A stretch of 64,000 nucleotides of DNA, from the NCBI RefSeq assembly GCF_000186225.1, contig NC_014933.1, positions 2,046,001-2,110,000 of the forward strand, in the 5' to 3' direction. The translations under genes were made by a program, and so were the position numbers. Positions 1 to 64,000 of this stretch are shown piece after piece (within the stretch, counting starts at the first letter, position 1; every line of letters begins with the position of its first letter). Under the pieces are notes generated by a model. The model was given only the letters and a program-made list of their open reading frames with translations. It did not search any database and was not told the origin of the DNA. The DNA is from Bacteroides helcogenes P 36-108. GTDB lineage: Bacteria > Bacteroidota > Bacteroidia > Bacteroidales > Bacteroidaceae.

Positions 1-7
1 AAAAAAT

Positions 8-1273
8 TTATAATACCTCATTCATCCTCTTCTTCATTTTCTCCTTATCATAGATGGTGTAGTAGTGGCGATAGATTGTTTGCGGAGAATTACCAGCAAG
101 TTCAGCAACTTGGAGTGGATGAAAGCCTTCGTCAATCATCTTGGAGATATAGCTACTACGGGCGGTTCCCCATGTCACTCTTGATTTAATACCACAGTGG
201 TCGCATATCTTCTGTAAGGTTTGGTTCACCTTCTCATTTATTCGCTTCACTCGACCATAAAGCTTAGATTGAGTAGGGTTACATCGTTTGATCGTTGGGA
301 ATACGTAATTCATATAGGCTTCTGATCGATAGCGTTCGATAATCTCTACTGCTTTGTCGATAATAATCACTCGTGCTTGTTTGTCGTATTTGGTGCGCTC
401 ATAGATTATCATATCACCTTTGATTTGATTTTGCGTGAGCAGACAAACATCTATTGCAGACATACCTCCTGCATAGTAGCTAAACAAAAATAGGTCGAGA
501 TAGAGTTGCTCTTTATTAGTAAGCAATATTCGGTCGAAAGTCTCAATCTGTTGCATCACTTCCGGTGAAACTCCTTTGGGCGTTGTTATTCGCTGCTTGA
601 GCTTTTCTTTAAATGATTGGAAGGTATGTAGGTTCACATTGTACACTCCTTGCTCCTTGGCATGCAAGCATACTGCTCTTAGTTTCCGTAATTTACCGCT
701 TACATCTCCACTTGTTCCGTTCTTGGCTGCCTGGATTTGTATCCATACCACAAAATCCTGAATAAACTTCTCTGTTAGGTCACGAAATCTATACTTGGAG
801 AAATCCTGATGATATTTGCTTTTTGTAAATTGGTGAAGCGAGGTGTTTAGATATTGGTATTTGCGAGATGTAGAGAGACTTTTGAGTACACGACCATTTT
901 TATATCGCTTTTGATTCTCGAACTCCACAGCCAGTTCTTCGATAATATCCGAGATTGGGATATATTTGTTTCGATAGTTTGGATCGGTATCGTAATAGTG
1001 AGATAACTCCACTGGAATCCAATTCTTGCCTTGTGCATCCCAACGTTCACCAATTTTCAGGTATTTGAGCCTCTGTTGCTGGGGAAACTTATTCTTTTCG
1101 GAGGAGTCCTTGCCGACGAAAAGCTGTGACTTTTGATTCCACTCCGAGTAGAGTCCTGTGATATTGATAACCTTTGTAACGCGAGCGTAACCTCGCTTAT
1201 AGAATACCATTTCGAGTTTAACGAAATTGATGTTTTTAGGGTCTCTTTTCCCTTTGATATTTACAGTAAACAT
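8..1273 (-). CDS. Tyrosine recombinase (site-specific integrase family), paralogue 1
   Basis: A protein of about 421 residues from the ATG at 1273. That start is chosen because the paralogue at 2693-3898 begins with the same MF(T)(V/I)NIKGK sequence; the frame stays open upstream to 1321. The layout is an arm-binding N-terminal domain, a SAM-like core-binding domain and a C-terminal catalytic domain. The usual box I arginine is replaced (the motif reads YYAGGM, where many Bacteroides recombinases have an Arg before GM). The box II arginine is kept (TARSSYI), the box III histidine reads N (AGNSP), and the candidate catalytic tyrosine lies in IYRHYY. It is expected to cut and rejoin DNA for inversion or integration, but the missing catalytic residues make activity uncertain. 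It is the most complete of three tandem paralogues. Confidence 0.85.
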   Translation of the reverse strand: MFTVNIKGKRDPKNINFVKLEMVFYKRGYARVTKVINITGLYSEWNQKSQLFVGKDSSEKNKFPQQQRLKYLKIGERWDAQGKNWIPVELSHYYDTDPNYRNKYIPISDIIEELAVEFENQKRYKNGRVLKSLSTSRKYQYLNTSLHQFTKSKYHQDFSKYRFRDLTEKFIQDFVVWIQIQAAKNGTSGDVSGKLRKLRAVCLHAKEQGVYNVNLHTFQSFKEKLKQRITTPKGVSPEVMQQIETFDRILLTNKEQLYLDLFLFSYYAGGMSAIDVCLLTQNQIKGDMIIYERTKYDKQARVIIIDKAVEIIERYRSEAYMNYVFPTIKRCNPTQSKLYGRVKRINEKVNQTLQKICDHCGIKSRVTWGTARSSYISKMIDEGFHPLQVAELAGNSPQTIYRHYYTIYDKEKMKKRMNEVL

Positions 1274-1423
1274 AGCAATGATTTTTGAAGTTTTTAGCTT
1301 CAAAAAAGTCATTGAAATCAATCAAAAAAGAGATAAAAAAGAAGAAATATGCAAATTTGGTAGAGCCTGTATGATTTTAATGCACAAACATCTGTATTTA
1401 AGTAACTTAATAACAACAATGAG

Positions 1424-1468
1424 TATATAAAGGAATAGGGTGTCCCGAGATGAGACACCCTATTCCTT
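1424..1468. repeat. Perfect 15-bp inverted repeat and upstream motif, copy 1
   Basis: Bases 1430-1444 and 1454-1468 are perfect inverted copies separated by 9 nt. Including the preceding TATATAAA, the left arm matches 2515-2540 at about 22 of 25 positions, so it belongs to a family of motifs found 5' of each recombinase gene in this cluster. The T-rich tail on the plus side (1466 onward) would suit a terminator read rightward, but no plus-strand gene lies upstream. On the minus strand it falls between recombinase 2 and recombinase 1. It could be a transcription terminator, a recombinase binding site, or both. The rest of the 1274-1577 gap shows no gene. Confidence 0.7.
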
Positions 1469-1577
1469 TTTATTTATCTCATTTTTAGATATACAGAGAG
1501 GTGGGTTGTTTTTGCTCGGTTTGCTTACTTTTATTATGTGGGTAAAATCGGTGCAGATAATCCGTCTTAGATGTAAA

Positions 1578-2498
1578 TTATTCACCATAATTTTGACGCA
1601 TTTTTTCAGAGTAACGGAGGATGGTTTCAATCGAGCAACCCAAATATTGCGCAACCGTTTCGTAGGGTACTTCGTTGAAGAGTAGGTGTTCGACAAATAT
1701 CGACTTTGCCATTCCCATAGTAATTGCACACTCAAATTTAAGCATCTTTGAAATCCTCTTCAATGTCTGGTTCGTCAGCTCCGAAACACGTTTGATTCTA
1801 CCAAGCTGCTGTTCGGAAGAAATGTGTTTGTGAGTAAAAATCGGGAGCAGATAATCGCCAAAACATTCCGATTGGTATTTGTTAATTATATGCACCGCCT
1901 CTGGACACAATGGAATAACAGCGATATTTTCAGATATATTTCGTTTGCAATATAAATACCCCTTTTTTATGGAAGATATTTTAAGCGATGCCAACTCGTT
2001 GATTGTCGAACCTCCCGTGTAATACCCAAATAGAAATAGATCAATATAGAGCTCCTCTTTCTCTGTGAGTTTAGTTCGATTCATAGATTCAATCTTTTCA
2101 ATTGTGATCTGATTCACCGACAAGAGTTCATTTTCTGGTTTTATCGGAGTCTTTACGCTATTGAAAACGGAGGTGTCGGCACTCGCTTCACGAAATACCC
2201 TGCGGAGTTTTTGCAGTTTATCATCGACATTTTGACCATTCAAATGGTCGACATACTTTTGCAGAAACCGCTTGTTTATATCATTAAAAGACAAGGTACT
2301 TAAATTTCGTTTCATTACCTCTTTGGCAAAATTGCTCAAACAATTTCGCACGTAACGAAACTTCCTCTCGCTTTGGGAACCAATGATTACCTGACCGTTC
2401 CTTTCCCGCTCAATTTGTGACAGTTGCAACAACAACTTATCAAATGCTTGTGATACATTTTTATTCATAACAGATATCTTTATGGATGAATACTCCAC
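1578..2498 (-). CDS. Tyrosine recombinase paralogue 2, short and divergent
   Basis: 306 residues, clearly related to its two neighbours (shared NDINKRFLQKYV-like core-binding segment and the LFLFGYYTGG block), but it lacks the N-terminal arm-binding domain of about 100 residues. The box I arginine is absent (TGGSTINEL), and the box II arginine found in the paralogues (TARSS, SARAS) reads as lysine (GMAKSIF). A tyrosine remains near the C-terminus (ILRYSEKM). With two catalytic arginines missing it is unlikely to be an active recombinase. It may be a decaying copy or a DNA-binding accessory protein. The start at 2498 is uncertain because the N-terminus does not align with the longer paralogues. 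Confidence 0.7.
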   Translation of the reverse strand: MEYSSIKISVMNKNVSQAFDKLLLQLSQIERERNGQVIIGSQSERKFRYVRNCLSNFAKEVMKRNLSTLSFNDINKRFLQKYVDHLNGQNVDDKLQKLRRVFREASADTSVFNSVKTPIKPENELLSVNQITIEKIESMNRTKLTEKEELYIDLFLFGYYTGGSTINELASLKISSIKKGYLYCKRNISENIAVIPLCPEAVHIINKYQSECFGDYLLPIFTHKHISSEQQLGRIKRVSELTNQTLKRISKMLKFECAITMGMAKSIFVEHLLFNEVPYETVAQYLGCSIETILRYSEKMRQNYGE

Positions 2499-2514
2499 CG
2501 ACCTTGTGTGTCGG

Positions 2515-2552
2515 TATATAAATGAATAGGGAGTCTCGACAGAAAAAGTTTA
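2515..2552. repeat. Recombinase-upstream motif, copy 2
   Basis: The sequence TATATAAATGAATAGGGAGT followed by CTCGACAGAAAAAGTTTA resembles copy 1 (1424-1449) in its left half. Across 31 aligned bases (2522-2552) it matches copy 3 (3971-4001) at 23 positions. It lies 17 bp upstream of the second recombinase gene. Its role is unknown: promoter region, binding site or recombination site. Confidence 0.55.
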
Positions 2553-2655
2553 CGAGAATGGGAGAATCTACCGCTTTTATAAACATTAGCCGTATTTTTG
2601 TCCCAATATCGATTAAGCCTACTTCCCAAAAATAGAGTTCATCTCACCAAGCATC

Positions 2656-3898
2656 TCATCGGCTTTGGTATTCTTGTAGTAGTGCTTATAAATCACCATC
2701 GGGCTATTTCCAGCCATCTCTGCCACAACGTATAATAGCCTTCATCTACCATTCGGGTGATGAAACTTGCCCTGGCGGAATACCACGTCAGCTTATCCTT
2801 AATTTTGAGCAACCGACTGGCTTTTCCAAGAGTCTGTGTCATCTTTACGGTAATATTGCTGATTCGCTTGGTGCGTTGCATATCGGTATTGTGCTTATGT
2901 GTAAAGACAGGGAAGATATAGTTCTCGGACCCTACACTTCGGTATTTTTCAATTATCCTCTTTGCTTTTTCAATCAGCAGAGGTTTGGCTTGTTTGGGGA
3001 ATTTCATTCGCTCGTAGATAATTTTATCCTCCTTGATACTATCCCAAGTCAGATAACAAACATCGACATTTGCCATACCGCCCGTGTAGTAGCTGAATAG
3101 AAATAAATCGAGGTGCAGCTGCTCTTTCTTCGAGAATAAACTTCGGTCGATATCTTCCAACTTGGCAAGAACCACAGCGGAAGTTGCTTTGGAAGTAGTC
3201 GCTCCCCATTTTATATTATCTCCCAAACATTCGAAGGCTTTCATATCCACACCATAAATGCCTTGCTTTTCGGCATAACGACAAGTGGCACGCAGACGAC
3301 GGAGTTTCTGCGTCAGCCCTCCTTTGTTTCCGTTCTCTATTCCGATTTTCTGGATGTAGAGTGTGTAGTCGAGCAAGAAGCGTTCGTTAATCTCCTTGAA
3401 ATAGTAAGAAGAGAATGAGCGATTATAAACCTCCTGCGTGAATCGAGTCAGAGAGTTCTTAATCTCTTTATATGAATGGGCGTTATTGGCACTCGTGACG
3501 ATTCGCCCATTCTTGTACCGCTCCTTGTGGGTGAACTTTTCAACCAGCGAGTCTATCATCTGAAGAATCGAGAGCGATTTAACCTCCTTTTTGCGAGTTT
3601 GCACCTCATCGAAACAGTGAGATAGCTCAACGGGCGACCAGACTCGCCCCTCGTAATCCCAATCCTCGGCGACTTTGAGATACTGATTTTTGAGGTCGAA
3701 CAGAATTTTGTTTTTAGAGATTAGGGCACTGCTGTTACCCTTGAAGGATTGAGACTGATTCTCCCAATCTTTGATTGCTCCCGATATTTGTAGTACCTTG
3801 CTCACACGAGCATAACCAGTTTTGAAGATAATCATTTCGAGCTTGACCATCTTCGGGTCTTTGGGATTCACCTTCCCTTTGATGTTGATTGTAAACAT
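2656..3898 (-). pseudogene. Tyrosine recombinase paralogue 3, frameshifted near the C-terminus
   Basis: The open frame (2693-3898, 401 residues) starts MFTINIKGK and follows paralogue 1 through core-binding and catalytic domains, including TGGM at box I and WYSARASF at box II. After DEGYYT it leaves the family sequence and stops at 2693. In another frame the lost end continues at once as VAEMAGNSPMVIYKHYYKNT and ends at the TAG near 2656, matching paralogue 1 (VAELAGNSPQTIYRHYY). Comparing lengths between the conserved Glu-Gly and the Val-Ala-Glu, about four bases are missing near 2728. The break removes the candidate catalytic tyrosine, so the annotated product should be inactive. Confidence 0.85.
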
Positions 3899-3929
3899 AG
3901 AGAATAGAGTTTAGCATTCGTTTCGGATT

Positions 3930-4016
3930 ACTGCTTCGGCAGTCAAAAGACCCACCGTCGCAGACTACACAGGAATAGTGCTTCCCTCCAGAAAAGGTTT
4001 ATTTACTGCTAAACCT
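3930..4016. repeat. Recombinase-upstream motif, copy 3, with small hairpins
   Basis: Bases 3971-4001 align without gaps with 2522-2552 (23 of 31 identical). Two small inverted repeats flank this: a 5-bp stem closed by TTCG at 3930-3943 and a 7-bp stem at 3995-4001/4010-4016. The position, 5' of the third recombinase, parallels copies 1 and 2. Confidence 0.45.
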
Positions 4017-4051
4017 ATAAATGCTAATCTCTATCAATATACATAAAAACA

Positions 4052-4082
4052 GAGACTTACATCAGTTATTGATGTAAGTCTC
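4052..4082 (-). terminator. Perfect 13-bp hairpin, possible terminator
   Basis: GAGACTTACATCA (4052-4064) and its exact inverse (4070-4082) are separated by 5 nt. Read on the minus strand, the stem is followed by TGTTTTTATG, so it could end a leftward transcript, but no minus-strand gene is visible just upstream. It may instead be an element boundary or protein-binding site. The remainder of the 3899-4304 gap holds no convincing gene. Confidence 0.5.
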
Positions 4083-4304
4083 GTAAAGAAAGACACCCAT
4101 TTTGAACGCCTTAATCATGAATATTGTATGCTAAACAGCTATTTGCCGACAACAAACAATATAATAGCACTTAGCTCTGGGAGTTTCTGCTCAAAATGGA
4201 TTATGTGCATGGTTAATTATGCAATGATGTGTATTTTTCTATGTGTAATACATCATTAAATAAATAAAAAGCACTACCTTTACATATTATATGATGAGTT
4301 GATT

Positions 4305-4625
4305 ATGACAAAAAATACAATGGGTACTAAGTTGCCCAGAAAATTGGAGCAAAAGATGCAAATAGTGGGGGAGCAGATTAAGTTGGCTCGCCTACGAAGG
4401 GATCTGAGTGTGGCTCAGGTTGCGGAACGTGCTACCTGTTCTCCGCTGACCGTATCCCGAATTGAGAAAGGTGCATCGACAGTGGCAATCGGAATCTACT
4501 TGCGTGTGTTGTATGCCTTACAGCTTGACGATGATATTCTGTGGCTGGCTAAAGAAGATAAATTGGGAAAAACTTTGCAGGATCTGAGTTTGAAGACAAG
4601 GGAACGTGCATCTAAAAAGGAATAG
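4305..4625 (+). CDS. hipB: HipB-like Xre-family antitoxin/repressor
   Basis: About 106 residues from the ATG at 4305; an upstream TTG at 4299 is in frame but is a poorer start. The centre holds a classic Cro/CI helix-turn-helix (LSVAQVAERATCSPLTVSRI, then EKGAST). HipB proteins bind operators upstream of their own operon and neutralise the HipA kinase. The stop is two bases before the start of the hipA-like gene, so the two are translationally coupled. The family and the neighbour make the antitoxin role likely; specific operator sites were not identified. Confidence 0.85.
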   Translation: MTKNTMGTKLPRKLEQKMQIVGEQIKLARLRRDLSVAQVAERATCSPLTVSRIEKGASTVAIGIYLRVLYALQLDDDILWLAKEDKLGKTLQDLSLKTRERASKKE

Positions 4626-4627
4626 GG

Positions 4628-5896
4628 ATGAAGAAACTGTATGTATATGCTGATTTTGATTGGCTGAAGGAGATAGAACTCATTGGCGAGTTGGGCTACG
4701 AATCACTTCGTGGCTCTGACAGTTATTGCTTTACATTCAGCGATGATTGGTTGAAAAAGCACGGCGATTTGTTTTTGAGTGATGATTTGAACAATTATCC
4801 GGGACAACAATATACGCAGCCGGGGAAAGATATATTCGGATGTTTTTCTGATGCTTTGCCTGATCGTTGGGGACGGACTCTGTTGTTGCGACGTGAACAG
4901 CTTACAGCAATGGAAGAAAATCGGCCAGTACGAAGATTGTCTTCATTCGATTTTTTGACAGGAATTGATGATTTTTCCCGAATGGGTGCTTTCCGTTTTA
5001 AGGAGTCAAAAGACGGAGGATTTATAAATGTAAGTGAGTCATTGAAAATTCCACCTCTGACGGATATTCGAGAATTGGTTGCAGCCAGTGCGGAGATTGA
5101 GAGAAGCGAAGAAGATAACGTGCTGCCTGATCGAAAGTGGATTGTACAACTTGTGCAACCTGGTTCTTCATTGGGTGGGGCAAGACCGAAAGCCAGTGTG
5201 ATAGACACGGATAAAACGCTTTATGTCGCCAAGTTCCCTTCTCGTAAGGATGATTACGATGCCGGACTTTGGGAACATTTCAGCCATCTGCTTGCCACAA
5301 AAGCCGGTATAAATGCAGCAAAAACAAAAGTTATTGCCACAGGTGAAAAATATCACACCTTGCTTTCGGAGCGTTTTGACAGAATACAAGACGGAAAGCG
5401 GATTCATTTCGCTTCTGCAATGACTCTGTTGGGACTAAATGATGGAGATAATGCGACTACAGGGCATGGCTATCTGGATATAGTTGATTTCATCATTCAG
5501 AACTGTACGGATGTAGATCGTAATTTGCAGGAACTCTATCGTCGTGTGGCTTTCAATATCTGCATTGGCAACAGCGATGACCATTTCCGCAATCATGGCT
5601 TTCTTTTGACTGCAAAAGGCTGGACGCTTTCTCCTGCATACGACATGAATCCAACTCTGAACGAATATCAAAGTCTGCTTATTTCGGCAACTTCTAATAG
5701 AGCAGAACTGAGTATTTTGCTTGATGCTTGTGAAGATTATATGCTTAACAGAAAAACAGCCGAACAGATTATTTCAGAGGTTACTAATGTTGTGAAAGGG
5801 TGGCGAGAGTTGGCAGTACGATTAGGAATCTTCAAGAGAGAGATGGAAATGTTTAGTGGCATATTGGATGGGCGGTGTGGTGTTGATGTGTTGTGA
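4628..5896 (+). CDS. hipA: HipA-like serine/threonine kinase toxin
   Basis: 422 residues, the usual length for a HipA with its N-terminal subdomain. It has the glycine-rich loop SSLGGARPKA at about residues 179-188, the catalytic loop GNSDDHFRNH at about 314-323 and the metal-binding DMNP at about 338. In E. coli, HipA phosphorylates glutamyl-tRNA synthetase and halts translation; the target here is unknown. The N-terminal part (PGQQYTQPG, then DALPDRWGR) is also typical of the family. It lies directly behind the hipB-like gene with two bases between them. The gene looks intact. Confidence 0.9.
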   Translation: MKKLYVYADFDWLKEIELIGELGYESLRGSDSYCFTFSDDWLKKHGDLFLSDDLNNYPGQQYTQPGKDIFGCFSDALPDRWGRTLLLRREQLTAMEENRPVRRLSSFDFLTGIDDFSRMGAFRFKESKDGGFINVSESLKIPPLTDIRELVAASAEIERSEEDNVLPDRKWIVQLVQPGSSLGGARPKASVIDTDKTLYVAKFPSRKDDYDAGLWEHFSHLLATKAGINAAKTKVIATGEKYHTLLSERFDRIQDGKRIHFASAMTLLGLNDGDNATTGHGYLDIVDFIIQNCTDVDRNLQELYRRVAFNICIGNSDDHFRNHGFLLTAKGWTLSPAYDMNPTLNEYQSLLISATSNRAELSILLDACEDYMLNRKTAEQIISEVTNVVKGWRELAVRLGIFKREMEMFSGILDGRCGVDVL

Positions 5897-5935
5897 TTTG
5901 AAAATCAGATAGTTTTTGAACAAAAAAATATAATT

Positions 5936-6547
5936 ATGAGTGGTGGATATTTTGATAGGAATATATATGCAATTGGTGAGATTGCGGATTCTATTGAACG
6001 TGATATTGCGAGAGCATTACGGCCTAAACCTGAAAAGGTACATGAAGATTATTGGACTATATATGAACACGATAGCCCATGTTCATGTCGCTCTTTTGGC
6101 GGATGGGGATATATGACCTTTGATAAATACGAAGAAGCCAAGTCTTTTTTGTTGAGCCGTAAGGGTATTGTAACAGCAGAAGAAAGATACATTGACAGGC
6201 GTAGGTTTGAAGATGATGTTGTATTTCAATCTACCGACTCATATATAGCCGAGACTCCAGACGAAGAGCATATCCCTGTGTTGTACACTATACATTATTG
6301 CGTTTACGATCATTATCCAGACGATGCAGATGTGTTGGAATTGACCGACAAAACGATAGAAACCATGAAAGAAGCATATAAGCAGATACGTATAGCTGAA
6401 ATATATGCCATGCGAATAGATTGGATGATGAGTGGCGATGACGGAGAAGATACCTTACAAGAGAGACTTAATGAGGATTTGGAAGCCTTTGAAAAAGAGT
6501 TTCAGACGAAAGATTGGGCTTGTTCATATGAGGATGGTGAAGATTGA
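5936..6547 (+). CDS. Hypothetical acidic protein
   Basis: 203 residues; I do not recognise a family. The protein is soluble, rich in Asp, Glu and Tyr, with no signal peptide or membrane segment. A Cys-Ser-Cys near residue 50 lies in a segment reading SFGGWGYMTF. It starts 39 bp after hipA and ends 91 bp before the promoter of the next operon, so it may be co-transcribed with hipBA. It resembles the small cargo proteins often found between defence genes, but no function can be assigned. Confidence 0.65.
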   Translation: MSGGYFDRNIYAIGEIADSIERDIARALRPKPEKVHEDYWTIYEHDSPCSCRSFGGWGYMTFDKYEEAKSFLLSRKGIVTAEERYIDRRRFEDDVVFQSTDSYIAETPDEEHIPVLYTIHYCVYDHYPDDADVLELTDKTIETMKEAYKQIRIAEIYAMRIDWMMSGDDGEDTLQERLNEDLEAFEKEFQTKDWACSYEDGED

Positions 6548-6577
6548 ATAAGCATCACAATGATTTTATTGTTTTCT

Positions 6578-6608
6578 TTTGGTGTATGCGTAGAAAATAG
6601 TAACTTTG
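6578..6608 (+). promoter_or_regulatory. Bacteroides-type promoter of the restriction operon
   Basis: TTTG (6578-6581), 19 bp, then TAACTTTG (6601-6608), matching the Bacteroides -33/-7 consensus TTTG N19-20 TAnnTTTG. It lies about 30 bp upstream of the ATG at 6639 and probably drives the whole plus-strand run beginning with the Xre gene. Confidence 0.75.
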
Positions 6609-6638
6609 CATTTGACGCAATCTATAATTGAATACAGT

Positions 6639-6845
6639 ATGGCGAATTTGAATTGTATAAAGGCTGTTTTAGCTGAAAAGGGGATTATGAGTAAGTGGCT
6701 TGCTAAAACTTTGAAGAAAGATCCGGCAACGGTATCAAAGTGGTGCAACAATCATACACAACCCGATTTATACACATTGGCACGGATAGCAGAAGTATTA
6801 GATGTGGATATACACAAATTGATTTGTCATACAAAAGAAGAATAG
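6639..6845 (+). CDS. Small Xre-family transcriptional regulator
   Basis: 68 residues from the ATG at 6639; the open frame from 6606 uses a TTG start inside the promoter and is rejected. Nearly the whole protein is a helix-turn-helix (MSKWLAKTLKKDPATVSKWC, then LARIAEVLDVD). Short stand-alone regulators of this type commonly control restriction-modification operons by binding at their own promoter. It is first in the operon, 19 bp before the metallopeptidase gene. The controller role is inferred from position. Confidence 0.8.
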   Translation: MANLNCIKAVLAEKGIMSKWLAKTLKKDPATVSKWCNNHTQPDLYTLARIAEVLDVDIHKLICHTKEE

Positions 6846-6864
6846 ATTCTATAAATAGTAGCAA

Positions 6865-7551
6865 ATGAATGTAAACGGCATAGACATAGAAATTGAATAT
6901 AAGCCCATAAAGCATATTCACCTATCTGTTTACCCACCGGACGGCAGGGTTCACGCCAGTGTACCAACTGATACGACCGATGGGCAGATAAGAATGTTTA
7001 TTCTGTCCAAATTCATTTGGCTGAAAGAAAAAATTGAGGAGGCTACTTGCCATAACTATCAATCGAAGAGAGAATATGTAAGCGGAGAAGCCCACTATTT
7101 CAAGGGTTCTCTATATAGATTGAAAATAGAGATTGAGAGCAGTGGTAAGCAAACAGTCGGTATTGATGGCGATTACATTGTCGTTAGATGCCGTCGAAAA
7201 GAAAATGCAGAGTTGCTCTTGAGTGAATGGTATAGATCTGAGCTTAAAGATATATTGCCTCGATTGATAGAGCGTTGGTGCAATCGTATCGGCACTGAGA
7301 TTCCGACCTTTGACATTCTGTCCATGCCACAGCGATGGGGCAGCTGTAATAAAGCCAAGAAGCACATAGTATTCAATCTTGAACTTGCCAAAAAGCCGAT
7401 TGAATGTATTGAATATATTGTTGCGCATGAGGTGATACATCTTGTGGAACGGACGCATACCGATAGATTCTTCAGGCTTCTTGATACCTATTTTCCTAAC
7501 TGGAAGATGCTGCGCGACCAATTAAACGAATATCCTGTAAATGTTTCATAA
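6865..7551 (+). CDS. YgjP/SprT-like zinc metallopeptidase (DUF45)
   Basis: 228 residues. The C-terminal half carries RWGSC (about 153-157) and the zinc motif HEVIH (188-192) followed by a third His in ERTHTDRFF, the pattern of the DUF45/YgjP family. Proteins of this family are frequent companions of type I restriction operons; their substrate there is not well established. The gene sits 11 bp upstream of hsdR and in the same operon, so a role in controlling or turning over the restriction complex is a reasonable inference. No signal peptide, so it should act in the cytoplasm. Confidence 0.85.
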   Translation: MNVNGIDIEIEYKPIKHIHLSVYPPDGRVHASVPTDTTDGQIRMFILSKFIWLKEKIEEATCHNYQSKREYVSGEAHYFKGSLYRLKIEIESSGKQTVGIDGDYIVVRCRRKENAELLLSEWYRSELKDILPRLIERWCNRIGTEIPTFDILSMPQRWGSCNKAKKHIVFNLELAKKPIECIEYIVAHEVIHLVERTHTDRFFRLLDTYFPNWKMLRDQLNEYPVNVS

Positions 7552-7562
7552 ATCATGCGGTT

Positions 7563-10500
7563 ATGAGCGATTATATAGATCAGAAAGAAAGAGAATATCA
7601 AAACGAAATAGTTAAACTGTTTTGTGATGAACTAAAATATGATTATTTAGGTAAACTGCAATACGCCAAAAGCAAGACTACACTTGATAATGGAGAAAAG
7701 AACTCGCCCATTATTGACAGTGAGGTAAGACGTTTTTTAAGTTCGCCAAGTAATCATTATACCGATTTTCAGATTGAAGAAGCTCTTCGTATATTAAAAG
7801 AAGAAACACGCTTGCCTGATAAAAAGCGTGGAATATTATCCGATACGAGTAATAGTGTTTACGAGCGTCTGATTACTCACATAGCCATTCAACCCGATGC
7901 GGAGCATAAACATGAAAATGTCACGCTGTTCGATTTCGACAATCCGCTTACCAATCACTTTGCCATAGCAGAAGAAGTGAGTTATATTGACCCTCTGACA
8001 GGAAAGCATAGCCGTCCGGATATAGTTGTCTATGTCAATGGTATAGCCCTTTGTGTGATTGAACTCAAACGTAGCACGGTATCGCTCGAAGAGGGTATAA
8101 AACAGTCGTTAAGTAATGAACTTGACTTGATACCGTCATTCTTTACCACTACCCAATTTACTGTTGCTGCAAGCGATAAAAATGGCTTCAAGTATGCTAC
8201 AATACTAACTCCTCAAAAATTTTGGTGTCATTGGAAGCGCGACGACCATGCTGTTGGTGTGAAGTTGACTGACAAAGAGGCATTTCGTGAATTCTTCAGA
8301 AAAGATGTATTTTTCGATCTCTTCCGTTATGGAGTAATCAATGATGGGGGAAGAAAGAAAGTGATGCGTCCACACCAATTCCATGCTTTGCGAGCTGCCA
8401 TGCCACGCTTGAAAGAGAAAACAGATGGTGTGATATGGCACAGTCAAGGCTCAGGCAAAAGCCTGACGATGGTATGGTTGGCTAAATACATACGCCGTAA
8501 TTTCAAGAATCCTCGAGTACTTGTCATCACCGACCGAACCGAACTTGATGTGCAAATCAACAACACGTTCTTGGGGGTTAGTGAAAGTATTTATCAGGCA
8601 AAGAGTGCCGACGACCTGTTAGATGCTCTTCAAATGGCCAATCGTGTGAAAGACAATTCTCACAAGTCTTGGCTTGTGTGTTCGTTGATACATAAATTCG
8701 GCAGGCATATCAACCCTGAAACAGGGAAGGAAGAGGTGGGCGATGATAATGCCAACATCCCTTTAGAAAAGTATCTCGAAGAGCTGCAAGCATTGCTTAA
8801 AGCAAAATATCCTAATGGTTTCAAAGCCAAAGGTGAACATAAATTTGTGTTTGTAGATGAATGCCACCGTACACAGGGCGGTCGTCTGCACGAAGCCATG
8901 CGTGCCATTATGGGCAGCGATGTCATGTTTATCGGTTTTACCGGCACACCGTTACTCCACGAGGAGAAGAAAAAAGGCGGTTACGCCCAATATACCAAGG
9001 TGGCCAATGAATCGGAACATCGTTTTGGCCCGTTCATTCACAAATATCTGCACAAAGAAGCCGTTGACGATAAGGTTATCCTCGACTTGCAATACGAGGG
9101 GCGCGATGTGGAACAAGAGGTCTCTGACAAGAACAAACTGGATGAGAAACTTGATGAGATGATGAAAGGCGTTGCCGAAGAGAATCGTAGAAATATCGAA
9201 GACCGCTGGGCTACTGTTCAGAAAATCTATTCCAGTCGGGAGCGTATCGAACGCATTGCCAACTCCATATTCGACGATATGGCTCGCTATCCGCTCAATC
9301 AGGATTGGTGCAATGCCATGTTGGTGTGCGACAGCATCTACTCGGCATACAAATACTATCAGTATTTTCAGCATAAGGCGGACAATACCATTTTAAAAGA
9401 CCGCTGTGCCGTAGTTACCAGTTATAACCCGAACGATGGCGATTTGCGTAAAAAAGAGGATGGCGACGAAGCCACTCAGGACGAAGCCAAATTCAAAAAC
9501 GAGATGGCAACCCAGTCGCACAAAGATTTGGGCGTGCGCAATGCCGAAGAATATGAGGTTAAAGCCAAACGTCTGTTTGTAAATCAACCGGCGTGTATGA
9601 AATTGCTTATCGTAGTAGATAAGTTGCTTACCGGTTTTGATGCACCTTCTGCTACTTACCTCTATATCGACAAGGATATGCGCGATCATAATCTATTCCA
9701 AGCCATTTGTCGAGTGAACCGCTTGGGAGTGGACTTGAAGCGCGACCCCGATGACGAAAATTCCGAGACCATTTTCACACATAAGGAGTTTGGCTTTATC
9801 GTTGATTTTAAGCATACTTTCTCCAATATAAAGAATGCTATTACCAATTTCAACGATGCCAATGGCGGTCTGTCGGGTTATGACTCCGAAGATATTGAGG
9901 GATTACTCGAAGATGCCATCACGCGAAATAAAAAACGACTCAACGATGCAAAGGAGGCATACGATGCCATGCGAAGCGATTGGGAGCGTCAAGGCATACA
10001 TACTGTCGATGAGGTAGTGGAGTATTTTCTGACTGATTTTGAAAACAATCCGGCAAAGGAACGACGCTTGTTGTTCTATAAAATAACACAGGCTTTCGTA
10101 GTGGCATACCATAATATAGCCGACTATATCATTCGTGCCGGATTCACTCAGGAAGAGGCTGATTGTCTGCACAAGTCGGCTTGCGAGGCATCATCATTGC
10201 GCCAAAGGGTAAAACAGGCATCCGACGAGGATTTCGATGTCAAGATGCGCGACCCACAGATGCGTCAATTGCTCGACCGCTATATCCGTGCCGATGAAGC
10301 AGATACGATTATTCCTGCCACTGCCGATTTCTCTTTTCTCGACCTGCTCACATCGTCAAGCAATACCGATGATGCTGCCCGTAAAGCTGAGGAAGAGGCC
10401 GGAAGTAAAAAGGCTGCTGCCGAAAAGATAACAGCCAAAGCTCGCTTGGTAATCAACGACTGGAAGCAGCGCGATAAGGCACAAGGCGAGTCGTTTGCTG

Positions 10501-10868
10501 TTCGTCTGCAAACCATCATCGATGAGATTAAGAAGGAGACGGAAGTAACCGTTGAAACCATCAAACAGCTTATCGAACTCATTAAGTCCATGAACGGCAA
10601 GTCCGCAACTCCGGAATCGTTGACGTCTGACTTTGAAAAGGCGTTATGGAACAACCGCAGCGACTGGACTAAACTTGACAACGATGCCGCAATAGAGCTT
10701 ATCCTTACTATTAGCGAATATTTCCAGATAAAAGTGTTCGATGGCTGGAAAGACCTTACTCGTCCTGCCGGCTTCAAATGTCTGAAAGGGCTGAACAAGA
10801 TTTTAGGCGAGAATAGTAACGAAGAGCAGATTTATGCAGTACACAGCATAGCTGCCAATAACTTATAA
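7563..10868 (+). CDS. hsdR: Type I restriction enzyme, R subunit
   Basis: 1101 residues, the normal size for HsdR. The N-terminal nuclease site is visible as PDIVV (about 151) and ELK (about 167), a PD-(D/E)XK arrangement. The motor follows: Walker A QGSGKSLT at about 294-301, the DECHR box (FVDECHRTQGG) and FTGTP, as in superfamily 2 translocases. HsdR translocates DNA after the HsdMS complex meets an unmethylated site and cleaves at a distance. The C-terminal third is helical and should bind the MTase core. It is the third gene of the operon and looks intact. Confidence 0.95.
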   Translation: MSDYIDQKEREYQNEIVKLFCDELKYDYLGKLQYAKSKTTLDNGEKNSPIIDSEVRRFLSSPSNHYTDFQIEEALRILKEETRLPDKKRGILSDTSNSVYERLITHIAIQPDAEHKHENVTLFDFDNPLTNHFAIAEEVSYIDPLTGKHSRPDIVVYVNGIALCVIELKRSTVSLEEGIKQSLSNELDLIPSFFTTTQFTVAASDKNGFKYATILTPQKFWCHWKRDDHAVGVKLTDKEAFREFFRKDVFFDLFRYGVINDGGRKKVMRPHQFHALRAAMPRLKEKTDGVIWHSQGSGKSLTMVWLAKYIRRNFKNPRVLVITDRTELDVQINNTFLGVSESIYQAKSADDLLDALQMANRVKDNSHKSWLVCSLIHKFGRHINPETGKEEVGDDNANIPLEKYLEELQALLKAKYPNGFKAKGEHKFVFVDECHRTQGGRLHEAMRAIMGSDVMFIGFTGTPLLHEEKKKGGYAQYTKVANESEHRFGPFIHKYLHKEAVDDKVILDLQYEGRDVEQEVSDKNKLDEKLDEMMKGVAEENRRNIEDRWATVQKIYSSRERIERIANSIFDDMARYPLNQDWCNAMLVCDSIYSAYKYYQYFQHKADNTILKDRCAVVTSYNPNDGDLRKKEDGDEATQDEAKFKNEMATQSHKDLGVRNAEEYEVKAKRLFVNQPACMKLLIVVDKLLTGFDAPSATYLYIDKDMRDHNLFQAICRVNRLGVDLKRDPDDENSETIFTHKEFGFIVDFKHTFSNIKNAITNFNDANGGLSGYDSEDIEGLLEDAITRNKKRLNDAKEAYDAMRSDWERQGIHTVDEVVEYFLTDFENNPAKERRLLFYKITQAFVVAYHNIADYIIRAGFTQEEADCLHKSACEASSLRQRVKQASDEDFDVKMRDPQMRQLLDRYIRADEADTIIPATADFSFLDLLTSSSNTDDAARKAEEEAGSKKAAAEKITAKARLVINDWKQRDKAQGESFAVRLQTIIDEIKKETEVTVETIKQLIELIKSMNGKSATPESLTSDFEKALWNNRSDWTKLDNDAAIELILTISEYFQIKVFDGWKDLTRPAGFKCLKGLNKILGENSNEEQIYAVHSIAANNL

Positions 10869-10884
10869 TTAGACACACATCAAT

Positions 10885-13236
10885 ATGGCAATTAAAAAAT
10901 CTCAGATATACAGCACACTCTGGAACAGCTGCGATGCGCTTCGCGGTTCGATGGATGCCAGCCAGTATAAGGACTATGTGCTGATGATACTTTTTATAAA
11001 ATATCTATCGGACAAGGAAAGCGATGAAGATTCTATTTTCACTATCCCCGATGGCTGTCGGTTTTCTGATTTTGTACTGCTGAAGGGCGATGACCATATA
11101 GGCGAACAGATCAACAAGAAGTTGGAAGCTATCAAAGAGGCTAATGCCATGTTTCTCAATCGCCTTGCTTTGCCCAATTTCAACGACCCATCAAAACTCG
11201 GTAAGCCCAAAGAGATGCGCGAAACACTGAGCAATCTGATTGCAGCTTTCGAGAGCGAAGACCTTGATTTTAGTAAAAACCGCACTGCCGACGACGATAT
11301 CCTTGGCGATGCCTATGAGTATCTCATGAAAAACTTTGCAGCCGAAAGCGGCAAGAGCAAAGGTCAGTTCTATACTCCTGCCGAAGTGAGTCGTGTTATG
11401 GCTAAGATGCTTCATCTTACGGAGTTTACTTCTCCATCCACAACCATTTACGACCCCACTTGCGGCTCCGGTTCGCTGCTGTTACGTGCTATTGGCGAAA
11501 CGCCCAACGGAGCAACACCTTACGGTCAGGAGAAAGACAACTCCACGGCTTCACTGGCTATTCTCAATATGTTGCTGCATGGCGTAGATACGGCTACTAT
11601 CGAACAGGGCGACACCATCAACAGTCCTGAATTTACCGAGGGCGGTCAGCTGAAAACGTTCGATGTGTGCGTGGCCAATCCGCCATTTTCTACCAAGTCG
11701 TGGCTGGGTGCTGCCGGTAAGGACGATGCTGTTTACCATCGCTGGACTGCCGAATTATGCCCACCCGACAAGTGTGGCGACTATGCTTTTCTGTTGCACC
11801 TTATTGCTTCAATGAAACCCGGTACGGGGCGTGGAGCTTGTATCTTGCCTCATGGCGTGCTGTTTCGTGGCAATGCAGAATACGAAATACGTAAGCATAT
11901 TATCCGTCAAGGTTGGATTGAGGGTATAGTAGGACTACCTGCCAACATCTTTTTCGGCACAGGCATACCGGCTTCTATTATCTTGATTAACAAGCAAGGT
12001 GCTGCCAACCGCAAAGGCATTTTCTTTGTCGATGCCAAAGACGGATTTGTGAAAGACGGCAACAAAAACCGCTTGCGCGAGCAGGATATCAAGCGCATTG
12101 TGGACACATGGAATGCTCGTCATGATGTGCCGAATTATGCCAAGTTTGTGCCTATCAGCGGTGAGAACTCCATTGAGGCAAACGATTACAACCTGAATAT
12201 TCCACGGTACATCCAGCCTGCCGATACTGAAATATGTCAGGACATCGATGCACACTTGCATGGCGGCATACCCAAGCACGATGTGGAGCAGCTTTCCGCT
12301 TATTGGACTGTATGCCCATCGCTTCGCAGTGCGCTGTTCGATGAAACAGCGGAACGTATCACGCTGCGCACAGATAAGGCAACGATTGCCAATGTCATTG
12401 CTGCCGACCATAGTTTCATCGAGCAAAAGAATCATTTTTCTCGCTCCATCAAGGCGTGGTGCGACAATATGCGTCCCTTGTTCCGTGGACTTACCACGAA
12501 TATCAAACCAAAGGCATTGATAGAAGAGTGGGCACAATCGCTACTCGACATCATGAAAGAGGATAAAAGTCTTGTCGATGCCTACGATGCTTACCAGCAG
12601 CTGCTCATTTATTGGCTAGATACGCTTCAGGACGATTGTTACATCATTTCACGCGACGGCTGGAAGCCTACCTTACTGCGTGGCACAAAGAAAACTGCCA
12701 CCTACGAGGATATGGTGTGCGACCTCTTGCCTGTTGATATAGTGCTAAAAGAATATTTTGCAGATGAACTTGATGAGATAGCTGCAATTACCGCCGAGCG
12801 TGACGAGGTAGCAGCCGAACTGCAATCCATGATTGATGCTGTCATAGAAGAAGCAGCCGAAGATGATGAAGATGAAATCAAGGCTCTTACCGACGAGGCA
12901 AAGAAAACCAAAGATTATAAGGCTAAGGATAAAGTGCGCAAAGCTATTGATAAACGACTCAAAGAGAAGAAAACCGCACTTACCGAAGCCGTGGCAGACA
13001 AGTATGCAACTTTTACCGAAGCCGAGGTAATAGACCTTGTAGTAGAAAAGAAATGGATAGCTACCATCATAACCATGATTCAAAGCGAGATGCAGCAGGT
13101 TACGCAGCGTCTCACTGCCGACATCACTGCCATCGTAGAGCGTTACGAGCAGACCCTCTCTGCTATTGATGCCGAAGTAGCCGATTTGGAAGCCAAAGTA
13201 AACAGTCATCTTGCTAAAATGGGATTCTCGCTATGA
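10885..13236 (+). CDS. hsdM: Type I restriction enzyme, M subunit (N6-adenine methyltransferase)
   Basis: 783 residues, longer than the roughly 500 of many HsdM proteins because of a long C-terminal extension (from about residue 500) ending in a predicted coiled coil with many Glu and Lys. SAM-binding motif I is DPTCGSGS at about 190-197 and the catalytic NPPF is at about 265-268. The N-terminal helical segment (SQYKDYVLMILFIKYLSD) matches HsdM_N. It methylates the recognised adenine with HsdS. Its stop overlaps the hsdS start by 4 bp (ATGA), indicating coupled translation. Confidence 0.95.
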   Translation: MAIKKSQIYSTLWNSCDALRGSMDASQYKDYVLMILFIKYLSDKESDEDSIFTIPDGCRFSDFVLLKGDDHIGEQINKKLEAIKEANAMFLNRLALPNFNDPSKLGKPKEMRETLSNLIAAFESEDLDFSKNRTADDDILGDAYEYLMKNFAAESGKSKGQFYTPAEVSRVMAKMLHLTEFTSPSTTIYDPTCGSGSLLLRAIGETPNGATPYGQEKDNSTASLAILNMLLHGVDTATIEQGDTINSPEFTEGGQLKTFDVCVANPPFSTKSWLGAAGKDDAVYHRWTAELCPPDKCGDYAFLLHLIASMKPGTGRGACILPHGVLFRGNAEYEIRKHIIRQGWIEGIVGLPANIFFGTGIPASIILINKQGAANRKGIFFVDAKDGFVKDGNKNRLREQDIKRIVDTWNARHDVPNYAKFVPISGENSIEANDYNLNIPRYIQPADTEICQDIDAHLHGGIPKHDVEQLSAYWTVCPSLRSALFDETAERITLRTDKATIANVIAADHSFIEQKNHFSRSIKAWCDNMRPLFRGLTTNIKPKALIEEWAQSLLDIMKEDKSLVDAYDAYQQLLIYWLDTLQDDCYIISRDGWKPTLLRGTKKTATYEDMVCDLLPVDIVLKEYFADELDEIAAITAERDEVAAELQSMIDAVIEEAAEDDEDEIKALTDEAKKTKDYKAKDKVRKAIDKRLKEKKTALTEAVADKYATFTEAEVIDLVVEKKWIATIITMIQSEMQQVTQRLTADITAIVERYEQTLSAIDAEVADLEAKVNSHLAKMGFSL

Positions 13237-14462
13237 TTGAAACAAAATTCAAACAGACGGAAATAGGGCTGATTCCTGAGGATTGGGAGGTATTCTCTGT
13301 CGGAAAGGATTGTATAGTAAAAGCTCGTATTGGTTGGCAAGGATTGACCACTTCCGAATATCTTGAAACAGGAGAATATGCTTTAATTACGAGTACTGAT
13401 ATTATTGACGGTAGTATCGATTGGAAAACTTGCTATTTTGTGAGTAAATTTCGTTATGAGCAGGATGTTAAAATCCAAGTGCAAGAGAACGATATTCTGA
13501 TTTCAAAGGACGGAACTATTGGAAAGGTAGGTATAGTGAGAAACCAGCCTTTTCCTGCGACACTCAATAGTGGTGTATTTGTAATTAGGGCAAAAAACGA
13601 TAAAAAACAAAAAGGTTTTTCATTGGCTTTTGTATCAGATTATTTTCGTGAATTTATCAATAGGTTAACTGCTGGTTCAACAATAGTACATTTATATCAA
13701 AAAGACATTGTACATTTCAAGTTTCCTTTGCCTATTGATACCTATGAACAGCAACGCATCGCCACAGCATTAAGCGATATAGATGCATTAATCTCTGCCT
13801 TGAATAAGAAAATCGAAAAGAAAAAACTCATCAAGCAGGGTGCAATGCAGCAACTACTCACCGGTCAAAAACGTCTTACTGGTTTTTCCGAACCGTGGGT
13901 GGAAAAGCGCTTGGGAGAAATTGGTAATTTATCTATGTGTAAAAGAATTTTTCAAGAAGAAACAAGCGAAAGTGGTGATGTGCCTTTTTTTAAAATAGGA
14001 ACATTTGGTCAGCAAGCAGACGCATACATATCTTCAACTAAATATGAAAAATTTAAGCAGATGTATAGATTCCCAGTCAAGGGAAGTATACTTATTTCTG
14101 CGGCTGGTACCATAGGACGCACTGTAGTTTATGATGGTGAACCAGCTTATTTTCAGGACTCGAATATAGTCTGGCTTGCTCATGATGAGGAAACAATTCT
14201 CAATGCTGTTCTATATCATGTGTATCACATTGTTGAATGGAATACAGAGAATACCACTATTGCTAGATTATACAATGACAATTTCAATAATACGGTAATA
14301 AATATTCCAGTTTCTTTATCTGAGCAAGCTGCCATTGCAGAAATCCTTTCCGATATGGATAAGGAAATAGCCAAATGGGAGGTCAAGCGCACCAAGTGCG
14401 AGTGCATCAAGCAAGGTATGATGCAGCAACTACTTACAGGAAAAATACGTCTGACTGATTAA
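13233..14462 (+). CDS. hsdS: Type I restriction enzyme, specificity subunit
   Basis: 409 residues with two target-recognition domains. Each ends in a conserved helical spacer region: QQLLTGQKRLTGF near residue 212 and QQLLTGKIRLTD at the C-terminus, the internal repeat expected for HsdS. It starts TEIGLIPEDWEV, the usual opening of the first domain. The protein sets the bipartite DNA target; the target cannot be read from the sequence. No second hsdS or partial copy lies nearby, so the locus does not look like an hsdS shufflon within this window. Confidence 0.93.
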   Translation: MIETKFKQTEIGLIPEDWEVFSVGKDCIVKARIGWQGLTTSEYLETGEYALITSTDIIDGSIDWKTCYFVSKFRYEQDVKIQVQENDILISKDGTIGKVGIVRNQPFPATLNSGVFVIRAKNDKKQKGFSLAFVSDYFREFINRLTAGSTIVHLYQKDIVHFKFPLPIDTYEQQRIATALSDIDALISALNKKIEKKKLIKQGAMQQLLTGQKRLTGFSEPWVEKRLGEIGNLSMCKRIFQEETSESGDVPFFKIGTFGQQADAYISSTKYEKFKQMYRFPVKGSILISAAGTIGRTVVYDGEPAYFQDSNIVWLAHDEETILNAVLYHVYHIVEWNTENTTIARLYNDNFNNTVINIPVSLSEQAAIAEILSDMDKEIAKWEVKRTKCECIKQGMMQQLLTGKIRLTD

Positions 14463-14475
14463 GAATAGCAAGAGT

Positions 14476-17400
14476 ATGGAATGGAAATTTTGGAAGAAAG
14501 TTTGTGCGGATAATACGTTAAAAGATGATAAGCAGGTGTCATTGACTCCTGCTAAGCTTAATCGTAATAACAAAAACGATGAAAAGCAGTATCGAAGTGT
14601 TCTTAATCTTGCACAAAAATTACAAGAGAAAGATGTATTGAATATGGCACTTACCGGTCCTTATGGTTCAGGTAAGAGTTCTATACTTCGTTCTCTAAAA
14701 CAAGATTTTCCTCAATATAAGTATCTTTCCATATCACTTGCCACACTAAAATCTCCTTTGGACAATGATAAGGATGCGATAGACGTAGATACAATGAACA
14801 ATCGCATCGAATACAGTATTTTACAGCAACTGATTTACAAGGAGAAACAAGAGACACTGTATAATTCACGACTAAAAAGGATTTACCATAAGTCAAGCGG
14901 ATTTCAATATGCTTTATCAATAGCAATAATGTTATATATTATTGCTTTGATTATTGTATTCGAGCCGTCATTTCTGAAAATAGATTGGATTTGTCAAAGT
15001 CTTGATAATCCGATATTGAACAAATGGGCAGATGGTATTGCTATTGCGTATATAGTTATGGCAACAATTATGTTTGTCAAACATACCATCAAATCATTGA
15101 GCAATAGCAAACTCAATAAATTAAATCTGAAAAATGGGGAGATAGAATTGAAGGAGTATAAAGATGATACATCTATTTTTAACAAACATATGGATGAAAT
15201 CGTATACTTTTTTCAGGTGACTAAGTATAATGTTGTGATTATAGAGGATTTAGATCGATTCAACAATACGGATATATTTCTAAAACTAAGAGAGGTGAAT
15301 CAACTCTTGAATCAATCCGAATCAGTGGGGCGTAAGATTGTGTTTATATATGCAGTTAGAGATGATATGTTCTTAGATGAAGAGCGCACAAAGTTCTTTG
15401 ATTATATAACAACTGTTATTCCTATAATCAACTCATCAAACTCGGCAGACAAACTAAAAGAGGAATTAGAGATAAAAGGATTTATAGATATTCGTGACGA
15501 TGTGATAGATAGCTTGGCTTTTTTCATCGATGATATGAGATTGCTTAAGAATATCGTCAATGAGTATGCCCAATATAGAGAAAAACTTGACGAGAAGCTC
15601 GATCAAGACAAGCTTCTTGCAATGATAGTATATAAAAATTATCACCCAAAAGATTTTGCAGATCTGCATAAAGGTGTGGGTGTTGTGTACGAATGTCTGC
15701 ATAAGAAAAAGGAATTATTGGCAGAACGTAATAAACAAATTGATGCACGTATAGATGAGATTAAGAAAAGACTTCATGCTTTAGAGACAACCCATGCTCT
15801 GCAAGAAAAGGAGTTACGATTGGTGTACATGGAGGGGTATCGAAGACAATTGCTAAAGACTGGAATTGATAATATTGTATCCTTCTGTATTGATAATAAT
15901 TATATTGTTCCAGAAGACATAGCGGAAAATGAAACACTGTTTAATACCTTTATTTCTTGCTCCGATATTAACTATAAATATTATGGCTATTATTCTTCTT
16001 ACTATGGTACTCATCGTTTAGAAAATAATAGCAGTAATGTCAACTTTAACCAAATAGAGAGAATGGTTAATTCAGATTTTACATATCATGAACGATTAGA
16101 AGCGTTACGAGAGGGTGAAAATAAAATTCGTGAACAAATCAATATATTGGAACTGTCACGTAATAGTCATTATGCGACCCCTATACAAGAGTTGTTGCAA
16201 GATATAGATATGCAAAATCATAAGATATTCAACGGGTTGAATGTTTCCAAGATGCTTGAGTCTTTTTTGAAGGAAGGGTTTATCAATGAGGACTATTTTG
16301 ACTATATATCTTTCTTCTTTGGCAAGTCTATCAATAAACATGACCATGATTTTATTCTCGAACTAAAGCTTCGACATAGTTTGTCGTATGATTATCCGAT
16401 TGATAAAGTAGAGCAGTGTGTCAAGAATATTCCTGATAAATGTTACAATGATGTAAGTATACTGAATATTCAGGTGGTGGATTACATTTGTCAGCATCTT
16501 GACGAGGAGCCAAATAATAAAAAGCTTTATGCAATTGTACAAGCTCTTACAAAAAGCAAAAAGTGGGACTTCTTGATTGCATACTATAATTCTGTTGAAA
16601 ATCCAAGCATATTCTTTAAGTATTTGGCTAATGTAATGAACGGACTATGGAAAGTCTTTGTTAAAATTAATTCAGATGAATTATATGAAGCATGGTTACG
16701 CTATATTGAGTTAGATCATTCTATAAAAGAGAGTCGCAGTTGGTTGGAAAAGAACTATGCTTTCATATCACATAGGGTTGAACTGATAGGATTTGACGTA
16801 ATTGCACAAATAATATCACAAGGAAAACTGATTTTTACAGTTATAGATGCAGAATCTGGAAGTTTGCTTGAATACGTTGTAGAAAACAAGGCGTATAGGC
16901 TCACTCCTACAAATGTTGTGTGTGCATTTGTTCATTGTCGCAATGAGAGGATTGAGAAATTAGATAGCTATCCATTGAATGTTACAATATTGAGAAATTG
17001 TGAACCTGTCAAGCCAATATCGGCTTACATAGATGAACATTTTGAGTCTGCGCTGAATGATGTATTTATTACAGATGCAGCAAAGCAGGAGTGTGAACAA
17101 ATTATTATTGAAATTATTAATTCTGAGGATATAACGGAAGAAATCAAACGGAAATATCTAACAGGACAACAGAATAAAATATCTCTTTCTGATGTTAATA
17201 ATTCGCTGTGGACACTTGCTATTGAAATTGATATAGTCACACCGTCATGGTCTGAGATATATGCTTTCTATACGAATCAGAATAACGTAATAGCCTCTAT
17301 ATTACGAATATTCATTGCAAAACATATTGATGAATTGGAGGATACTGCAGAGTTAGAAGAAACTCAGAAAGAACTATTGGCAAATAGTGCCTTGCTGACA

Positions 17401-18084
17401 TCTAACTTTGAAATTTCGGTGTACGATAAACTTATTAAAATATTTAATGGGGTTACATTTGAAGATGCAGATATTAGTAGTATAGACAATGCTCATCTTA
17501 AATCGTTGCTTTATGCTGATATGCTTCCATATAGCATATATTATACAACTACAATTAGAGATAGTCATAGTGATGTGCTTCCATATTATGTTGATAAGTA
17601 TTTAGATGAATGTGTGGAGAATATAGATGAAATGCCTACAACGATGGGACTATACAAACATTTTATGAGGAATCAGAAAGTGGTTGGTGAAAAAGCCCTA
17701 AAGGTAGTTCAACACTTCCTACCTTATATTGTGTGGGATAATGAACTGGCAATTATCACTCTTCCTGTTGTGAAAAACAATATTACACAATTTGATTACG
17801 AAACTGAAAAGAATATTTGGCTTCATTCCACGTCTTCGCAAGAACGATTTGCTTTTTTGATAACATTGATTGAGAAATATAAAAACGACTTTGATATTGT
17901 GACAGAGTTGGTTGAGTCTTTAGGAAATTCCTATCAAGGTATCACAGATAGAACAAAAAGGGCAACCATAGAAAATAATCAAATGAATGAAATGCTTTTA
18001 GAGAAACTTAAAACTATCGGATATATATCCTCATATCGAGAAGATGACGGCAAACTTCGTGTAAGTCATAAACGAAACAATTAA
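14476..18084 (+). CDS. YobI-like P-loop ATPase with membrane segments
   Basis: 1202 residues. The N-terminal part (YRSVLNLAQKL, then Walker A GPYGSGKSS at 61-69) resembles the YobI-type P-loop ATPase family. Two hydrophobic stretches at about 143-167 and 187-201 are likely transmembrane and interrupt the NTPase domain before a Walker B-like VVIIEDLDRF at about 253-262. The remaining 900 residues are helical, with a coiled coil near 420-450, and I see no known nuclease or protease motif. It starts 13 bp after hsdS in the same direction and is followed by two further genes with tiny gaps, so it belongs to the operon. KAP/STAND-like membrane ATPases often sense or execute in phage defence; that role here is inference. 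Confidence 0.75.
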   Translation: MEWKFWKKVCADNTLKDDKQVSLTPAKLNRNNKNDEKQYRSVLNLAQKLQEKDVLNMALTGPYGSGKSSILRSLKQDFPQYKYLSISLATLKSPLDNDKDAIDVDTMNNRIEYSILQQLIYKEKQETLYNSRLKRIYHKSSGFQYALSIAIMLYIIALIIVFEPSFLKIDWICQSLDNPILNKWADGIAIAYIVMATIMFVKHTIKSLSNSKLNKLNLKNGEIELKEYKDDTSIFNKHMDEIVYFFQVTKYNVVIIEDLDRFNNTDIFLKLREVNQLLNQSESVGRKIVFIYAVRDDMFLDEERTKFFDYITTVIPIINSSNSADKLKEELEIKGFIDIRDDVIDSLAFFIDDMRLLKNIVNEYAQYREKLDEKLDQDKLLAMIVYKNYHPKDFADLHKGVGVVYECLHKKKELLAERNKQIDARIDEIKKRLHALETTHALQEKELRLVYMEGYRRQLLKTGIDNIVSFCIDNNYIVPEDIAENETLFNTFISCSDINYKYYGYYSSYYGTHRLENNSSNVNFNQIERMVNSDFTYHERLEALREGENKIREQINILELSRNSHYATPIQELLQDIDMQNHKIFNGLNVSKMLESFLKEGFINEDYFDYISFFFGKSINKHDHDFILELKLRHSLSYDYPIDKVEQCVKNIPDKCYNDVSILNIQVVDYICQHLDEEPNNKKLYAIVQALTKSKKWDFLIAYYNSVENPSIFFKYLANVMNGLWKVFVKINSDELYEAWLRYIELDHSIKESRSWLEKNYAFISHRVELIGFDVIAQIISQGKLIFTVIDAESGSLLEYVVENKAYRLTPTNVVCAFVHCRNERIEKLDSYPLNVTILRNCEPVKPISAYIDEHFESALNDVFITDAAKQECEQIIIEIINSEDITEEIKRKYLTGQQNKISLSDVNNSLWTLAIEIDIVTPSWSEIYAFYTNQNNVIASILRIFIAKHIDELEDTAELEETQKELLANSALLTSNFEISVYDKLIKIFNGVTFEDADISSIDNAHLKSLLYADMLPYSIYYTTTIRDSHSDVLPYYVDKYLDECVENIDEMPTTMGLYKHFMRNQKVVGEKALKVVQHFLPYIVWDNELAIITLPVVKNNITQFDYETEKNIWLHSTSSQERFAFLITLIEKYKNDFDIVTELVESLGNSYQGITDRTKRATIENNQMNEMLLEKLKTIGYISSYREDDGKLRVSHKRNN

Positions 18085-18095
18085 ATATCAAGAAT

Positions 18096-18956
18096 ATGAA
18101 TAAAGAGAATAATAACAACGCTTTACCGCAAAGATATAGTATATTATTTTTATTTGTACTGATTATATTTATTGTCGCATTTATATGTTATTTGTGTCAT
18201 ACTCACGCGGTAACAATTAAATCGCAGCAAAGAATTATAGAAAGTTATGCCAAACATATTGAAAAAGCAGATAGTCTATATTGTGACATTGCCAAATACA
18301 ATAAAGATATAGTTATGGCTAGTAATAATATAGAAAATGCGATATTGTCAGATTCATTAATAATTGAGGCACTGAAGCCTCATAAATCATCAATTTCGCA
18401 AAGGCAGAATCTTGAAACTATAATAAGTAATCACTACAAGGAATGTCATATTTTGCATAAACAATATGATGAAAAATTAGCTAAAGACTCGTTGAGGTTA
18501 TCTACTGAGCGGGAACTTCTTGAAGGACAGACAAAAGCAATGCTTGAATTGCATTTGGGAAAAATCGAGCATGAATATAGTAATATAACTATGTGGGGAG
18601 CTGTTCTAACTATATTGTTTTTGGTCTTCAGTTTTTATTCTATTTTTAAAATGGATGAGCTTATCAAACAAGGAAAAGAAGGAGTTGATGACATTAAAGA
18701 GTTGAAAAAAGAAGGGAGTCAAATAGAAAAACAATATAAGGATGCCTTTGAAAAGACACAATTAAAATTAACTACTAAGGGAGACGAGATACTTAGAGGT
18801 TTTGAAAAACAATTATCGGATTTTTCTAAAACATATATAAGTTCCGCAATAGCCAAACAAAAAGATTTGGATGGAATTGTAACTAGAGCAAATAGTATTC
18901 TTGAAGAATTTAAGAATAGTGTATCTATAGAGGAAGGAGGACAAAAAAATGGATAG
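18096..18956 (+). CDS. Membrane protein with periplasmic/coiled-coil region, unknown
   Basis: 286 residues with two transmembrane segments, at about 15-34 and 165-184. Between them is a helical, probably extracytoplasmic, domain of about 130 residues, and after the second is a long helical cytoplasmic tail rich in Lys and Glu (about 190-286). I do not recognise a named family. It lies 11 bp behind the large ATPase gene and overlaps the next gene by 8 bp, so the three form a tight unit. It is plausibly the membrane partner of the ATPase. Confidence 0.65.
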   Translation: MNKENNNNALPQRYSILFLFVLIIFIVAFICYLCHTHAVTIKSQQRIIESYAKHIEKADSLYCDIAKYNKDIVMASNNIENAILSDSLIIEALKPHKSSISQRQNLETIISNHYKECHILHKQYDEKLAKDSLRLSTERELLEGQTKAMLELHLGKIEHEYSNITMWGAVLTILFLVFSFYSIFKMDELIKQGKEGVDDIKELKKEGSQIEKQYKDAFEKTQLKLTTKGDEILRGFEKQLSDFSKTYISSAIAKQKDLDGIVTRANSILEEFKNSVSIEEGGQKNG

Positions 18957-19410
18957 TAACCTGTTGTATACAAATTCTTCAGATTCTCTAATGTTAGCAA
19001 GAAATGCGCAAGCTCAAATTTCTCAGAAAGAATTAGAGATAAAATTATTGGATATTCACAATCAATATACTTACAGTGATCCTTATTCTTACTCTTCTGA
19101 TCGCATGAAGAGGCAAACAATGGAGATGGAAATTTTAAATTTAAAGAATAATCGAGATATGCATATTAATAATGCTATTGATTATGCTTTAATTTTGGCT
19201 GAGCAGGAAATGTTATCTAGAAATTCTTTTTCTATGGCAGCTATTGCGATAGATTCTATTAGTACGTTTCTCAGTTCACAAAAACTTGGTTTTAGAATTT
19301 CAATGACTTCTTATATGAAAATAGCTGAATTGTCATCTAAATTATTATTCTCTGGAATAGAATATTTGAATTTGAAAACGGCCATAGAAAAATTAAAATT
19401 TATAGTGTAA
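18949..19410 (+). CDS. Small hypothetical protein, third gene of ATPase unit
   Basis: 153 residues, helical, with no clear membrane segment or motif. The first half is polar (SQKELEIKLLDIHNQYTY region) and the second half is amphipathic. Its start overlaps the preceding membrane protein by 8 bp, supporting translational coupling. I do not recognise it. Base composition is more AT-rich than in the hsd genes, as in the two genes before it, suggesting the trio was acquired separately from hsdRMS. Confidence 0.55.
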   Translation: MDSNLLYTNSSDSLMLARNAQAQISQKELEIKLLDIHNQYTYSDPYSYSSDRMKRQTMEMEILNLKNNRDMHINNAIDYALILAEQEMLSRNSFSMAAIAIDSISTFLSSQKLGFRISMTSYMKIAELSSKLLFSGIEYLNLKTAIEKLKFIV

Positions 19411-19512
19411 CTTTTGTATGAGGTTGAATGCACTAACCTCAGATGAAAATGCATTAAGTTCGACTGTATGATTATGTTGATAAAATTCCATTACGCACAA
19501 GAAGAATAATTT

Positions 19513-20619
19513 ATGATAAATTTCGATGAATACATTCAGCAGGGTGAGCCGCAAAAGCGTGAGAAAGGCTATGCGTGGCAAACTGCAATAGGACTTCAAG
19601 CGGTAGATGGTTTGAAGCCCTCGGAATATCTTATAGAGACAGCTCGTAAGCATATAGAAGGGGATATAACGATTGATGAAGTGCAGCAGCTTATCAAGAG
19701 TTATTACGATTCAAAAGATGTTCGTACCGAAAAGGATAGCGACACGGAAGAAGCTGACAAGGTCTCTGCCAATATCGCCAAGTTGTTGAATGAGCGTTCA
19801 TTTGCTTTTACTGTGGCTGGCTTGACGGCTATTCATCGAAGAATATTTGATGGGGTGTTTAAGTTTGCCGGACGAATCCGGGATTACAATATTACCAAAA
19901 AGGAATGGGTGCTTCGTGGGGATACTGTATTGTATGTCAGTGCGGAGGATTTGCATCGGGCAATAGAGTATGATTTGGAGCAGGAGAAAAATTTCTCGTA
20001 TAAGGGTTTGTCTTTGGACGAAGTGGTAGAGCATATTGCAAAATTTGTTTCAAACCTTTGGCAGATACACCCTTTCGGAGAGGGCAATACCCGGACAACT
20101 GCGGTGTTCGCTATTAAGTATTTGAGAAGTATAGGTTTTGACGTAAACAATGACTTGTTTGCAGAACACTCCTGGTACTTTCGTAATGCATTGGTTCGTG
20201 CCAATTATCGCAATGTTCGTAAAGGGATAGAACCCGATATGCGTTTCTTGAATCTTTTTTTCAGAAACTTGATGATGGACGAGCGCAATGAATTGAAGAA
20301 TAGGTATATGGTAGTGAATTTGCCGTCAGAAATGGCAGATGAACATACCCCGATAAGTACCCGACAAGCATCCGACAAGCATCCGACAAGTTTGATGGAG
20401 ATAAATATGTTGATTAAGGTATTGGCGGAACAACAACTGTCAATCAAGGATATGCTTGCAGCTATGCAATTGAAAGACCGCGAAAATTTTATGGCAAATT
20501 ATCTGAATCCTGCCATAAAAGAGGGCTTTGTCACAATGCTTTATCCTGATAAACCTCGTCATCCACGTCAGAAATATTTGCTGACTGTAAAAGGATTAGC
20601 AGTGTATAATTCTAAATAA
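19513..20619 (+). CDS. Fic-family AMP-transferase-like protein with C-terminal winged-helix region
   Basis: 368 residues. The Fic core motif HPFGEGNTR lies at about 186-194, matching HxFx(D/E)GNxR, with the flap region upstream (DYNITKKEW, about 124). Fic proteins usually transfer AMP to a hydroxyl of a target protein; the target is unknown. The C-terminal 100 residues look like a helix-turn-helix/winged-helix domain, as in many Bacteroides Fic proteins, joined by a linker that contains three 11-bp DNA repeats. It begins 102 bp after the previous gene and may have its own promoter. It may act as a toxin or regulator. Confidence 0.85.
   Translation: MINFDEYIQQGEPQKREKGYAWQTAIGLQAVDGLKPSEYLIETARKHIEGDITIDEVQQLIKSYYDSKDVRTEKDSDTEEADKVSANIAKLLNERSFAFTVAGLTAIHRRIFDGVFKFAGRIRDYNITKKEWVLRGDTVLYVSAEDLHRAIEYDLEQEKNFSYKGLSLDEVVEHIAKFVSNLWQIHPFGEGNTRTTAVFAIKYLRSIGFDVNNDLFAEHSWYFRNALVRANYRNVRKGIEPDMRFLNLFFRNLMMDERNELKNRYMVVNLPSEMADEHTPISTRQASDKHPTSLMEINMLIKVLAEQQLSIKDMLAAMQLKDRENFMANYLNPAIKEGFVTMLYPDKPRHPRQKYLLTVKGLAVYNSK
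20359..20391 (+). repeat. Three tandem 11-bp repeats inside the Fic gene
   Basis: The units are ACCCGACAAGC, ATCCGACAAGC and ATCCGACAAGT, preceded by a degenerate 12-nt copy at 20347-20358. Because 11 is not a multiple of three, gain or loss of one unit would shift the reading frame between the Fic domain and the C-terminal domain. Three units together encode 11 residues (TRQASDKHPTS). Confidence 0.8.
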
Positions 20620-20626
20620 TGTGCCG

Positions 20627-21868
20627 ATGGATGAAAACAATATATTACCAATCACTTCTGATTTTGAGCAGATAAAAAGGCTAAGTGAAAATGGCATTGA
20701 ATTCTGGAGTTCTCGGGATTTGTGTATCGCATTGGGTTATAGTACATATCAAAAATTCTCTCGGATTATAGATAAAGCCATTGCGATAGCTAATACTAAA
20801 GGGCTTAATGCAGCAGAGCATTTTAACCTGATGGTTGAAATGGTCAAATTGGGTTCAGGAGCTTTTCGTAAGGTGGAAAATATTTACCTATCACGAATGG
20901 CTTGTTTTATAATTGCCGAAAATGCAGATGGGAAAAAACCACAAGTACAGATGGCAAGGGAGTATTTCAGGCAAGAGACACCTATATCAGAACTGATATA
21001 TAGTAATGTATCTTCCAATATTTTACTCTATAAAACAAAGCAAGGAGAAGTCCGTATTGAAGTGATTTTCAATAATGAAACATTTTGGATGTCGCAGAAG
21101 CGAATGGCTGATTTGTTCGGGGTGGATGTGAGAACCATAAACTATCATCTCGGTCAAATCTATGAATCCGGTGAACTTACCAAAGAGGCAACTATCCGAA
21201 AAATTGGGATAGTTCAATTAGAGGGAGATAGGGATGTTGAGCGTACACCATTGTTCTACAATTTGGATGCTGTTATTGCCGTAGGCTATCGAGTGAACAG
21301 TTATCAAGCCACTCAATTCAGGATTTGGGCTACATCAGTATTAAAGGATCTGATAGTTAAAGGCTTTGTGCTGGATGATGAGCGTTTCAAGCAAGGAAAA
21401 CATTTTGGTAAGGATTATTTCGATGATTTGTTAGAACGTATACGAGAAATATGTGCTTCGGAGCGTATGTATTATCAGAAAATCACGGATATTTATGAAG
21501 AATGCAGCATCGATTATGATCCAAAATCAGTGACAACCCAACAATTTTTTAAATCGGTACGAGATACCATGCATTGGGCTGTTACCCATCAGACCGAGGC
21601 TGAAATTGTTTATTTGAGAGCTGATGCAAAACTACCACATATGGGGCTTACAACATGGAAAAATGCACCTAATGGTAGAATCCAAAGGTCAGATGCGATT
21701 GCTGCCAAGAATTATTTATCTGATAGTGAGGCGTCTGGTTTAAATCGTCTATCTTCTGCTTTTATAGACATGGCAGAATTGCGTGCTCAAAAGCAACTTC
21801 TTTCTACAATGGAGGATTGGAAGAAATTTTTGGATGATTTTTTGACTTTATATGATTACGATAAATAG
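20627..21868 (+). CDS. DinD-like/RhuM-family fusion protein (amber-interrupted)
   Basis: About 413 residues to the TAG at 21866-21868. The first 120 residues resemble the start of DinD (FWSSRDLCIALGYSTYQKFS, then IIDKAI). The rest matches the RhuM family (FNNETFWMSQKRMADLFGVD, then TPLFYNLDAVIAVGYRVNS). RhuM proteins occur in phage-defence and pathogenicity islands; their biochemical function is not known. The same frame continues for 47 sense codons beyond the TAG with a family-like C-terminus, so the protein is truncated unless the stop is read through. An in-frame GTG lies at 20621; the ATG at 20627 is preferred. It starts 7 bp behind the Fic stop. Confidence 0.8.
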   Translation: MDENNILPITSDFEQIKRLSENGIEFWSSRDLCIALGYSTYQKFSRIIDKAIAIANTKGLNAAEHFNLMVEMVKLGSGAFRKVENIYLSRMACFIIAENADGKKPQVQMAREYFRQETPISELIYSNVSSNILLYKTKQGEVRIEVIFNNETFWMSQKRMADLFGVDVRTINYHLGQIYESGELTKEATIRKIGIVQLEGDRDVERTPLFYNLDAVIAVGYRVNSYQATQFRIWATSVLKDLIVKGFVLDDERFKQGKHFGKDYFDDLLERIREICASERMYYQKITDIYEECSIDYDPKSVTTQQFFKSVRDTMHWAVTHQTEAEIVYLRADAKLPHMGLTTWKNAPNGRIQRSDAIAAKNYLSDSEASGLNRLSSAFIDMAELRAQKQLLSTMEDWKKFLDDFLTLYDYDK

Positions 21869-22012
21869 GATGATGCCAGAACTATTTCCGCAGAACAAGC
21901 TAAGGAAAAAGCATATACTGAATACGATAAGTTTCGCTTAATCCAAGACAAAGAATACCTTTCGGATTTTGATAAGGAAATCCGAAAGTGTAAGGAGTTG
22001 GGATTGCAATAG
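21869..22012 (+). pseudogene. In-frame C-terminal tail of the RhuM-like gene after an amber codon
   Basis: Directly after the TAG, 47 codons in the same frame encode EQAKEKAYTEYDKFRLIQDK and end in KCKELGLQ before the TAG at 22010-22012. This is the acidic helical tail normally found at the end of RhuM proteins. A single base change in the codon at 21866 would restore one continuous gene. Confidence 0.85.
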
Positions 22013-22055
22013 AGTTACATATCCTCCATAGTCTAAAGGTAAGTTTTGATGTCGT
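21977..22055. repeat. 79-bp direct repeat, copy A
   Basis: Matches 25421-25499 at 71 of 79 positions without gaps. It contains the last 11 codons of the RhuM-like gene and, on the minus strand, a decayed copy of the 3' end of the AAA ATPase gene (reading DIKTYL, stop, TMEDM, stop). The two copies flank the DUF262 cassette. Confidence 0.9.
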
Positions 22056-22073
22056 GATTTGAATATACTTAAT

Positions 22074-23972
22074 CTAACATATACATGCTGTTTCCAAAAG
22101 TTCAATCATTTGAGACTCATGTTCTTGGCATTTAGTTTTAACCCAATCGTCATTTGAATAATTTTGTATAATATCGCCCATCATGCGAAGTTTCAAACTT
22201 CCTTTTTTAACCATCCTGCCATATGATTTCATTTTAGATTCTGGGGAAAGGTTGGAGAATTTTGAATTTACGCTTCTGGAAATGATACATAGGTTTCCGA
22301 ATGTATCTTTATCGTCCCAAGGATCAAAAGTACCATCAGACGGATGTTGTGGATACCAATGCTCTACAGAATTACGGAATTCGAACTCAAAATCTGCATA
22401 CTTCTTCTTATCATCTTTCCAGAGTAAGTAGTCTAAGAAATTAAACACTATATGAGGTGTCTTGATGCCAAGTTTATAATCACCCTTATCCAAGAAATTT
22501 TCTTTGGTTGCTTGCACCGCTACCTTTTCTGCTTCGGTTATTAGTTCCGGAGTTTCGTCATTTTTAAACAACCACAAGAGAAGGTCTGTTATCCAGTGCA
22601 TAACCTTTGGCGATGTATATGACACACGAAGAGCAGATTGAATCATCAGGCATTCCTTGTTGCGAGGAGCATAGGTCTTTTCCCATTCCTTATCGTAGTT
22701 CAATTTCGTGTTTATATAGTATGCTTTCTTTTTAGAACTTTGTCCGGATGTATGCAGTTCTTTAAGACTCCAAACCCCATCTTTGTCTTCACCTGTGTAC
22801 TCTCGTTTTATAATAAACTGGTCAAAAATAAAGCGGGATTGTAATAGGTGGATAATGAACATTTGAGAAAATTCTTCTTTGTTGTCCATTATTGCTTTAT
22901 TATCCATTGTCCCGTGCTTTATCACTTTTCCAAAGTCGGCAATGAGTTTCTTGTCATCAAGCAACTCTCCAAAGTTTTTTTTCAATGATACATTATATCG
23001 CTCAACAAAAACTCGCAGCGAGTGAAGTAAAAAGTATGGGAAATCTATAATGCTGTCAAAGCGAATATGCTTGTCGTTATCGTCAGTGCCGTCCACATCA
23101 TTCACCTGAAATTCGTGTTTGATGATTTCGTTTATAGTTACATCGTTTTCAGAGTCTTCAGTAATGTAAAAAGAATCATTATATTCATTCCAATTATCGG
23201 CAGGGTAATAGTTCCATTCACTTCCAAAGATGTTTAGCCTCTCTTGTGGTGCGAAGTGCATTTGAACATAACCGGTCATATCACTACAAGCATTCCATAC
23301 TCTCGAAAAGAATTCTTGTTCATTTCTATCATTGAGATGCCTCATAAGTTGGGCTTTAAGAATATCGTGTTGTTCTAGTTGTTCGCCACGAGTATTCATA
23401 ATCTCGAAATATCGGTTCAAGTCAGTGTTTTCCGGCACCTCAATTTGATAGAGAATTACCTGCTTCAAGCGAGAGACAAATTTGCGTTTGTCTATAATCT
23501 GATTATTGTTGAATTTTTGTCGTATTACTTTTATGCCATTAAGAATCGACTGTTCAACTCTTTCTTCATCATCGGAGTAAACATCGCCATTCAATACTTT
23601 TTGAATGTTAGAAAGCGTATAGTTGGAATTGGCTCGGCAATCAAAAGAGAGCGTTTGCCCAACTTCACCATCTAATACCTGTTCAGAAAACAAGTATTGT
23701 AATAGCAGGTACAGTGTTGTGAGGCGTTGTTGGCCATCTACAACTTCATATGTTTCCGACTTATCCTTTATTTTGGAAACAACAAGCGAACCTATGTAGT
23801 AATTTTCGGATTGGTTAATGTCGTAAATATCGTCAATTAACTGCTCTATTTCTTTGTCCTCCCAAGCATAAGCGCGTTGGTAGCGGGGAATAACGTATCG
23901 AACATTTGTATCGAAAATTGTTGTTTCATCCAAAATCCTTAATTCTTTTACCATATCAATATCCATATCCAT
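22074..23972 (-). CDS. DUF262/DUF1524 protein, GmrSD-like nuclease
   Basis: 632 residues. The N-terminal DUF262 domain has YQRAY at about 31 and the DGQQR signature at 79-83. Near the C-terminus, EHWYPQ with H538, then GNLCIISRSVNS (N560 and N569), matches the His-Asn pattern of the DUF1524 HNH-like nuclease. GmrSD enzymes use a DUF262 NTPase and a DUF1524 nuclease to cut modified phage DNA. It overlaps the preceding gene by 17 bp; ATG codons at 23972, 23966 and 23954 are all possible starts. Probably a type IV-like restriction or related defence nuclease. Confidence 0.85.
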   Translation of the reverse strand: MDMDIDMVKELRILDETTIFDTNVRYVIPRYQRAYAWEDKEIEQLIDDIYDINQSENYYIGSLVVSKIKDKSETYEVVDGQQRLTTLYLLLQYLFSEQVLDGEVGQTLSFDCRANSNYTLSNIQKVLNGDVYSDDEERVEQSILNGIKVIRQKFNNNQIIDKRKFVSRLKQVILYQIEVPENTDLNRYFEIMNTRGEQLEQHDILKAQLMRHLNDRNEQEFFSRVWNACSDMTGYVQMHFAPQERLNIFGSEWNYYPADNWNEYNDSFYITEDSENDVTINEIIKHEFQVNDVDGTDDNDKHIRFDSIIDFPYFLLHSLRVFVERYNVSLKKNFGELLDDKKLIADFGKVIKHGTMDNKAIMDNKEEFSQMFIIHLLQSRFIFDQFIIKREYTGEDKDGVWSLKELHTSGQSSKKKAYYINTKLNYDKEWEKTYAPRNKECLMIQSALRVSYTSPKVMHWITDLLLWLFKNDETPELITEAEKVAVQATKENFLDKGDYKLGIKTPHIVFNFLDYLLWKDDKKKYADFEFEFRNSVEHWYPQHPSDGTFDPWDDKDTFGNLCIISRSVNSKFSNLSPESKMKSYGRMVKKGSLKLRMMGDIIQNYSNDDWVKTKCQEHESQMIELLETACIC

Positions 23973-25293
23973 TTAATTGGCGAAGTTGATTATACAAATT
24001 TTGTCGTTCTTCATTGGCATCTTTGAAGTCTGTAGTCATATTAAGTCGCATACCGGAAATTTCGGTGTGCTTACGAGCATAGGTTATCATAGATATTACA
24101 GGCATAGCATTACTGTATTTGTCATTGTCACCTAAGCCTATAGCATAGCGATTGATGGTGTCAAAACCTAAATGTTGCATATCTACTCTTATCATCATAG
24201 CCCAGGTTAATAGTTTCTTTATAGCCATGACATCAAAATTATGAAACCGATCGTAGTAACAGAGTAAAGTACAGAAGAATAGATTGCGAGCGTAGTTAAA
24301 GCCAGTAGATGATGATTTGCAAGCCTTATCAAGTGCTTCAATAGTCTGAACATCACTTCCATCTGCAAGAATAAGTTTTAGATCTTGGAAATTTTGATTA
24401 GTAATGATTTCTTCCTTGATATTGCGCAACATCAGCATATAATGGTCAACCATTTCAAAAAAGTCGCCTCCAGAGATGAAGGGTTCCGTCAGTAAAAAGT
24501 AGGGCATTGCTTTGTTCGCTCTACGGGCGTATGTATAACCCGTTTTTTCTTCAATTCCTTTATAAATGTCTATATCTGCTGTTGTAAAATTGCCACATTT
24601 CCGACGTTTTGTCCAGTTCCACAGTGGGAACAGATAAAGGTCAAATAGTTCTCGGATAGCTTTAGGATTTTTAGACTCCCATTTCACAACAGCATTCTGC
24701 ATCTCATATTTATCGTGAATTTCCCTAAGATGATATGCTTTAAGCAGGTCGTGTGGGTATAAGGCACGACCACGAGTGTTTTGTGAATCAAACAACTGAA
24801 AAGCCTCGTCAATCTTGTTCACTATGATAACAACAACTTCCAGTGTGTCTTTTAATGCTCGATTGGAATTTTTTTTCTGTTCATTGTCAACAGAAGAAAA
24901 CCATTCGTGTATTGTTATATAGTTGTCGTGTAGATTCGTTTGTGTAATCTTATTCGAAAATTTGGTATTTGATAAATTGCACTGAAAGCCTGGTGTCAGG
25001 TATGTTTTCAATAATAGCAAAGATAGTATGCGTTGCTGTCCATCGACTATTTCATACTCATCGCTTTCGTTTCTATGCAGAATTACTGTACCTATGCGAT
25101 ACTTAAAATTTGCATACTTCCGACTTTCTTCAATGCTTTTTTGAATATCGAGAATAAGGTCGGTTATGTTCTTGTCTGTCCATTTGTATGGGCGTTGGTA
25201 ATCTGGAATGATTAGATTCTTCCTTAATAATTTATCTATAGACCATATTTGAGGCCTGTCTTTTTTCAATTTCATCGTAATACTATAAGTCAA
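23956..25293 (-). CDS. DUF262 protein without nuclease domain
   Basis: 445 residues with DYQRPYKW at about 31 and DGQQR at 84-88, the two hallmarks of DUF262. No DUF1524 His-Asn motif is visible at the C-terminus. It is the first gene of the two-gene cassette; its stop lies inside the start of the larger DUF262/DUF1524 gene. Such pairs are common in bacterial defence islands, where the short partner probably supplies NTPase or sensing function. ATG codons at 25293 and 25275 are both plausible starts. Confidence 0.85.
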   Translation of the reverse strand: MTYSITMKLKKDRPQIWSIDKLLRKNLIIPDYQRPYKWTDKNITDLILDIQKSIEESRKYANFKYRIGTVILHRNESDEYEIVDGQQRILSLLLLKTYLTPGFQCNLSNTKFSNKITQTNLHDNYITIHEWFSSVDNEQKKNSNRALKDTLEVVVIIVNKIDEAFQLFDSQNTRGRALYPHDLLKAYHLREIHDKYEMQNAVVKWESKNPKAIRELFDLYLFPLWNWTKRRKCGNFTTADIDIYKGIEEKTGYTYARRANKAMPYFLLTEPFISGGDFFEMVDHYMLMLRNIKEEIITNQNFQDLKLILADGSDVQTIEALDKACKSSSTGFNYARNLFFCTLLCYYDRFHNFDVMAIKKLLTWAMMIRVDMQHLGFDTINRYAIGLGDNDKYSNAMPVISMITYARKHTEISGMRLNMTTDFKDANEERQNLYNQLRQLNGYGY

Positions 25294-25420
25294 TTATTCT
25301 TTTGCTTTTCTCTTTCCATAGTAGTTCGTTAAACTTGACTTGATTGAGAGACACTCCATATTTTGAGTAGCCAGAATACGGAACTACGGCTACTGAAATC
25401 AATAATTTACTACCCCGCCA
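25294..25420. other. Non-coding cassette edge
   Basis: No intact gene is visible. A minus-strand frame of 67 codons crosses this stretch, the 79-bp repeat and the ATPase end, without homology I recognise; it is likely a remnant. The promoter of the DUF262 pair should lie here. Confidence 0.4.
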
Positions 25421-25499
25421 GAAATCTGAAAGTGTAAGGAATTGGGGTCGCAATAGAGTTACATATCCTCCATAGTCCAAAGGCAAGTCTCGATGTCGT
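25421..25499. repeat. 79-bp direct repeat, copy B
   Basis: Partner of 21977-22055 with 8 mismatches, mostly transitions. The right half is the intact 3' end of the AAA ATPase gene; the left half is a decayed copy of the RhuM tail (KCKELGSQ, stop). The intact halves are thus split between the two copies, one in each. Confidence 0.9.
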
Positions 25500-26790
25500 A
25501 TTTTGAGAGAATGGCGTTTTTGAGATGCTCGACCTTTCCGGTGAAGAGGTTATGGTCGTAATTGCGTCGTTGACGCTTAACCTCGGCTACCAATGCCTTT
25601 TTTCCTTCGGCTCGTATGCCTACAATGTCTATCTCGTTGGCTTCTTTACCTTTCTTGCGTTCCCACCACGAGCCGATGGCTGAATATTGATGGCTCTCTA
25701 TCATCTTCAAACGGAAATACCGTTCGAGCATCAGTCCTGAGAATGTGGGATAATCTGATTCGAGTATCTGCCGAAGAAGTACGAAATTCCGTATCTCGAC
25801 GATGGATTGGTTCTTGTCGTAGTACCTGAACCAGAATTTCAGGAAATTGTCGTTGATTTCGTAGCGGATGGCTTGTGTGCGCTCTTTCGACATTATCGGT
25901 CGCTGACGAGTGATAAGAGAATAATCATCAATCAGTCGTCGGAGTTGTCCGCCGATACTTATTTCTCCCAATGCAGCTTCAATATCTGACTGATTGTTTA
26001 TGCCAGAGGCAATACAACTTAGTATTGAGAAATAGATGCCATAGTCCTTGCCAAACTCTTCAATCAGGATATTCTTGCCTTCATCTGTGAATGGAGAGTT
26101 ATCGCGCACGATGTAATCAAGCATTCCGGTGATGGACAAGTCGGTATTCTCACACAGTAGTTCAATATATTTCGGGACACCGCCGGTAATTGAATATAGT
26201 GCAAGCAGTTCATCGTTATCATAGTCGGGACGGTAGTCGTTCATTATTTCTTTAAGGGTATCAGTACCAAATCCGGTAAGACGGATTATGTTGTCAGCCC
26301 TACCGAATAGCGGTTCTTTTGCTCCTTCAAAAATACGGTGCATCATCGAAAACACCGAACCCATCAGAATCAGATTTACATGAGTCTCTTTGCGGTATTG
26401 ATCCCAAATATTCTGCACATCGCTGAAAACCGAGGGATTTATTTTCTCGAACTCTTGAAACTCGTCGATTATGAGATTGAACTTTTGTGTCTTTGCCAAT
26501 TCCATAATTATCTGGAAAAGTGAGCGGAAACTCTTTATCTCCGCCGGTATATAACAGCCTAAAACAGAGACAATCAGTTGCGAGAACTCCGCACACAGAG
26601 CAGCCTCATTCTTGCGGCTTACAAACAGATACACAGTAGGGTATTCACCTTTTGTGGCTTCCACTGCAAGCGATGTCTTGCCAATGCGACGCCGACCTGT
26701 AATTACTGTCATGCGTGAATGACTGTCAAATGAGAGCTTCTGAATGCGATGCAGCTCCTGCAATTCAGATGTACGATCATAAAACTTCAT
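25459..26790 (-). CDS. AAA ATPase of the archaeal-type/DUF234 family
   Basis: About 443 residues from the ATG at 26790 (MKFYDRTSELQEL, the family's usual start); the frame is open to 26871 but that region holds a palindrome. Walker A is GRRRIGKTS near residue 32-40 and Walker B is LIIDEFQEF. The C-terminal third (LMLERYFRLK, WWERKKGKEANEIDIVGI) resembles DUF234, a PD-(D/E)XK-like fold with E..D and later EVK. These ATPases are widespread in Bacteroidetes and archaea, with unclear function. The 3' end overlaps the 79-bp repeat. Confidence 0.85.
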   Translation of the reverse strand: MKFYDRTSELQELHRIQKLSFDSHSRMTVITGRRRIGKTSLAVEATKGEYPTVYLFVSRKNEAALCAEFSQLIVSVLGCYIPAEIKSFRSLFQIIMELAKTQKFNLIIDEFQEFEKINPSVFSDVQNIWDQYRKETHVNLILMGSVFSMMHRIFEGAKEPLFGRADNIIRLTGFGTDTLKEIMNDYRPDYDNDELLALYSITGGVPKYIELLCENTDLSITGMLDYIVRDNSPFTDEGKNILIEEFGKDYGIYFSILSCIASGINNQSDIEAALGEISIGGQLRRLIDDYSLITRQRPIMSKERTQAIRYEINDNFLKFWFRYYDKNQSIVEIRNFVLLRQILESDYPTFSGLMLERYFRLKMIESHQYSAIGSWWERKKGKEANEIDIVGIRAEGKKALVAEVKRQRRNYDHNLFTGKVEHLKNAILSKYDIETCLWTMEDM

Positions 26791-26812
26791 AGTAAATTCT
26801 CTGTTATTTATA

Positions 26813-26841
26813 GTAACCACCGTAACAGTTACGGTGGTTAC
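26813..26841. promoter_or_regulatory. 29-bp perfect palindrome upstream of the ATPase gene
   Basis: GTAACCACCGTAAC (26813-26826), one base, then its exact inverse (26828-26841). It lies 22 bp upstream of the ATPase start. A near-perfect two-fold symmetric site in this position is typical of an operator for a dimeric regulator, though a hairpin in the mRNA leader is also possible. Within each arm GTAAC is itself repeated at both ends. Confidence 0.65.
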
Positions 26842-26917
26842 AAAATTACAAATAATCTCTGATATGACCAAGCAAACGCCAATGATAATTGCTTTCTAAA
26901 GATTCGCTAACTTTCAA

Positions 26918-27445
26918 TTACGTCCATTTATCCAAAATCTTCGGTACAACTATGGCCATGACAGTCCCCGAAATTGCAATAAGTCCACAGACGGCAACAG
27001 CTTTCCAAATCAGGCTTGAATGTATTATTTCGGTGTTTGCCACTATCATGCTGACGAAAAAAGAAGATAGGGCTACCAGTATTATAATAGTGATGTAAAA
27101 TGCGGTAACCGGAATATTGATGGCATTGCCGGATTTCTTCATTCTTCGCTCGGCTTCCTTGCATTTGCTCTCAATCTGACTGAGAAAATCACATAGAAGC
27201 CTTGCGCCAAATTCTACTGCCAACTTCTGCATTTCTTTAGAAATGATAGGTTTACACTCTCGTGTAGAGCCGGACAGATTTTCAACTTCCGTTTTCAACT
27301 TGAACACGTTATCATTCAGCTTGACAAGTTCTTGTGCATTGATATCGAGTAGGCGTTTTTCTTCCTCTAAATATTCATTCTTAGAATTGGCTTTTACGGA
27401 TTCCGCTTCAGCCATTTCTGTGGAAAAGTCGAATTTCTTTTTCAT
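26918..27445 (-). CDS. Coiled-coil protein with two C-terminal membrane segments (mobilization-region)
   Basis: 175 residues. Residues 10-60 form a coiled coil rich in Glu and Lys. Two hydrophobic segments at about 112-133 and 143-164 should be transmembrane. It starts 12 bp after the chimeric RepA/relaxase gene, the place where NBU-like elements carry a small membrane protein behind the relaxase gene. Its exact role is unknown; it may assist DNA transfer. Confidence 0.65.
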   Translation of the reverse strand: MKKKFDFSTEMAEAESVKANSKNEYLEEEKRLLDINAQELVKLNDNVFKLKTEVENLSGSTRECKPIISKEMQKLAVEFGARLLCDFLSQIESKCKEAERRMKKSGNAINIPVTAFYITIIILVALSSFFVSMIVANTEIIHSSLIWKAVAVCGLIAISGTVMAIVVPKILDKWT

Positions 27446-27457
27446 TTGATTATCGTT

Positions 27458-28534
27458 TTAATCCTGATTTTGGTTTCTTTCCGAACCGGCGACCGGCACA
27501 CGAGCGCATATTCGTGCCCATTGCAAATCGTCTTCGTCCTTATCTCTCCAAGGTAAATCGCTTTGAGAACCTCCACCACCGCTTCCAGTGGCAACATTTG
27601 GTGTTTCAAACAGTCCGACAAAAATAGCTACAGCCATATCGGTAAGTTCCTTACTGTTCTCTGTATCTCTGTAGTCAAACTCATCGTTGAAACATTCAAG
27701 CACTTTTTCAGGAATATAGAAATGGTGTTCCTGACTTTCATGATTGAACGTATAGGAAACCGTTCCCGGATGGTAAGTATTGCATTGGGTATAATTGCCT
27801 GATACCGATAGTTTAGGAATTTGCTCAGTTTGAGTTTCCTTAGGCTGATTGCTAACAGCGGTAACTTGTGGCTTATGATGCAGCTTGTCCCATGTTTTAG
27901 GAAATTTTGAAATCATCAGGTTTCGGGCAACTCCCAATTCGGAAGCCTTGTATTTTGTGTTTCCCTGTACGAGAGCATAACCGCGAAGAACATTTTTTGC
28001 ATCTTTTCTTTCATGCACAGAGTAGCCTTTTCGTATAAGGGCATTTTTATACTCTTCCCAAGACCATTCAGGCATTGATTTCGGCGCATCCATGCAATCA
28101 CGATTCACCTGATGGATATTGGTGTATCGGATTTGCACAGCAGTAGTCCAACCTCGCTTCTTTGCTGCTCGCTCGGTAGCACGCTGCGCACGAAGATGAA
28201 TGTTGTGGTCGTTATTGATGTTGCCGTCTTCATCCAAACGTAAGATGCGCTTCAATACCTGCTGGCAATGATACCGCCCCTGCTCTGTGTCTATGTATAG
28301 AATCTTCCTCTTATTTTCGGGAAATGTAGAGCGGTAATGAAGAACGGTGCTGTTATTCAATGCCGATGCGACAATGGCTGAGACGTTGAAAGTTTTCTTG
28401 CTTTTGGCTTTCCCGATGGAAGCACTGAAGTTTCCCAATGTTCCGATAACAGTATCGTTCACCATCAGAACCACCGGGGAGTGTTCGTATGTACTTGTTA
28501 TGCTAATTGTAGACTCCGCCATGTAAGCGGCCAA
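27458..28534 (-). pseudogene. Chimera of RepA-like ATPase N-terminus and relaxase C-terminus
   Basis: 358 residues in one open frame made of two unlike parts. Residues 1 to about 93 are the start of the RepA-type AAA_25 ATPase of Bacteroides mobilizable elements, with a Walker A-like IGKAKSKKTF and Walker B ILYIDTEQ. From about residue 94 (DEDGNINNDHN) the sequence looks like the C-terminal end of a mobilization relaxase (RATERAAKKRGWTTAVQIRY, then KGYSVHERKDAKN). The likely cause is a deletion joining repA to mob and removing primase, the relaxase catalytic domain and what lies between. The frame survived, but neither activity should. Confidence 0.7.
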
Positions 28535-28575
28535 GTCTTCCGGAGAAAGAATAATAGTGTCCGTTTTTTTTATCG

Positions 28576-28951
28576 CTACCAGTTTTTAGGGTTCGGTTTA
28601 CGGCGATGGGAGGCGAGCATGGACTCATTCTCGTCCTCGAAGTTTTGCGGAGCCGGATTCTTCCGGGAAGATTCCAGCCATCTATCCAGTTCGTCACGAT
28701 AGATGTAGAGATGCTTTCCTTGTTTTATAACCGGAATATCATCCTTTTTAACTTTGTAATAAAAGGTCGACAACGGCATTTTGAGATAGGAGCAAGCCTC
28801 TTGTACGGTCCATAGGGACGTGCGTGTTCTCTTTGGCTTCATGCTGCTTGGATAGTTTTTCAGTCAGTAGATTTTCCATACTTGCAATCCGATTGCACAA
28901 TTCGCCTACCACTGTCGGCAGATCGTTGAATGTCAGTTGGTCTTTTTCCAT
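28576..28951 (-). pseudogene. Excisionase-like HTH gene broken by one inserted base
   Basis: Two overlapping frames make one family protein. The first (start 28951) reads MEKDQLTFNDLPTVVGEL and on to THVPM; the second resumes at TVQEACSYLKMPLSTFYYKV and on to KPNPKNW. A single extra base after the ATG of THVPM (near 28810) separates them. The C-terminal part is a MerR/excisionase-type helix-turn-helix as found beside integrases of NBU-like elements. An ATG at 28842 in the second frame could still give an 88-residue HTH protein. Confidence 0.8.
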
Positions 28952-29038
28952 ATTATGACTCTTTTAATCGTTTAACATGCTGAGAACCAACTCAATGAAA
29001 CCTTGCAGAACAATACAGACCGGATTAATTATTTCGTC

Positions 29039-29884
29039 TTATTGTGAGTCATCATTATCTGTATCTAAATGGAAACGATAATCGCCTTTATCGGGTACAT
29101 CAATAGGAATCTGGCTTGGAACATTATCCCGTAAATTTAGTCTGAGATATTCAAGAGTCGCCTTTTCAAGCTCGTATGGAAATGAATCCTTGATAAAAAC
29201 AGCTCTTTTTGCCAATGATACTCCCAAGCGTTCACCTATATTCCATGCCAGATGGCGAAGTCCCGGCGACCTTAGCGGATTGTCTATATTGGAACGAATC
29301 GGTTTATATGACTCAGGTTGATCGTAAGCCATATACTCTATATTGGAAATGAGGATGGCAATATCCTCTTTGGAGAGATAAGGGGCGGTCTTGATGGTTA
29401 CATATTCCCGAACCGCATCCATGATTTCCGCTTGCCTTTCAATTTCTTTCTTTTTGAGTTCCATCAATATGGAATCATACTTATTCAAATGAGAATCTTC
29501 GAGACAATCAGAATCCGCTGTGTCTTGATCCGATTGTGGGGACGGAGGACACTCCTGTTCAGGTAAATCCATAGGTTGCTCGATGAGCAGTGTTTCAGTA
29601 GCATCTATCGATTCTATGGTGGTCTCTGATTCTATAACATGGGAATATTGCTCGCCATAAGAGAAGTTGATGGGATTTTTTGTCAGCCATTTATAGAAAA
29701 ACTTGTGCAGGAGTCCGCACAATATGATAGCTATTACCAGTCCAAGGATGACAGGAGTCGTTATGCGCATGATATTGATGTCATGGCAAAGGAAAAGATA
29801 AGTATCTATGGCCGCATAAATGATAACGGACAGCGCGAGGATAAAACTTATCTTTTTAGTCTGAATTTGTTTTTTATTCGTCAT
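29039..29884 (-). CDS. Hypothetical membrane protein of mobilizable element
   Basis: About 281 residues from the ATG at 29884 (MTNKKQIQTKK), chosen because a promoter-like TATCTTTA lies some 30 bp upstream inside the longer frame that opens at 29947. Two hydrophobic segments near the N-terminus (about 12-30 and 38-57) are followed by an acidic linker with many Glu, Asp, Ser and Pro, and a helical cytoplasmic domain. I do not recognise a function. Genes of this kind sit between int and the HTH gene in NBU-like elements. Confidence 0.6.
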   Translation of the reverse strand: MTNKKQIQTKKISFILALSVIIYAAIDTYLFLCHDINIMRITTPVILGLVIAIILCGLLHKFFYKWLTKNPINFSYGEQYSHVIESETTIESIDATETLLIEQPMDLPEQECPPSPQSDQDTADSDCLEDSHLNKYDSILMELKKKEIERQAEIMDAVREYVTIKTAPYLSKEDIAILISNIEYMAYDQPESYKPIRSNIDNPLRSPGLRHLAWNIGERLGVSLAKRAVFIKDSFPYELEKATLEYLRLNLRDNVPSQIPIDVPDKGDYRFHLDTDNDDSQ

Positions 29885-29987
29885 GGTCTGCAAGTATTTG
29901 GAATCGTTTCGCGCTAAAGATATAATCGATATTCCAGATAGTTGCAATAAAGAGATTGATAGTTACCACGTATCATGCTAAATATCA

Positions 29988-30029
29988 CGGTCAGAATATG
30001 ATTTTTTACCTGAAATCATATTCTGACCG
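29988..30029 (-). terminator. 17-bp hairpin after the integrase gene
   Basis: Bases 29988-30004 and 30013-30029 are perfect inverse copies with an 8-nt loop. It lies 25 bp beyond the integrase stop on the minus strand. The stem is strong, though only weakly followed by T residues. Confidence 0.65.
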
Positions 30030-30053
30030 CTAAAACCGGGAACCAAACTCCTG

Positions 30054-31169
30054 TCAGCCTTTCCGTGTCAGAGTGATTTTCTTGCTGGCTTCTCGTTTGT
30101 TCGCATCCACGACTTTGATATACCTTTGAGTCGTGGTGATACTCTTGTGCGCCATGATACTCTGTATGGTGCGGATATCCGTTCCTGTCGCAGCTTGCAG
30201 TGTGGCGAATGTTCTCTGGTACGAGTGGAATGTAATGTTTTTGGTAATTCCGGCAGAACGAATCCACTCTTTCATCGGTATTTGTGTCCAGCTGCGCATC
30301 AGTCCATTGAATACCAGACCTTTCTTCTCGGAACTATAACCTATTAGCTCCAAGGCTTCCTCGCTGATAGGGATGATATCTTCTGCCTTATTCTTTTGCG
30401 TAATGATATGTACGCATTTCCCTCCGGCAGAATAGTCTACGATGTCTTCCCAGCATAGAGCTAGAATATCGCTGATACGCAAACTGGTCATGCACGAAAA
30501 TAGCGATGCGATTTTCAGGATGGGCTTCTTGCACGGCGTTTCAGCCAACTTGTACAGTTCTTCAACGGATAAGGCTTCTTTCATAGTGTCTTCAGTCTCT
30601 ATCTTTTCCAAGAAGTCATTGACATTGGTCTTTATCATCCCAGTACGATAGAGTATTTTCAAGAATCCTCTGAAAGTAGACCAATATCCCGATGCGGAGT
30701 TTCGTGTAATAGGGCCGTTACGTCTCAGTTTCTTAGCCGTAAGCAGATATTCCCGAAACTTGTTGCAGAGGTCGATGTCAATCTCCTTAAAGGTACATTT
30801 GCCATGTACGAAGTTGCTGAAATGGAGATAGACAAACTCCCATTTCTGGTCATGTTTATGGAGCTGCTTGCGGTAATACTTTAAGAAATCCGCTTTGAGT
30901 TTGTACTTATTGAAGAAATCATACCGTTCATTGACAACCGACTCGAACCTTCGGCAACGGATGGCTTCGGCCTTCTCGCTCATTACCTCGTTGAAGTTCT
31001 GCTCACGCTTGTTTCTCGGATTGGCATAGACGTAAATACCAAGCGATTCATGACGGATTACTTTCATCGTTTCCTTGTCTCGATGGCCCGGATAATAATC
31101 CAGATAGAACGACAGCATCCTGTTCTTCAAAGGACGTGTCCTTAATGTTACTGTTTTACAGTCATTCAT
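30054..31169 (-). CDS. Tyrosine-type integrase of an NBU-like element
   Basis: 371 residues with the full set of catalytic residues: R231 (SLRISDILAL), H315 and R319 (HSYQRTFA), H341 (MAHKS) and Y350 (TTQRYIK). A SAM-like core-binding domain precedes the catalytic domain. It would integrate and, with an excisionase, excise the mobilizable element at an att site. Unlike the three recombinases at the left end, this gene appears intact, but the neighbouring excisionase-like gene is broken, so the element may be fixed. Confidence 0.9.
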   Translation of the reverse strand: MNDCKTVTLRTRPLKNRMLSFYLDYYPGHRDKETMKVIRHESLGIYVYANPRNKREQNFNEVMSEKAEAIRCRRFESVVNERYDFFNKYKLKADFLKYYRKQLHKHDQKWEFVYLHFSNFVHGKCTFKEIDIDLCNKFREYLLTAKKLRRNGPITRNSASGYWSTFRGFLKILYRTGMIKTNVNDFLEKIETEDTMKEALSVEELYKLAETPCKKPILKIASLFSCMTSLRISDILALCWEDIVDYSAGGKCVHIITQKNKAEDIIPISEEALELIGYSSEKKGLVFNGLMRSWTQIPMKEWIRSAGITKNITFHSYQRTFATLQAATGTDIRTIQSIMAHKSITTTQRYIKVVDANKREASKKITLTRKG

Positions 31170-31284
31170 AACGTTATATTTTTATGGTTGTTATTAATTC
31201 GCTGGCAAATCTCTGTAATGTAACCATGCAGACAACCTTCAGCGGAGATTAATTTGGAAATAATTTACGGAAGCCTATAATTGG

Positions 31285-32163
31285 CTACATACGGACACCC
31301 ATCACCCGGTCAAACTCTATTTTCAGGAACCTGACGAAACGTCCGTTCTTCTCACGGTTGATTTGATGGAATTGCAGAATACCGTAAACCGAGTCACGAG
31401 AGAGTTTGAACTTCTCCATCGCCTCCTTGACAGTGTAGTATTCCGCCTTGCTCTCCTGTTCGGAACTCTTTGAGAGGTCGAAGTGGAGTTTGGAGTAGAA
31501 TATCTGCCCATGCTCCTTCTTGGATGGAATGTTATTCCGATAGACCTGCGAACGGATGGCGACACGTGTCATTCCGTACTTCTCTTGAATTTCTTCGGGT
31601 GTGTACCATTCGGTCAGGTCGGAATCCACCTCGTATTTGGCAAAGGCGGCATCTATATGTTTCTTGCTATAATAATTGAACTGGCGGATTCTCACCTTTG
31701 GCACTTTGTGTTGTCGGGTGTAAGTCCATACCCATTTGGCGTTGACTTTGTATTTGTCTGTAATCTCTTCGGCAGTATAATATTCGGAGATGTCGAAATC
31801 TTCTTTGGGCACGATACGTTCATAAGGTTTGGTTTTCATCATCAATTCAATATCCGCACGACGGATAAGAGACTTCTTGCCGCTGATTCTTGAAGCACGA
31901 AGCTTGGATTCCTTTATCAATTTATAAATGTATTGCCGAGTTACTCCCATCAACTTTGCTGCTTGGGCAAAAGAGAAGAAATCCTGCCCCTCGGCAGCTT
32001 GTCGAGGTTGCAGTAATTCTTGTGACCGTTTCAACTGTCGCTTACGCTCTCGAATACGTTCTTTGTAGCCAAGATTGGAACACTGATGACTACAATAACA
32101 GGTCGTTGTCTTTTGAGCTATAAATGGTTTCCCACACCATTGACAAATCTTTCTTACTTCCAT
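31285..32163 (-). CDS. Zinc-ribbon/helix-turn-helix regulator upstream of integrase
   Basis: 292 residues. The N-terminus has CQWCGKPF and CYCSHQC, a small zinc-binding module. An excisionase-type HTH follows (FSFAQAAKLMGVTRQYIYKL, about 64-83), and three further HTH-like segments beginning YYTAEEI, WYTPEEI and YYTVKEA show an internal repeat. Proteins like this stand next to integrases in Bacteroides elements and probably regulate or assist excision. It starts 115 bp upstream of the integrase. Confidence 0.75.
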   Translation of the reverse strand: MEVRKICQWCGKPFIAQKTTTCYCSHQCSNLGYKERIRERKRQLKRSQELLQPRQAAEGQDFFSFAQAAKLMGVTRQYIYKLIKESKLRASRISGKKSLIRRADIELMMKTKPYERIVPKEDFDISEYYTAEEITDKYKVNAKWVWTYTRQHKVPKVRIRQFNYYSKKHIDAAFAKYEVDSDLTEWYTPEEIQEKYGMTRVAIRSQVYRNNIPSKKEHGQIFYSKLHFDLSKSSEQESKAEYYTVKEAMEKFKLSRDSVYGILQFHQINREKNGRFVRFLKIEFDRVMGVRM

Positions 32164-32213
32164 ATTTTCCTTGTTTACATTGGGGCTAATTTCACCTTAT
32201 TTCTCCCGGATTT

Positions 32214-32246
32214 TGTCAACACATGTAAACCACTGTCAACACACGT
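32214..32246. repeat. Two 13-bp direct repeats near the element end
   Basis: TGTCAACACATGT (32214-32226) and TGTCAACACACGT (32234-32246) differ at one base and start 20 bp apart, two helical turns. They lie in the 269-bp gap between the HTH regulator and mnmE. They could be arm-type integrase sites or operators of the HTH protein. Confidence 0.55.
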
Positions 32247-32358
32247 CAACTAATGCGTCACTGTGACATTCGGGCTAACCGTGAATTTCCGTCGTGGTAG
32301 AAATCTGATAGAAAAATATGGATAAAAACCGTTACCTCCAAATACGGACTGGAAAGTG

Positions 32359-32399
32359 TTTAGAATAAAGTCGCTGGATTTCAGCGACTTTATTCTAAA
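32359..32399 (-). terminator. Perfect 18-bp hairpin after mnmE
   Basis: Bases 32359-32376 and 32382-32399 are exact inverse copies with a 5-nt loop. It lies 34 bp past the mnmE stop. No long T tract follows. It may end mnmE transcription or be part of the element's attachment region. Confidence 0.6.
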
Positions 32400-32432
32400 T
32401 GGTTATGGTTGCTTATGGCTGTTTACAAGCTA

Positions 32433-33818
32433 TCATTTACCGATGCAGAAATGTTGAAATATATTCTGTAATACCATATCATTCGTAACCTCTCCCGCAA
32501 TATCACTCAGATGAAAAATACACTCCCGAATATCCTGTGATACAAAATCACCGGAAAGATTATTTGCCAAACCCTGCTGAACACGTTGGATAGCTTCTAA
32601 TGCATGGGTTAAAGCCTCGTAGTGGCGGATATTGGTGACAATGATATCGTTTTGAGTGACTGTAGGCAGATTGGCGGCTGCTATTAATATCTGTTGCAGC
32701 TCATCGATATTTGTTCTTCTCTTGGCAGAGATGAAGATGGACTTTACATTTTTCGGGAAGTCTGTTGTGGCGATACTTGAAGTGTCTTGTACTAAATCGG
32801 CTTTATTGAGTACAAGAATCAGTTGCTTTCCTTCGCAACGAGGGAGTATCTGTTCTGATAACTGTACGATTTGAGAGGATGCATCTGTAGCATCTATCAT
32901 CCAAAGCACGATTTCAGCTTGGTCTAACTTCTGGAAAGTACGCTCAATACCCAAACTTTCAATAGTATCATTTGTCTCTCTGATACCAGCTGTATCTATA
33001 AAGCGGAAAGTGATGCCATCTATGTTGACGGTATCTTCTATTACGTCACGGGTCGTTCCGTGAATATCACTGACGATGGCTTTTTCTTCGTTCAGCAAAA
33101 CGTTCAGTAAAGTAGATTTGCCTGCATTTGTTTCACCGATAATGGCAACAGGTACGCCATTCTTTATGGCATTCCCCACACTGAAGGAATGTACTAATTG
33201 TGAAATTACTCTTTCTATATCATCTGCTAACCGGCACAGTTCGGCACGGTCAGCAAATTCAAGTTCTTCGTGATCGCTGAAATCCAGTTCCAGCTCAATG
33301 AGGGAGGTGAAACGTAGTAATTGATCACGCAGTGAAGTCAGCTCTTTGCTGAAGCCGCCACGCATCTGACTCATGGCAAGGCGATGGGTGGCGGCAGATG
33401 AAGATGCGATGAGATCGGCAACGGCTTCTGCCTGGCTTAAATCCATTTTTCCATTGAGGAATGCACGTTGTGTGTATTCACCCGGCTTTGCCATGCGACA
33501 ACCATTCTTGATGAGTAGTTGCAGTATTTTTTGCAGGATGTAATTGGAACCATGACAAGTTATTTCCGTACTGTTTTCTCCAGTGTAAGAGTGTGGGGCA
33601 CGAAACAGACTTACAAGCACTTCGTCAACAATCTCTGTATCATTATAGACACACCCGAAGGTAAGAGTATAGGGCTTGCTTTTTTCCAGTCTTTTCCCGG
33701 CCATTGCAGGAATAAAGATACGGGAAGTAATGCCAATGGCTTCTGGTCCGGAAACACGGATACATCCTATGGCTCCTCCTTGTCCAGTAGCTATGGCGCA
33801 AATGGTATCTTGGTTCAT
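32433..33818 (-). CDS. mnmE: tRNA modification GTPase MnmE
   Basis: 461 residues from the ATG at 33818 (MNQDTICAIATGQGGAIGCI), the standard start; the open frame extends further to 33884. It has a folate-binding N-terminal domain, a central GTPase domain (GETNAGKST, DTAGIRET, NKAD) and the conserved C-terminal CIGK. With MnmG it installs the aminomethyl-type modification at U34 of certain tRNAs. The intact C-terminus shows that any integration next to it left the gene whole. A TATCTTTG box at 33840-33847 on the minus strand is its probable promoter. Confidence 0.96.
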   Translation of the reverse strand: MNQDTICAIATGQGGAIGCIRVSGPEAIGITSRIFIPAMAGKRLEKSKPYTLTFGCVYNDTEIVDEVLVSLFRAPHSYTGENSTEITCHGSNYILQKILQLLIKNGCRMAKPGEYTQRAFLNGKMDLSQAEAVADLIASSSAATHRLAMSQMRGGFSKELTSLRDQLLRFTSLIELELDFSDHEELEFADRAELCRLADDIERVISQLVHSFSVGNAIKNGVPVAIIGETNAGKSTLLNVLLNEEKAIVSDIHGTTRDVIEDTVNIDGITFRFIDTAGIRETNDTIESLGIERTFQKLDQAEIVLWMIDATDASSQIVQLSEQILPRCEGKQLILVLNKADLVQDTSSIATTDFPKNVKSIFISAKRRTNIDELQQILIAAANLPTVTQNDIIVTNIRHYEALTHALEAIQRVQQGLANNLSGDFVSQDIRECIFHLSDIAGEVTNDMVLQNIFQHFCIGK

Positions 33819-33839
33819 CTTTTCATCTTGTTTTGAGAG

Positions 33840-33847
33840 CAAAGATA
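33840..33847 (-). promoter_or_regulatory. -7 box of the mnmE promoter
   Basis: TATCTTTG on the minus strand, matching TAnnTTTG, 21 bp upstream of the mnmE ATG. The -33 element is weak. Confidence 0.55.
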
Positions 33848-33870
33848 GTGTTTTCTTTTCGTAAACCTTC

Positions 33871-34749
33871 TTAGATGCGGTCAAGTACTTTCCGGATTAG
33901 AGTGTCAATCGTATTTTTATATCCGGTATTGGCTTCTTTAATCAGGCGGTTGGCAATGACCATGCACACTGTTGTTGCTTTGTGTCCCATCAAGCTACTT
34001 AAACCGGCCAGGGCAGAGCTTTCCATCTCGAAGTTGGTGATCCGGTAACCGTTATATTCAAACTTTTCGATTTTTTCATTTTGGTTAGGGTCGGCCAGTG
34101 GAATGCGAAGTTCACGTCCTTGCGGGCCGAAGAAGCCTCCGGCAGCAATGGTTACACCACGTACCATATCATCTTGGGCAATGCGGTCTATCAATTCGGT
34201 ATCTGCATCAATCACGTAAGGAGCCGGTGCGCACATATTTCCCGCCCAACCCATGTGGTTGAGGAAAGCGCGTTCGAAAGGTAAGTCGCAAACAGAATTA
34301 CGTCCGGCATAGAAGTTCAGCAAGCCGTCGAAACCGATGGATTTGGCAGAGCAAACAAAAGTTCCCACTGGAGTATAAGGTTGCAGACCACCGCAAGTGC
34401 CGATACGCACCAGTTCCAACTGGCGCAACTGAGGTTTTTCTTCCCGGGTTTGGAAGTCGATGTTGGCAAGGGCGTCCAATTCGTTCATTACAATATCAAT
34501 ATTGTCGCAACCGATACCTGTGGAAATAACGGTAATGCGTTTCCCTTGATAAGTACCCGTTATTGTTTTGAATTCGCGGCTTTCCACTTCACATTCTTTA
34601 TTTTCGAAATGAGAGGCTACCATTGCCACTCGTCCGGGATCGCCTACTAAGATGACTTTATCGGCCAGCCATTCGGGCTTTACGTGGAGATGGAAGACAG
34701 AACCGTCTTCATTGATAATCAGTTCGGAGGATGCAAAATACTTTTTCAT
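33871..34749 (-). CDS. Nucleoside phosphorylase (uridine/purine phosphorylase family)
   Basis: 292 residues. VILVGDPGRVAMVA near residue 31 is the phosphate-binding region of the PNP/UDP family, and ITNFEMESSAL near 237-247 holds the ribose-binding Met-Glu. It cleaves nucleosides with phosphate to the base and ribose-1-phosphate in the cytoplasm. Uridine versus purine preference cannot be decided from the sequence. It starts 98 bp downstream of floA, beyond a terminator hairpin. Confidence 0.9.
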   Translation of the reverse strand: MKKYFASSELIINEDGSVFHLHVKPEWLADKVILVGDPGRVAMVASHFENKECEVESREFKTITGTYQGKRITVISTGIGCDNIDIVMNELDALANIDFQTREEKPQLRQLELVRIGTCGGLQPYTPVGTFVCSAKSIGFDGLLNFYAGRNSVCDLPFERAFLNHMGWAGNMCAPAPYVIDADTELIDRIAQDDMVRGVTIAAGGFFGPQGRELRIPLADPNQNEKIEKFEYNGYRITNFEMESSALAGLSSLMGHKATTVCMVIANRLIKEANTGYKNTIDTLIRKVLDRI

Positions 34750-34791
34750 TGTTACAAGATTATTAGTTTGTTCATAATTTAAAGAGAAAAC

Positions 34792-34824
34792 GCCGGAATC
34801 CGGTTTCTGTTCACCGGTTCCGGC
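34792..34824 (-). terminator. Terminator of the floA operon
   Basis: A GC-rich hairpin (GCCGGAA/TTCCGGC core, one bulged T) read on the minus strand is followed by GTTTTCTCTTT. It lies 24 bp past the floA stop. Confidence 0.75.
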
Positions 34825-34847
34825 ATCTCTGTCAATTACTTTTCCGG

Positions 34848-35849
34848 TTATTTGCTGAGTGGCTGGTTGGAAGGGCCGGTAGCTGGTTTGGCAATATTTT
34901 CGCGCATGGAAGTATCGGCCTCGATATTCTTCATTCGGTAGTAGTCCATGATACCCAGATTCCCGCTGCGGAACGCCTCAGCCATAGCTTTGGGTACTTC
35001 TGCCTCCGCTTCAATAACTTTGGCGCGAGCTTCCTGAGCTTTGGCTTTCATTTCCTGTTCGCTGGCAACCGCCATAGCGCGACGTTCCTCGGCTTTGGCC
35101 TGTGCAATATTCTTGTCTGCATTGGCCTGGTCTATTTGCAGGGCAGCACCAATGTTCTTACCTATATCGATATCTGCGATATCAATGGACAAGATTTCAA
35201 AGGCAGTACCAGCGTCCAAGCCTTTTCGGAGCACCAGTTTAGAGATAGAATCAGGGTTTTCCAATACAGATTTGTGATTCTCGGAAGAACCAATGGATGA
35301 TACAATGCCTTCACCTACACGGGCGAGGATGGTATCTTCTCCGGCTCCACCCACCAGTTGGCGGATATTGGCGCGTACGGTTACGCGTGCTTTGGCGATC
35401 AACTGAATACCATCTTTGGCAACAGCTGTGACAGGAGGGGTGTCGATAACTTTCGGATTTACGGACATCTGTACAGCTTCAAATACATCACGGCCGGCAA
35501 GATCAATGGCAGTTGCCATCTGGAACGGCAACTCAATGTTTGCTTTTGATGCGGATACTAATGCATGTACTACCTTCTCAACATGGCCTCCTGCAAGGTA
35601 ATGCGCTTCCAGTTCGTCGCGGGTGATGTTGCTTAACCCGGCTTTATGTGCCTCAATCAGACCGGGTACAATGATATAAGGCGGCACATTACGAATGCGC
35701 ATTAGAAATAGTTGGACCAATGATATATTGACTCCTGAAACTTTGGCTGATAGCCAAAGGAAAAATGGTACATAATGGAAGAACAGTACCAGGAAAATAA
35801 TGCCCCCTACGATGAGGAAGGCTGTTAGATACATTGTGCTTGGATCCAT
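34848..35849 (-). CDS. floA: Flotillin-like protein FloA
   Basis: 333 residues. One N-terminal membrane hairpin/segment (about 7-33) is followed by the SPFH domain ([18 protein letters not shown]) and an Ala/Glu-rich coiled coil ([20 protein letters not shown]). FloA proteins scaffold membrane microdomains in bacteria. It follows an NfeD gene by 30 bp, the classical nfeD-floA pairing. It is well conserved in length and sequence pattern. Confidence 0.95.
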
Positions 35850-35879
35850 GTGATTTTAAATGTTAATTATTAATTGATA

Positions 35880-36353
35880 TTAATTGTTTTTCTGCTTTTC
35901 TACCAAAATTATTCCGTCCATAATGCGGCTTACAACAATCCGTGTCTTTTCGTTCAAAAAGCCATCGGTTGATTTCACCTCTACGATATTCCCATTGATT
36001 TCTGCATATCCGATGAGGGCAAGGCGGGTTGTGGTGATACCGGTATCACCTATCTTTATTTTTTCTTCAGCACTACGGTCTATTTTTGAGGTGATATTTT
36101 TTTTCAATGCTATCTTATCGAGTGTTTTGGACCGCATGAATAGAATAAGCGAACTGATGCATGCAATTGCCGATATTATGAGAGTGATAATTCCTTCCGT
36201 TGTCCCCATATAGACAAAAGCGTAGTAGTTGGCAAAAATTATGCAACCGCCTGCCAGAAAACCGGCAATGCTGATACCTGGAATTACGAATAATTCCACT
36301 AAAAACAGAATGACTGCTGCAATTATCAGTACTGCAATGATGAGTATATCCAT
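35880..36353 (-). CDS. NfeD-family membrane protein
   Basis: 157 residues, a short NfeD without the protease domain. Three to four hydrophobic segments fill residues 3-73, and a small beta-barrel OB-like domain with KIGDTGITTTRLALIGYAEI lies at about 100-157. NfeD proteins work with flotillins in membrane quality control. It is directly upstream of floA. Confidence 0.88.
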   Translation of the reverse strand: MDILIIAVLIIAAVILFLVELFVIPGISIAGFLAGGCIIFANYYAFVYMGTTEGIITLIISAIACISSLILFMRSKTLDKIALKKNITSKIDRSAEEKIKIGDTGITTTRLALIGYAEINGNIVEVKSTDGFLNEKTRIVVSRIMDGIILVEKQKNN

Positions 36354-36360
36354 ATTTGTC

Positions 36361-37791
36361 TTATTTGATGGTTCGTTTTTCTAAGTTACGTATTTGAATG
36401 GCAAGCTGTTCTATATCTATGGATAGTTGCCGTACCCGTTTCTCCAGATCAAGAATGGCTGCCGACATTTTCGTCTTTTCATTTTTTCCGGCTTGGGCAT
36501 ACTGCGAACGCATCTCTTCCAGTTTATTGGATTGTTGCCGATAGCTTTTTTCCAACCGACCGTATTGACCGAATAATACTTTAGCATCAGGAGATTGGAA
36601 ATCACTTAATTGATGATAAGTCGTATAATCGTCGATGACGAATTCAAAGTCATAGTTCTTCTTTGCCTTTGGTTTGGAATTGAGCATATTCTGCAGTCTT
36701 TCCTTGGCTGCATTTACAGCATCTTTATTGGTCCAGGTGTCTTTTATGGAATGAAGCCGGGCCAATTGAATCATCCTCTTTGAATCTGTCTCTTCATAGT
36801 TATACACTTGTTTGGATGGATTAGGGATGAACACATAGATGCAAACTTTATCTTCCGGTTGATACCTGTCGGATGCAAACCAGCCCAGATCATTGAATTC
36901 ATCAATTACATACATATAGTCATTATAAGGTGAGTTGAAAGGCATGCCTACATTTTCGGGTGTCAAATAAGAATCAGTATTGGTGTTGTACCGGGTTACG
37001 TAAATATCATACCCTCCGAAAGAGCCCGCACCATCGGCAGCATAATAAATGGTGATTCCGTCTGTCAGTACATAAGGATAGCTTGCATTGATTGCTTCGT
37101 TTATGCTTCCGGGAAGCAGACTTCCCTGACTCCATTTGTCCAGTAATTTATTGCGTGAGAGAATACTGAGAGTACCATCCGGCTGTTGTTCGCTATAATA
37201 AACCTTATTACCTAATTCCGTTTCATATACTGTTCCTCCTTGCTTACCCGGATTTTGGAAGTAAGTGCTATACATGAATAATTTTCCAGATTCGGGGCTT
37301 ATTTTATAAGATTCCAGAAAATTCTTTTTATCGACAACGAAGCTGTCGATAAAGCAGACTTCTTCCACACCTTTCAGCATACGGAAATTGTTTTTGCTTT
37401 TTTCCAATAACTTTTCAGCTTCTTCCATAGGGCGTTTTCTCCGGGATAATTCGGAGATATAATCCTCATAAGTCCGGATGGCGTCTTCAAAACGATATAA
37501 GTCATTGTAATTTTGTGCCAGATAGATTTGTCCGCCGGGAATGCGCTTTTTTACGGCTGTTTCAAGGTGTTTCAATGCTTCTTCCGGTTCTCCTGTTTTC
37601 AGGCAGCATATTCCATACCATAAATTATAGCTTCCATTGGCCGGTTGTGCCTTTACAAATTTCCTGAAAACAGGTTTGGCTTCTTCATATTGTTCTTTCT
37701 CATACAAGGCTTTGGCTTCTGCTAAAGTCTGAGCAGAGACGGAGATACTTAGAAAGCCGAACAGAAAGAACAGGATATATTTTTTCTTCAT
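36361..37791 (-). CDS. TPR and PD40-like beta-propeller protein, exported
   Basis: 476 residues with a signal peptide (to about residue 20, VSAQ). TPR-like helices (about 22-130) carry repeats with YEKEQYEEAKPVFRKFVKAQ. A propeller region follows with typical WD40-like strands (YAADGAGSFGGYDIYVTRYN, about 253-272). The C-terminus is a coiled coil. In Bacteroides such proteins belong to the OmpA/TolB-like envelope set, but without an OmpA domain here the role is open. It precedes nfeD by 7 bp in the same direction and may be co-transcribed. Confidence 0.7.
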   Translation of the reverse strand: MKKKYILFFLFGFLSISVSAQTLAEAKALYEKEQYEEAKPVFRKFVKAQPANGSYNLWYGICCLKTGEPEEALKHLETAVKKRIPGGQIYLAQNYNDLYRFEDAIRTYEDYISELSRRKRPMEEAEKLLEKSKNNFRMLKGVEEVCFIDSFVVDKKNFLESYKISPESGKLFMYSTYFQNPGKQGGTVYETELGNKVYYSEQQPDGTLSILSRNKLLDKWSQGSLLPGSINEAINASYPYVLTDGITIYYAADGAGSFGGYDIYVTRYNTNTDSYLTPENVGMPFNSPYNDYMYVIDEFNDLGWFASDRYQPEDKVCIYVFIPNPSKQVYNYEETDSKRMIQLARLHSIKDTWTNKDAVNAAKERLQNMLNSKPKAKKNYDFEFVIDDYTTYHQLSDFQSPDAKVLFGQYGRLEKSYRQQSNKLEEMRSQYAQAGKNEKTKMSAAILDLEKRVRQLSIDIEQLAIQIRNLEKRTIK

Positions 37792-37940
37792 ACTTAATTA
37801 TGCATACTTAGATTCAGAAGTTCAAAAATACAAATTTATCGGGAATAATGCTGACTTCCATCATTCTATTATGTTAATTCTTCTTTAAATCGTTCTTTTC
37901 TGTTACTTTTGTGCCCGATTAATTTATTCATGGGAAAAGA

Positions 37941-38702
37941 ATGGCACAATTTACCGAAGAAGAAAAAATTTTGCGCCGTATAGAGAAACGGTTCAGTAAA
38001 GGCGTGGTGGAATATGGATTGATTGAAGACGGAGATAAAATCCTTATCGGACTTTCCGGTGGTAAGGACTCTTTGGCGTTGGTGGAACTGCTTGCAAGGC
38101 GTGCCCGTATTTATAAACCTAAATTTTCTGTTGTGGCTGCCCATGTGGTGATGAAGAATATTCCGTATCAAAGTGACGTGCATTATCTTCGAGAATATGC
38201 AGAGTCCTGGGAAGTCCCTTTTATATTGTATGAGACAGAGTTTGATCCTGTTACGGATATTCGTAAATCACCTTGTTTTCTTTGCTCATGGAATAGGCGC
38301 AAGGCATTGTTTACGGTAGCGAAAGAGCAGGGGTGCAATAAAATTGCATTAGGACATCACATGGATGATATTCTGGAAACTTTGTTAATGAATATCACTT
38401 ATCAGGGAGCTTTCAGTTCCATGCCGCCACGGCTTGCCATGAAAAAGTTTGATATGACCATTATTCGTCCTATGTGCCTGGTGCATGAAGTCGATTTGTT
38501 AGAATTGGCGCAAATGAGGAAATTCCATAAGCAAATAAAAAAATGCCCGTATGAATCCCAATCCAGCCGTAGTGCAATGAAAGGAATTTTGAAGCTTTTA
38601 GAGGATATGAATCCTGAGGCACGTTATAGCTTATGGGGAAGTATGTCGAATGTACAAGATGAATTGTTGCCGCAGATTATCAAGAATAAAAATAAATTAT
38701 GA
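37941..38702 (+). CDS. ttcA: TtcA-like tRNA 2-thiocytidine synthetase
   Basis: 253 residues. The PP-loop SGGKDS lies at about 38-43 and a cysteine pair PCFLC at about 112-116, with a further Cys in KKCPYES near 198, consistent with the three cluster ligands known from TtcA. TtcA transfers sulfur to C32 of tRNAs using a 4Fe-4S cluster and ATP. The distinction from other PP-loop ATPases rests on the Cys pattern. It overlaps the next gene by 4 bp. Confidence 0.85.
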   Translation: MAQFTEEEKILRRIEKRFSKGVVEYGLIEDGDKILIGLSGGKDSLALVELLARRARIYKPKFSVVAAHVVMKNIPYQSDVHYLREYAESWEVPFILYETEFDPVTDIRKSPCFLCSWNRRKALFTVAKEQGCNKIALGHHMDDILETLLMNITYQGAFSSMPPRLAMKKFDMTIIRPMCLVHEVDLLELAQMRKFHKQIKKCPYESQSSRSAMKGILKLLEDMNPEARYSLWGSMSNVQDELLPQIIKNKNKL

Positions 38703-39067
38703 AAGCGTTTTATACCATCTTATTACTGATTGTGTCTAATGTCTTTATGACATTTGCCTGGTATGGGCATTTGAAGCTGCAGGAGACGAAGGTTATTTCT
38801 AATTGGCCTCTGTATGCAGTCGTTTTATTTTCATGGGTAATTGCTTTGGCTGAATATTCATGCCAAGTCCCCGCCAACCGAATTGGTTTTATCGGTAACG
38901 GGGGACCTTTTTCCTTGATGCAACTCAAAGTAATTCAGGAAGTGATAACTTTGATTATTTTCACTGTGTTTACAACGGTTCTGTTCAGAGGAGAATCGTT
39001 GCATTGGAATCATTTTGCCGCTTTTATCTGTCTGATACTGGCGGTATATTTTGTTTTTTATAAGTAG
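38699..39067 (+). CDS. DMT-family small membrane protein (DUF486)
   Basis: 122 residues with four hydrophobic segments (about 5-17, 33-49, 82-99, 104-121). The middle (EYSCQVPANRIG) matches the DUF486 signature. These proteins belong to the drug/metabolite transporter superfamily, with no defined substrate. Its start overlaps the ttcA-like stop (ATGA). Confidence 0.88.
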   Translation: MKAFYTILLLIVSNVFMTFAWYGHLKLQETKVISNWPLYAVVLFSWVIALAEYSCQVPANRIGFIGNGGPFSLMQLKVIQEVITLIIFTVFTTVLFRGESLHWNHFAAFICLILAVYFVFYK

Positions 39068-39071
39068 GAAT

Positions 39072-40091
39072 TTACTTGCTTATGTATTTTGCCATTCCTT
39101 TTGTAAAATAACTTTTGAAACTGCCATTATCGTTACTGTATATGAAACAGGCATCTATATCAGGATGTGCGTTGGCAAAATGCTCCGCTTCTTCCAGTCC
39201 CATAACCATGAATGCGGTTGCGTACGCGTCTGCACTCATGCAGTCCTTTGCAATGACGGTGGCGGATAAAATGTTGTGTTGTACGGGATAGCCGGTACGC
39301 GGATCGATGGTATGTGCGTATTTCTTTCCGTCCTTGTAATAATAGTTCCTATAGTTTCCGGATGTTGCTATACCTAAATTTGTTACTTGTAACACCGTTT
39401 GCAATTCTTGGTTTACGGCCAGCGAATCGTCTATCGGCTTGTTGATCCCGATGCGCCAGAGGTCTTTCTTTGGATTTTCGCCATGTACTACTACCTCGCC
39501 GCCTATATCTACCATGAAGTTCCGTATTCCTTTTTTCTCCAAAAGTTGTGCAACGACATCCACGGCATATCCTTTGGCTACGGCGCTGCAGGAAAGCATG
39601 ATACGAAGATCATCCTTTACCACTTTTCCTTCGGCGGACAATTTGACTTTTGTATATCCGGTGATTTCCAAGAGACTGTCTATCATAACCGAATCGGGGA
39701 AAGCGCCTTTCTTAAATCCAAATCCCCATGCATTTGCCAGAGGGGCTACGGTGATGTCAAATGCGCCATTGGTTTCTTTGGATATTTCCATGCTGCGGCA
39801 GAATACATTGGTGAAAAATGTGTCGGGTACAATGTCTTCATTGAGATTGATGCGGGTAATGGTTGCAGTGTCATTGAATGGAGACAAGGAGCCGTCAAAG
39901 CGTTTGAGGGCGGCTTCTATTTCCTCTTTCAGATCTTTGTCATATTGATAGGTAACTTTATAAACTGTTCCGAAAATCAGTCCATTGTCTGTCTGATAGG
40001 GGATAGTGTGGTTGTGGCGGGCAAGTATCCATATTGTGCCCAATATTAATAGGGCGATCCATAAAAAATTCCGTTGTACTTTTTTGTCCAT
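39072..40091 (-). CDS. apbE: FAD:protein FMN transferase ApbE
   Basis: 339 residues with an N-terminal membrane anchor (about 10-25). GIATSGNYRNYY and HTIDPRTGYPV (about 272-283) are ApbE hallmarks, and DAYATAFMVMG near residue 298 completes the FAD/Mg site. The enzyme attaches FMN covalently to threonines of exported proteins such as NqrB/RnfG. It is convergent with the DUF486 gene, 4 bp apart. Confidence 0.94.
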   Translation of the reverse strand: MDKKVQRNFLWIALLILGTIWILARHNHTIPYQTDNGLIFGTVYKVTYQYDKDLKEEIEAALKRFDGSLSPFNDTATITRINLNEDIVPDTFFTNVFCRSMEISKETNGAFDITVAPLANAWGFGFKKGAFPDSVMIDSLLEITGYTKVKLSAEGKVVKDDLRIMLSCSAVAKGYAVDVVAQLLEKKGIRNFMVDIGGEVVVHGENPKKDLWRIGINKPIDDSLAVNQELQTVLQVTNLGIATSGNYRNYYYKDGKKYAHTIDPRTGYPVQHNILSATVIAKDCMSADAYATAFMVMGLEEAEHFANAHPDIDACFIYSNDNGSFKSYFTKGMAKYISK

Positions 40092-40116
40092 AATCGTATA
40101 TAGTTATTGAAGATGT

Positions 40117-40698
40117 TCAACTGAAAAATAAGTGCTCAATCAATATTTTAGTTCCTATGATAATTAGAATAATACCTCCCCAAAGTTCTGCTCTTAGTTT
40201 GCGGGCTATGCCGCATCCAAACCGGATGCCGAATGTCAGGCCCATCATGGACAATACAAATGAAACGAGACCTATGACACATACGGAGGAGAGAATGGCG
40301 GCTAAACTTTTGATGCCCAGAAACGCAAAAGATACACCCACCGCCAATGCGTCTATGCTGGTGGCTACCGCCAATGCGAGTACCACTTTTAAACAGGTCG
40401 GATCGTATTCATGTTTGCAGTCTTCGTCTTTGAAGGATTCCATGACCATACGTCCTCCCAGAAAGGTAAGGATGGCAAAAGCGATCCAATGGTCTATACT
40501 TTCTATCAGATGACTGAATAAATTGGCGCCGATCCATCCGAGCAGTGGCATAAGTGCCTGAAAAAAGCCGAAAAAGACAGCCATTATCAGCATAGGACGC
40601 AACTGCATGTGTTTCAGAATAATTCCACTGGCTATAGAAACAGCAAAACAATCCATCGCAAGTCCTACGGCCAGTAGCCAAATCTCCAGTCCTGTCAT
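40117..40698 (-). CDS. mntP: Manganese efflux protein MntP
   Basis: 193 residues with six membrane segments, in two repeats. The signature DCFAVSIASGI (about 16-26) and its repeat SIDALAVGVSFAF (about 113-125) carry the conserved membrane aspartates. MntP exports Mn2+. In E. coli it is under riboswitch and MntR control; nothing of that kind is evident here. A short gap separates it from the downstream apbE. Confidence 0.93.
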   Translation of the reverse strand: MTGLEIWLLAVGLAMDCFAVSIASGIILKHMQLRPMLIMAVFFGFFQALMPLLGWIGANLFSHLIESIDHWIAFAILTFLGGRMVMESFKDEDCKHEYDPTCLKVVLALAVATSIDALAVGVSFAFLGIKSLAAILSSVCVIGLVSFVLSMMGLTFGIRFGCGIARKLRAELWGGIILIIIGTKILIEHLFFS

Positions 40699-40701
40699 TG
40701 T

Positions 40702-41463
40702 TTAGAAAGGTAGTTTATAGGTTATTGTATATGTCACTCCCAATGTGTTGGAGTTGTATTTCCCGAAACCGGGTACATACCACGGGTCGCCATGCTCGTC
40801 GGCGGAAGCCGAGAGTTTGAACTTAAAACGGAGAGTCCATCCCATATATAATTCTTTCCATACATGGGCACGTATGCCGACGCAGAACTCCGCCCATTGC
40901 ATGGAACCTTTCATGTCTTTATAGTTGTAGGGCAAGCTTCCGCCCCATATCCCGTCGTCGAGGTTGGGATTACCAACGATCCCACCATAAGCAGGGTCAT
41001 TCAAGGCAAGTGCTTCGACATCATACTTAAAGCCACTTGCCCCATAGCGCAGACCTACAAGCAGCATGTGCCCGTGTTGTTTGTTGAATAGTGCATTGTA
41101 GTCTATTCCGGCACGGAAATAGGGCGCGTTACTTCTGTAATGTATTCCCTTGTCGCTCCATGTGTCGGTTGAACCATATCCTATTTCAACGGTCGGGAAG
41201 AAGCGATTTTTCAGGTTTGCGTTCACGGCAATTTCCGTGCTGAGAAAATCTCCACCGAAAGCTTTACTTCCAAATCCCCAAAGGTCTAATCCGACAGACA
41301 GACCGTTATAGAGGGGGTATTCTATTTTTTCCTTTTTATCCTTCTTTTCTGTCTTAGACGGGTTTTTCCCTTGCGGGGCGAACATGTTTTGTGCTCGCAG
41401 AGGGAAGGCTGTCAGCAGACAGACTGCCAGGCTAATAGAATAATTTAATATTTTCCCTTCCAT
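40702..41463 (-). CDS. Outer-membrane beta-barrel protein (DUF6048-like)
   Basis: 253 residues from the ATG at 41463, which opens a signal peptide ending FPLRAQ; the frame also extends to 41502. A Lys-rich linker (SKTEKKDKKEKIEYP) leads into a run of amphipathic beta-strands ending in phenylalanine (TYKLPF), typical of an outer-membrane barrel. From memory it matches the DUF6048 family, which pairs with a DUF6452 lipoprotein. Function is unknown. Confidence 0.7.
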   Translation of the reverse strand: MEGKILNYSISLAVCLLTAFPLRAQNMFAPQGKNPSKTEKKDKKEKIEYPLYNGLSVGLDLWGFGSKAFGGDFLSTEIAVNANLKNRFFPTVEIGYGSTDTWSDKGIHYRSNAPYFRAGIDYNALFNKQHGHMLLVGLRYGASGFKYDVEALALNDPAYGGIVGNPNLDDGIWGGSLPYNYKDMKGSMQWAEFCVGIRAHVWKELYMGWTLRFKFKLSASADEHGDPWYVPGFGKYNSNTLGVTYTITYKLPF

Positions 41464-41917
41464 AAATACCGGCTTCTTTGTTTGATATATAAATAGAGTC
41501 AAGATTGCGGCGGGTATGACGGATGCCTGTAATGACCTGTTTCATTTGATAGCCGCAATCCATTGACAGAAAATAAGGTGTATTGGTATGATGAATGACG
41601 ATTGTGTCAGTTTTCGTTTTACTGTATCGGAATACCAGTTTGGTGGAATCTACGGTGTATCTCAAAGGTAATGAGATGTCATGTACTTTTTTTTGATTGT
41701 TGATTATGACAGAGTCCGTGCCATATGCCGTCACTGTCAGCGAATCAAGTGTGTCATTTTCCACTATCCGAGTTTGGGGATCTATCGTATATAGATAACA
41801 TTGCATCATGGCGCGTGCGGCCAGGGAGCAATCTGCTTCTTCTGAGCAAGAAACGACAATACTGATTATGGGGTAAAGAATTGCGCCCGCTATGATAAGT
41901 CTGACTAAGCTTTTCAT
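41432..41917 (-). CDS. Small lipoprotein (DUF6452-like)
   Basis: 161 residues. The signal peptide ends in a lipobox-like SIVVSC with Cys at about 24, followed by an all-beta domain with several Cys. It overlaps the beta-barrel gene start by 32 bp, so the two are translated together. It is probably an envelope partner of the barrel protein. Confidence 0.7.
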   Translation of the reverse strand: MKSLVRLIIAGAILYPIISIVVSCSEEADCSLAARAMMQCYLYTIDPQTRIVENDTLDSLTVTAYGTDSVIINNQKKVHDISLPLRYTVDSTKLVFRYSKTKTDTIVIHHTNTPYFLSMDCGYQMKQVITGIRHTRRNLDSIYISNKEAGIYGRENIKLFY

Positions 41918-41919
41918 TG

Positions 41920-42873
41920 TTAAATCATTTTCTCTATTTGATATTTGTTTCGTTCGGGGGCTGTGCGTGAAATCAGTTCTCCGAGGAATCCTGCCACAAA
42001 CAGTTGTGTACCTATAATCATGGACGTCAGTGACAGGTAGAAGTAAGGAGAATCGGTCACAAGACGGTAAGGCATGCCGTGGTGCATGTAGTACAGTTTG
42101 CTGACTCCGACAATGATGACGGATACAAAGCCGAGTATGAACATCAATGATCCCAGCAGTCCGAAGAAGTGCATCGGCTTTACTCCGAAAGTGGAGAGGA
42201 ACCAGAGAGAAATCAGATCCAAATAGCCGTTTACGAAACGGCTAAGCCCGAATTTGGTTGTACCGTATTTGCGTGCTTGATGGTGCACCACTTTTTCACC
42301 GATTTTCTTGAAGCCGGCATTTTTGGCGAGGTAGGGGATATAACGGTGCATTTCTCCATATACTTCTATGTTTTTTATTACTTCTTTGCGATATGCTTTT
42401 AGTCCACAGTTGAAATCATGCAGATTCTTGATTCCCGAAATTTTTCGTGCGGTTGCATTGAATAGTTTGGTAGGCAATGTCTTAGATAGAGGATCGTAAC
42501 GTTTCTGTTTCCATCCGGACACCAGATCATAGCCTTCTTCCGTTATCATGCGGTAGAGTTCAGGTATCTCGTCAGGGCTATCCTGCAGGTCAGCATCCAT
42601 TGTGATGACCACATCTCCTTGCGCTTGTTCGAAGCCGCAAAAAAGCGCCGGTGACTTTCCGTAATTGCGGCGAAACTTGATACCTTTCACCGCATCCGGA
42701 TTCTGTGCTTTCAATTGTTCGATGACTTGCCAGGAAGTGTCAATACTTCCGTCGTTCACAAAAATGACTTCGTAGGAAAAACCGTTGGCTTTCATTACCC
42801 GTTCAATCCATGTGAACAGTTCGGGAAGAGATTCTTCTTCATTATATAACGGTACTACAACTGAAATATCCAT
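41920..42873 (-). CDS. Family 2 glycosyltransferase, DPM1/GtrB type
   Basis: 317 residues. The GT-A domain has VVPLYNEEESLP at the start, DADLQDSP at about 94-101 (the DxD region) and KQKRYDP near 143. Two C-terminal membrane segments (about 231-256 and 270-292) anchor it. Proteins of this type move a sugar from a nucleotide donor to undecaprenyl phosphate. The acceptor and sugar are not determined. Confidence 0.9.
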   Translation of the reverse strand: MDISVVVPLYNEEESLPELFTWIERVMKANGFSYEVIFVNDGSIDTSWQVIEQLKAQNPDAVKGIKFRRNYGKSPALFCGFEQAQGDVVITMDADLQDSPDEIPELYRMITEEGYDLVSGWKQKRYDPLSKTLPTKLFNATARKISGIKNLHDFNCGLKAYRKEVIKNIEVYGEMHRYIPYLAKNAGFKKIGEKVVHHQARKYGTTKFGLSRFVNGYLDLISLWFLSTFGVKPMHFFGLLGSLMFILGFVSVIIVGVSKLYYMHHGMPYRLVTDSPYFYLSLTSMIIGTQLFVAGFLGELISRTAPERNKYQIEKMI

Positions 42874-42928
42874 ATTCTTTTTTACGGTTTTACTGTTTTA
42901 CTATAATATGGTACGTTTACTTTGTCAC

Positions 42929-43471
42929 TCACACATTGTTTATTTCTTGTTTTCTTCTCATTGCAAACAATGCAGTAGGAATGGCCAGCAAAGAGCCATA
43001 AATCACATTTTGTGACATCATTTGCATTGTGATGTCTATGGGAGACAGAGTTTGCATCACGGCCATCACATCTTTCAACTGATTGATATATGCCTCTGTT
43101 CCGGGTATATTGTTTTGGGCGAAACCATCCAGCATCGCTTCATAAGTATTGATAACGAACCCGTGGTCGATGAATTGGAAATATACATAATGCGCCACGG
43201 CTGTGAGAAGTGCGGCGAATATATACATAAAAGTTGTGAACAGCCATGCATGCAGGAAACTGACATTGCCGCCACAGATATGGTTGCGGTACATTCTTGT
43301 GTAATAATATCCCATGAAGGGAACACATACCGTAAGTCCTGCGAACAGGAAAAGAAGAAAAGGAACCATCAGGCCTAACGGAAAGAGGGTGAACTTCAAT
43401 ATCCAATATCCTCCCATATAGGTTCCGAATAGCATAGCGTATCGTTGCATGTAACCTCTATTTTCTGCCAT
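42929..43471 (-). CDS. DUF4199-like membrane protein
   Basis: 180 residues with four hydrophobic segments and an extracytoplasmic loop of about 50 residues between the third and fourth. The arrangement is that of the DUF4199 family, a Bacteroidetes protein usually next to a DPM1-like glycosyltransferase, as here (55 bp upstream). Function is unknown. Confidence 0.75.
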   Translation of the reverse strand: MAENRGYMQRYAMLFGTYMGGYWILKFTLFPLGLMVPFLLFLFAGLTVCVPFMGYYYTRMYRNHICGGNVSFLHAWLFTTFMYIFAALLTAVAHYVYFQFIDHGFVINTYEAMLDGFAQNNIPGTEAYINQLKDVMAVMQTLSPIDITMQMMSQNVIYGSLLAIPTALFAMRRKQEINNV

Positions 43472-43578
43472 CTCACTTAATTAATATGGTGCAAAGGTAT
43501 AAATAATTTGAGTTTCAGGTTATAAGTTATATGTTATTTAAGAAAAAAGCTCATGTCCGAAAAAAGTTTTGGTAAGGT

Positions 43579-43609
43579 ATTGCAGGTTTAAAAAAAATGC
43601 CTACCTTTG
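43579..43609 (+). promoter_or_regulatory. Promoter of the SRP RNA/tRNA-Thr unit
   Basis: ATTG (43579-43582), 19 bp, TACCTTTG (43602-43609), fitting the Bacteroides consensus. The RNA starts about 19 bp further on. Confidence 0.7.
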
Positions 43610-43627
43610 CAACCGCAAAACAAAAAT

Positions 43628-43723
43628 GGGTAAGTCCTATACGGCCAGCTCCCTTCGAATCCTCCAGGGCTTGATCGCAGCAAAGGTAGTTGGTTGTAGC
43701 GGCGCGATGTAGATAGCTTACCC
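43628..43723 (+). ncRNA. ffs: Bacterial small SRP RNA (4.5S-like)
   Basis: A 96-nt segment closed by a perfect 7-bp stem, GGGTAAG with CTTACCC. In the middle, CTCCAGGGC and GCAGCAAAGG resemble the apical domain IV of SRP RNA, where an AGG faces AGCA across the Ffh-binding loop; the tip loop is not a plain GGAA tetraloop. Size and placement behind a strong promoter, before a tRNA, support the call. SRP RNA with Ffh directs membrane-protein targeting. A covariance search was not possible. Confidence 0.7.
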
Positions 43724-43727
43724 ACCC

Positions 43728-43801
43728 GCCTCTTTAGCTCAGTTGGCCAGAGCACGTGATTTGTAATCTCGGGGTCGTTGGTTCGAATCCGACAAGAGGC
43801 T
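43728..43801 (+). tRNA. tRNA-Thr (anticodon TGT)
   Basis: 74 nt. The 7-bp acceptor stem is GCCTCTT/AAGAGGC, the T arm GTTGG-TTCGAAT-CCGAC, the D arm GCTC...GAGC, and the anticodon loop TTTGTAA gives TGT, Thr. The anticodon stem has one T-T mismatch. No encoded CCA. It is 4 bp behind the SRP RNA and probably co-transcribed. Confidence 0.93.
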
Positions 43802-43802
43802 C

Positions 43803-43840
43803 AAAAAGCAGTTGATGTGAAAACATCAACTGCTTTTTTT
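43803..43840 (+). terminator. Terminator after tRNA-Thr
   Basis: AGCAGTTGATGT, GAAA loop, ACATCAACTGCT, then T7: a textbook rho-independent terminator directly behind the tRNA. Confidence 0.93.
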
Positions 43841-43869
43841 GTGTGCTTGAAAAATATGCACTAATTTTG
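43838..43869 (+). promoter_or_regulatory. Promoter of the PUL regulator gene
   Basis: TTTG (43838-43841), 20 bp, TAATTTTG (43862-43869). The -33 box lies inside the T tract of the tRNA terminator. The regulator ATG is at 43897. Confidence 0.65.
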
Positions 43870-43896
43870 TACGAGGAACAATAATCGTTGAGACCT

Positions 43897-46782
43897 ATGA
43901 AAAATCACATAGCGCACATTTATCTTTTTCTTCTTTTTCTCCTTCCTTCTGTTGAGTCATCTGCCGGCTGGAACAGTTTTATTGTCAACTTCGACAAGAG
44001 CTTGTACGGCAGGGGAGCGCAGACTTGGCAGATTGCCCCTTACAATGACAAGTGGGTGTATTTTGCCAACAAGAACGGCATGTTGCAGTTTGACGGCAAT
44101 GTCTGGAGCGTTCTCCCGTTGAATAATTTGTCGGATGTGCGTTCCGTTCTGCCTTCGGCCACTCAGAAACGCATTTATGTAGGTGGAATCAATGAATTCG
44201 GATATTATGAACCTGAGACAGACGGAGCGTTAGGCTACCATTGCATGTCCGACACGCTTGACGGATCGTTTCGCTATCTTGGAAATGTATGGGGTATCCA
44301 TGAAGGAGACAATATAGTATATTTCCAGGGAGACAGCCGTGTGGTGAAGTGCATCAACGGGAAATATTCAGTCATAGAGATGGATGGTAAGATTGATTGT
44401 TCCAACATGGTGAATGGAGTCCTTTATATCGGTACGGACAGGGGAGTGTGGCTCTTGGTGGGAAGTACGTTTTTCCCTTTACAGGGAGCCGATATACTGA
44501 TCTCCAAACGTATCAGGGGTATTGCGCCCTACAAGAAAGGCGTGTTGGTGGTGACGGCTTATGACGGGTTGTATTATTGTGATGGACGCACCACGGTTCC
44601 ATTGTCCACCAATGCGGAGATTTTCATGCGTGAGAATGAGGTTTTCTGTGTGGCGACGCAGGGCGATAAGATAGCCTTGGGAACTATACACAAGGGACTG
44701 GTTATGATAGATTTGAACACGATGGAACTGAAATATTTCAATGAAAACAACGGCTTGCGCAACAATACGGTCCTTTCTGTTGCTTTTGATCCTTCGGGCA
44801 ACCTTTGGGCAGGCTTGGACAGTGGCATCGATTATGTGTATCTCACTTCTCCCTTTACCAATCTTTATTCTTATCCCTATTCTTATGGAACCGGATATAC
44901 AGCAGCGGCATCGGACGGGTATCTTTATTTGGGAACTAACCGTGGGCTGTATTATACATCCTATCCGGTAAAAATGAATGGAAATCTGCCGGATATTCGT
45001 CCTGTTTCCAATTCCAGCGGGCAGGTGTGGAATTTGTGTCGAGTGGGAGATGAGCTTTTCTGCCTGCACGACCGTGGCATCTTTCTGCTTCAAGGTACGG
45101 GGATGAGGCGTGTCACAGATCTTTCGGGCGTGTGGAACTGCCAGCAAGTGATGGGGCGGCCGAATTTGATGTATGTCGGTGCATATAGCGGCATTTATCT
45201 GCTGGGCAGAAAGGATGGAGAGTGGCGTGTTCTTTGCAAGATAGAAGGTATGAGCGATTCTTGCCAACTTTTTGAGCAGGAATCGGCACGTGTGATATGG
45301 GTTTGTAATGCAGATCATGTCACCCGTCTGGAATTGAATACCGCATTGACCAGAGTGGACAACAGCAGGGAGTATTGGGCGAAAGACGGTTTGCCTGCGG
45401 ATAGAGACATGCACGTGGTTAAAATAGAAGGGCGCGTCTATTTCGGTACTTCCCGTGGCGTGTATAAATACAATCTTCCCAAAGATATAATAGAGCCTTG
45501 CCCAGACATGAACAATCTGCTGAACGGCACGTCGGCTTATACACGGCTGACAGAATATCATGGCAAGCTCATCAGTCTGAGCGCCCATGAAGTTTGCATT
45601 GCCAATCTGGGGACTTATAAGCGAGGATCCAATACGGGCATTTATCCCGTGCAACAGTCGTTGATGGAGATGGTTCCCGGTTTTGAGGCCATCATTCCCT
45701 TGTCCGATTCTCTTATGGTCATTCCCAATGAAGACGGTTTTGCTTTGTTCAGTCTCCAAGAAAGCCCCGAACGGCGTGATCGCAGCCATTCCCTATATAT
45801 AAAGAATATGTATCTTTCTTACCCCAAAGATTCCTTAGTATATACCGCCAACTTCCTGGGGCAGAAGCCTGTTCCCCAAATAGCCTATTCGTTGAACTCC
45901 GTACGCATAGAGTATGGTCTTCCCTATTTCACGATGGGTGACGGTGTCTGCTTCCAGTATCGGCTGAACAAAGGTGGCTGGTCAGATTTCACCACCGTGC
46001 GCACTAAAGAATACAGCAATTTGTCCGAAGGCGAATACGTCTTCGAGGTGAAAGCCGTTTTTCCGGACGGAACTACTTCGTCGGACGAGATTGTTTTCCG
46101 TATTCTTCCTCCGTGGTATCGTAGCGCTCCGGCTTACATTTGTTATATCGTTCTGGCATTATTGGCGCTTTGGTATCTTTACCGCTGGGACGATATGCGT
46201 GTCAGCCGCAAGAAGCAGCAGGCAGTGGTGGAAAAAGACAAGGAACTGCATAATATGGAGAAAGAATACGAAGAGGAGAAAGCCCGTCAGGAAAAGCAGA
46301 TCATCCAATTGGAAAAGGAAAAGCTTGAGTATGACTTGCAGCACAAGAGCCAGGAAATGACAAACCTGATGATAAACTTTGTCCGCAAGAATGAAATGCT
46401 GACCGAAATAAAATCGGAGATACTCAGGGTTTCCGCCACGTTGAAGGGAGAGGGGGCTCGTGAAGGGAAACAACAGTTGATACTTATCAACAGTAAAATA
46501 GATAGTAATATCCAAAGTGATGAGGTGCTGAAGCGTATAGAAGACCAGTTTGACCTTATTCATAATAATTTTATGAAACGTCTTCAAGCCAAGCATCCCG
46601 ACCTTTCCAATAATGAGCGCATGATGTGCGCTTATCTCAAAATGAACCTTTCTACCAAGGAAATCTCACCTTTGCTGAACATTTCTATCCGTGGTGTGGA
46701 AACTATTCGTTACCGTCTCCGCAAGAAATTCGGGCTGGAACGCGAGGACAACTTGACGGAGTATTTGAATAACAAGCTTTGA
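43897..46782 (+). CDS. PUL sensor-regulator: periplasmic propeller, Y_Y_Y, TM, LuxR-type HTH
   Basis: About 961 residues from the ATG at 43897 (a TTG at 43888 is in frame). A signal peptide is followed by about 14 short blade repeats forming sensor propellers (for example GTDRGVWLL, GTNRGLYY), a Y_Y_Y domain near 650-740 and one membrane segment near 750. A long coiled coil (EKDKELHNMEKEYEEEKARQ) leads to a LuxR-type HTH at the C-terminus (STKEISPLLNISIRGVETIR). There is no kinase or receiver domain, unlike true hybrid two-component regulators. It probably binds a glycan fragment in the periplasm and activates the neighbouring susCD genes directly. Confidence 0.88.
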   Translation: MKNHIAHIYLFLLFLLPSVESSAGWNSFIVNFDKSLYGRGAQTWQIAPYNDKWVYFANKNGMLQFDGNVWSVLPLNNLSDVRSVLPSATQKRIYVGGINEFGYYEPETDGALGYHCMSDTLDGSFRYLGNVWGIHEGDNIVYFQGDSRVVKCINGKYSVIEMDGKIDCSNMVNGVLYIGTDRGVWLLVGSTFFPLQGADILISKRIRGIAPYKKGVLVVTAYDGLYYCDGRTTVPLSTNAEIFMRENEVFCVATQGDKIALGTIHKGLVMIDLNTMELKYFNENNGLRNNTVLSVAFDPSGNLWAGLDSGIDYVYLTSPFTNLYSYPYSYGTGYTAAASDGYLYLGTNRGLYYTSYPVKMNGNLPDIRPVSNSSGQVWNLCRVGDELFCLHDRGIFLLQGTGMRRVTDLSGVWNCQQVMGRPNLMYVGAYSGIYLLGRKDGEWRVLCKIEGMSDSCQLFEQESARVIWVCNADHVTRLELNTALTRVDNSREYWAKDGLPADRDMHVVKIEGRVYFGTSRGVYKYNLPKDIIEPCPDMNNLLNGTSAYTRLTEYHGKLISLSAHEVCIANLGTYKRGSNTGIYPVQQSLMEMVPGFEAIIPLSDSLMVIPNEDGFALFSLQESPERRDRSHSLYIKNMYLSYPKDSLVYTANFLGQKPVPQIAYSLNSVRIEYGLPYFTMGDGVCFQYRLNKGGWSDFTTVRTKEYSNLSEGEYVFEVKAVFPDGTTSSDEIVFRILPPWYRSAPAYICYIVLALLALWYLYRWDDMRVSRKKQQAVVEKDKELHNMEKEYEEEKARQEKQIIQLEKEKLEYDLQHKSQEMTNLMINFVRKNEMLTEIKSEILRVSATLKGEGAREGKQQLILINSKIDSNIQSDEVLKRIEDQFDLIHNNFMKRLQAKHPDLSNNERMMCAYLKMNLSTKEISPLLNISIRGVETIRYRLRKKFGLEREDNLTEYLNNKL

Positions 46783-47042
46783 GTGATGCCGTAATCTTGT
46801 TCAACGATACATGATGTGATCCATTGATGCAAATGATTGATTATCAGAATTTTTCTACTGTATTAGGAATAAAGAAGTACTATACTGCAAATAAAGTATC
46901 ACAATACAAAATATAAGGCACATATCAGATTATAATTAAGGTATTCAAAGTTCTGAAATATTAAGTGTTGAGTATGCGTTAAATAGTGCTTTTCTAAACA
47001 TGGATAAAAGAAAAACCTGCTTTTGTGCTTTATAACATACTA

Positions 47043-47142
47043 TTGACGTATTTCCTAAAAGTATTATATATATATTGATTTTCTGATGTTTATGTTGTGA
47101 TGGCGTATTGTTGACGTATTCATTTTCTTTATTTGACGTATT
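47043..47142 (+). promoter_or_regulatory. Repeated TTGACGTATT elements upstream of susC
   Basis: TTGACGTATT occurs exactly at 47043-47052, 47111-47120 and 47133-47142, and TGGCGTATT at 47101-47109. The last three are spaced about 10 and 22 bp apart, one and two turns of the helix, so they lie on one face of the DNA. They end 40 bp upstream of the -7 box. They are candidate binding sites for the upstream LuxR-type regulator. The rest of the 46783-47212 gap is AT-rich and shows no gene. Confidence 0.65.
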
Positions 47143-47182
47143 AATGAATACTATCTTTTATATATTTGAATGCTTCTTATTG

Positions 47183-47209
47183 TATGTTTGCACCGTTCAA
47201 TTGTGAACG
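47183..47209 (+). promoter_or_regulatory. -7 box and leader hairpin of susC
   Basis: TATGTTTG at 47183-47190 matches TAnnTTTG; no good -33 box lies 19-20 bp upstream, which fits an activator-dependent promoter. A small palindrome, CGTTCA-ATTG-TGAACG, at 47194-47209 covers the probable transcript start. Confidence 0.6.
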
Positions 47210-47245
47210 AGAATGAGAATAGTTAATCTTAATTTAGTAAAACTT

Positions 47246-50200
47246 ATGAAAAAGTTATTATCGGTTTTATTTTTATTAAGCTTTACCTTGGCTTCTGTGT
47301 ATGCCCAAAATATACAGGTAAAAGGTACAGTGGTAAGCGGATCGGATAACGAACCTTTACCCGGTGTTAATGTGGTGGAAAAAGGCAATGCCACCAATGG
47401 TGCAATTACCGACCTGGATGGTAATTTCACAGTGTCGGTTCCTGCGAACGCAACACTTTCTATTACTTATATTGGTTTTAAGCCGCAAGACATTGCTTTG
47501 AATGGAAGAAAAACACTCAAGATTGTTCTTCAAGAAGATTCTGAAGCACTGGATGAAGTAGTGGTAGTAGGTTATGGTGTTCAGAAAAAGAGTGTAGTAA
47601 CAGCGTCTATTGCCAAAGTAGGTGCTGATGAGTTGGCTATTTCTGCTCCGGTACGTGTAGATAATGCTTTGAAAGGTTTGGCTGCCGGTGTACAAGTGAC
47701 GGCTGCTTCCGGTCAACCGGGTGAAGCATCTCGAATTCGTATTCGTGGCGTTGGTACAGTGAATAACTCTGACCCTCTTTACATTGTAGATGGTATGCCT
47801 ATTGATGGTGGCATTGATTATTTGAATCCTAATGATATTCAGTCTATTGAGGTGTTGAAAGATGCTGCATCTGGCGCTGTTTATGGTGCGCGTGCTGCCA
47901 ATGGTGTTGTACTGGTAACTACAAAGGGAGGTAAAATTGGTAAAACAAAAGTTACTTATGACTTTTCTATGGGATTTCAAAGCCCATGGAAACATCGTGA
48001 AGTGCTTGACGCCACTCAGTATGCTATCATGCGCAATGAAGCTTCTATGAATGATGGTACTGGCATGGTATATGCTGATCCTTATTCTTATGGTAAGGGA
48101 ACTGACTGGCAAAAGGAAGTTTTTAATGATAATGCCCCTGTTGTACAGCATCAAGTGAGTGCCAGTGGTGCTACTGATAAGTTGAATTACTACCTTTCTT
48201 TAGGATATTATGAACAAGAAGGTATTGTAGGAGGTAATTATGATCGTTCAAATTATCGTCGTATGACAATGCGTTCTAATACTAATTATACGATGTTTGA
48301 TGTTTCTAAAGAACGTTCTTGGTTGAATAAGTTGACAGTTGGTGTGAACTTGGCTTATTCTCGCATTAAGAGTAAATCTATTGGAACTAATTCTGAAACA
48401 GGTTCTGTTTTAGGTAGTGCATTGTCGATTTCTCCTATTCTTAGCCCTTATATGTCTGAAGGGACAACTTTGAAAGATATGATTGCAGCAAATCCGTCTA
48501 TGGTTTTGTCTGACGGTACGGTGCTTTCTCCATTGCAAGCTTCTGACGGGAGATATTATACCATTCCTGGTGATAAATACAATGAAATCACCAATCCGTT
48601 GGCCAATCTGTCTTTGCCCGGTGCTTTGAATAATTCTGATAAATTTGTCGCTAATTTCTTTGCAGAATTGACACTGTGGGATTCCATTAAGTTTAAAAGT
48701 TCTTATGGGCAAGATCTTGCTTTTTGGGGAACTGATGGTTGGACCCCTGTTTATTATCTGTCTAAGCAAAATAAGGCGGAATATTCTTCAGTTTCTTCTG
48801 AAATGCATCGTGGCTCTGTGTGGCAGTTGGAGAATACGCTGTCATGGGATAAAACATTCGGGCAACATAGTTTCCAAGTTTTATTAGGCCAATCTGCCAA
48901 AAAAAGTACAGGACGCTATTTGAAAGGAAACAATCGTTATATGATAGAGGAGAGAGGCGATAAGGCGAATATTGATTTTACTACCGGTACTCAAAAAGCC
49001 GGTGATATGTATGTTGCCGGTAGCTTAAATAGTCCTTCAACAATCGCTTCTTACTTTGGTCGTTTGAGCTATAATTTTGCAGAACGTTATATGTTACAGT
49101 TAACCGTACGTCGTGATGGTTCTTCAAATTTTGGATCTAATAATAAATGGGCAACTTTCCCTTCTGTCTCTTTAGGCTGGAACTTGACTAATGAATCATT
49201 CATGAAAAATCGCCCTGCGTGGTTAACTTCAACAAAGGTTCGTGGATCTTGGGGTAAGAATGGTAATGAATCTATTGGTGCTTTTGGCTATGTAGCATTG
49301 ACTTCAAGTGGGAATAATCATTATTTTGGAAAGGGTGATGCAGGTCAAATAATTACTGGTACAAAACCGAGTGGGCTTTCAAATGCTGATTTAAAATGGG
49401 AGGAATCTGAACAGACTGATTTTGGTGTTGACTTTGGTTTCTTCAATAACGCATTGACTTTTACAGTAGATTATTTCTATAAGAAAACTAACGGTATGTT
49501 GAAGACGATGCCTATTCCTTCTTATGTTGGTGAATCCAAACCGACAGGTAACGTAGGTGATATGGAAAATCGTGGTTGGGAATTGGAAGCCAATTATAAG
49601 TTCCATGTCAGCGATTGGAATTTCCGCATAGGTGCAAATGCCAGTTATATAAAGAATAAGTTGATAAACTTGGGTAATGATTCAGGATTTGAAATGTCTG
49701 ATTATCTTGTTGGTGGTTTGTCCAATGTTACTCGTGCGGAGAATGGTTATGTTTATCCGTTCTTTTATGGTCGTGTAACAGATGGTATTTTTCAAAACTG
49801 GGCTGAAATAAATGCTTATGCTAAAGATGGAAAATTGATTCAACCAAATGCTCAGCCTGGTGATATTCGTTTTAAAGATTTGAATGACGATGGTAAGATT
49901 GATGATGATAATGATAAGGCTATGATTGGAAAGGGTATGCCGGATTGGACCTATGGCATTAATTTTCAAGCAAGTTGGAAAAACTTTGATTTCAGCATGA
50001 TGATTGCTGGTGCTATCGGTAATGATATTTTTGATGCAACCCGCCGTTGTGATATTGCTGAATTTAACCTTCCTAAATGGATATGGGAAAATCGTTGGAC
50101 AGGTGAAGGTACTTCTAATAATATGCCGCGTATGACAATCACTGATCCTAATGCAAGCTGGAGTTCTGCATCCGATCTTTATATTAAGGATGGTAGCTAT

Positions 50201-50425
50201 ATGCGTTTGAAAAACATTCAGTTAGGCTATACTTTACCCCAATGGCTGACCCAAAAAGTATTCGTTGATCGTCTTCGTGTTTATGTTGCTGCAGAGAATC
50301 TGTTGACTTTCACTAAGTACGATGGCTTGGATCCGGAAATAGCAAACGGTACTTCTATGGGACTTGATAAGGGTATTTACCCCCAAGCACGTGTATTTAC
50401 TTTTGGCTTGAATATTAGTTTCTAA
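47246..50425 (+). CDS. SusC-like TonB-dependent outer-membrane transporter
   Basis: About 1059 residues from the ATG at 47246, which opens a clear signal peptide (MKKLLSVLFLLSFTLASVYA); an in-frame ATG at 47213 would extend it. A carboxypeptidase-regulatory-like domain comes first (VKGTVVSGSDNEPLPGVNVV), then the plug with the SusC motif IRGVGTVNNSDPLYIVDGMP, and a 22-strand barrel ending in phenylalanine (FGLNISF). There is no STN signalling domain, consistent with control by the separate regulator. It imports oligosaccharides captured by the SusD-like lid, probably beta-glucan pieces. Confidence 0.96.
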   Translation: MKKLLSVLFLLSFTLASVYAQNIQVKGTVVSGSDNEPLPGVNVVEKGNATNGAITDLDGNFTVSVPANATLSITYIGFKPQDIALNGRKTLKIVLQEDSEALDEVVVVGYGVQKKSVVTASIAKVGADELAISAPVRVDNALKGLAAGVQVTAASGQPGEASRIRIRGVGTVNNSDPLYIVDGMPIDGGIDYLNPNDIQSIEVLKDAASGAVYGARAANGVVLVTTKGGKIGKTKVTYDFSMGFQSPWKHREVLDATQYAIMRNEASMNDGTGMVYADPYSYGKGTDWQKEVFNDNAPVVQHQVSASGATDKLNYYLSLGYYEQEGIVGGNYDRSNYRRMTMRSNTNYTMFDVSKERSWLNKLTVGVNLAYSRIKSKSIGTNSETGSVLGSALSISPILSPYMSEGTTLKDMIAANPSMVLSDGTVLSPLQASDGRYYTIPGDKYNEITNPLANLSLPGALNNSDKFVANFFAELTLWDSIKFKSSYGQDLAFWGTDGWTPVYYLSKQNKAEYSSVSSEMHRGSVWQLENTLSWDKTFGQHSFQVLLGQSAKKSTGRYLKGNNRYMIEERGDKANIDFTTGTQKAGDMYVAGSLNSPSTIASYFGRLSYNFAERYMLQLTVRRDGSSNFGSNNKWATFPSVSLGWNLTNESFMKNRPAWLTSTKVRGSWGKNGNESIGAFGYVALTSSGNNHYFGKGDAGQIITGTKPSGLSNADLKWEESEQTDFGVDFGFFNNALTFTVDYFYKKTNGMLKTMPIPSYVGESKPTGNVGDMENRGWELEANYKFHVSDWNFRIGANASYIKNKLINLGNDSGFEMSDYLVGGLSNVTRAENGYVYPFFYGRVTDGIFQNWAEINAYAKDGKLIQPNAQPGDIRFKDLNDDGKIDDDNDKAMIGKGMPDWTYGINFQASWKNFDFSMMIAGAIGNDIFDATRRCDIAEFNLPKWIWENRWTGEGTSNNMPRMTITDPNASWSSASDLYIKDGSYMRLKNIQLGYTLPQWLTQKVFVDRLRVYVAAENLLTFTKYDGLDPEIANGTSMGLDKGIYPQARVFTFGLNISF

Positions 50426-50443
50426 TTTAATATAACGAAGAAT

Positions 50444-51970
50444 ATGAAAAAATATATAACTTTAGGAGGATTGGCACTTGCAGCTATGCTGGGAACCACC
50501 TCTTGTGGAGATGATTTTTTGACGGTACAGTCTTCAAATCAATTGTTTGTGGATGAGTATTATAACTCCGAAGCACGTATTTTTGAGGCCTTAGTAGCTG
50601 CTTATGACCCTTTAAATTGGTTAGACTACGCATGGGCATATACGAATTTAAGTATGACTTCCGATATAATGTCTGATGATGTATATGTAGGGGGTAGTGG
50701 TCCTACTGATCAAGGGGGACTTCATAAACAGTCTATTTTTGAAGCTACTCCTACTCAGCAGGTAGCGAGTGGCTTATGGTCAGCTCTCTATTCGGGAATT
50801 AACCGTAGTAATATTGTGCAGCAATATATGGGAGGTGCGACAGATATAAGTGATGCAAATCGTAAATTGTACCTTGCAGAGGCAAAGACGTTGCGTACAT
50901 TCTATTATGTTTGGTTATGGAAGTTTTGGGGAAATGTCCCTTATTACACAGAGAATTTGACTTATCCTTATTTGCATGAGCAGAATACCGCTGACCAAGT
51001 GTACGATGGTATTATCACTTCTTTGGAAGAAGTAATAACTGATAATATACTTCCAATGCGTCGTGAAGGTACAGAAATTGGTCGTGTAACACAAGCATTC
51101 GTCTATATGATGTATGCAGACTGTGTAATGTATCAGAAAGATGAGACTCGCTATACTAAAGCATTGGGCTATATGAAAGAAATTATCAGTTCTGGTAAAT
51201 ATAGTTTAACTCCTAATTATGCTGATATTTGGGAAGAATCAACTGGTGAATGGAACCAAGAATCTATCTTTGAGATTGAATATTTTAATAAAAATGGTGG
51301 TAGAGATTGGGGAAGTGCCATTGCTGATGGTGGTACTGTATATCCGAAACTGATAGGCATTAATAACTTGAATGGTAGTCCTGATTATGCTGGTGGTTGG
51401 GGATTTGAACCTGTTCGTCAAGAAGCTTATGATATGTTTGATGAATCTGATAAACGTAGGGATGCTTCGATTTTGAATTTTGCACATTATAAAATAGAAA
51501 ATCCAGATGCTTCTTATGTAGGACGTTATCAAGATACTGGAAACTTCCTTCGCAAATATTTGCCTCGTGTTGGTGGTAATGAAGGTGCTTCTGGAGCTGC
51601 TGATATGAACTATAACAATAATTGCCGTCTTTATCGTTATGCTGAAACCTTATTGAATGCTGCAGAACTCTCTCTCTTAACAAGTGGTGACGCACAGGGT
51701 TATTTAGATCAAGTTCGTACTCGTGCCGGTGTTCCCAGTATTTCTGCTACGATTGATAATATTCTGCAGGAACGCCATCTTGAATTTGTCGGTGAGGGTA
51801 AACGTTATTGGGATTTGGTACGTTCAGGAAAAGCTGCAACGGTTTTGGCTCCTGGTTCTACTCCTTATCGCCAGAAAGGGTGGAATGAAACGAAGAAATG
51901 GTTGCCGATACCACAAGGTGAAATAGATTCGGCTGGTGGTACTTTAGTTCAGAATCCTTATGCTGATTAA
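50444..51970 (+). CDS. SusD-like glycan-binding lipoprotein
   Basis: 508 residues with a lipoprotein signal ending TTSCGDDFL (Cys near 21). The TPR-rich SusD fold is shown by the early DYAWAYTNLSMTSDIMSDDV region and the C-terminal RHLEFVGEGKRYWDLVRSGK, a strong family signature. It caps SusC and binds the glycan at the cell surface. It starts 18 bp after susC. Length and motifs are normal. Confidence 0.96.
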   Translation: MKKYITLGGLALAAMLGTTSCGDDFLTVQSSNQLFVDEYYNSEARIFEALVAAYDPLNWLDYAWAYTNLSMTSDIMSDDVYVGGSGPTDQGGLHKQSIFEATPTQQVASGLWSALYSGINRSNIVQQYMGGATDISDANRKLYLAEAKTLRTFYYVWLWKFWGNVPYYTENLTYPYLHEQNTADQVYDGIITSLEEVITDNILPMRREGTEIGRVTQAFVYMMYADCVMYQKDETRYTKALGYMKEIISSGKYSLTPNYADIWEESTGEWNQESIFEIEYFNKNGGRDWGSAIADGGTVYPKLIGINNLNGSPDYAGGWGFEPVRQEAYDMFDESDKRRDASILNFAHYKIENPDASYVGRYQDTGNFLRKYLPRVGGNEGASGAADMNYNNNCRLYRYAETLLNAAELSLLTSGDAQGYLDQVRTRAGVPSISATIDNILQERHLEFVGEGKRYWDLVRSGKAATVLAPGSTPYRQKGWNETKKWLPIPQGEIDSAGGTLVQNPYAD

Positions 51971-51992
51971 TAACTTAATGAAATTAGAAATC

Positions 51993-53438
51993 ATGAAAAA
52001 GTCATACTTAAATATATTATGGGCATTAGTATTTCCTTTTATGTTGGGAAGTTGCTCTGAGGAAGATTATTCGGATGCGGATATAAATAATATCTCGACA
52101 TTGGATGGAATGGAAAATGCGGTCTCTGTGTCAGTGGATCAAGCAACAAATGTCGTAACATTTACGGTAGATGAGTCAACTCTAAAAGGCAACTATCCGG
52201 CATGGACATTTGGTACTGGTGCTACGGATGCTGCGACAAGTTCTACAAAATCAACTTTGACTAAGGCTTATAGCAAGCGTGGTGATTATACTGTAACTTT
52301 TCAACTTGGAAATAAAAATGGATTGAGTAAAGGGGTAATAACCAAGACATTTCATATTGAGAAAAATTTAATTCCTTCTGCTATTATTTCTTCATTGACA
52401 AAAGAAACCTTATATTGGAATTTTATGGCTAATGGACACTTTGGCTGTGGAGAATCTAATCCTTCCTTGGAGAATTACGGATTAGATTGGTGGTCATGTG
52501 CCGCAAATGGGAAAGGTGATACTGGCATGTATGATGATACATTCACTTTTAAAACCGAACAGACTTCGGGAACACTCATAGAAGGTACTTATGAATACAA
52601 TCCTGGTATAGATGGTTTGATTTATGTAAATGCAGGAGTTACTTTTGAGCCATTCGGGGCATTTAATCCGAATGATGGAAATGATTATGATGCTAAAGCC
52701 TCTAAACAAACTTCTACTTGGAAATTATATTATGATGATGCAGATGTACTTTGGCTGGAATTTGCACCGAAAACTCAAGTTGGCTTTGTAGCTAATGAGG
52801 GCGTTTGGAATACTCCGAAATTCAGAGTCTTGGAATTGACTGACAAAAAAATAGCTATGGTGGCAGACAATGGTTCTATTGCTTGGAAATATGTATTTTG
52901 CCCGAAAGATCAGAATGAAGTAGATGATATTGGCGCTGAAAAATATGCGGATGCTATTGTAGGTTCTTGGATGTGGAATTATACTGTAGATGGTCATTTT
53001 GGCTGTGGTGAAACTGTTGATAATCCTTTAGGCTGGTGGTCATGTGGTAGTAAGGGTAAAGATGGATTTGGTATGTATGATGATAAGATGACCTTTACAG
53101 AAGATTCTTATACGTTTGATCCTGGTGAAGAAGGTACTATCTTCTGCAATAAGGGATGTACTTACGATCCTACTTTGACAAATGATAAAGATGATTATGT
53201 AGCTAAAGTAAAGGATGGTGAAGTGCTGAAGACAACTTATCAAATAGTTGTTGAAGGTGGAAATCATTATTTGGTTCTTCCTGCTAAAACAATTTTCTCG
53301 TACATGCCAGCCGATGAAGTGTATGATTCTCCTAAATTCTTGATTAAACGTATTAGTAAGGATAAGTCTATTATGGAACTTGCTTCTATACAATCAGGTA
53401 TTTCTTGGTTGTACCAATTGAAAAGAACTGATAAATAA
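51993..53438 (+). CDS. Surface glycan-binding lipoprotein with internal duplication
   Basis: About 481 residues from the ATG at 51993, which gives a lipoprotein signal (MLGSCSEEDYSD); the frame opens at 51960 inside susD. A PKD-like N-terminal domain (about 45-125) is followed by two copies of a domain marked by NGHFGCGES...WWSCAANGKG...GMYDDTFTF and DGHFGCGET...WWSCGSKGKD...GMYDDKMTF. The position after susD is that of SusE/SGBP-B proteins, which bind polysaccharide at the surface. The aromatic WW pairs could form binding platforms. Confidence 0.85.
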   Translation: MKKSYLNILWALVFPFMLGSCSEEDYSDADINNISTLDGMENAVSVSVDQATNVVTFTVDESTLKGNYPAWTFGTGATDAATSSTKSTLTKAYSKRGDYTVTFQLGNKNGLSKGVITKTFHIEKNLIPSAIISSLTKETLYWNFMANGHFGCGESNPSLENYGLDWWSCAANGKGDTGMYDDTFTFKTEQTSGTLIEGTYEYNPGIDGLIYVNAGVTFEPFGAFNPNDGNDYDAKASKQTSTWKLYYDDADVLWLEFAPKTQVGFVANEGVWNTPKFRVLELTDKKIAMVADNGSIAWKYVFCPKDQNEVDDIGAEKYADAIVGSWMWNYTVDGHFGCGETVDNPLGWWSCGSKGKDGFGMYDDKMTFTEDSYTFDPGEEGTIFCNKGCTYDPTLTNDKDDYVAKVKDGEVLKTTYQIVVEGGNHYLVLPAKTIFSYMPADEVYDSPKFLIKRISKDKSIMELASIQSGISWLYQLKRTDK

Positions 53439-53448
53439 CAATTAATTT

Positions 53449-53498
53449 ATAGCCACTCTATCACTTTTCTGTAATTAATGTATGGAGTGGCTATTTTT
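53449..53498 (+). terminator. Hairpin between SGBP and GH16 genes
   Basis: ATAGCCACTC (53449-53458) and GAGTGGCTAT (53485-53494) pair across a 26-nt loop and are followed by TTTTAT. The hairpin lies within the operon and could lower expression of the enzymes relative to the binding proteins. Confidence 0.6.
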
Positions 53499-53509
53499 AT
53501 AAATGTGCT

Positions 53510-54613
53510 ATGAATAAATACTGGTTTTTAGGAATACTATTTATCTTGAATAGTTCAGCCTGTAGTAGCAGTGAAATGAATGAGAATATTCCTGATATAA
53601 TGATTGTAGTAACTCCCTCAGAGTTGACATTGGGCTGTGGAAAGGAAACTGTGGAAATAGAGGTGGATGCTTCTGCAGAGTTTGGGGTTATCTCTGATAA
53701 AGAATGGTGTACGTGTTTTCCTAAGGGAGGGCTGAAAGGGAAAAATAAGTTGAGTATTACTGTTGCTCGCAATTCTCAGGAAACAGAACGTTCTGCAGAA
53801 TTGACACTTGATGCAGGTACTTATAAGAAAACGATTATTGTTAAACAAGAAAAGATGTCTGGCATTACAATTCCCGACGGTTACGTACTTGTTTGGCAAG
53901 ATGAATTTGAGACTTCTCGTGATATAAATGGTAGAGCTGCTATGCCCAATATGGATGAGTGGTGGTATGAAACGGCAGCTCCCGGTTGGGTAAATAATGA
54001 ACTTCAGCGTTATGTGGCTGGTGTGTTAGATAATGATACTACTGCTTATATCTCAGATGGTACTTTGAAAATTATAGCAAAGAAAAAAGGCAATGAAGTT
54101 ATTTCTGCTCGGCTAAATACAATCAAAAGTTGGACTTATGGCTATTTCGAGGCTCGTTTGAGATTACCGAAAGGTAAAGGTACATGGCCAGCATATTGGA
54201 TGATGCCTAAAAACTTTAAGACTTGGCCTGACGACGGAGAAATTGATATAATGGAGGAAGTTGGGTATCATCCTAATTATGTGAGTTCTTCTATCCATTG
54301 CAAGGCTTACTATCATTCTATAGGAACGCAGAAAACAAAAGAACGTTATTTGGAAGGAGCAGAATCTGATTTCCATATATATGCTTTGGAGTGGACTGCG
54401 GATTTTATTAAAACCTATGTTGATGGCGAACTACTTTTTTCTTTTGAAAATGATAAAACAGGAAATAAAAGCACATGGCCTTTCAATACTCCTTTCGGTC
54501 TGAAGTTGAATCTTGCATGGGGTGGTGACTGGGGAGGAGCCCAAGGGGTAGATGTGTCTGCACTTCCTGCAACTTATGAAATAGACTATGTACGAGTGTT
54601 TCAGAAAAAATAA
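53510..54613 (+). CDS. GH16 endo-beta-glucanase with BACON-like domain, lipoprotein
   Basis: 367 residues. The signal peptide ends NSSACSSSE, giving a surface lipoprotein. A BACON-like domain (about 27-115) precedes a GH16 catalytic domain. The active site is EIDIME at 244-249, the beta-bulge form with Glu244 as nucleophile and Glu249 as acid/base, typical of laminarinases and lichenases. It should cut beta-1,3 or mixed-linkage beta-glucan at the surface for SusCD import. Confidence 0.92.
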   Translation: MNKYWFLGILFILNSSACSSSEMNENIPDIMIVVTPSELTLGCGKETVEIEVDASAEFGVISDKEWCTCFPKGGLKGKNKLSITVARNSQETERSAELTLDAGTYKKTIIVKQEKMSGITIPDGYVLVWQDEFETSRDINGRAAMPNMDEWWYETAAPGWVNNELQRYVAGVLDNDTTAYISDGTLKIIAKKKGNEVISARLNTIKSWTYGYFEARLRLPKGKGTWPAYWMMPKNFKTWPDDGEIDIMEEVGYHPNYVSSSIHCKAYYHSIGTQKTKERYLEGAESDFHIYALEWTADFIKTYVDGELLFSFENDKTGNKSTWPFNTPFGLKLNLAWGGDWGGAQGVDVSALPATYEIDYVRVFQKK

Positions 54614-54634
54614 ACCATAGGTATTGTTGAACCC

Positions 54635-56887
54635 ATGAAAATACAAAATATTTTATATATATATCTGTTGATGCTTCCTTTGGCTTCTTGTACGCATGTA
54701 TCAAATTCTGGAGGAGATGCAGTTATCGAACGGAAAATAGAGAATTTATTGTCAGATATGACCTTGGAGGAGAAACTGGGGCAGATGAACCAGATTTCTT
54801 CTTATGGAAACATCGAGGATATGATAGGACTGATAAAGAAAGGTGAAGTCGGTTCTATCCTGAATGAGGTAGACGCAGTGCGGGTGAATGCCTTGCAGCG
54901 TGTGGCGGTGGAGGAATCCCGTCTGGGCATTCCGTTGCTGATGGCGCGGGACGTGATTCACGGATTCAAGACCATCTTTCCTATCCCCTTGGGACAAGCG
55001 GCTACTTTCGACCCCGAAGTGGCTAAGGACGGTGCACGGATAGCGGCTATCGAAGCTTCGTCCGTAGGCGTTCGCTGGACGTTTGCTCCGATGATTGATA
55101 TTTCCCGTGACCCCCGTTGGGGACGTATTGCCGAGAGTTGTGGCGAGGATGTATATCTGTCTTCGGTGATGGGATCGGCTATGGTAAAAGGCTTTCAGGG
55201 AGATTCGCTGAACAGCCCCACCTCGATAGCGGCGTGTGCCAAGCACTTCGTAGGCTATGGTGCTGCGGAGGGTGGACGCGATTATAATTCTACTTTTATT
55301 TCGGAGCGTAGTCTGCGTAATGTTTACTTTCCACCCTTTGAAGCAGCAGCTAAGGCGGGGGTTGCTACGTTTATGACATCGTTCAATGATAACGACGGAG
55401 TGCCTTCTACCGGAAACAAGTTTATCCTGAAAGATGTATTGCGCGGTGAGTGGGGATTTGACGGACTGGTGGTGACCGACTGGAACTCTGCCCGCGAAAT
55501 GATAGCCCACGGATTTGCAGCCGATGATAAGGATGCAGCCACATTGGCGGTAAATGCCGGTGTGGATATGGAAATGGTGAGTTATGCTTTCTTTAAGAAT
55601 CTGCCGGAACAGATAAAGTCGGGGAAGGTGAAAGAAGAGGTGATAGACGAAGCCGTGAAGAATATACTGCGGGTGAAATTCCGTCTTGGTTTGTTCGATA
55701 ATCCGTATGTGGATGAGAAACGCCCGTCCGTGATGTATGATGAGTCTCATCTGGCTGCTGCCAAACGTGCTGCGGAAGAGTCTGTCATTCTGCTGAAGAA
55801 CGAGAGGGAAGTATTACCCTTGAAAGAGACGGTGCGTACGGTTGCCGTGGTGGGACCGATGGCAGATGCTCCCTACGAGCAGTTGGGCACTTGGGTTTTC
55901 GATGGCGAAAAATCTCATACGCAGACACCACTTGCCGCCATCAGGTCAATATATGGCGACAAGGTGCAGGTGGTTTATGAACCGGGCCTGACATATAGTC
56001 GCGACAAGAATGTGGCGGGTATTGCAAAGGCCGTTTCGGTCACGGCTCATGCCGATGTTGTTATTGCTTTTGTAGGTGAGGAAGCTATCTTGTCCGGTGA
56101 GGCACATAGCTTGGCGGACTTGAATCTGCAGGGTGCACAGAGCGAATTGATTGCTGCACTTGCAAAAACCGGGAAACCGTTGGTTACCGTGGTGATGGCG
56201 GGTCGCCAGCTTACTATCGGCAAGGAGGCGGAAGAGTCTGATGCTGTGTTATATTCATTCCATCCGGGAACGATGGGCGGTCCGGCAATTGCTGATTTGC
56301 TGTTTGGAAAGGCTGTGCCGAGTGGCAAGACTCCGGTCACTTTTCTGAAAGCGGTAGGGCAGATCCCTTTATATTATGCACACAATAATTCAGGAAGACC
56401 GGCATCTCTTAATTATAAGCCGTTGGAGGAAATCCCGGTAGAGGCAGGACAAACTTCTGAAGGAAGTTCTTCATCTTACATGGACGCAGGCGTTCAGCCT
56501 CTTTATCCGTTTGGATACGGATTGTCCTATACCACCTTTAAATACGGAAAGCCGAAGATTTCTTCCAGGGAGTTGTCTTCCAAAGATGTGTTGACTGTTG
56601 TCTTCGACTTGGAGAATACAGGCAGATATGAAGGTACTGAAGTGGTACAACTTTATGTACAAGATAAGGTTGCTTCGGTAACTCGTCCGGTAAAGGAACT
56701 GAAGCGCTTTACACGTGTCACTTTGAAGTCGGGTGAGAAAAAAACAGTGACTTTTGAACTTCCGGTCAGTGAACTTGCTTTCTGGAATATAGATATGATG
56801 AAGATAGTAGAGCCGGGAGATTTTGCTCTCTGGGTAGCGCCGGATAGTCAATCAGGAGAAGAAATTGGTTTTAGGGTTATAGATTGA
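54635..56887 (+). CDS. GH3 beta-glucosidase
   Basis: 750 residues with a lipoprotein-type signal (LPLASCTHVS). The (beta/alpha)8 domain carries the nucleophile Asp in VVTDWNSAREM (about residue 282) and KHFVGYGAAEGGRDY upstream; the second domain has the usual SGEAHSLADLNLQG loop with the likely acid/base Glu, and a fibronectin-III-like domain ends the protein. It trims imported glucan oligosaccharides to glucose, probably in the periplasm. Base composition is noticeably more GC-rich than in the four preceding genes. Confidence 0.94.
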   Translation: MKIQNILYIYLLMLPLASCTHVSNSGGDAVIERKIENLLSDMTLEEKLGQMNQISSYGNIEDMIGLIKKGEVGSILNEVDAVRVNALQRVAVEESRLGIPLLMARDVIHGFKTIFPIPLGQAATFDPEVAKDGARIAAIEASSVGVRWTFAPMIDISRDPRWGRIAESCGEDVYLSSVMGSAMVKGFQGDSLNSPTSIAACAKHFVGYGAAEGGRDYNSTFISERSLRNVYFPPFEAAAKAGVATFMTSFNDNDGVPSTGNKFILKDVLRGEWGFDGLVVTDWNSAREMIAHGFAADDKDAATLAVNAGVDMEMVSYAFFKNLPEQIKSGKVKEEVIDEAVKNILRVKFRLGLFDNPYVDEKRPSVMYDESHLAAAKRAAEESVILLKNEREVLPLKETVRTVAVVGPMADAPYEQLGTWVFDGEKSHTQTPLAAIRSIYGDKVQVVYEPGLTYSRDKNVAGIAKAVSVTAHADVVIAFVGEEAILSGEAHSLADLNLQGAQSELIAALAKTGKPLVTVVMAGRQLTIGKEAEESDAVLYSFHPGTMGGPAIADLLFGKAVPSGKTPVTFLKAVGQIPLYYAHNNSGRPASLNYKPLEEIPVEAGQTSEGSSSSYMDAGVQPLYPFGYGLSYTTFKYGKPKISSRELSSKDVLTVVFDLENTGRYEGTEVVQLYVQDKVASVTRPVKELKRFTRVTLKSGEKKTVTFELPVSELAFWNIDMMKIVEPGDFALWVAPDSQSGEEIGFRVID

Positions 56888-56910
56888 TTGTGGATTTTAA
56901 GGTTAGACAA

Positions 56911-56943
56911 GAAAGGGACAGGCCGTGATGGTTTGTCCCTTTC
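56911..56943. terminator. Bidirectional terminator between PUL and eno
   Basis: GAAAGGGACA and TGTCCCTTTC form a 10-bp perfect stem with a 13-nt loop between the convergent GH3 and eno genes. Confidence 0.7.
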
Positions 56944-56954
56944 GCATTTAATAA

Positions 56955-58693
<1,739 letters not shown>

Positions 58694-58726
58694 GGTGTGA
58701 TGTCTTGATACTTCTTTTGAGAGTCG

Positions 58727-58734
58727 CAAAGATA
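58727..58734 (-). promoter_or_regulatory. -7 box of fluC
   Basis: TATCTTTG on the minus strand, matching TAnnTTTG, about 34 bp upstream of the fluC ATG. Confidence 0.5.
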
Positions 58735-58794
58735 GTGAAGAATAATTAAATATTATTTGTTTATATAAGTTTATCTTTTTTATTGAATTATTCT

Positions 58795-58802
58795 TATCTT
58801 TG
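58795..58802 (+). promoter_or_regulatory. -7 box of the histidine kinase gene
   Basis: TATCTTTG on the plus strand, 32 bp upstream of the kinase ATG at 58834. It is divergent from the fluC promoter. Confidence 0.5.
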
Positions 58803-58833
58803 AGGAGCTTATAACAACTTAAATTCTAATGGG

Positions 58834-60888
58834 ATGATGATAAAACGTATATGTTGTTTTCTGCTTGCATTCTTGTTTTTCGGGAGTTTCTCTATAAAAG
58901 CTTCTAAAAAAGGTGATGTGGTGATAATGAAGCGGATAGACAGTCTTAAACTCTCTCTCTCAAGAAGTGCTTCTCTTGTTGAAAGGTTGCATGTCCTTTA
59001 TGATTTGTCTGCCTGTTATCGTGACGAGCAGGAAGAATGTGATTATTGTATGATGCTTTATTCGGAAGCGAGTAAAGTCGATTCCATTTTTTTGAAGGAA
59101 TATGCGGCAGTAACTCTTACCCGTTATTACTATAACAAGAATTTGATGGATAGCGTGGTTTATTGGAGTGGTCAGGTAAAGCGTATTGCCCAAGAACGCG
59201 GAAGCTATTCGGACCGATATTTTTTTGTCTGCAATTTGGCTTGTCAGTTCATTCTGTGGTATGATGTCAATGAGGAAGGTGCTAATGAGGCTATCCGGCT
59301 TTACCATTTGGCACAGAAAGAGAAAAACAAGACGGGAATATATTCTTGCTGTCAAACTATGGGAGTTGCTTATGTTGTCATGGGGCAAGACAGTATAGCT
59401 ATCAGCTACTATGAAGAAGGTATAAGGACGGTGCAGAGCATACAGCCTTTGCATTACAGCATCATGCAGTCAATGATGGAGTCATTATTGGAAGCTGCCC
59501 TCAGACTGCAGCGTCTTGACCTGGTTGAGAAATATCTAATGCAATATGAGAATTTGACAGAGGATATCGCCAAAGGGAAATACGGAGAGGATAAATATCC
59601 CATAGATCGTTGCCGATGGCTGGCAGATTGTTTTCGGTCTGATTATTATATTCTTCGGAACAACTTGGAGGAGGCACGTCGGTATATAGGCAAGGCTTCT
59701 GAATACGCTTCTTCGGTAGATGATATTTATGTCAAATATCGTTTCCATTTGTCTTGCGTGTATTATTATAAGGCTAAGCATGAATATATTACAGCCTTGG
59801 CTCATATGGATGAAGTGTTGAAGTTAGGTGATTCTACTGAATTGTTCATACTGAAGGGTGAGATTCTAATGCAGGAAGGGCGCGACAGAGAGGCTGCCGA
59901 ATGCTACCGGCTCGCTATACATAAAACGAAAGAAAAGGCTGACGCTTCTTTCATGCGTCAGATGACGCAGTTGGCGCATTTGCATGATATCAGCCAGGAG
60001 ACACAGGCTCATAATGAAGAAATTCTGAAAAGGAAACAATGGCAGCTTATCATGTTGCTGAGTAGTGCCTGCTTTTTTATGGCGTTGTTAGTGGTGGTCG
60101 TCATTTATACTTTGCGTGTCCGCCGTATGCGTAACAAGATGCGCATTGAACGTGACCGACTGATGGAATCAGAGAATCGGCTCAGTCTGGCCAGAGACAA
60201 AGCGGTAGAGTCCGATCGGCTGAAAAGCCTTTTTCTTGCGAACATGAGTCATGAAATCCGTACGCCGCTTAATGCGATCGTGGGATTTTCGCAACTCTTG
60301 TGCAGTCCCGAAGATATTGAAGTCTCCGAAGATGAGCGAAAGAGTTTCTCCGACCTCATTCTTCGTAATTCAGATTTACTGCTGAATCTGATCAACGACA
60401 TTCTCGATGTATCCAAACTGGAGGCCAATTCTTATCATTTTAACTTTGGGGAATGTGACGTCAACGAGTGTTGTCACACTTGTCTGGAAAGTGTACGTCA
60501 CCGGGTGGCTTCCGGAGTGCGGCTTACTTTCACTCCGCCACAGGAACACTTTTTGCTGAATACGGATAAGTTGAGGCTTGAGCAGGTGTTGATGAACTTG
60601 CTGACCAATGCCGCTAAATTTACGGAACAGGGTGAGATAAATGTATCTTATCAACCGGATGAAGAAAGCGGTTACGTGTGCTTCAGCGTGACGGACACCG
60701 GATGCGGAGTTCCTGAGGATAAACAGAAAGTAATCTTCAACCGGTTTGAAAAGCTGAATGATTATGTGCAGGGAACCGGTTTGGGACTGGCTATCTGCGC
60801 CCTGATTGTGAAGCAATTCGGAGGAACTGTCAAAGTGGACGGAAATTACAGACAGGGAGCGAGGTTTGTATTTACACATCGGTTGTAG
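58834..60888 (+). CDS. TPR-containing sensor histidine kinase
   Basis: 684 residues: a signal peptide (to about 24), a periplasmic TPR region (about 30-390), one membrane segment near 405-427, a short coiled coil, HisKA with NMSHEIRTPLNAIVGFSQLL (phospho-accepting His473) and HATPase_c with NLLTNAAKFT, DTGCGVPEDK and GTGLGLAICALI. No receiver domain is attached and no response regulator is adjacent, so its partner is elsewhere. The sensed signal is unknown. It looks intact. Confidence 0.92.
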   Translation: MMIKRICCFLLAFLFFGSFSIKASKKGDVVIMKRIDSLKLSLSRSASLVERLHVLYDLSACYRDEQEECDYCMMLYSEASKVDSIFLKEYAAVTLTRYYYNKNLMDSVVYWSGQVKRIAQERGSYSDRYFFVCNLACQFILWYDVNEEGANEAIRLYHLAQKEKNKTGIYSCCQTMGVAYVVMGQDSIAISYYEEGIRTVQSIQPLHYSIMQSMMESLLEAALRLQRLDLVEKYLMQYENLTEDIAKGKYGEDKYPIDRCRWLADCFRSDYYILRNNLEEARRYIGKASEYASSVDDIYVKYRFHLSCVYYYKAKHEYITALAHMDEVLKLGDSTELFILKGEILMQEGRDREAAECYRLAIHKTKEKADASFMRQMTQLAHLHDISQETQAHNEEILKRKQWQLIMLLSSACFFMALLVVVVIYTLRVRRMRNKMRIERDRLMESENRLSLARDKAVESDRLKSLFLANMSHEIRTPLNAIVGFSQLLCSPEDIEVSEDERKSFSDLILRNSDLLLNLINDILDVSKLEANSYHFNFGECDVNECCHTCLESVRHRVASGVRLTFTPPQEHFLLNTDKLRLEQVLMNLLTNAAKFTEQGEINVSYQPDEESGYVCFSVTDTGCGVPEDKQKVIFNRFEKLNDYVQGTGLGLAICALIVKQFGGTVKVDGNYRQGARFVFTHRL

Positions 60889-60993
60889 TTCTGCACTGAT
60901 GTGTGCAATCTCTTAAAAAATATAGGTTTAAGTGACACACTGGGATGCATTAAATACCTGACTGATGTGCTTTAAGTGACTTGAGGAATATAA

Positions 60994-63309
<2,316 letters not shown>

Positions 63310-63356
63310 ATCGCTAAAAAAAGCAGATGCCTTCTGTGTCCTCTATGGGATTTTTG

Positions 63357-63364
63357 TACCTTTG
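63357..63364 (+). promoter_or_regulatory. -7 box of the PurF-like gene
   Basis: TACCTTTG, 39 bp upstream of the ATG at 63404. An AGGAGA ribosome-binding site follows at 63391-63396. Confidence 0.6.
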
Positions 63365-63403
63365 TGTCCGTAATTTTAATAACCATTAACAGGAGATATA
63401 TTT

Positions 63404-64000
63404 ATGGGAGGTTTTTTCGGGGCGGTCGCCAAGGCAAGCTGTGTGGCTGACTTGTTTTACGGTACGGATTATAATTCGCATTTGGGGACAAAACGTGGCG
63501 GATTGGCAACGTATGATGCAGAGGCGGCAGTTTTTACACGGTCTATTCATAACTTGGAAAGCACTTATTTCCGCACGAAGTTTGAAGACGAATTGGGCAA
63601 ATTCAAAGGAAATTCCGGTATCGGAATCATCAGCGATACAGATCCTCAGCCGCTTATATTGAACTCTCATCTCGGTCGGTTTGCCATCGTTACGGTGGCC
63701 AAGATCATAAATCTGCAAGAACTGGAGAATGAACTTCTTACTCGGAATATGCATTTTGCGGAGCTTAGCTCAGGCAAGACCAATCAGACTGAGCTTATTG
63801 CCCTTCTTCTGATACAAGGTAAGAACTTTGTGGAGGGGATCGAAAATGTGTATAAACATATCAAAGGTTCTTGCTCCATGTTGTTGCTTACGGAGGACGG
63901 CATCATTGCTGCACGTGACTGGTGGGGGCGTACTCCCATCGTGATTGGCCGGAAGAATGGCGCTTATGCTGCTACGAGTGAATCAAGCAGTTTCCCGAAT
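63404..64000 (+). CDS. PurF-like amidophosphoribosyltransferase homologue, partial (5' end)
   Basis: 199 codons to the edge of the window, still open. The sequence matches the glutamine amidotransferase (class II) domain of PurF: HLGTKRGGLATYD, GNSGIGIISD, SSGKTNQTELIALLL and ARDWWGRTPIVIG. The protein begins MGGFF, where active enzymes begin MCG with a nucleophilic cysteine freed at the N-terminus, so it should not hydrolyse glutamine. It may be a paralogue using ammonia or with another role. The phosphoribosyl domain lies beyond the window. Confidence 0.85.
   Translation, partial: MGGFFGAVAKASCVADLFYGTDYNSHLGTKRGGLATYDAEAAVFTRSIHNLESTYFRTKFEDELGKFKGNSGIGIISDTDPQPLILNSHLGRFAIVTVAKIINLQELENELLTRNMHFAELSSGKTNQTELIALLLIQGKNFVEGIENVYKHIKGSCSMLLLTEDGIIAARDWWGRTPIVIGRKNGAYAATSESSSFPN

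Follow-up and report, generated by a model that had tools for sequence, protein, structure and literature searches.

A predicted Tmn-like ATPase gene and a separable gene pair behind a type I restriction-modification operon of Bacteroides helcogenes

The locus and its mobile surroundings

The window analysed here, a stretch of 64,000 nucleotides from Bacteroides helcogenes P 36-108 (NC_014933.1, positions 2,046,001 to 2,110,000), contains a type I restriction-modification (RM) operon on the forward strand, formed by hsdR (7563-10868; TIGR00348, E 6e-118; PADLOC REase_I, E 8e-212), hsdM (10885-13236; TIGR00497, E 2e-74; PADLOC MTase_I) and hsdS (13233-14462; PF01420, E 5e-47). Directly behind hsdS, and on the same strand, lie genes for a membrane ATPase of 1202 residues (14476-18084), a membrane protein of 286 residues, here called P2 (18096-18956), and a small protein of 153 residues, P3 (18949-19410). 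The spacing that an earlier sequence-only reading had given for these genes, with gaps of 13 and 11 bp and then an overlap of 8 bp, matches the open reading frame coordinates exactly. The 1202-codon frame can be taken as real rather than a chance frame because it matches a curated family at E 1e-115, and P2 and P3 because conserved homologues of both exist. The locus is presumably co-transcribed; a scan for promoters (64 found, 52 expected) and terminators (12 and 10) was uninformative on operon structure. With GC contents of 0.329, 0.301 and 0.286, the ATPase, P2 and P3 genes are indeed more AT-rich than hsdR, hsdM and hsdS (0.441, 0.474 and 0.370), hsdS already being intermediate, and a separate origin of the three genes, as the earlier reading had suggested, is likely.

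Downstream on the same strand, a gene for a Fic-domain protein with a Fic-like_C region (19513-20619; PF02661, PF21247, PADLOC PDC-S72) adjoins the three genes as a neighbour of the two cassettes described below, and is followed by a RhuM/Bro-N family gene (20621-21868; PF13310, E 6e-88; PADLOC PDC-S05). Beyond these, on the reverse strand, are two adjoining genes of the GmrSD/DUF262 type (22074-23972 and 23956-25293) and one for an ATPase_2/DUF234 protein (25459-26871), which are likely further defence cargo of the same mobile element. The backbone of this integrative mobilisable element lies beside the cargo (26918-32163, reverse strand), and its integrase (30054-31169) and HTH protein (31285-32163) are 93% and 97% identical to those of an element in another genome of the set (G021) that carries a different RM operon together with the ATPase. 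Within the backbone, a chimeric reading frame (27458-28534, reverse strand) joins an AAA/RepA-like start to the last part of a relaxase. Compared with a related element (L007, 4185-6065), about 1.9 kb are missing at this point, including a mobC-like gene and the start of the relaxase, so that the element in the window may no longer be self-mobilising. Upstream of the RM operon, a HipA gene (4628-5896) is 89% identical to its counterpart in genome G109 (L057, 2702-3961), while the RM proteins beside it are just 31-48% identical between the two.

The YobI-type ATPase and its relation to Tmn

Residues 44-405 of the ATPase give a full-length match to the YobI-ATPase domain PF20693 (E 1.4e-115; 387 bits against a Pfam cut-off of 27), which bears out its identification as a YobI-like membrane ATPase; the description of this gene as uncharacterised does not hold, since it belongs to a described family, YobI-ATPase/Tmn. 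PF20693 spans just the N-terminal third of the protein, the remainder lying outside it. The sole strong PADLOC match is to Tmn (PDLC02220; 264 bits, E 8.6e-79), and its best stretch stops at residue 630. An intact Walker A motif, GPYGSGKSS, is found at residues 61-69, where it had been placed before, and an intact Walker B motif, VVIIEDLDR, at 253-261, both aligned with those of all relatives. Two hydropathy peaks at about 149-167 and 187-205 mark a pair of transmembrane (TM) segments between the two motifs, which agrees with the earlier placement of this pair inside the NTPase region. Sequence matches in the PDB were confined to the surroundings of Walker A, bar one at E 0.19, and no usable account of YobI was found in the literature.

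The Tmn protein of Escherichia coli belongs to the KAP-family NTPases, has two TM segments and blocks several phages through a mechanism described as unexplored; escape mutations lie in the phage gene nmad5 (Yamashita et al. 2025, PMC11846954). Both canonical Tmn and the window protein are P-loop NTPases of 1200-1270 residues that combine a Walker A motif of the form GPYG[SA]GKSS, a TM pair, a Walker B motif containing EDLDR and a long C-terminal part. A Klebsiella plasmid protein scores 2115 bits against the Tmn model that gives the window protein 264, and the two can be aligned across Walker A, the TM pair and Walker B. Because identity to this Tmn is 42-43% in the nucleotide-binding segments but only 14-19% beyond residue 410, that is over the C-terminal 800 residues, the first gene is best described as a distant, Tmn-like member of a known anti-phage ATPase family, set apart also by its location in the tail region of a type I RM operon. 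Its putative anti-phage role follows from family membership, and the low C-terminal identity means that it may sense or act differently from Tmn. Defence, which the earlier reading had proposed, thus seems a likely role, given the match to Tmn and the defence-loaded mobile element in which the gene is embedded.

PF20693 is present in 10 of the 159 genomes of the window's genus, five of which (G021, G022, G101, G107 and G196) encode an ATPase 76% identical to that of the window. Here the gene order is hsdM-hsdS-integrase-hsdS-hsdR-DUF262-ATPase, with the ATPase last and neither P2 nor P3 behind it; these elements are close copies of one another and count as about one event. At the DNA level, compared for G021 and G022 only, the match to the window covers 14476-18086, beginning at the ATG of the ATPase gene and ending 2 bp past its stop codon. 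The other relatives, in G190, G197, G157 and G019, occupy different locations, the copy in G197 about 4 kb from TIR/SLOG genes. P2 and P3 were missing beside the ATPase in every neighbourhood read other than the window.

Two features of the related elements deserve mention in their own right. In G196 the ATPase is divided between two reading frames of 634 and 566 residues (L036, 8728-12347) in an otherwise nearly identical element, reflecting a broken gene copy or else an error in sequencing. Elsewhere, a tyrosine recombinase gene lies between two hsdS genes (L006, 2082-5362; L007, 15999-19323) whose specificity parts differ between copies, an arrangement that looks like phase-variable shuffling of RM specificity.

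The P2-P3 pair

Full-length P2-P3 loci number three: that of the window and two others. In Xylanibacter caecicola (L005) the order is hsdM-hsdS-hsdR-P2-P3-AlbA_2/HATPase/Fic-like_C, while in a genome from another family of the order (G489, L041) the pair follows genes for an SNF2/PLD helicase, an HATPase/Fic-like_C protein, a type IIG methylase, an SMC-like ATPase, two proteins without a Pfam match and an AlbA_2 protein. The window's P2 is 43% and 39% identical to its homologues in L005 and L041, and P3 is 42% and 45% identical to its own, which are always directly 3' of P2. At all three loci P3 begins before P2 has ended (overlaps of 8, 1 and 4 bp), which suggests translational coupling, and each locus encodes a DNA methyltransferase in the same operon. 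P2 is rare: it occurs in one of 159 genomes of the window's genus and is matched over its full length twice among 393 genomes of the order, and searches of 395 genomes of the phylum and 200 of the L005 genus recovered only the window's own copy and that of L005, respectively. A C-terminal remnant of P3 lies near a contig edge in G263 (L049, 224-412), in whose genome P2 was not found; the gene right before it looks like a Fic-type C-terminus. Weak matches to P2 in G228 and G424, and to P3 in G133 and G013, were regarded as chance hits. An origin as phage or plasmid genes was rejected, there being no match in phages (P2), plasmids (P2 and P3) or viral contigs. Against Pfam, NCBIfam, PADLOC and PHROG the pair gave only weak, chance-like or coiled-coil matches below the cut-offs. 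The P2-P3 pair, unmatched in the family libraries searched, merits experimental work.

Neither the L005 nor the L041 genome encodes a YobI-ATPase anywhere. The sequence-only reading had treated the three genes as one unit, and whether they recur together had been set beforehand as a check on that view: they rarely co-occur, and all three were found together in the window alone. One may still picture a single three-component membrane system, with P2-P3 sensing for the ATPase or acting as its effector and the other loci representing reduced or mixed versions, and the tight spacing, common strand, uniformly low GC content and presence of TM segments in two of the three products fit such a picture. 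It is nevertheless improbable, as the ATPase stands without P2 and P3 in all other neighbourhoods read, P2-P3 stands without any YobI-ATPase in two genomes, and the DNA match to the other element spans the ATPase gene alone. The trio as a single unit was therefore rejected. Since the ATPase and P2-P3 each recur without the other, we prefer to read the locus as a type I RM operon whose tail holds two interchangeable cassettes, a Tmn-like gene and the new pair P2-P3. The three products could nonetheless cooperate in the window, given their spacing, despite being separable elsewhere.

As had been described, P2 crosses the membrane twice (residues 16-34 and 166-184), and its long tail is predicted to be helical. 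Its N-terminus is poorly conserved and the loop of about 130 residues between the TM segments, which is probably periplasmic, moderately so; the juxtamembrane-TM2 stretch is 71-93% identical and the coiled coil 15-53%. The structure model shows an extended helical hairpin, with modest to weak confidence (pLDDT 69.5), and a fold search with it returned only generic coiled coils, none at E <0.001, so that a chemoreceptor-like or SMC-like identity was not accepted. P3 is modelled fairly confidently as six helices (pLDDT 81.5) and is without a known fold, its search giving nothing below E 0.05.

The TM2/coil module of P2 is also found N-terminally in membrane-anchored TPR proteins of Bacteroidales (L052, 8278-9699, E 4e-10; L053, 8335-9732, E 4e-6). 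Unlike P2, these have no separate P3 but TPR repeats in the same chain (in cis), lack the long loop between TM segments and have no PADLOC match. Together with P2 they possibly constitute a wider family of membrane-anchored accessory proteins in which the module would anchor, and perhaps oligomerise, an interaction partner at the membrane, with TPR repeats in cis and P3 in trans. Because the same module anchors the TPR proteins, P2 may tether P3 at the membrane. One TPR protein is encoded one gene from AbiH; the gene for the other lies on an element that has an integrase and a partial hsdS.

Beside the methyltransferase, each of the three P2-P3 loci has a gene for a helicase-type restriction protein, as would be expected if P2 and P3 were accessory subunits that tether the restriction enzyme at the membrane where phage DNA enters. 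The enzymes concerned are, however, distantly related (between the window and L005, HsdR is 23% and HsdM 28% identical over parts, and the L041 enzyme is of type IIG), which makes a common docking surface less likely, and we consider such subunits hard to credit. An overlapping pair of short genes next to a mobile element, with relatives of HipA, Fic and RhuM close by, also recalls a toxin-antitoxin-like stability module, where one protein would perturb the membrane, its partner would hold that protein in check and the module would serve mainly to retain the mobile element. This too is unlikely, for P2 and P3 match no toxin or antitoxin family, and P2 exceeds typical membrane toxins in length and has a large loop between its TM segments. 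More plausible, though still tentative and put by us at somewhat less than even, is a reading in which P2-P3 forms an undescribed anti-phage cassette of Bacteroidales, made up of two genes and anchored in the membrane, that can be fitted to DNA-modification operons of different kinds (type I RM, helicase/IIG methylase). It would work with no recognisable enzyme domain, and P2 would pass a signal to P3, either across the membrane or along it. That the pair would serve defence is suggested by its defence-type neighbourhoods at three of three loci, a small number.

Operon tails and a proposed mechanism

RM cores of the same subfamily as that of the window occur in G012 and G109 (HsdM 48-49% and HsdR about 39% identical, with YgjP), and among 32 chosen genomes of the genus two HsdR relatives were found, at 42-43%. 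In place of the trio, the core in G012 carries NsnABC and that in G109 AbiH, so that the window genes appear to fit a pattern of exchangeable add-ons at a variable RM tail.

EcoprrI is an RM operon with an embedded back-up nuclease, PrrC, an anticodon nuclease tied to the Hsd proteins. The window locus resembles it in having a further defence gene within or after a type I RM operon, but differs in that no nuclease domain was found in the trio with Pfam, NCBIfam or PADLOC, searches that also agree with the earlier statement that the 900 helical residues of the ATPase hold no known effector motif. The ZorA protein of Zorya is a membrane protein with a long cytoplasmic coiled coil, encoded beside a DNA-acting defence protein, and P2 resembles it in these general features; with PADLOC, neither P2, P3 nor the L041 homologues matched ZorA, ZorB or any Zorya model.

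In the mechanism we propose, to which as a whole, with its two cassettes, we assign a probability of about 0.6, the 3' end of the RM operon would be a docking place for interchangeable defence add-ons, of which there would be two here. The first would be a single-gene, inner-membrane P-loop NTPase, its nucleotide domain anchored by the TM pair between Walker A and Walker B and its long helical C-terminal part probably sensing and oligomerising; ATP-dependent recognition of a phage product would be expected to let it halt infection, as E. coli Tmn does. In the second, the P2 hairpin would self-associate through its conserved TM2 and coiled coil and bind the small helical P3, holding it at the cytoplasmic face. 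Acting independently of Tmn, P2-P3 would then be a membrane-bound accessory of DNA-modification-based defence, and both cassettes would be expected to act at the membrane and to protect against phage.

What had looked like a plausible three-gene system is thereby corrected into two separable cassettes. The known range of the poorly understood Tmn-like ATPases now takes in the tail ends of type I RM operons in Bacteroidales, and a new membrane pair, P2-P3, is named in a testable form. If the tails of these operons exchange Tmn, P2-P3, NsnABC and AbiH, as the loci compared here suggest, they would be a useful place for a systematic search for back-up defences.

Follow-up and report, generated by a model that had tools for sequence, protein, structure and literature searches.

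How is a Bacteroides transport operon switched on when its promoter lacks a −33 element, and which protein reads the short repeated words lying in front of it? The question is raised by a locus of Bacteroides helcogenes P 36-108 contained in a stretch of 64 kb (NC_014933.1, positions 2,046,001-2,110,000; hereafter the window), where the roughly 460 bp that separate a regulator gene from a susC-like gene hold an array of direct repeats of the word TTGACGTATT. The most probable answer, to which comparison of the sequences leads us to assign a probability of about 0.85, is that these repeats form the operator of the adjacent propeller/Y_Y_Y/LuxR-HTH regulator, which would activate the −33-less susC promoter.

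Among regulators of this kind SusR, found in the Sus PUL, was the first, and its mechanism is said in a 2019 paper to remain undefined (PMC6874557). In 2013 Ravcheev et al. predicted, for four SusR-like regulators, direct-repeat motifs whose centres are separated by 67 or 77 bp, and left them for experimental test; in the sections of that paper drawn on here, two sites and a non-conserved spacer are described, the distance being explained by protein size (PMC3878776). The statement made in an initial annotation of the window, that binding sites of one-component PUL regulators are little known, therefore holds only with the qualification that these predictions exist. A fixed and transferable operator plan would provide base-pair targets for footprinting, allow regulons to be predicted from sequence, link orphan regulators to distant PULs, and supply parts for glycan-inducible promoters in Bacteroides.

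The regulator and the beta-glucan locus

The regulator (43888..46782, plus strand; 964 aa) comprises, according to Pfam and predicted fold, a Reg_prop propeller, a Y_Y_Y domain, a membrane helix with coiled coil and a C-terminal LuxR/NarL-type HTH; no kinase or receiver domain is found by Pfam along its 964 aa, and the protein thus differs from an HTCS, defined by a histidine kinase, a receiver and an AraC-type HTH, also in the type of its DNA-binding domain. The susC-like transporter gene (47246..50425, plus strand) is the first of the operon and is followed on the same strand by genes for a SusD-like protein, a PKD surface protein, a GH16 and a GH3 enzyme (50444..56887). The same gene order (susC, susD, a second surface glycan-binding protein, GH16 and/or GH158, GH3) is found in the loci of B. 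uniformis, B. thetaiotaomicron and B. fluxus reported by Dejean et al. in 2020 to be strongly induced by laminarin (PMC7157763), and on the basis of this match the substrate, and the ligand of the regulator, would be a beta-1,3-glucan (oligosaccharide). In the sections of that paper drawn on here the regulator is called a hybrid two-component system; the window regulator, of which BACUNI_01490 may be the orthologue, is devoid of kinase and receiver. A TPR sensor histidine kinase is also encoded in the window (58834-60888); it carries HisKA and HATPase domains and, by Pfam, no receiver domain.

The LuxR-type HTH attributed to the regulator by the initial annotation gives only a weak sequence match to GerE (19.3 bits vs the Pfam cut-off of 23.5), and the attribution is upheld by structure prediction. 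In the model of the last 220 residues (mean pLDDT 86) a long helix and further helices precede a terminal four-helix HTH, which superposes on the DNA-binding domains of LiaR (rmsd 1.3 over 58 columns, TMt 0.76), ComA (TMt 0.82) and GerE (TMt 0.69); judged by this predicted fold, the C-terminal domain is a LuxR/NarL-type HTH. The Foldseek E-values of the whole 220-residue model are poor (all >0.03, the best being 0.04), and this may be put down to its long coiled coil. A 540-aa SusR-like protein of the same genome matches residues 762-962 of the regulator (E 1.5e-14), and the string RYRLRK is shared in their alignment (A2), while the sensor parts differ, being Reg_prop plus Y_Y_Y in the former and TPR repeats in the own-genome SusR-like protein.

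The repeat array and the promoter

The array begins on the plus strand with the distal box A (47043..47052), an exact copy of TTGACGTATT at offset D-90, and continues with box B (47100..47109), which reads ATGGCGTATT and has two mismatches to that word, and with the exact boxes C (47111..47120) and D (47133..47142), the successive steps A-B, B-C and C-D being 57, 11 and 22 bp. The three exact copies and the near copy already annotated are thus present as described, as is the correspondence of two of the gaps to one and two helical turns; the 57 bp between A and B would amount to whole 10.5-bp turns only in bent or twisted DNA. To these boxes can be added a weak box A' (TAAAAGTATT, 47056..47065, plus strand), lying 77 bp before D, a conserved element at 47076-47093, and the word GAAT at 47146..47149 (plus strand), 3 bp after box D. 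No further exact copy of TTGACGTATT occurs in the 64-kb window, and the whole 4-Mb genome contains 12, vs 8 of a reversed control word; the self-similarity of the trio formed by B, C and D was never matched in 200 shuffles.

The −7 promoter box TATGTTTG (47183..47190, plus strand), corresponding to the TAnnTTTG consensus (PMC7366714), lies 40 bp beyond the last repeat, which ends at 47142, in agreement with the initial annotation. Its start falls 50-52 bp after that of box D in 31/31 aligned rows; a second −7-like word, TATATTTG at 47161-47168, is not conserved. Compared with the primary-sigma promoter of Bacteroides (−7 TAnnTTTG, −33 TTTG), that of the window has the −7 element and lacks the −33 one, as had been noticed, and the same is true of its relatives: no conserved TTTG column is found 19-21 bp upstream of the −7 box across the 31 aligned rows.

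Conservation and fixed geometry

A relative of the regulator was found in 25/301 genomes by a family search, and the trio is carried by 14 of the 31 loci analysed from the own-genome and family searches; a scan of named genomes yielded 43 loci, 24 of them with the trio (≤7 mismatches in 30). Among the 19 trio-less loci of that scan, a susC-like neighbour, as judged from its N-terminus, is present only in L087, L089 and L090 (39-41% identity), the others having different neighbours or contig ends. Because these rows had been chosen by a fixed geometry, the geometry itself was tested on 59 regulator loci with 196 spacing pairs at ≤6 mismatches: the 11/22 spacing gives a trio in 36/59 loci, the runner-up spacing in 9. 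The conservation of the motif upstream of orthologous susC genes, proposed by the initial annotation as a check, is therefore found, and with fixed spacing.

A gapless alignment of 31 non-redundant rows, drawn from 38 arrays, gives a majority identity of 0.87 for box B, 0.86 for C and 0.94 for D, the best conserved box, vs 0.48-0.58 for the spacers; the distal boxes are more loosely conserved (0.61 and 0.65 for A and A'), even though the G at D-72 is kept in 26/31 rows. In L024, whose regulator is 34% identical overall, the same recognition helix, GVETIRYRLRKK, goes with the same kind of box. The GAAT word after D comes close to the boxes in conservation (G 27, A 29, A 29 and T 24 of 31) and is absent after B and C. 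The array also precedes genes other than susC: in a Prevotella MAG (L094; L095 is alike) a gene that weakly matches GH99, and in genome G374 (L166) a GH5 gene.

Co-occurrence of array and regulator

A profile built from sequence only (R1, 30 rows) was run on 149 Bacteroides genomes together with a search for the regulator, the thresholds being E<1e-4 for the array and at least 46% identity for the regulator. Both are present in 51 genomes, the regulator alone in 5, the array alone in 2 and neither in 91; the 51 comprise 37 linked and 14 unlinked cases (at least 269 kb apart or on different contigs), so that the table without the linked ones reads 14/5/2/91. Related genomes do not count as independent events: among the 14 unlinked ones, a group of eight and a group of three look like single clades, so that perhaps five events are represented. 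The unlinked arrays precede, in 14/14 cases, a susC accompanied by a GH16 gene and, in 11, also by a GH3 gene in the stretch examined, and among the 30 best R1 matches susC lies directly downstream in 29, the remaining one ending at a contig edge. The array tracks the regulator and not the susC lineage; indeed, the susC behind it is only about 34% identical to that of the window in G385, G316 and G363 (unlinked) and in G381 (linked), so that the array has moved between transport operons.

The exceptions are few. An array without a detected regulator occurs in G331, in front of a GH16/GH3 PUL, and in G374, where the GH5 gene is accompanied by a GH3-like gene; a regulator without a detected array occurs in G343, G305, G368, G390 and G414, four with a regulator of 46-51% identity and one an 83%-complete genome. 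L167 (G381:C88) has its regulator broken up into two overlapping frames, beside an intact array and the replaced susC. A DUF5686 gene upstream of the unlinked susC operons was considered as an alternative regulator and discarded, no DNA-binding domain being found in it by Pfam. Also abandoned was a one-residue code relating VETI→VETM in the recognition helix to GTAT→GTAG in box D: GTAG occurs in 4/4 linked loci with VETM and never with VETI, but the 3/3 unlinked VETM loci (L161-L163) have GTAT.

The two genomes carrying an array and no detected regulator are what would be expected if the boxes served another transcription factor encoded elsewhere, be it global, catabolite-type or ECF, the neighbouring regulator being incidental; this is improbable, given that R1 finds one site in the own genome, unlike what a global factor would have, that the array follows the regulator in the 14 genomes where the two are separated as well as where susC has been replaced, and that the boxes of paralogous regulators differ in letters while their offsets match. 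Far less credible still is that the locus as a whole is conserved through recent shared descent rather than for its function: the regulator and the array do lie side by side in 37 of the 51 co-occurring genomes, yet the spacers have fallen to about 50% majority identity where boxes B-D keep 86-94%, and the unlinked and susC-replaced cases also contradict it.

If the array is the operator of the neighbouring regulator, a periplasmic oligosaccharide would bind the propeller, the regulator would dimerise via its coiled coil, and the LuxR/NarL-type HTHs would occupy the direct repeats about whole helical turns apart (B, C and D at 0, 11 and 33 bp), recruiting RNA polymerase to the −33-less susC promoter from box D, which starts 50-52 bp upstream of the −7 box. 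The distal boxes A and A' lie beyond a putative IHF/HU-type site, and DNA bent at this site would fold them onto the proximal ones. Conservation, fixed geometry, the association with the regulator in cis and in trans and the single site in this genome are seen in the sequences; binding and activation and, with about even odds, bending are what we infer from them.

The central element and a possible DNA bend

Between the distal and the proximal boxes lies the central element TGATTTTCTGATGTTTAT (47076..47093, plus strand), which in the aligned loci of group I reads TGATTATCARTnnnTTAT, with A at D-49 and D-41 in 30/31 rows, and contains the IHF-type consensus WATCARNNNNTTR (taken from PMC9820253). 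The strict consensus does not occur in the window, where 47080-47092 has two mismatches to it; it occurs in 7/31 group I loci at one exact column (0.004 expected), in 7/21 SusR-like promoters (0.57 expected), in 3/17 of group II (0.65) and 1/20 of group III (0.58), and in 0/15 other own-genome susC promoters taken as controls. A matrix derived from group I alone finds the element in group II (combined p 8e-8, 17 promoters) and in group III (combined p 1e-5, 20 promoters), even if several group III promoters show no central element, and does not find it in the 15 other own-genome susC promoters (combined p 0.68).

That an IHF/HU-type bend joins the distal and the proximal boxes has, on these comparisons, about even odds, and the role of IHF is the weakest step of the proposed mechanism, the window's own element carrying two mismatches. 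Only slightly less probable is that there is no bend and that the element is touched by the regulator as an additional contact, or by the polymerase as an AT-rich one, a reading favoured by the minority of promoters in which the strict consensus is found, the window not being among them, and by literature searches in which no paper on IHF at Bacteroides PUL promoters was found. What speaks for a bend is the excess of strict matches at a single column of group I, the absence of the element from the 15 other promoters of the genome, and its recurrence where the letters of the boxes differ, which makes the variable recognition helix an unlikely reader of it; weak support also comes from the HU/IHF-family genes of the genome (16 matches, four of them strong).

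A possible wider operator plan among paralogues

Paralogues of the regulator also adjoin susC genes. In the group with 34% identity the box sequence is TTTGATGTAGT, with spacings of 33 and 66-67 bp in several promoters; the putative SusR boxes read TTTGTAGAT, and in a promoter of the 25%-identity class (L057) the word AAGTAGT recurs at 0, 11 and 33. The idea that every paralogue follows the 0/11/33 trio had to be given up, since most of 19 other promoters have no significant self-repeat (p 0.01 in L046, 0.055 in L057) and use different subsets of offsets; GTA[GT] words cluster near −27, +29, +40, +62 and +73 from the start of the central element.

These offsets were fixed before the SusR-like (short TPR-type) subfamily was examined. 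From 28 of its loci, five without a usable downstream ORF and two near-duplicates were set aside, and in some of the 21 promoters that remained the downstream ORF is other than susC. Within this set 40/55 GTA[GT] words fall within 2 bp of a predicted offset (10.0 expected, with a maximum of 21 in 5000 draws), or 37/51 when the own-genome copy, known before the prediction (L213, the same as L039), is excluded. The fit is 19/35 in group II (6.4 expected) and, at its poorest, 22/58 in group III (about 25% identity; 10.5 expected), the offsets having been partly read from these two groups; it is 4/5 in the window and 1/8 in the 15 control promoters. Since words within a subfamily share ancestry the p-values are optimistic, and more weight attaches to the consistency from one subfamily to another.

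It is tempting, though for the moment somewhat short of an even chance, to propose that the membrane-anchored SusR/propeller-LuxR regulators all share one operator plan, in which boxes with letters that vary with the HTH, at set offsets (−27, about +29, +40, +62 and +73, most of them 11 bp or multiples apart) surround an IHF/HU-type bend, and a U-turn of the DNA would let one membrane-tethered complex hold both distal and proximal boxes. If this were true, the long 67/77-bp spacing would be due to the U-turn and not to protein size.

Comparison with known operators

With an HTH homologous to that of the SusR-like regulators and repeats upstream of susC whose spacings, 68 bp for A-C and 77 bp for A'-D (A' being weak), fit the 67 or 77 bp predicted for them, the window resembles the SusR-like systems of PMC3878776, where direct repeats likewise precede susC operons and the regulators are membrane-anchored with a related C-terminal HTH. 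It differs from what the sections of that paper drawn on here describe in having three to five boxes, spaced by approximately helical turns, and a spacer that contains a conserved element; relative to those sections both features are new, the direct repeats as such having been predicted in 2013, and no paper reporting either was found in the open-access literature. Judged from sequence comparison, the window regulator is related to the SusR-like proteins in operator and HTH and is not a SusR orthologue. The HTCS operators of the same paper are also direct repeats upstream of susC, about 21 bp apart; as described there, they are pairs of sites for AraC-type phosphorelay regulators, whereas the window has a LuxR-type HTH, no phosphorelay and 11/22 steps. 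A different arrangement is seen upstream of a group III susC (L051), where direct repeats (TTAGACCTAAT and others) lie 81 bp apart, unlike the helical offsets.

The susC leader

Where the mRNA is expected to start lies an inverted repeat, CGTTCA-ATTG-TGAACG (47194..47209, plus strand). A stem-loop can be formed in most of the 31 aligned loci, a few lacking it (e.g. L018-L020 and L094), and because its arms change together across loci (GTTC/GAAC, GTTCC/GGAAC, GTCC/GGAC, GCTC/GAGC) the covariation suggests a conserved RNA hairpin in the leader. Further downstream, at about 47220-47240, the word GTTAATCTTAATTTA is common to many group I loci.
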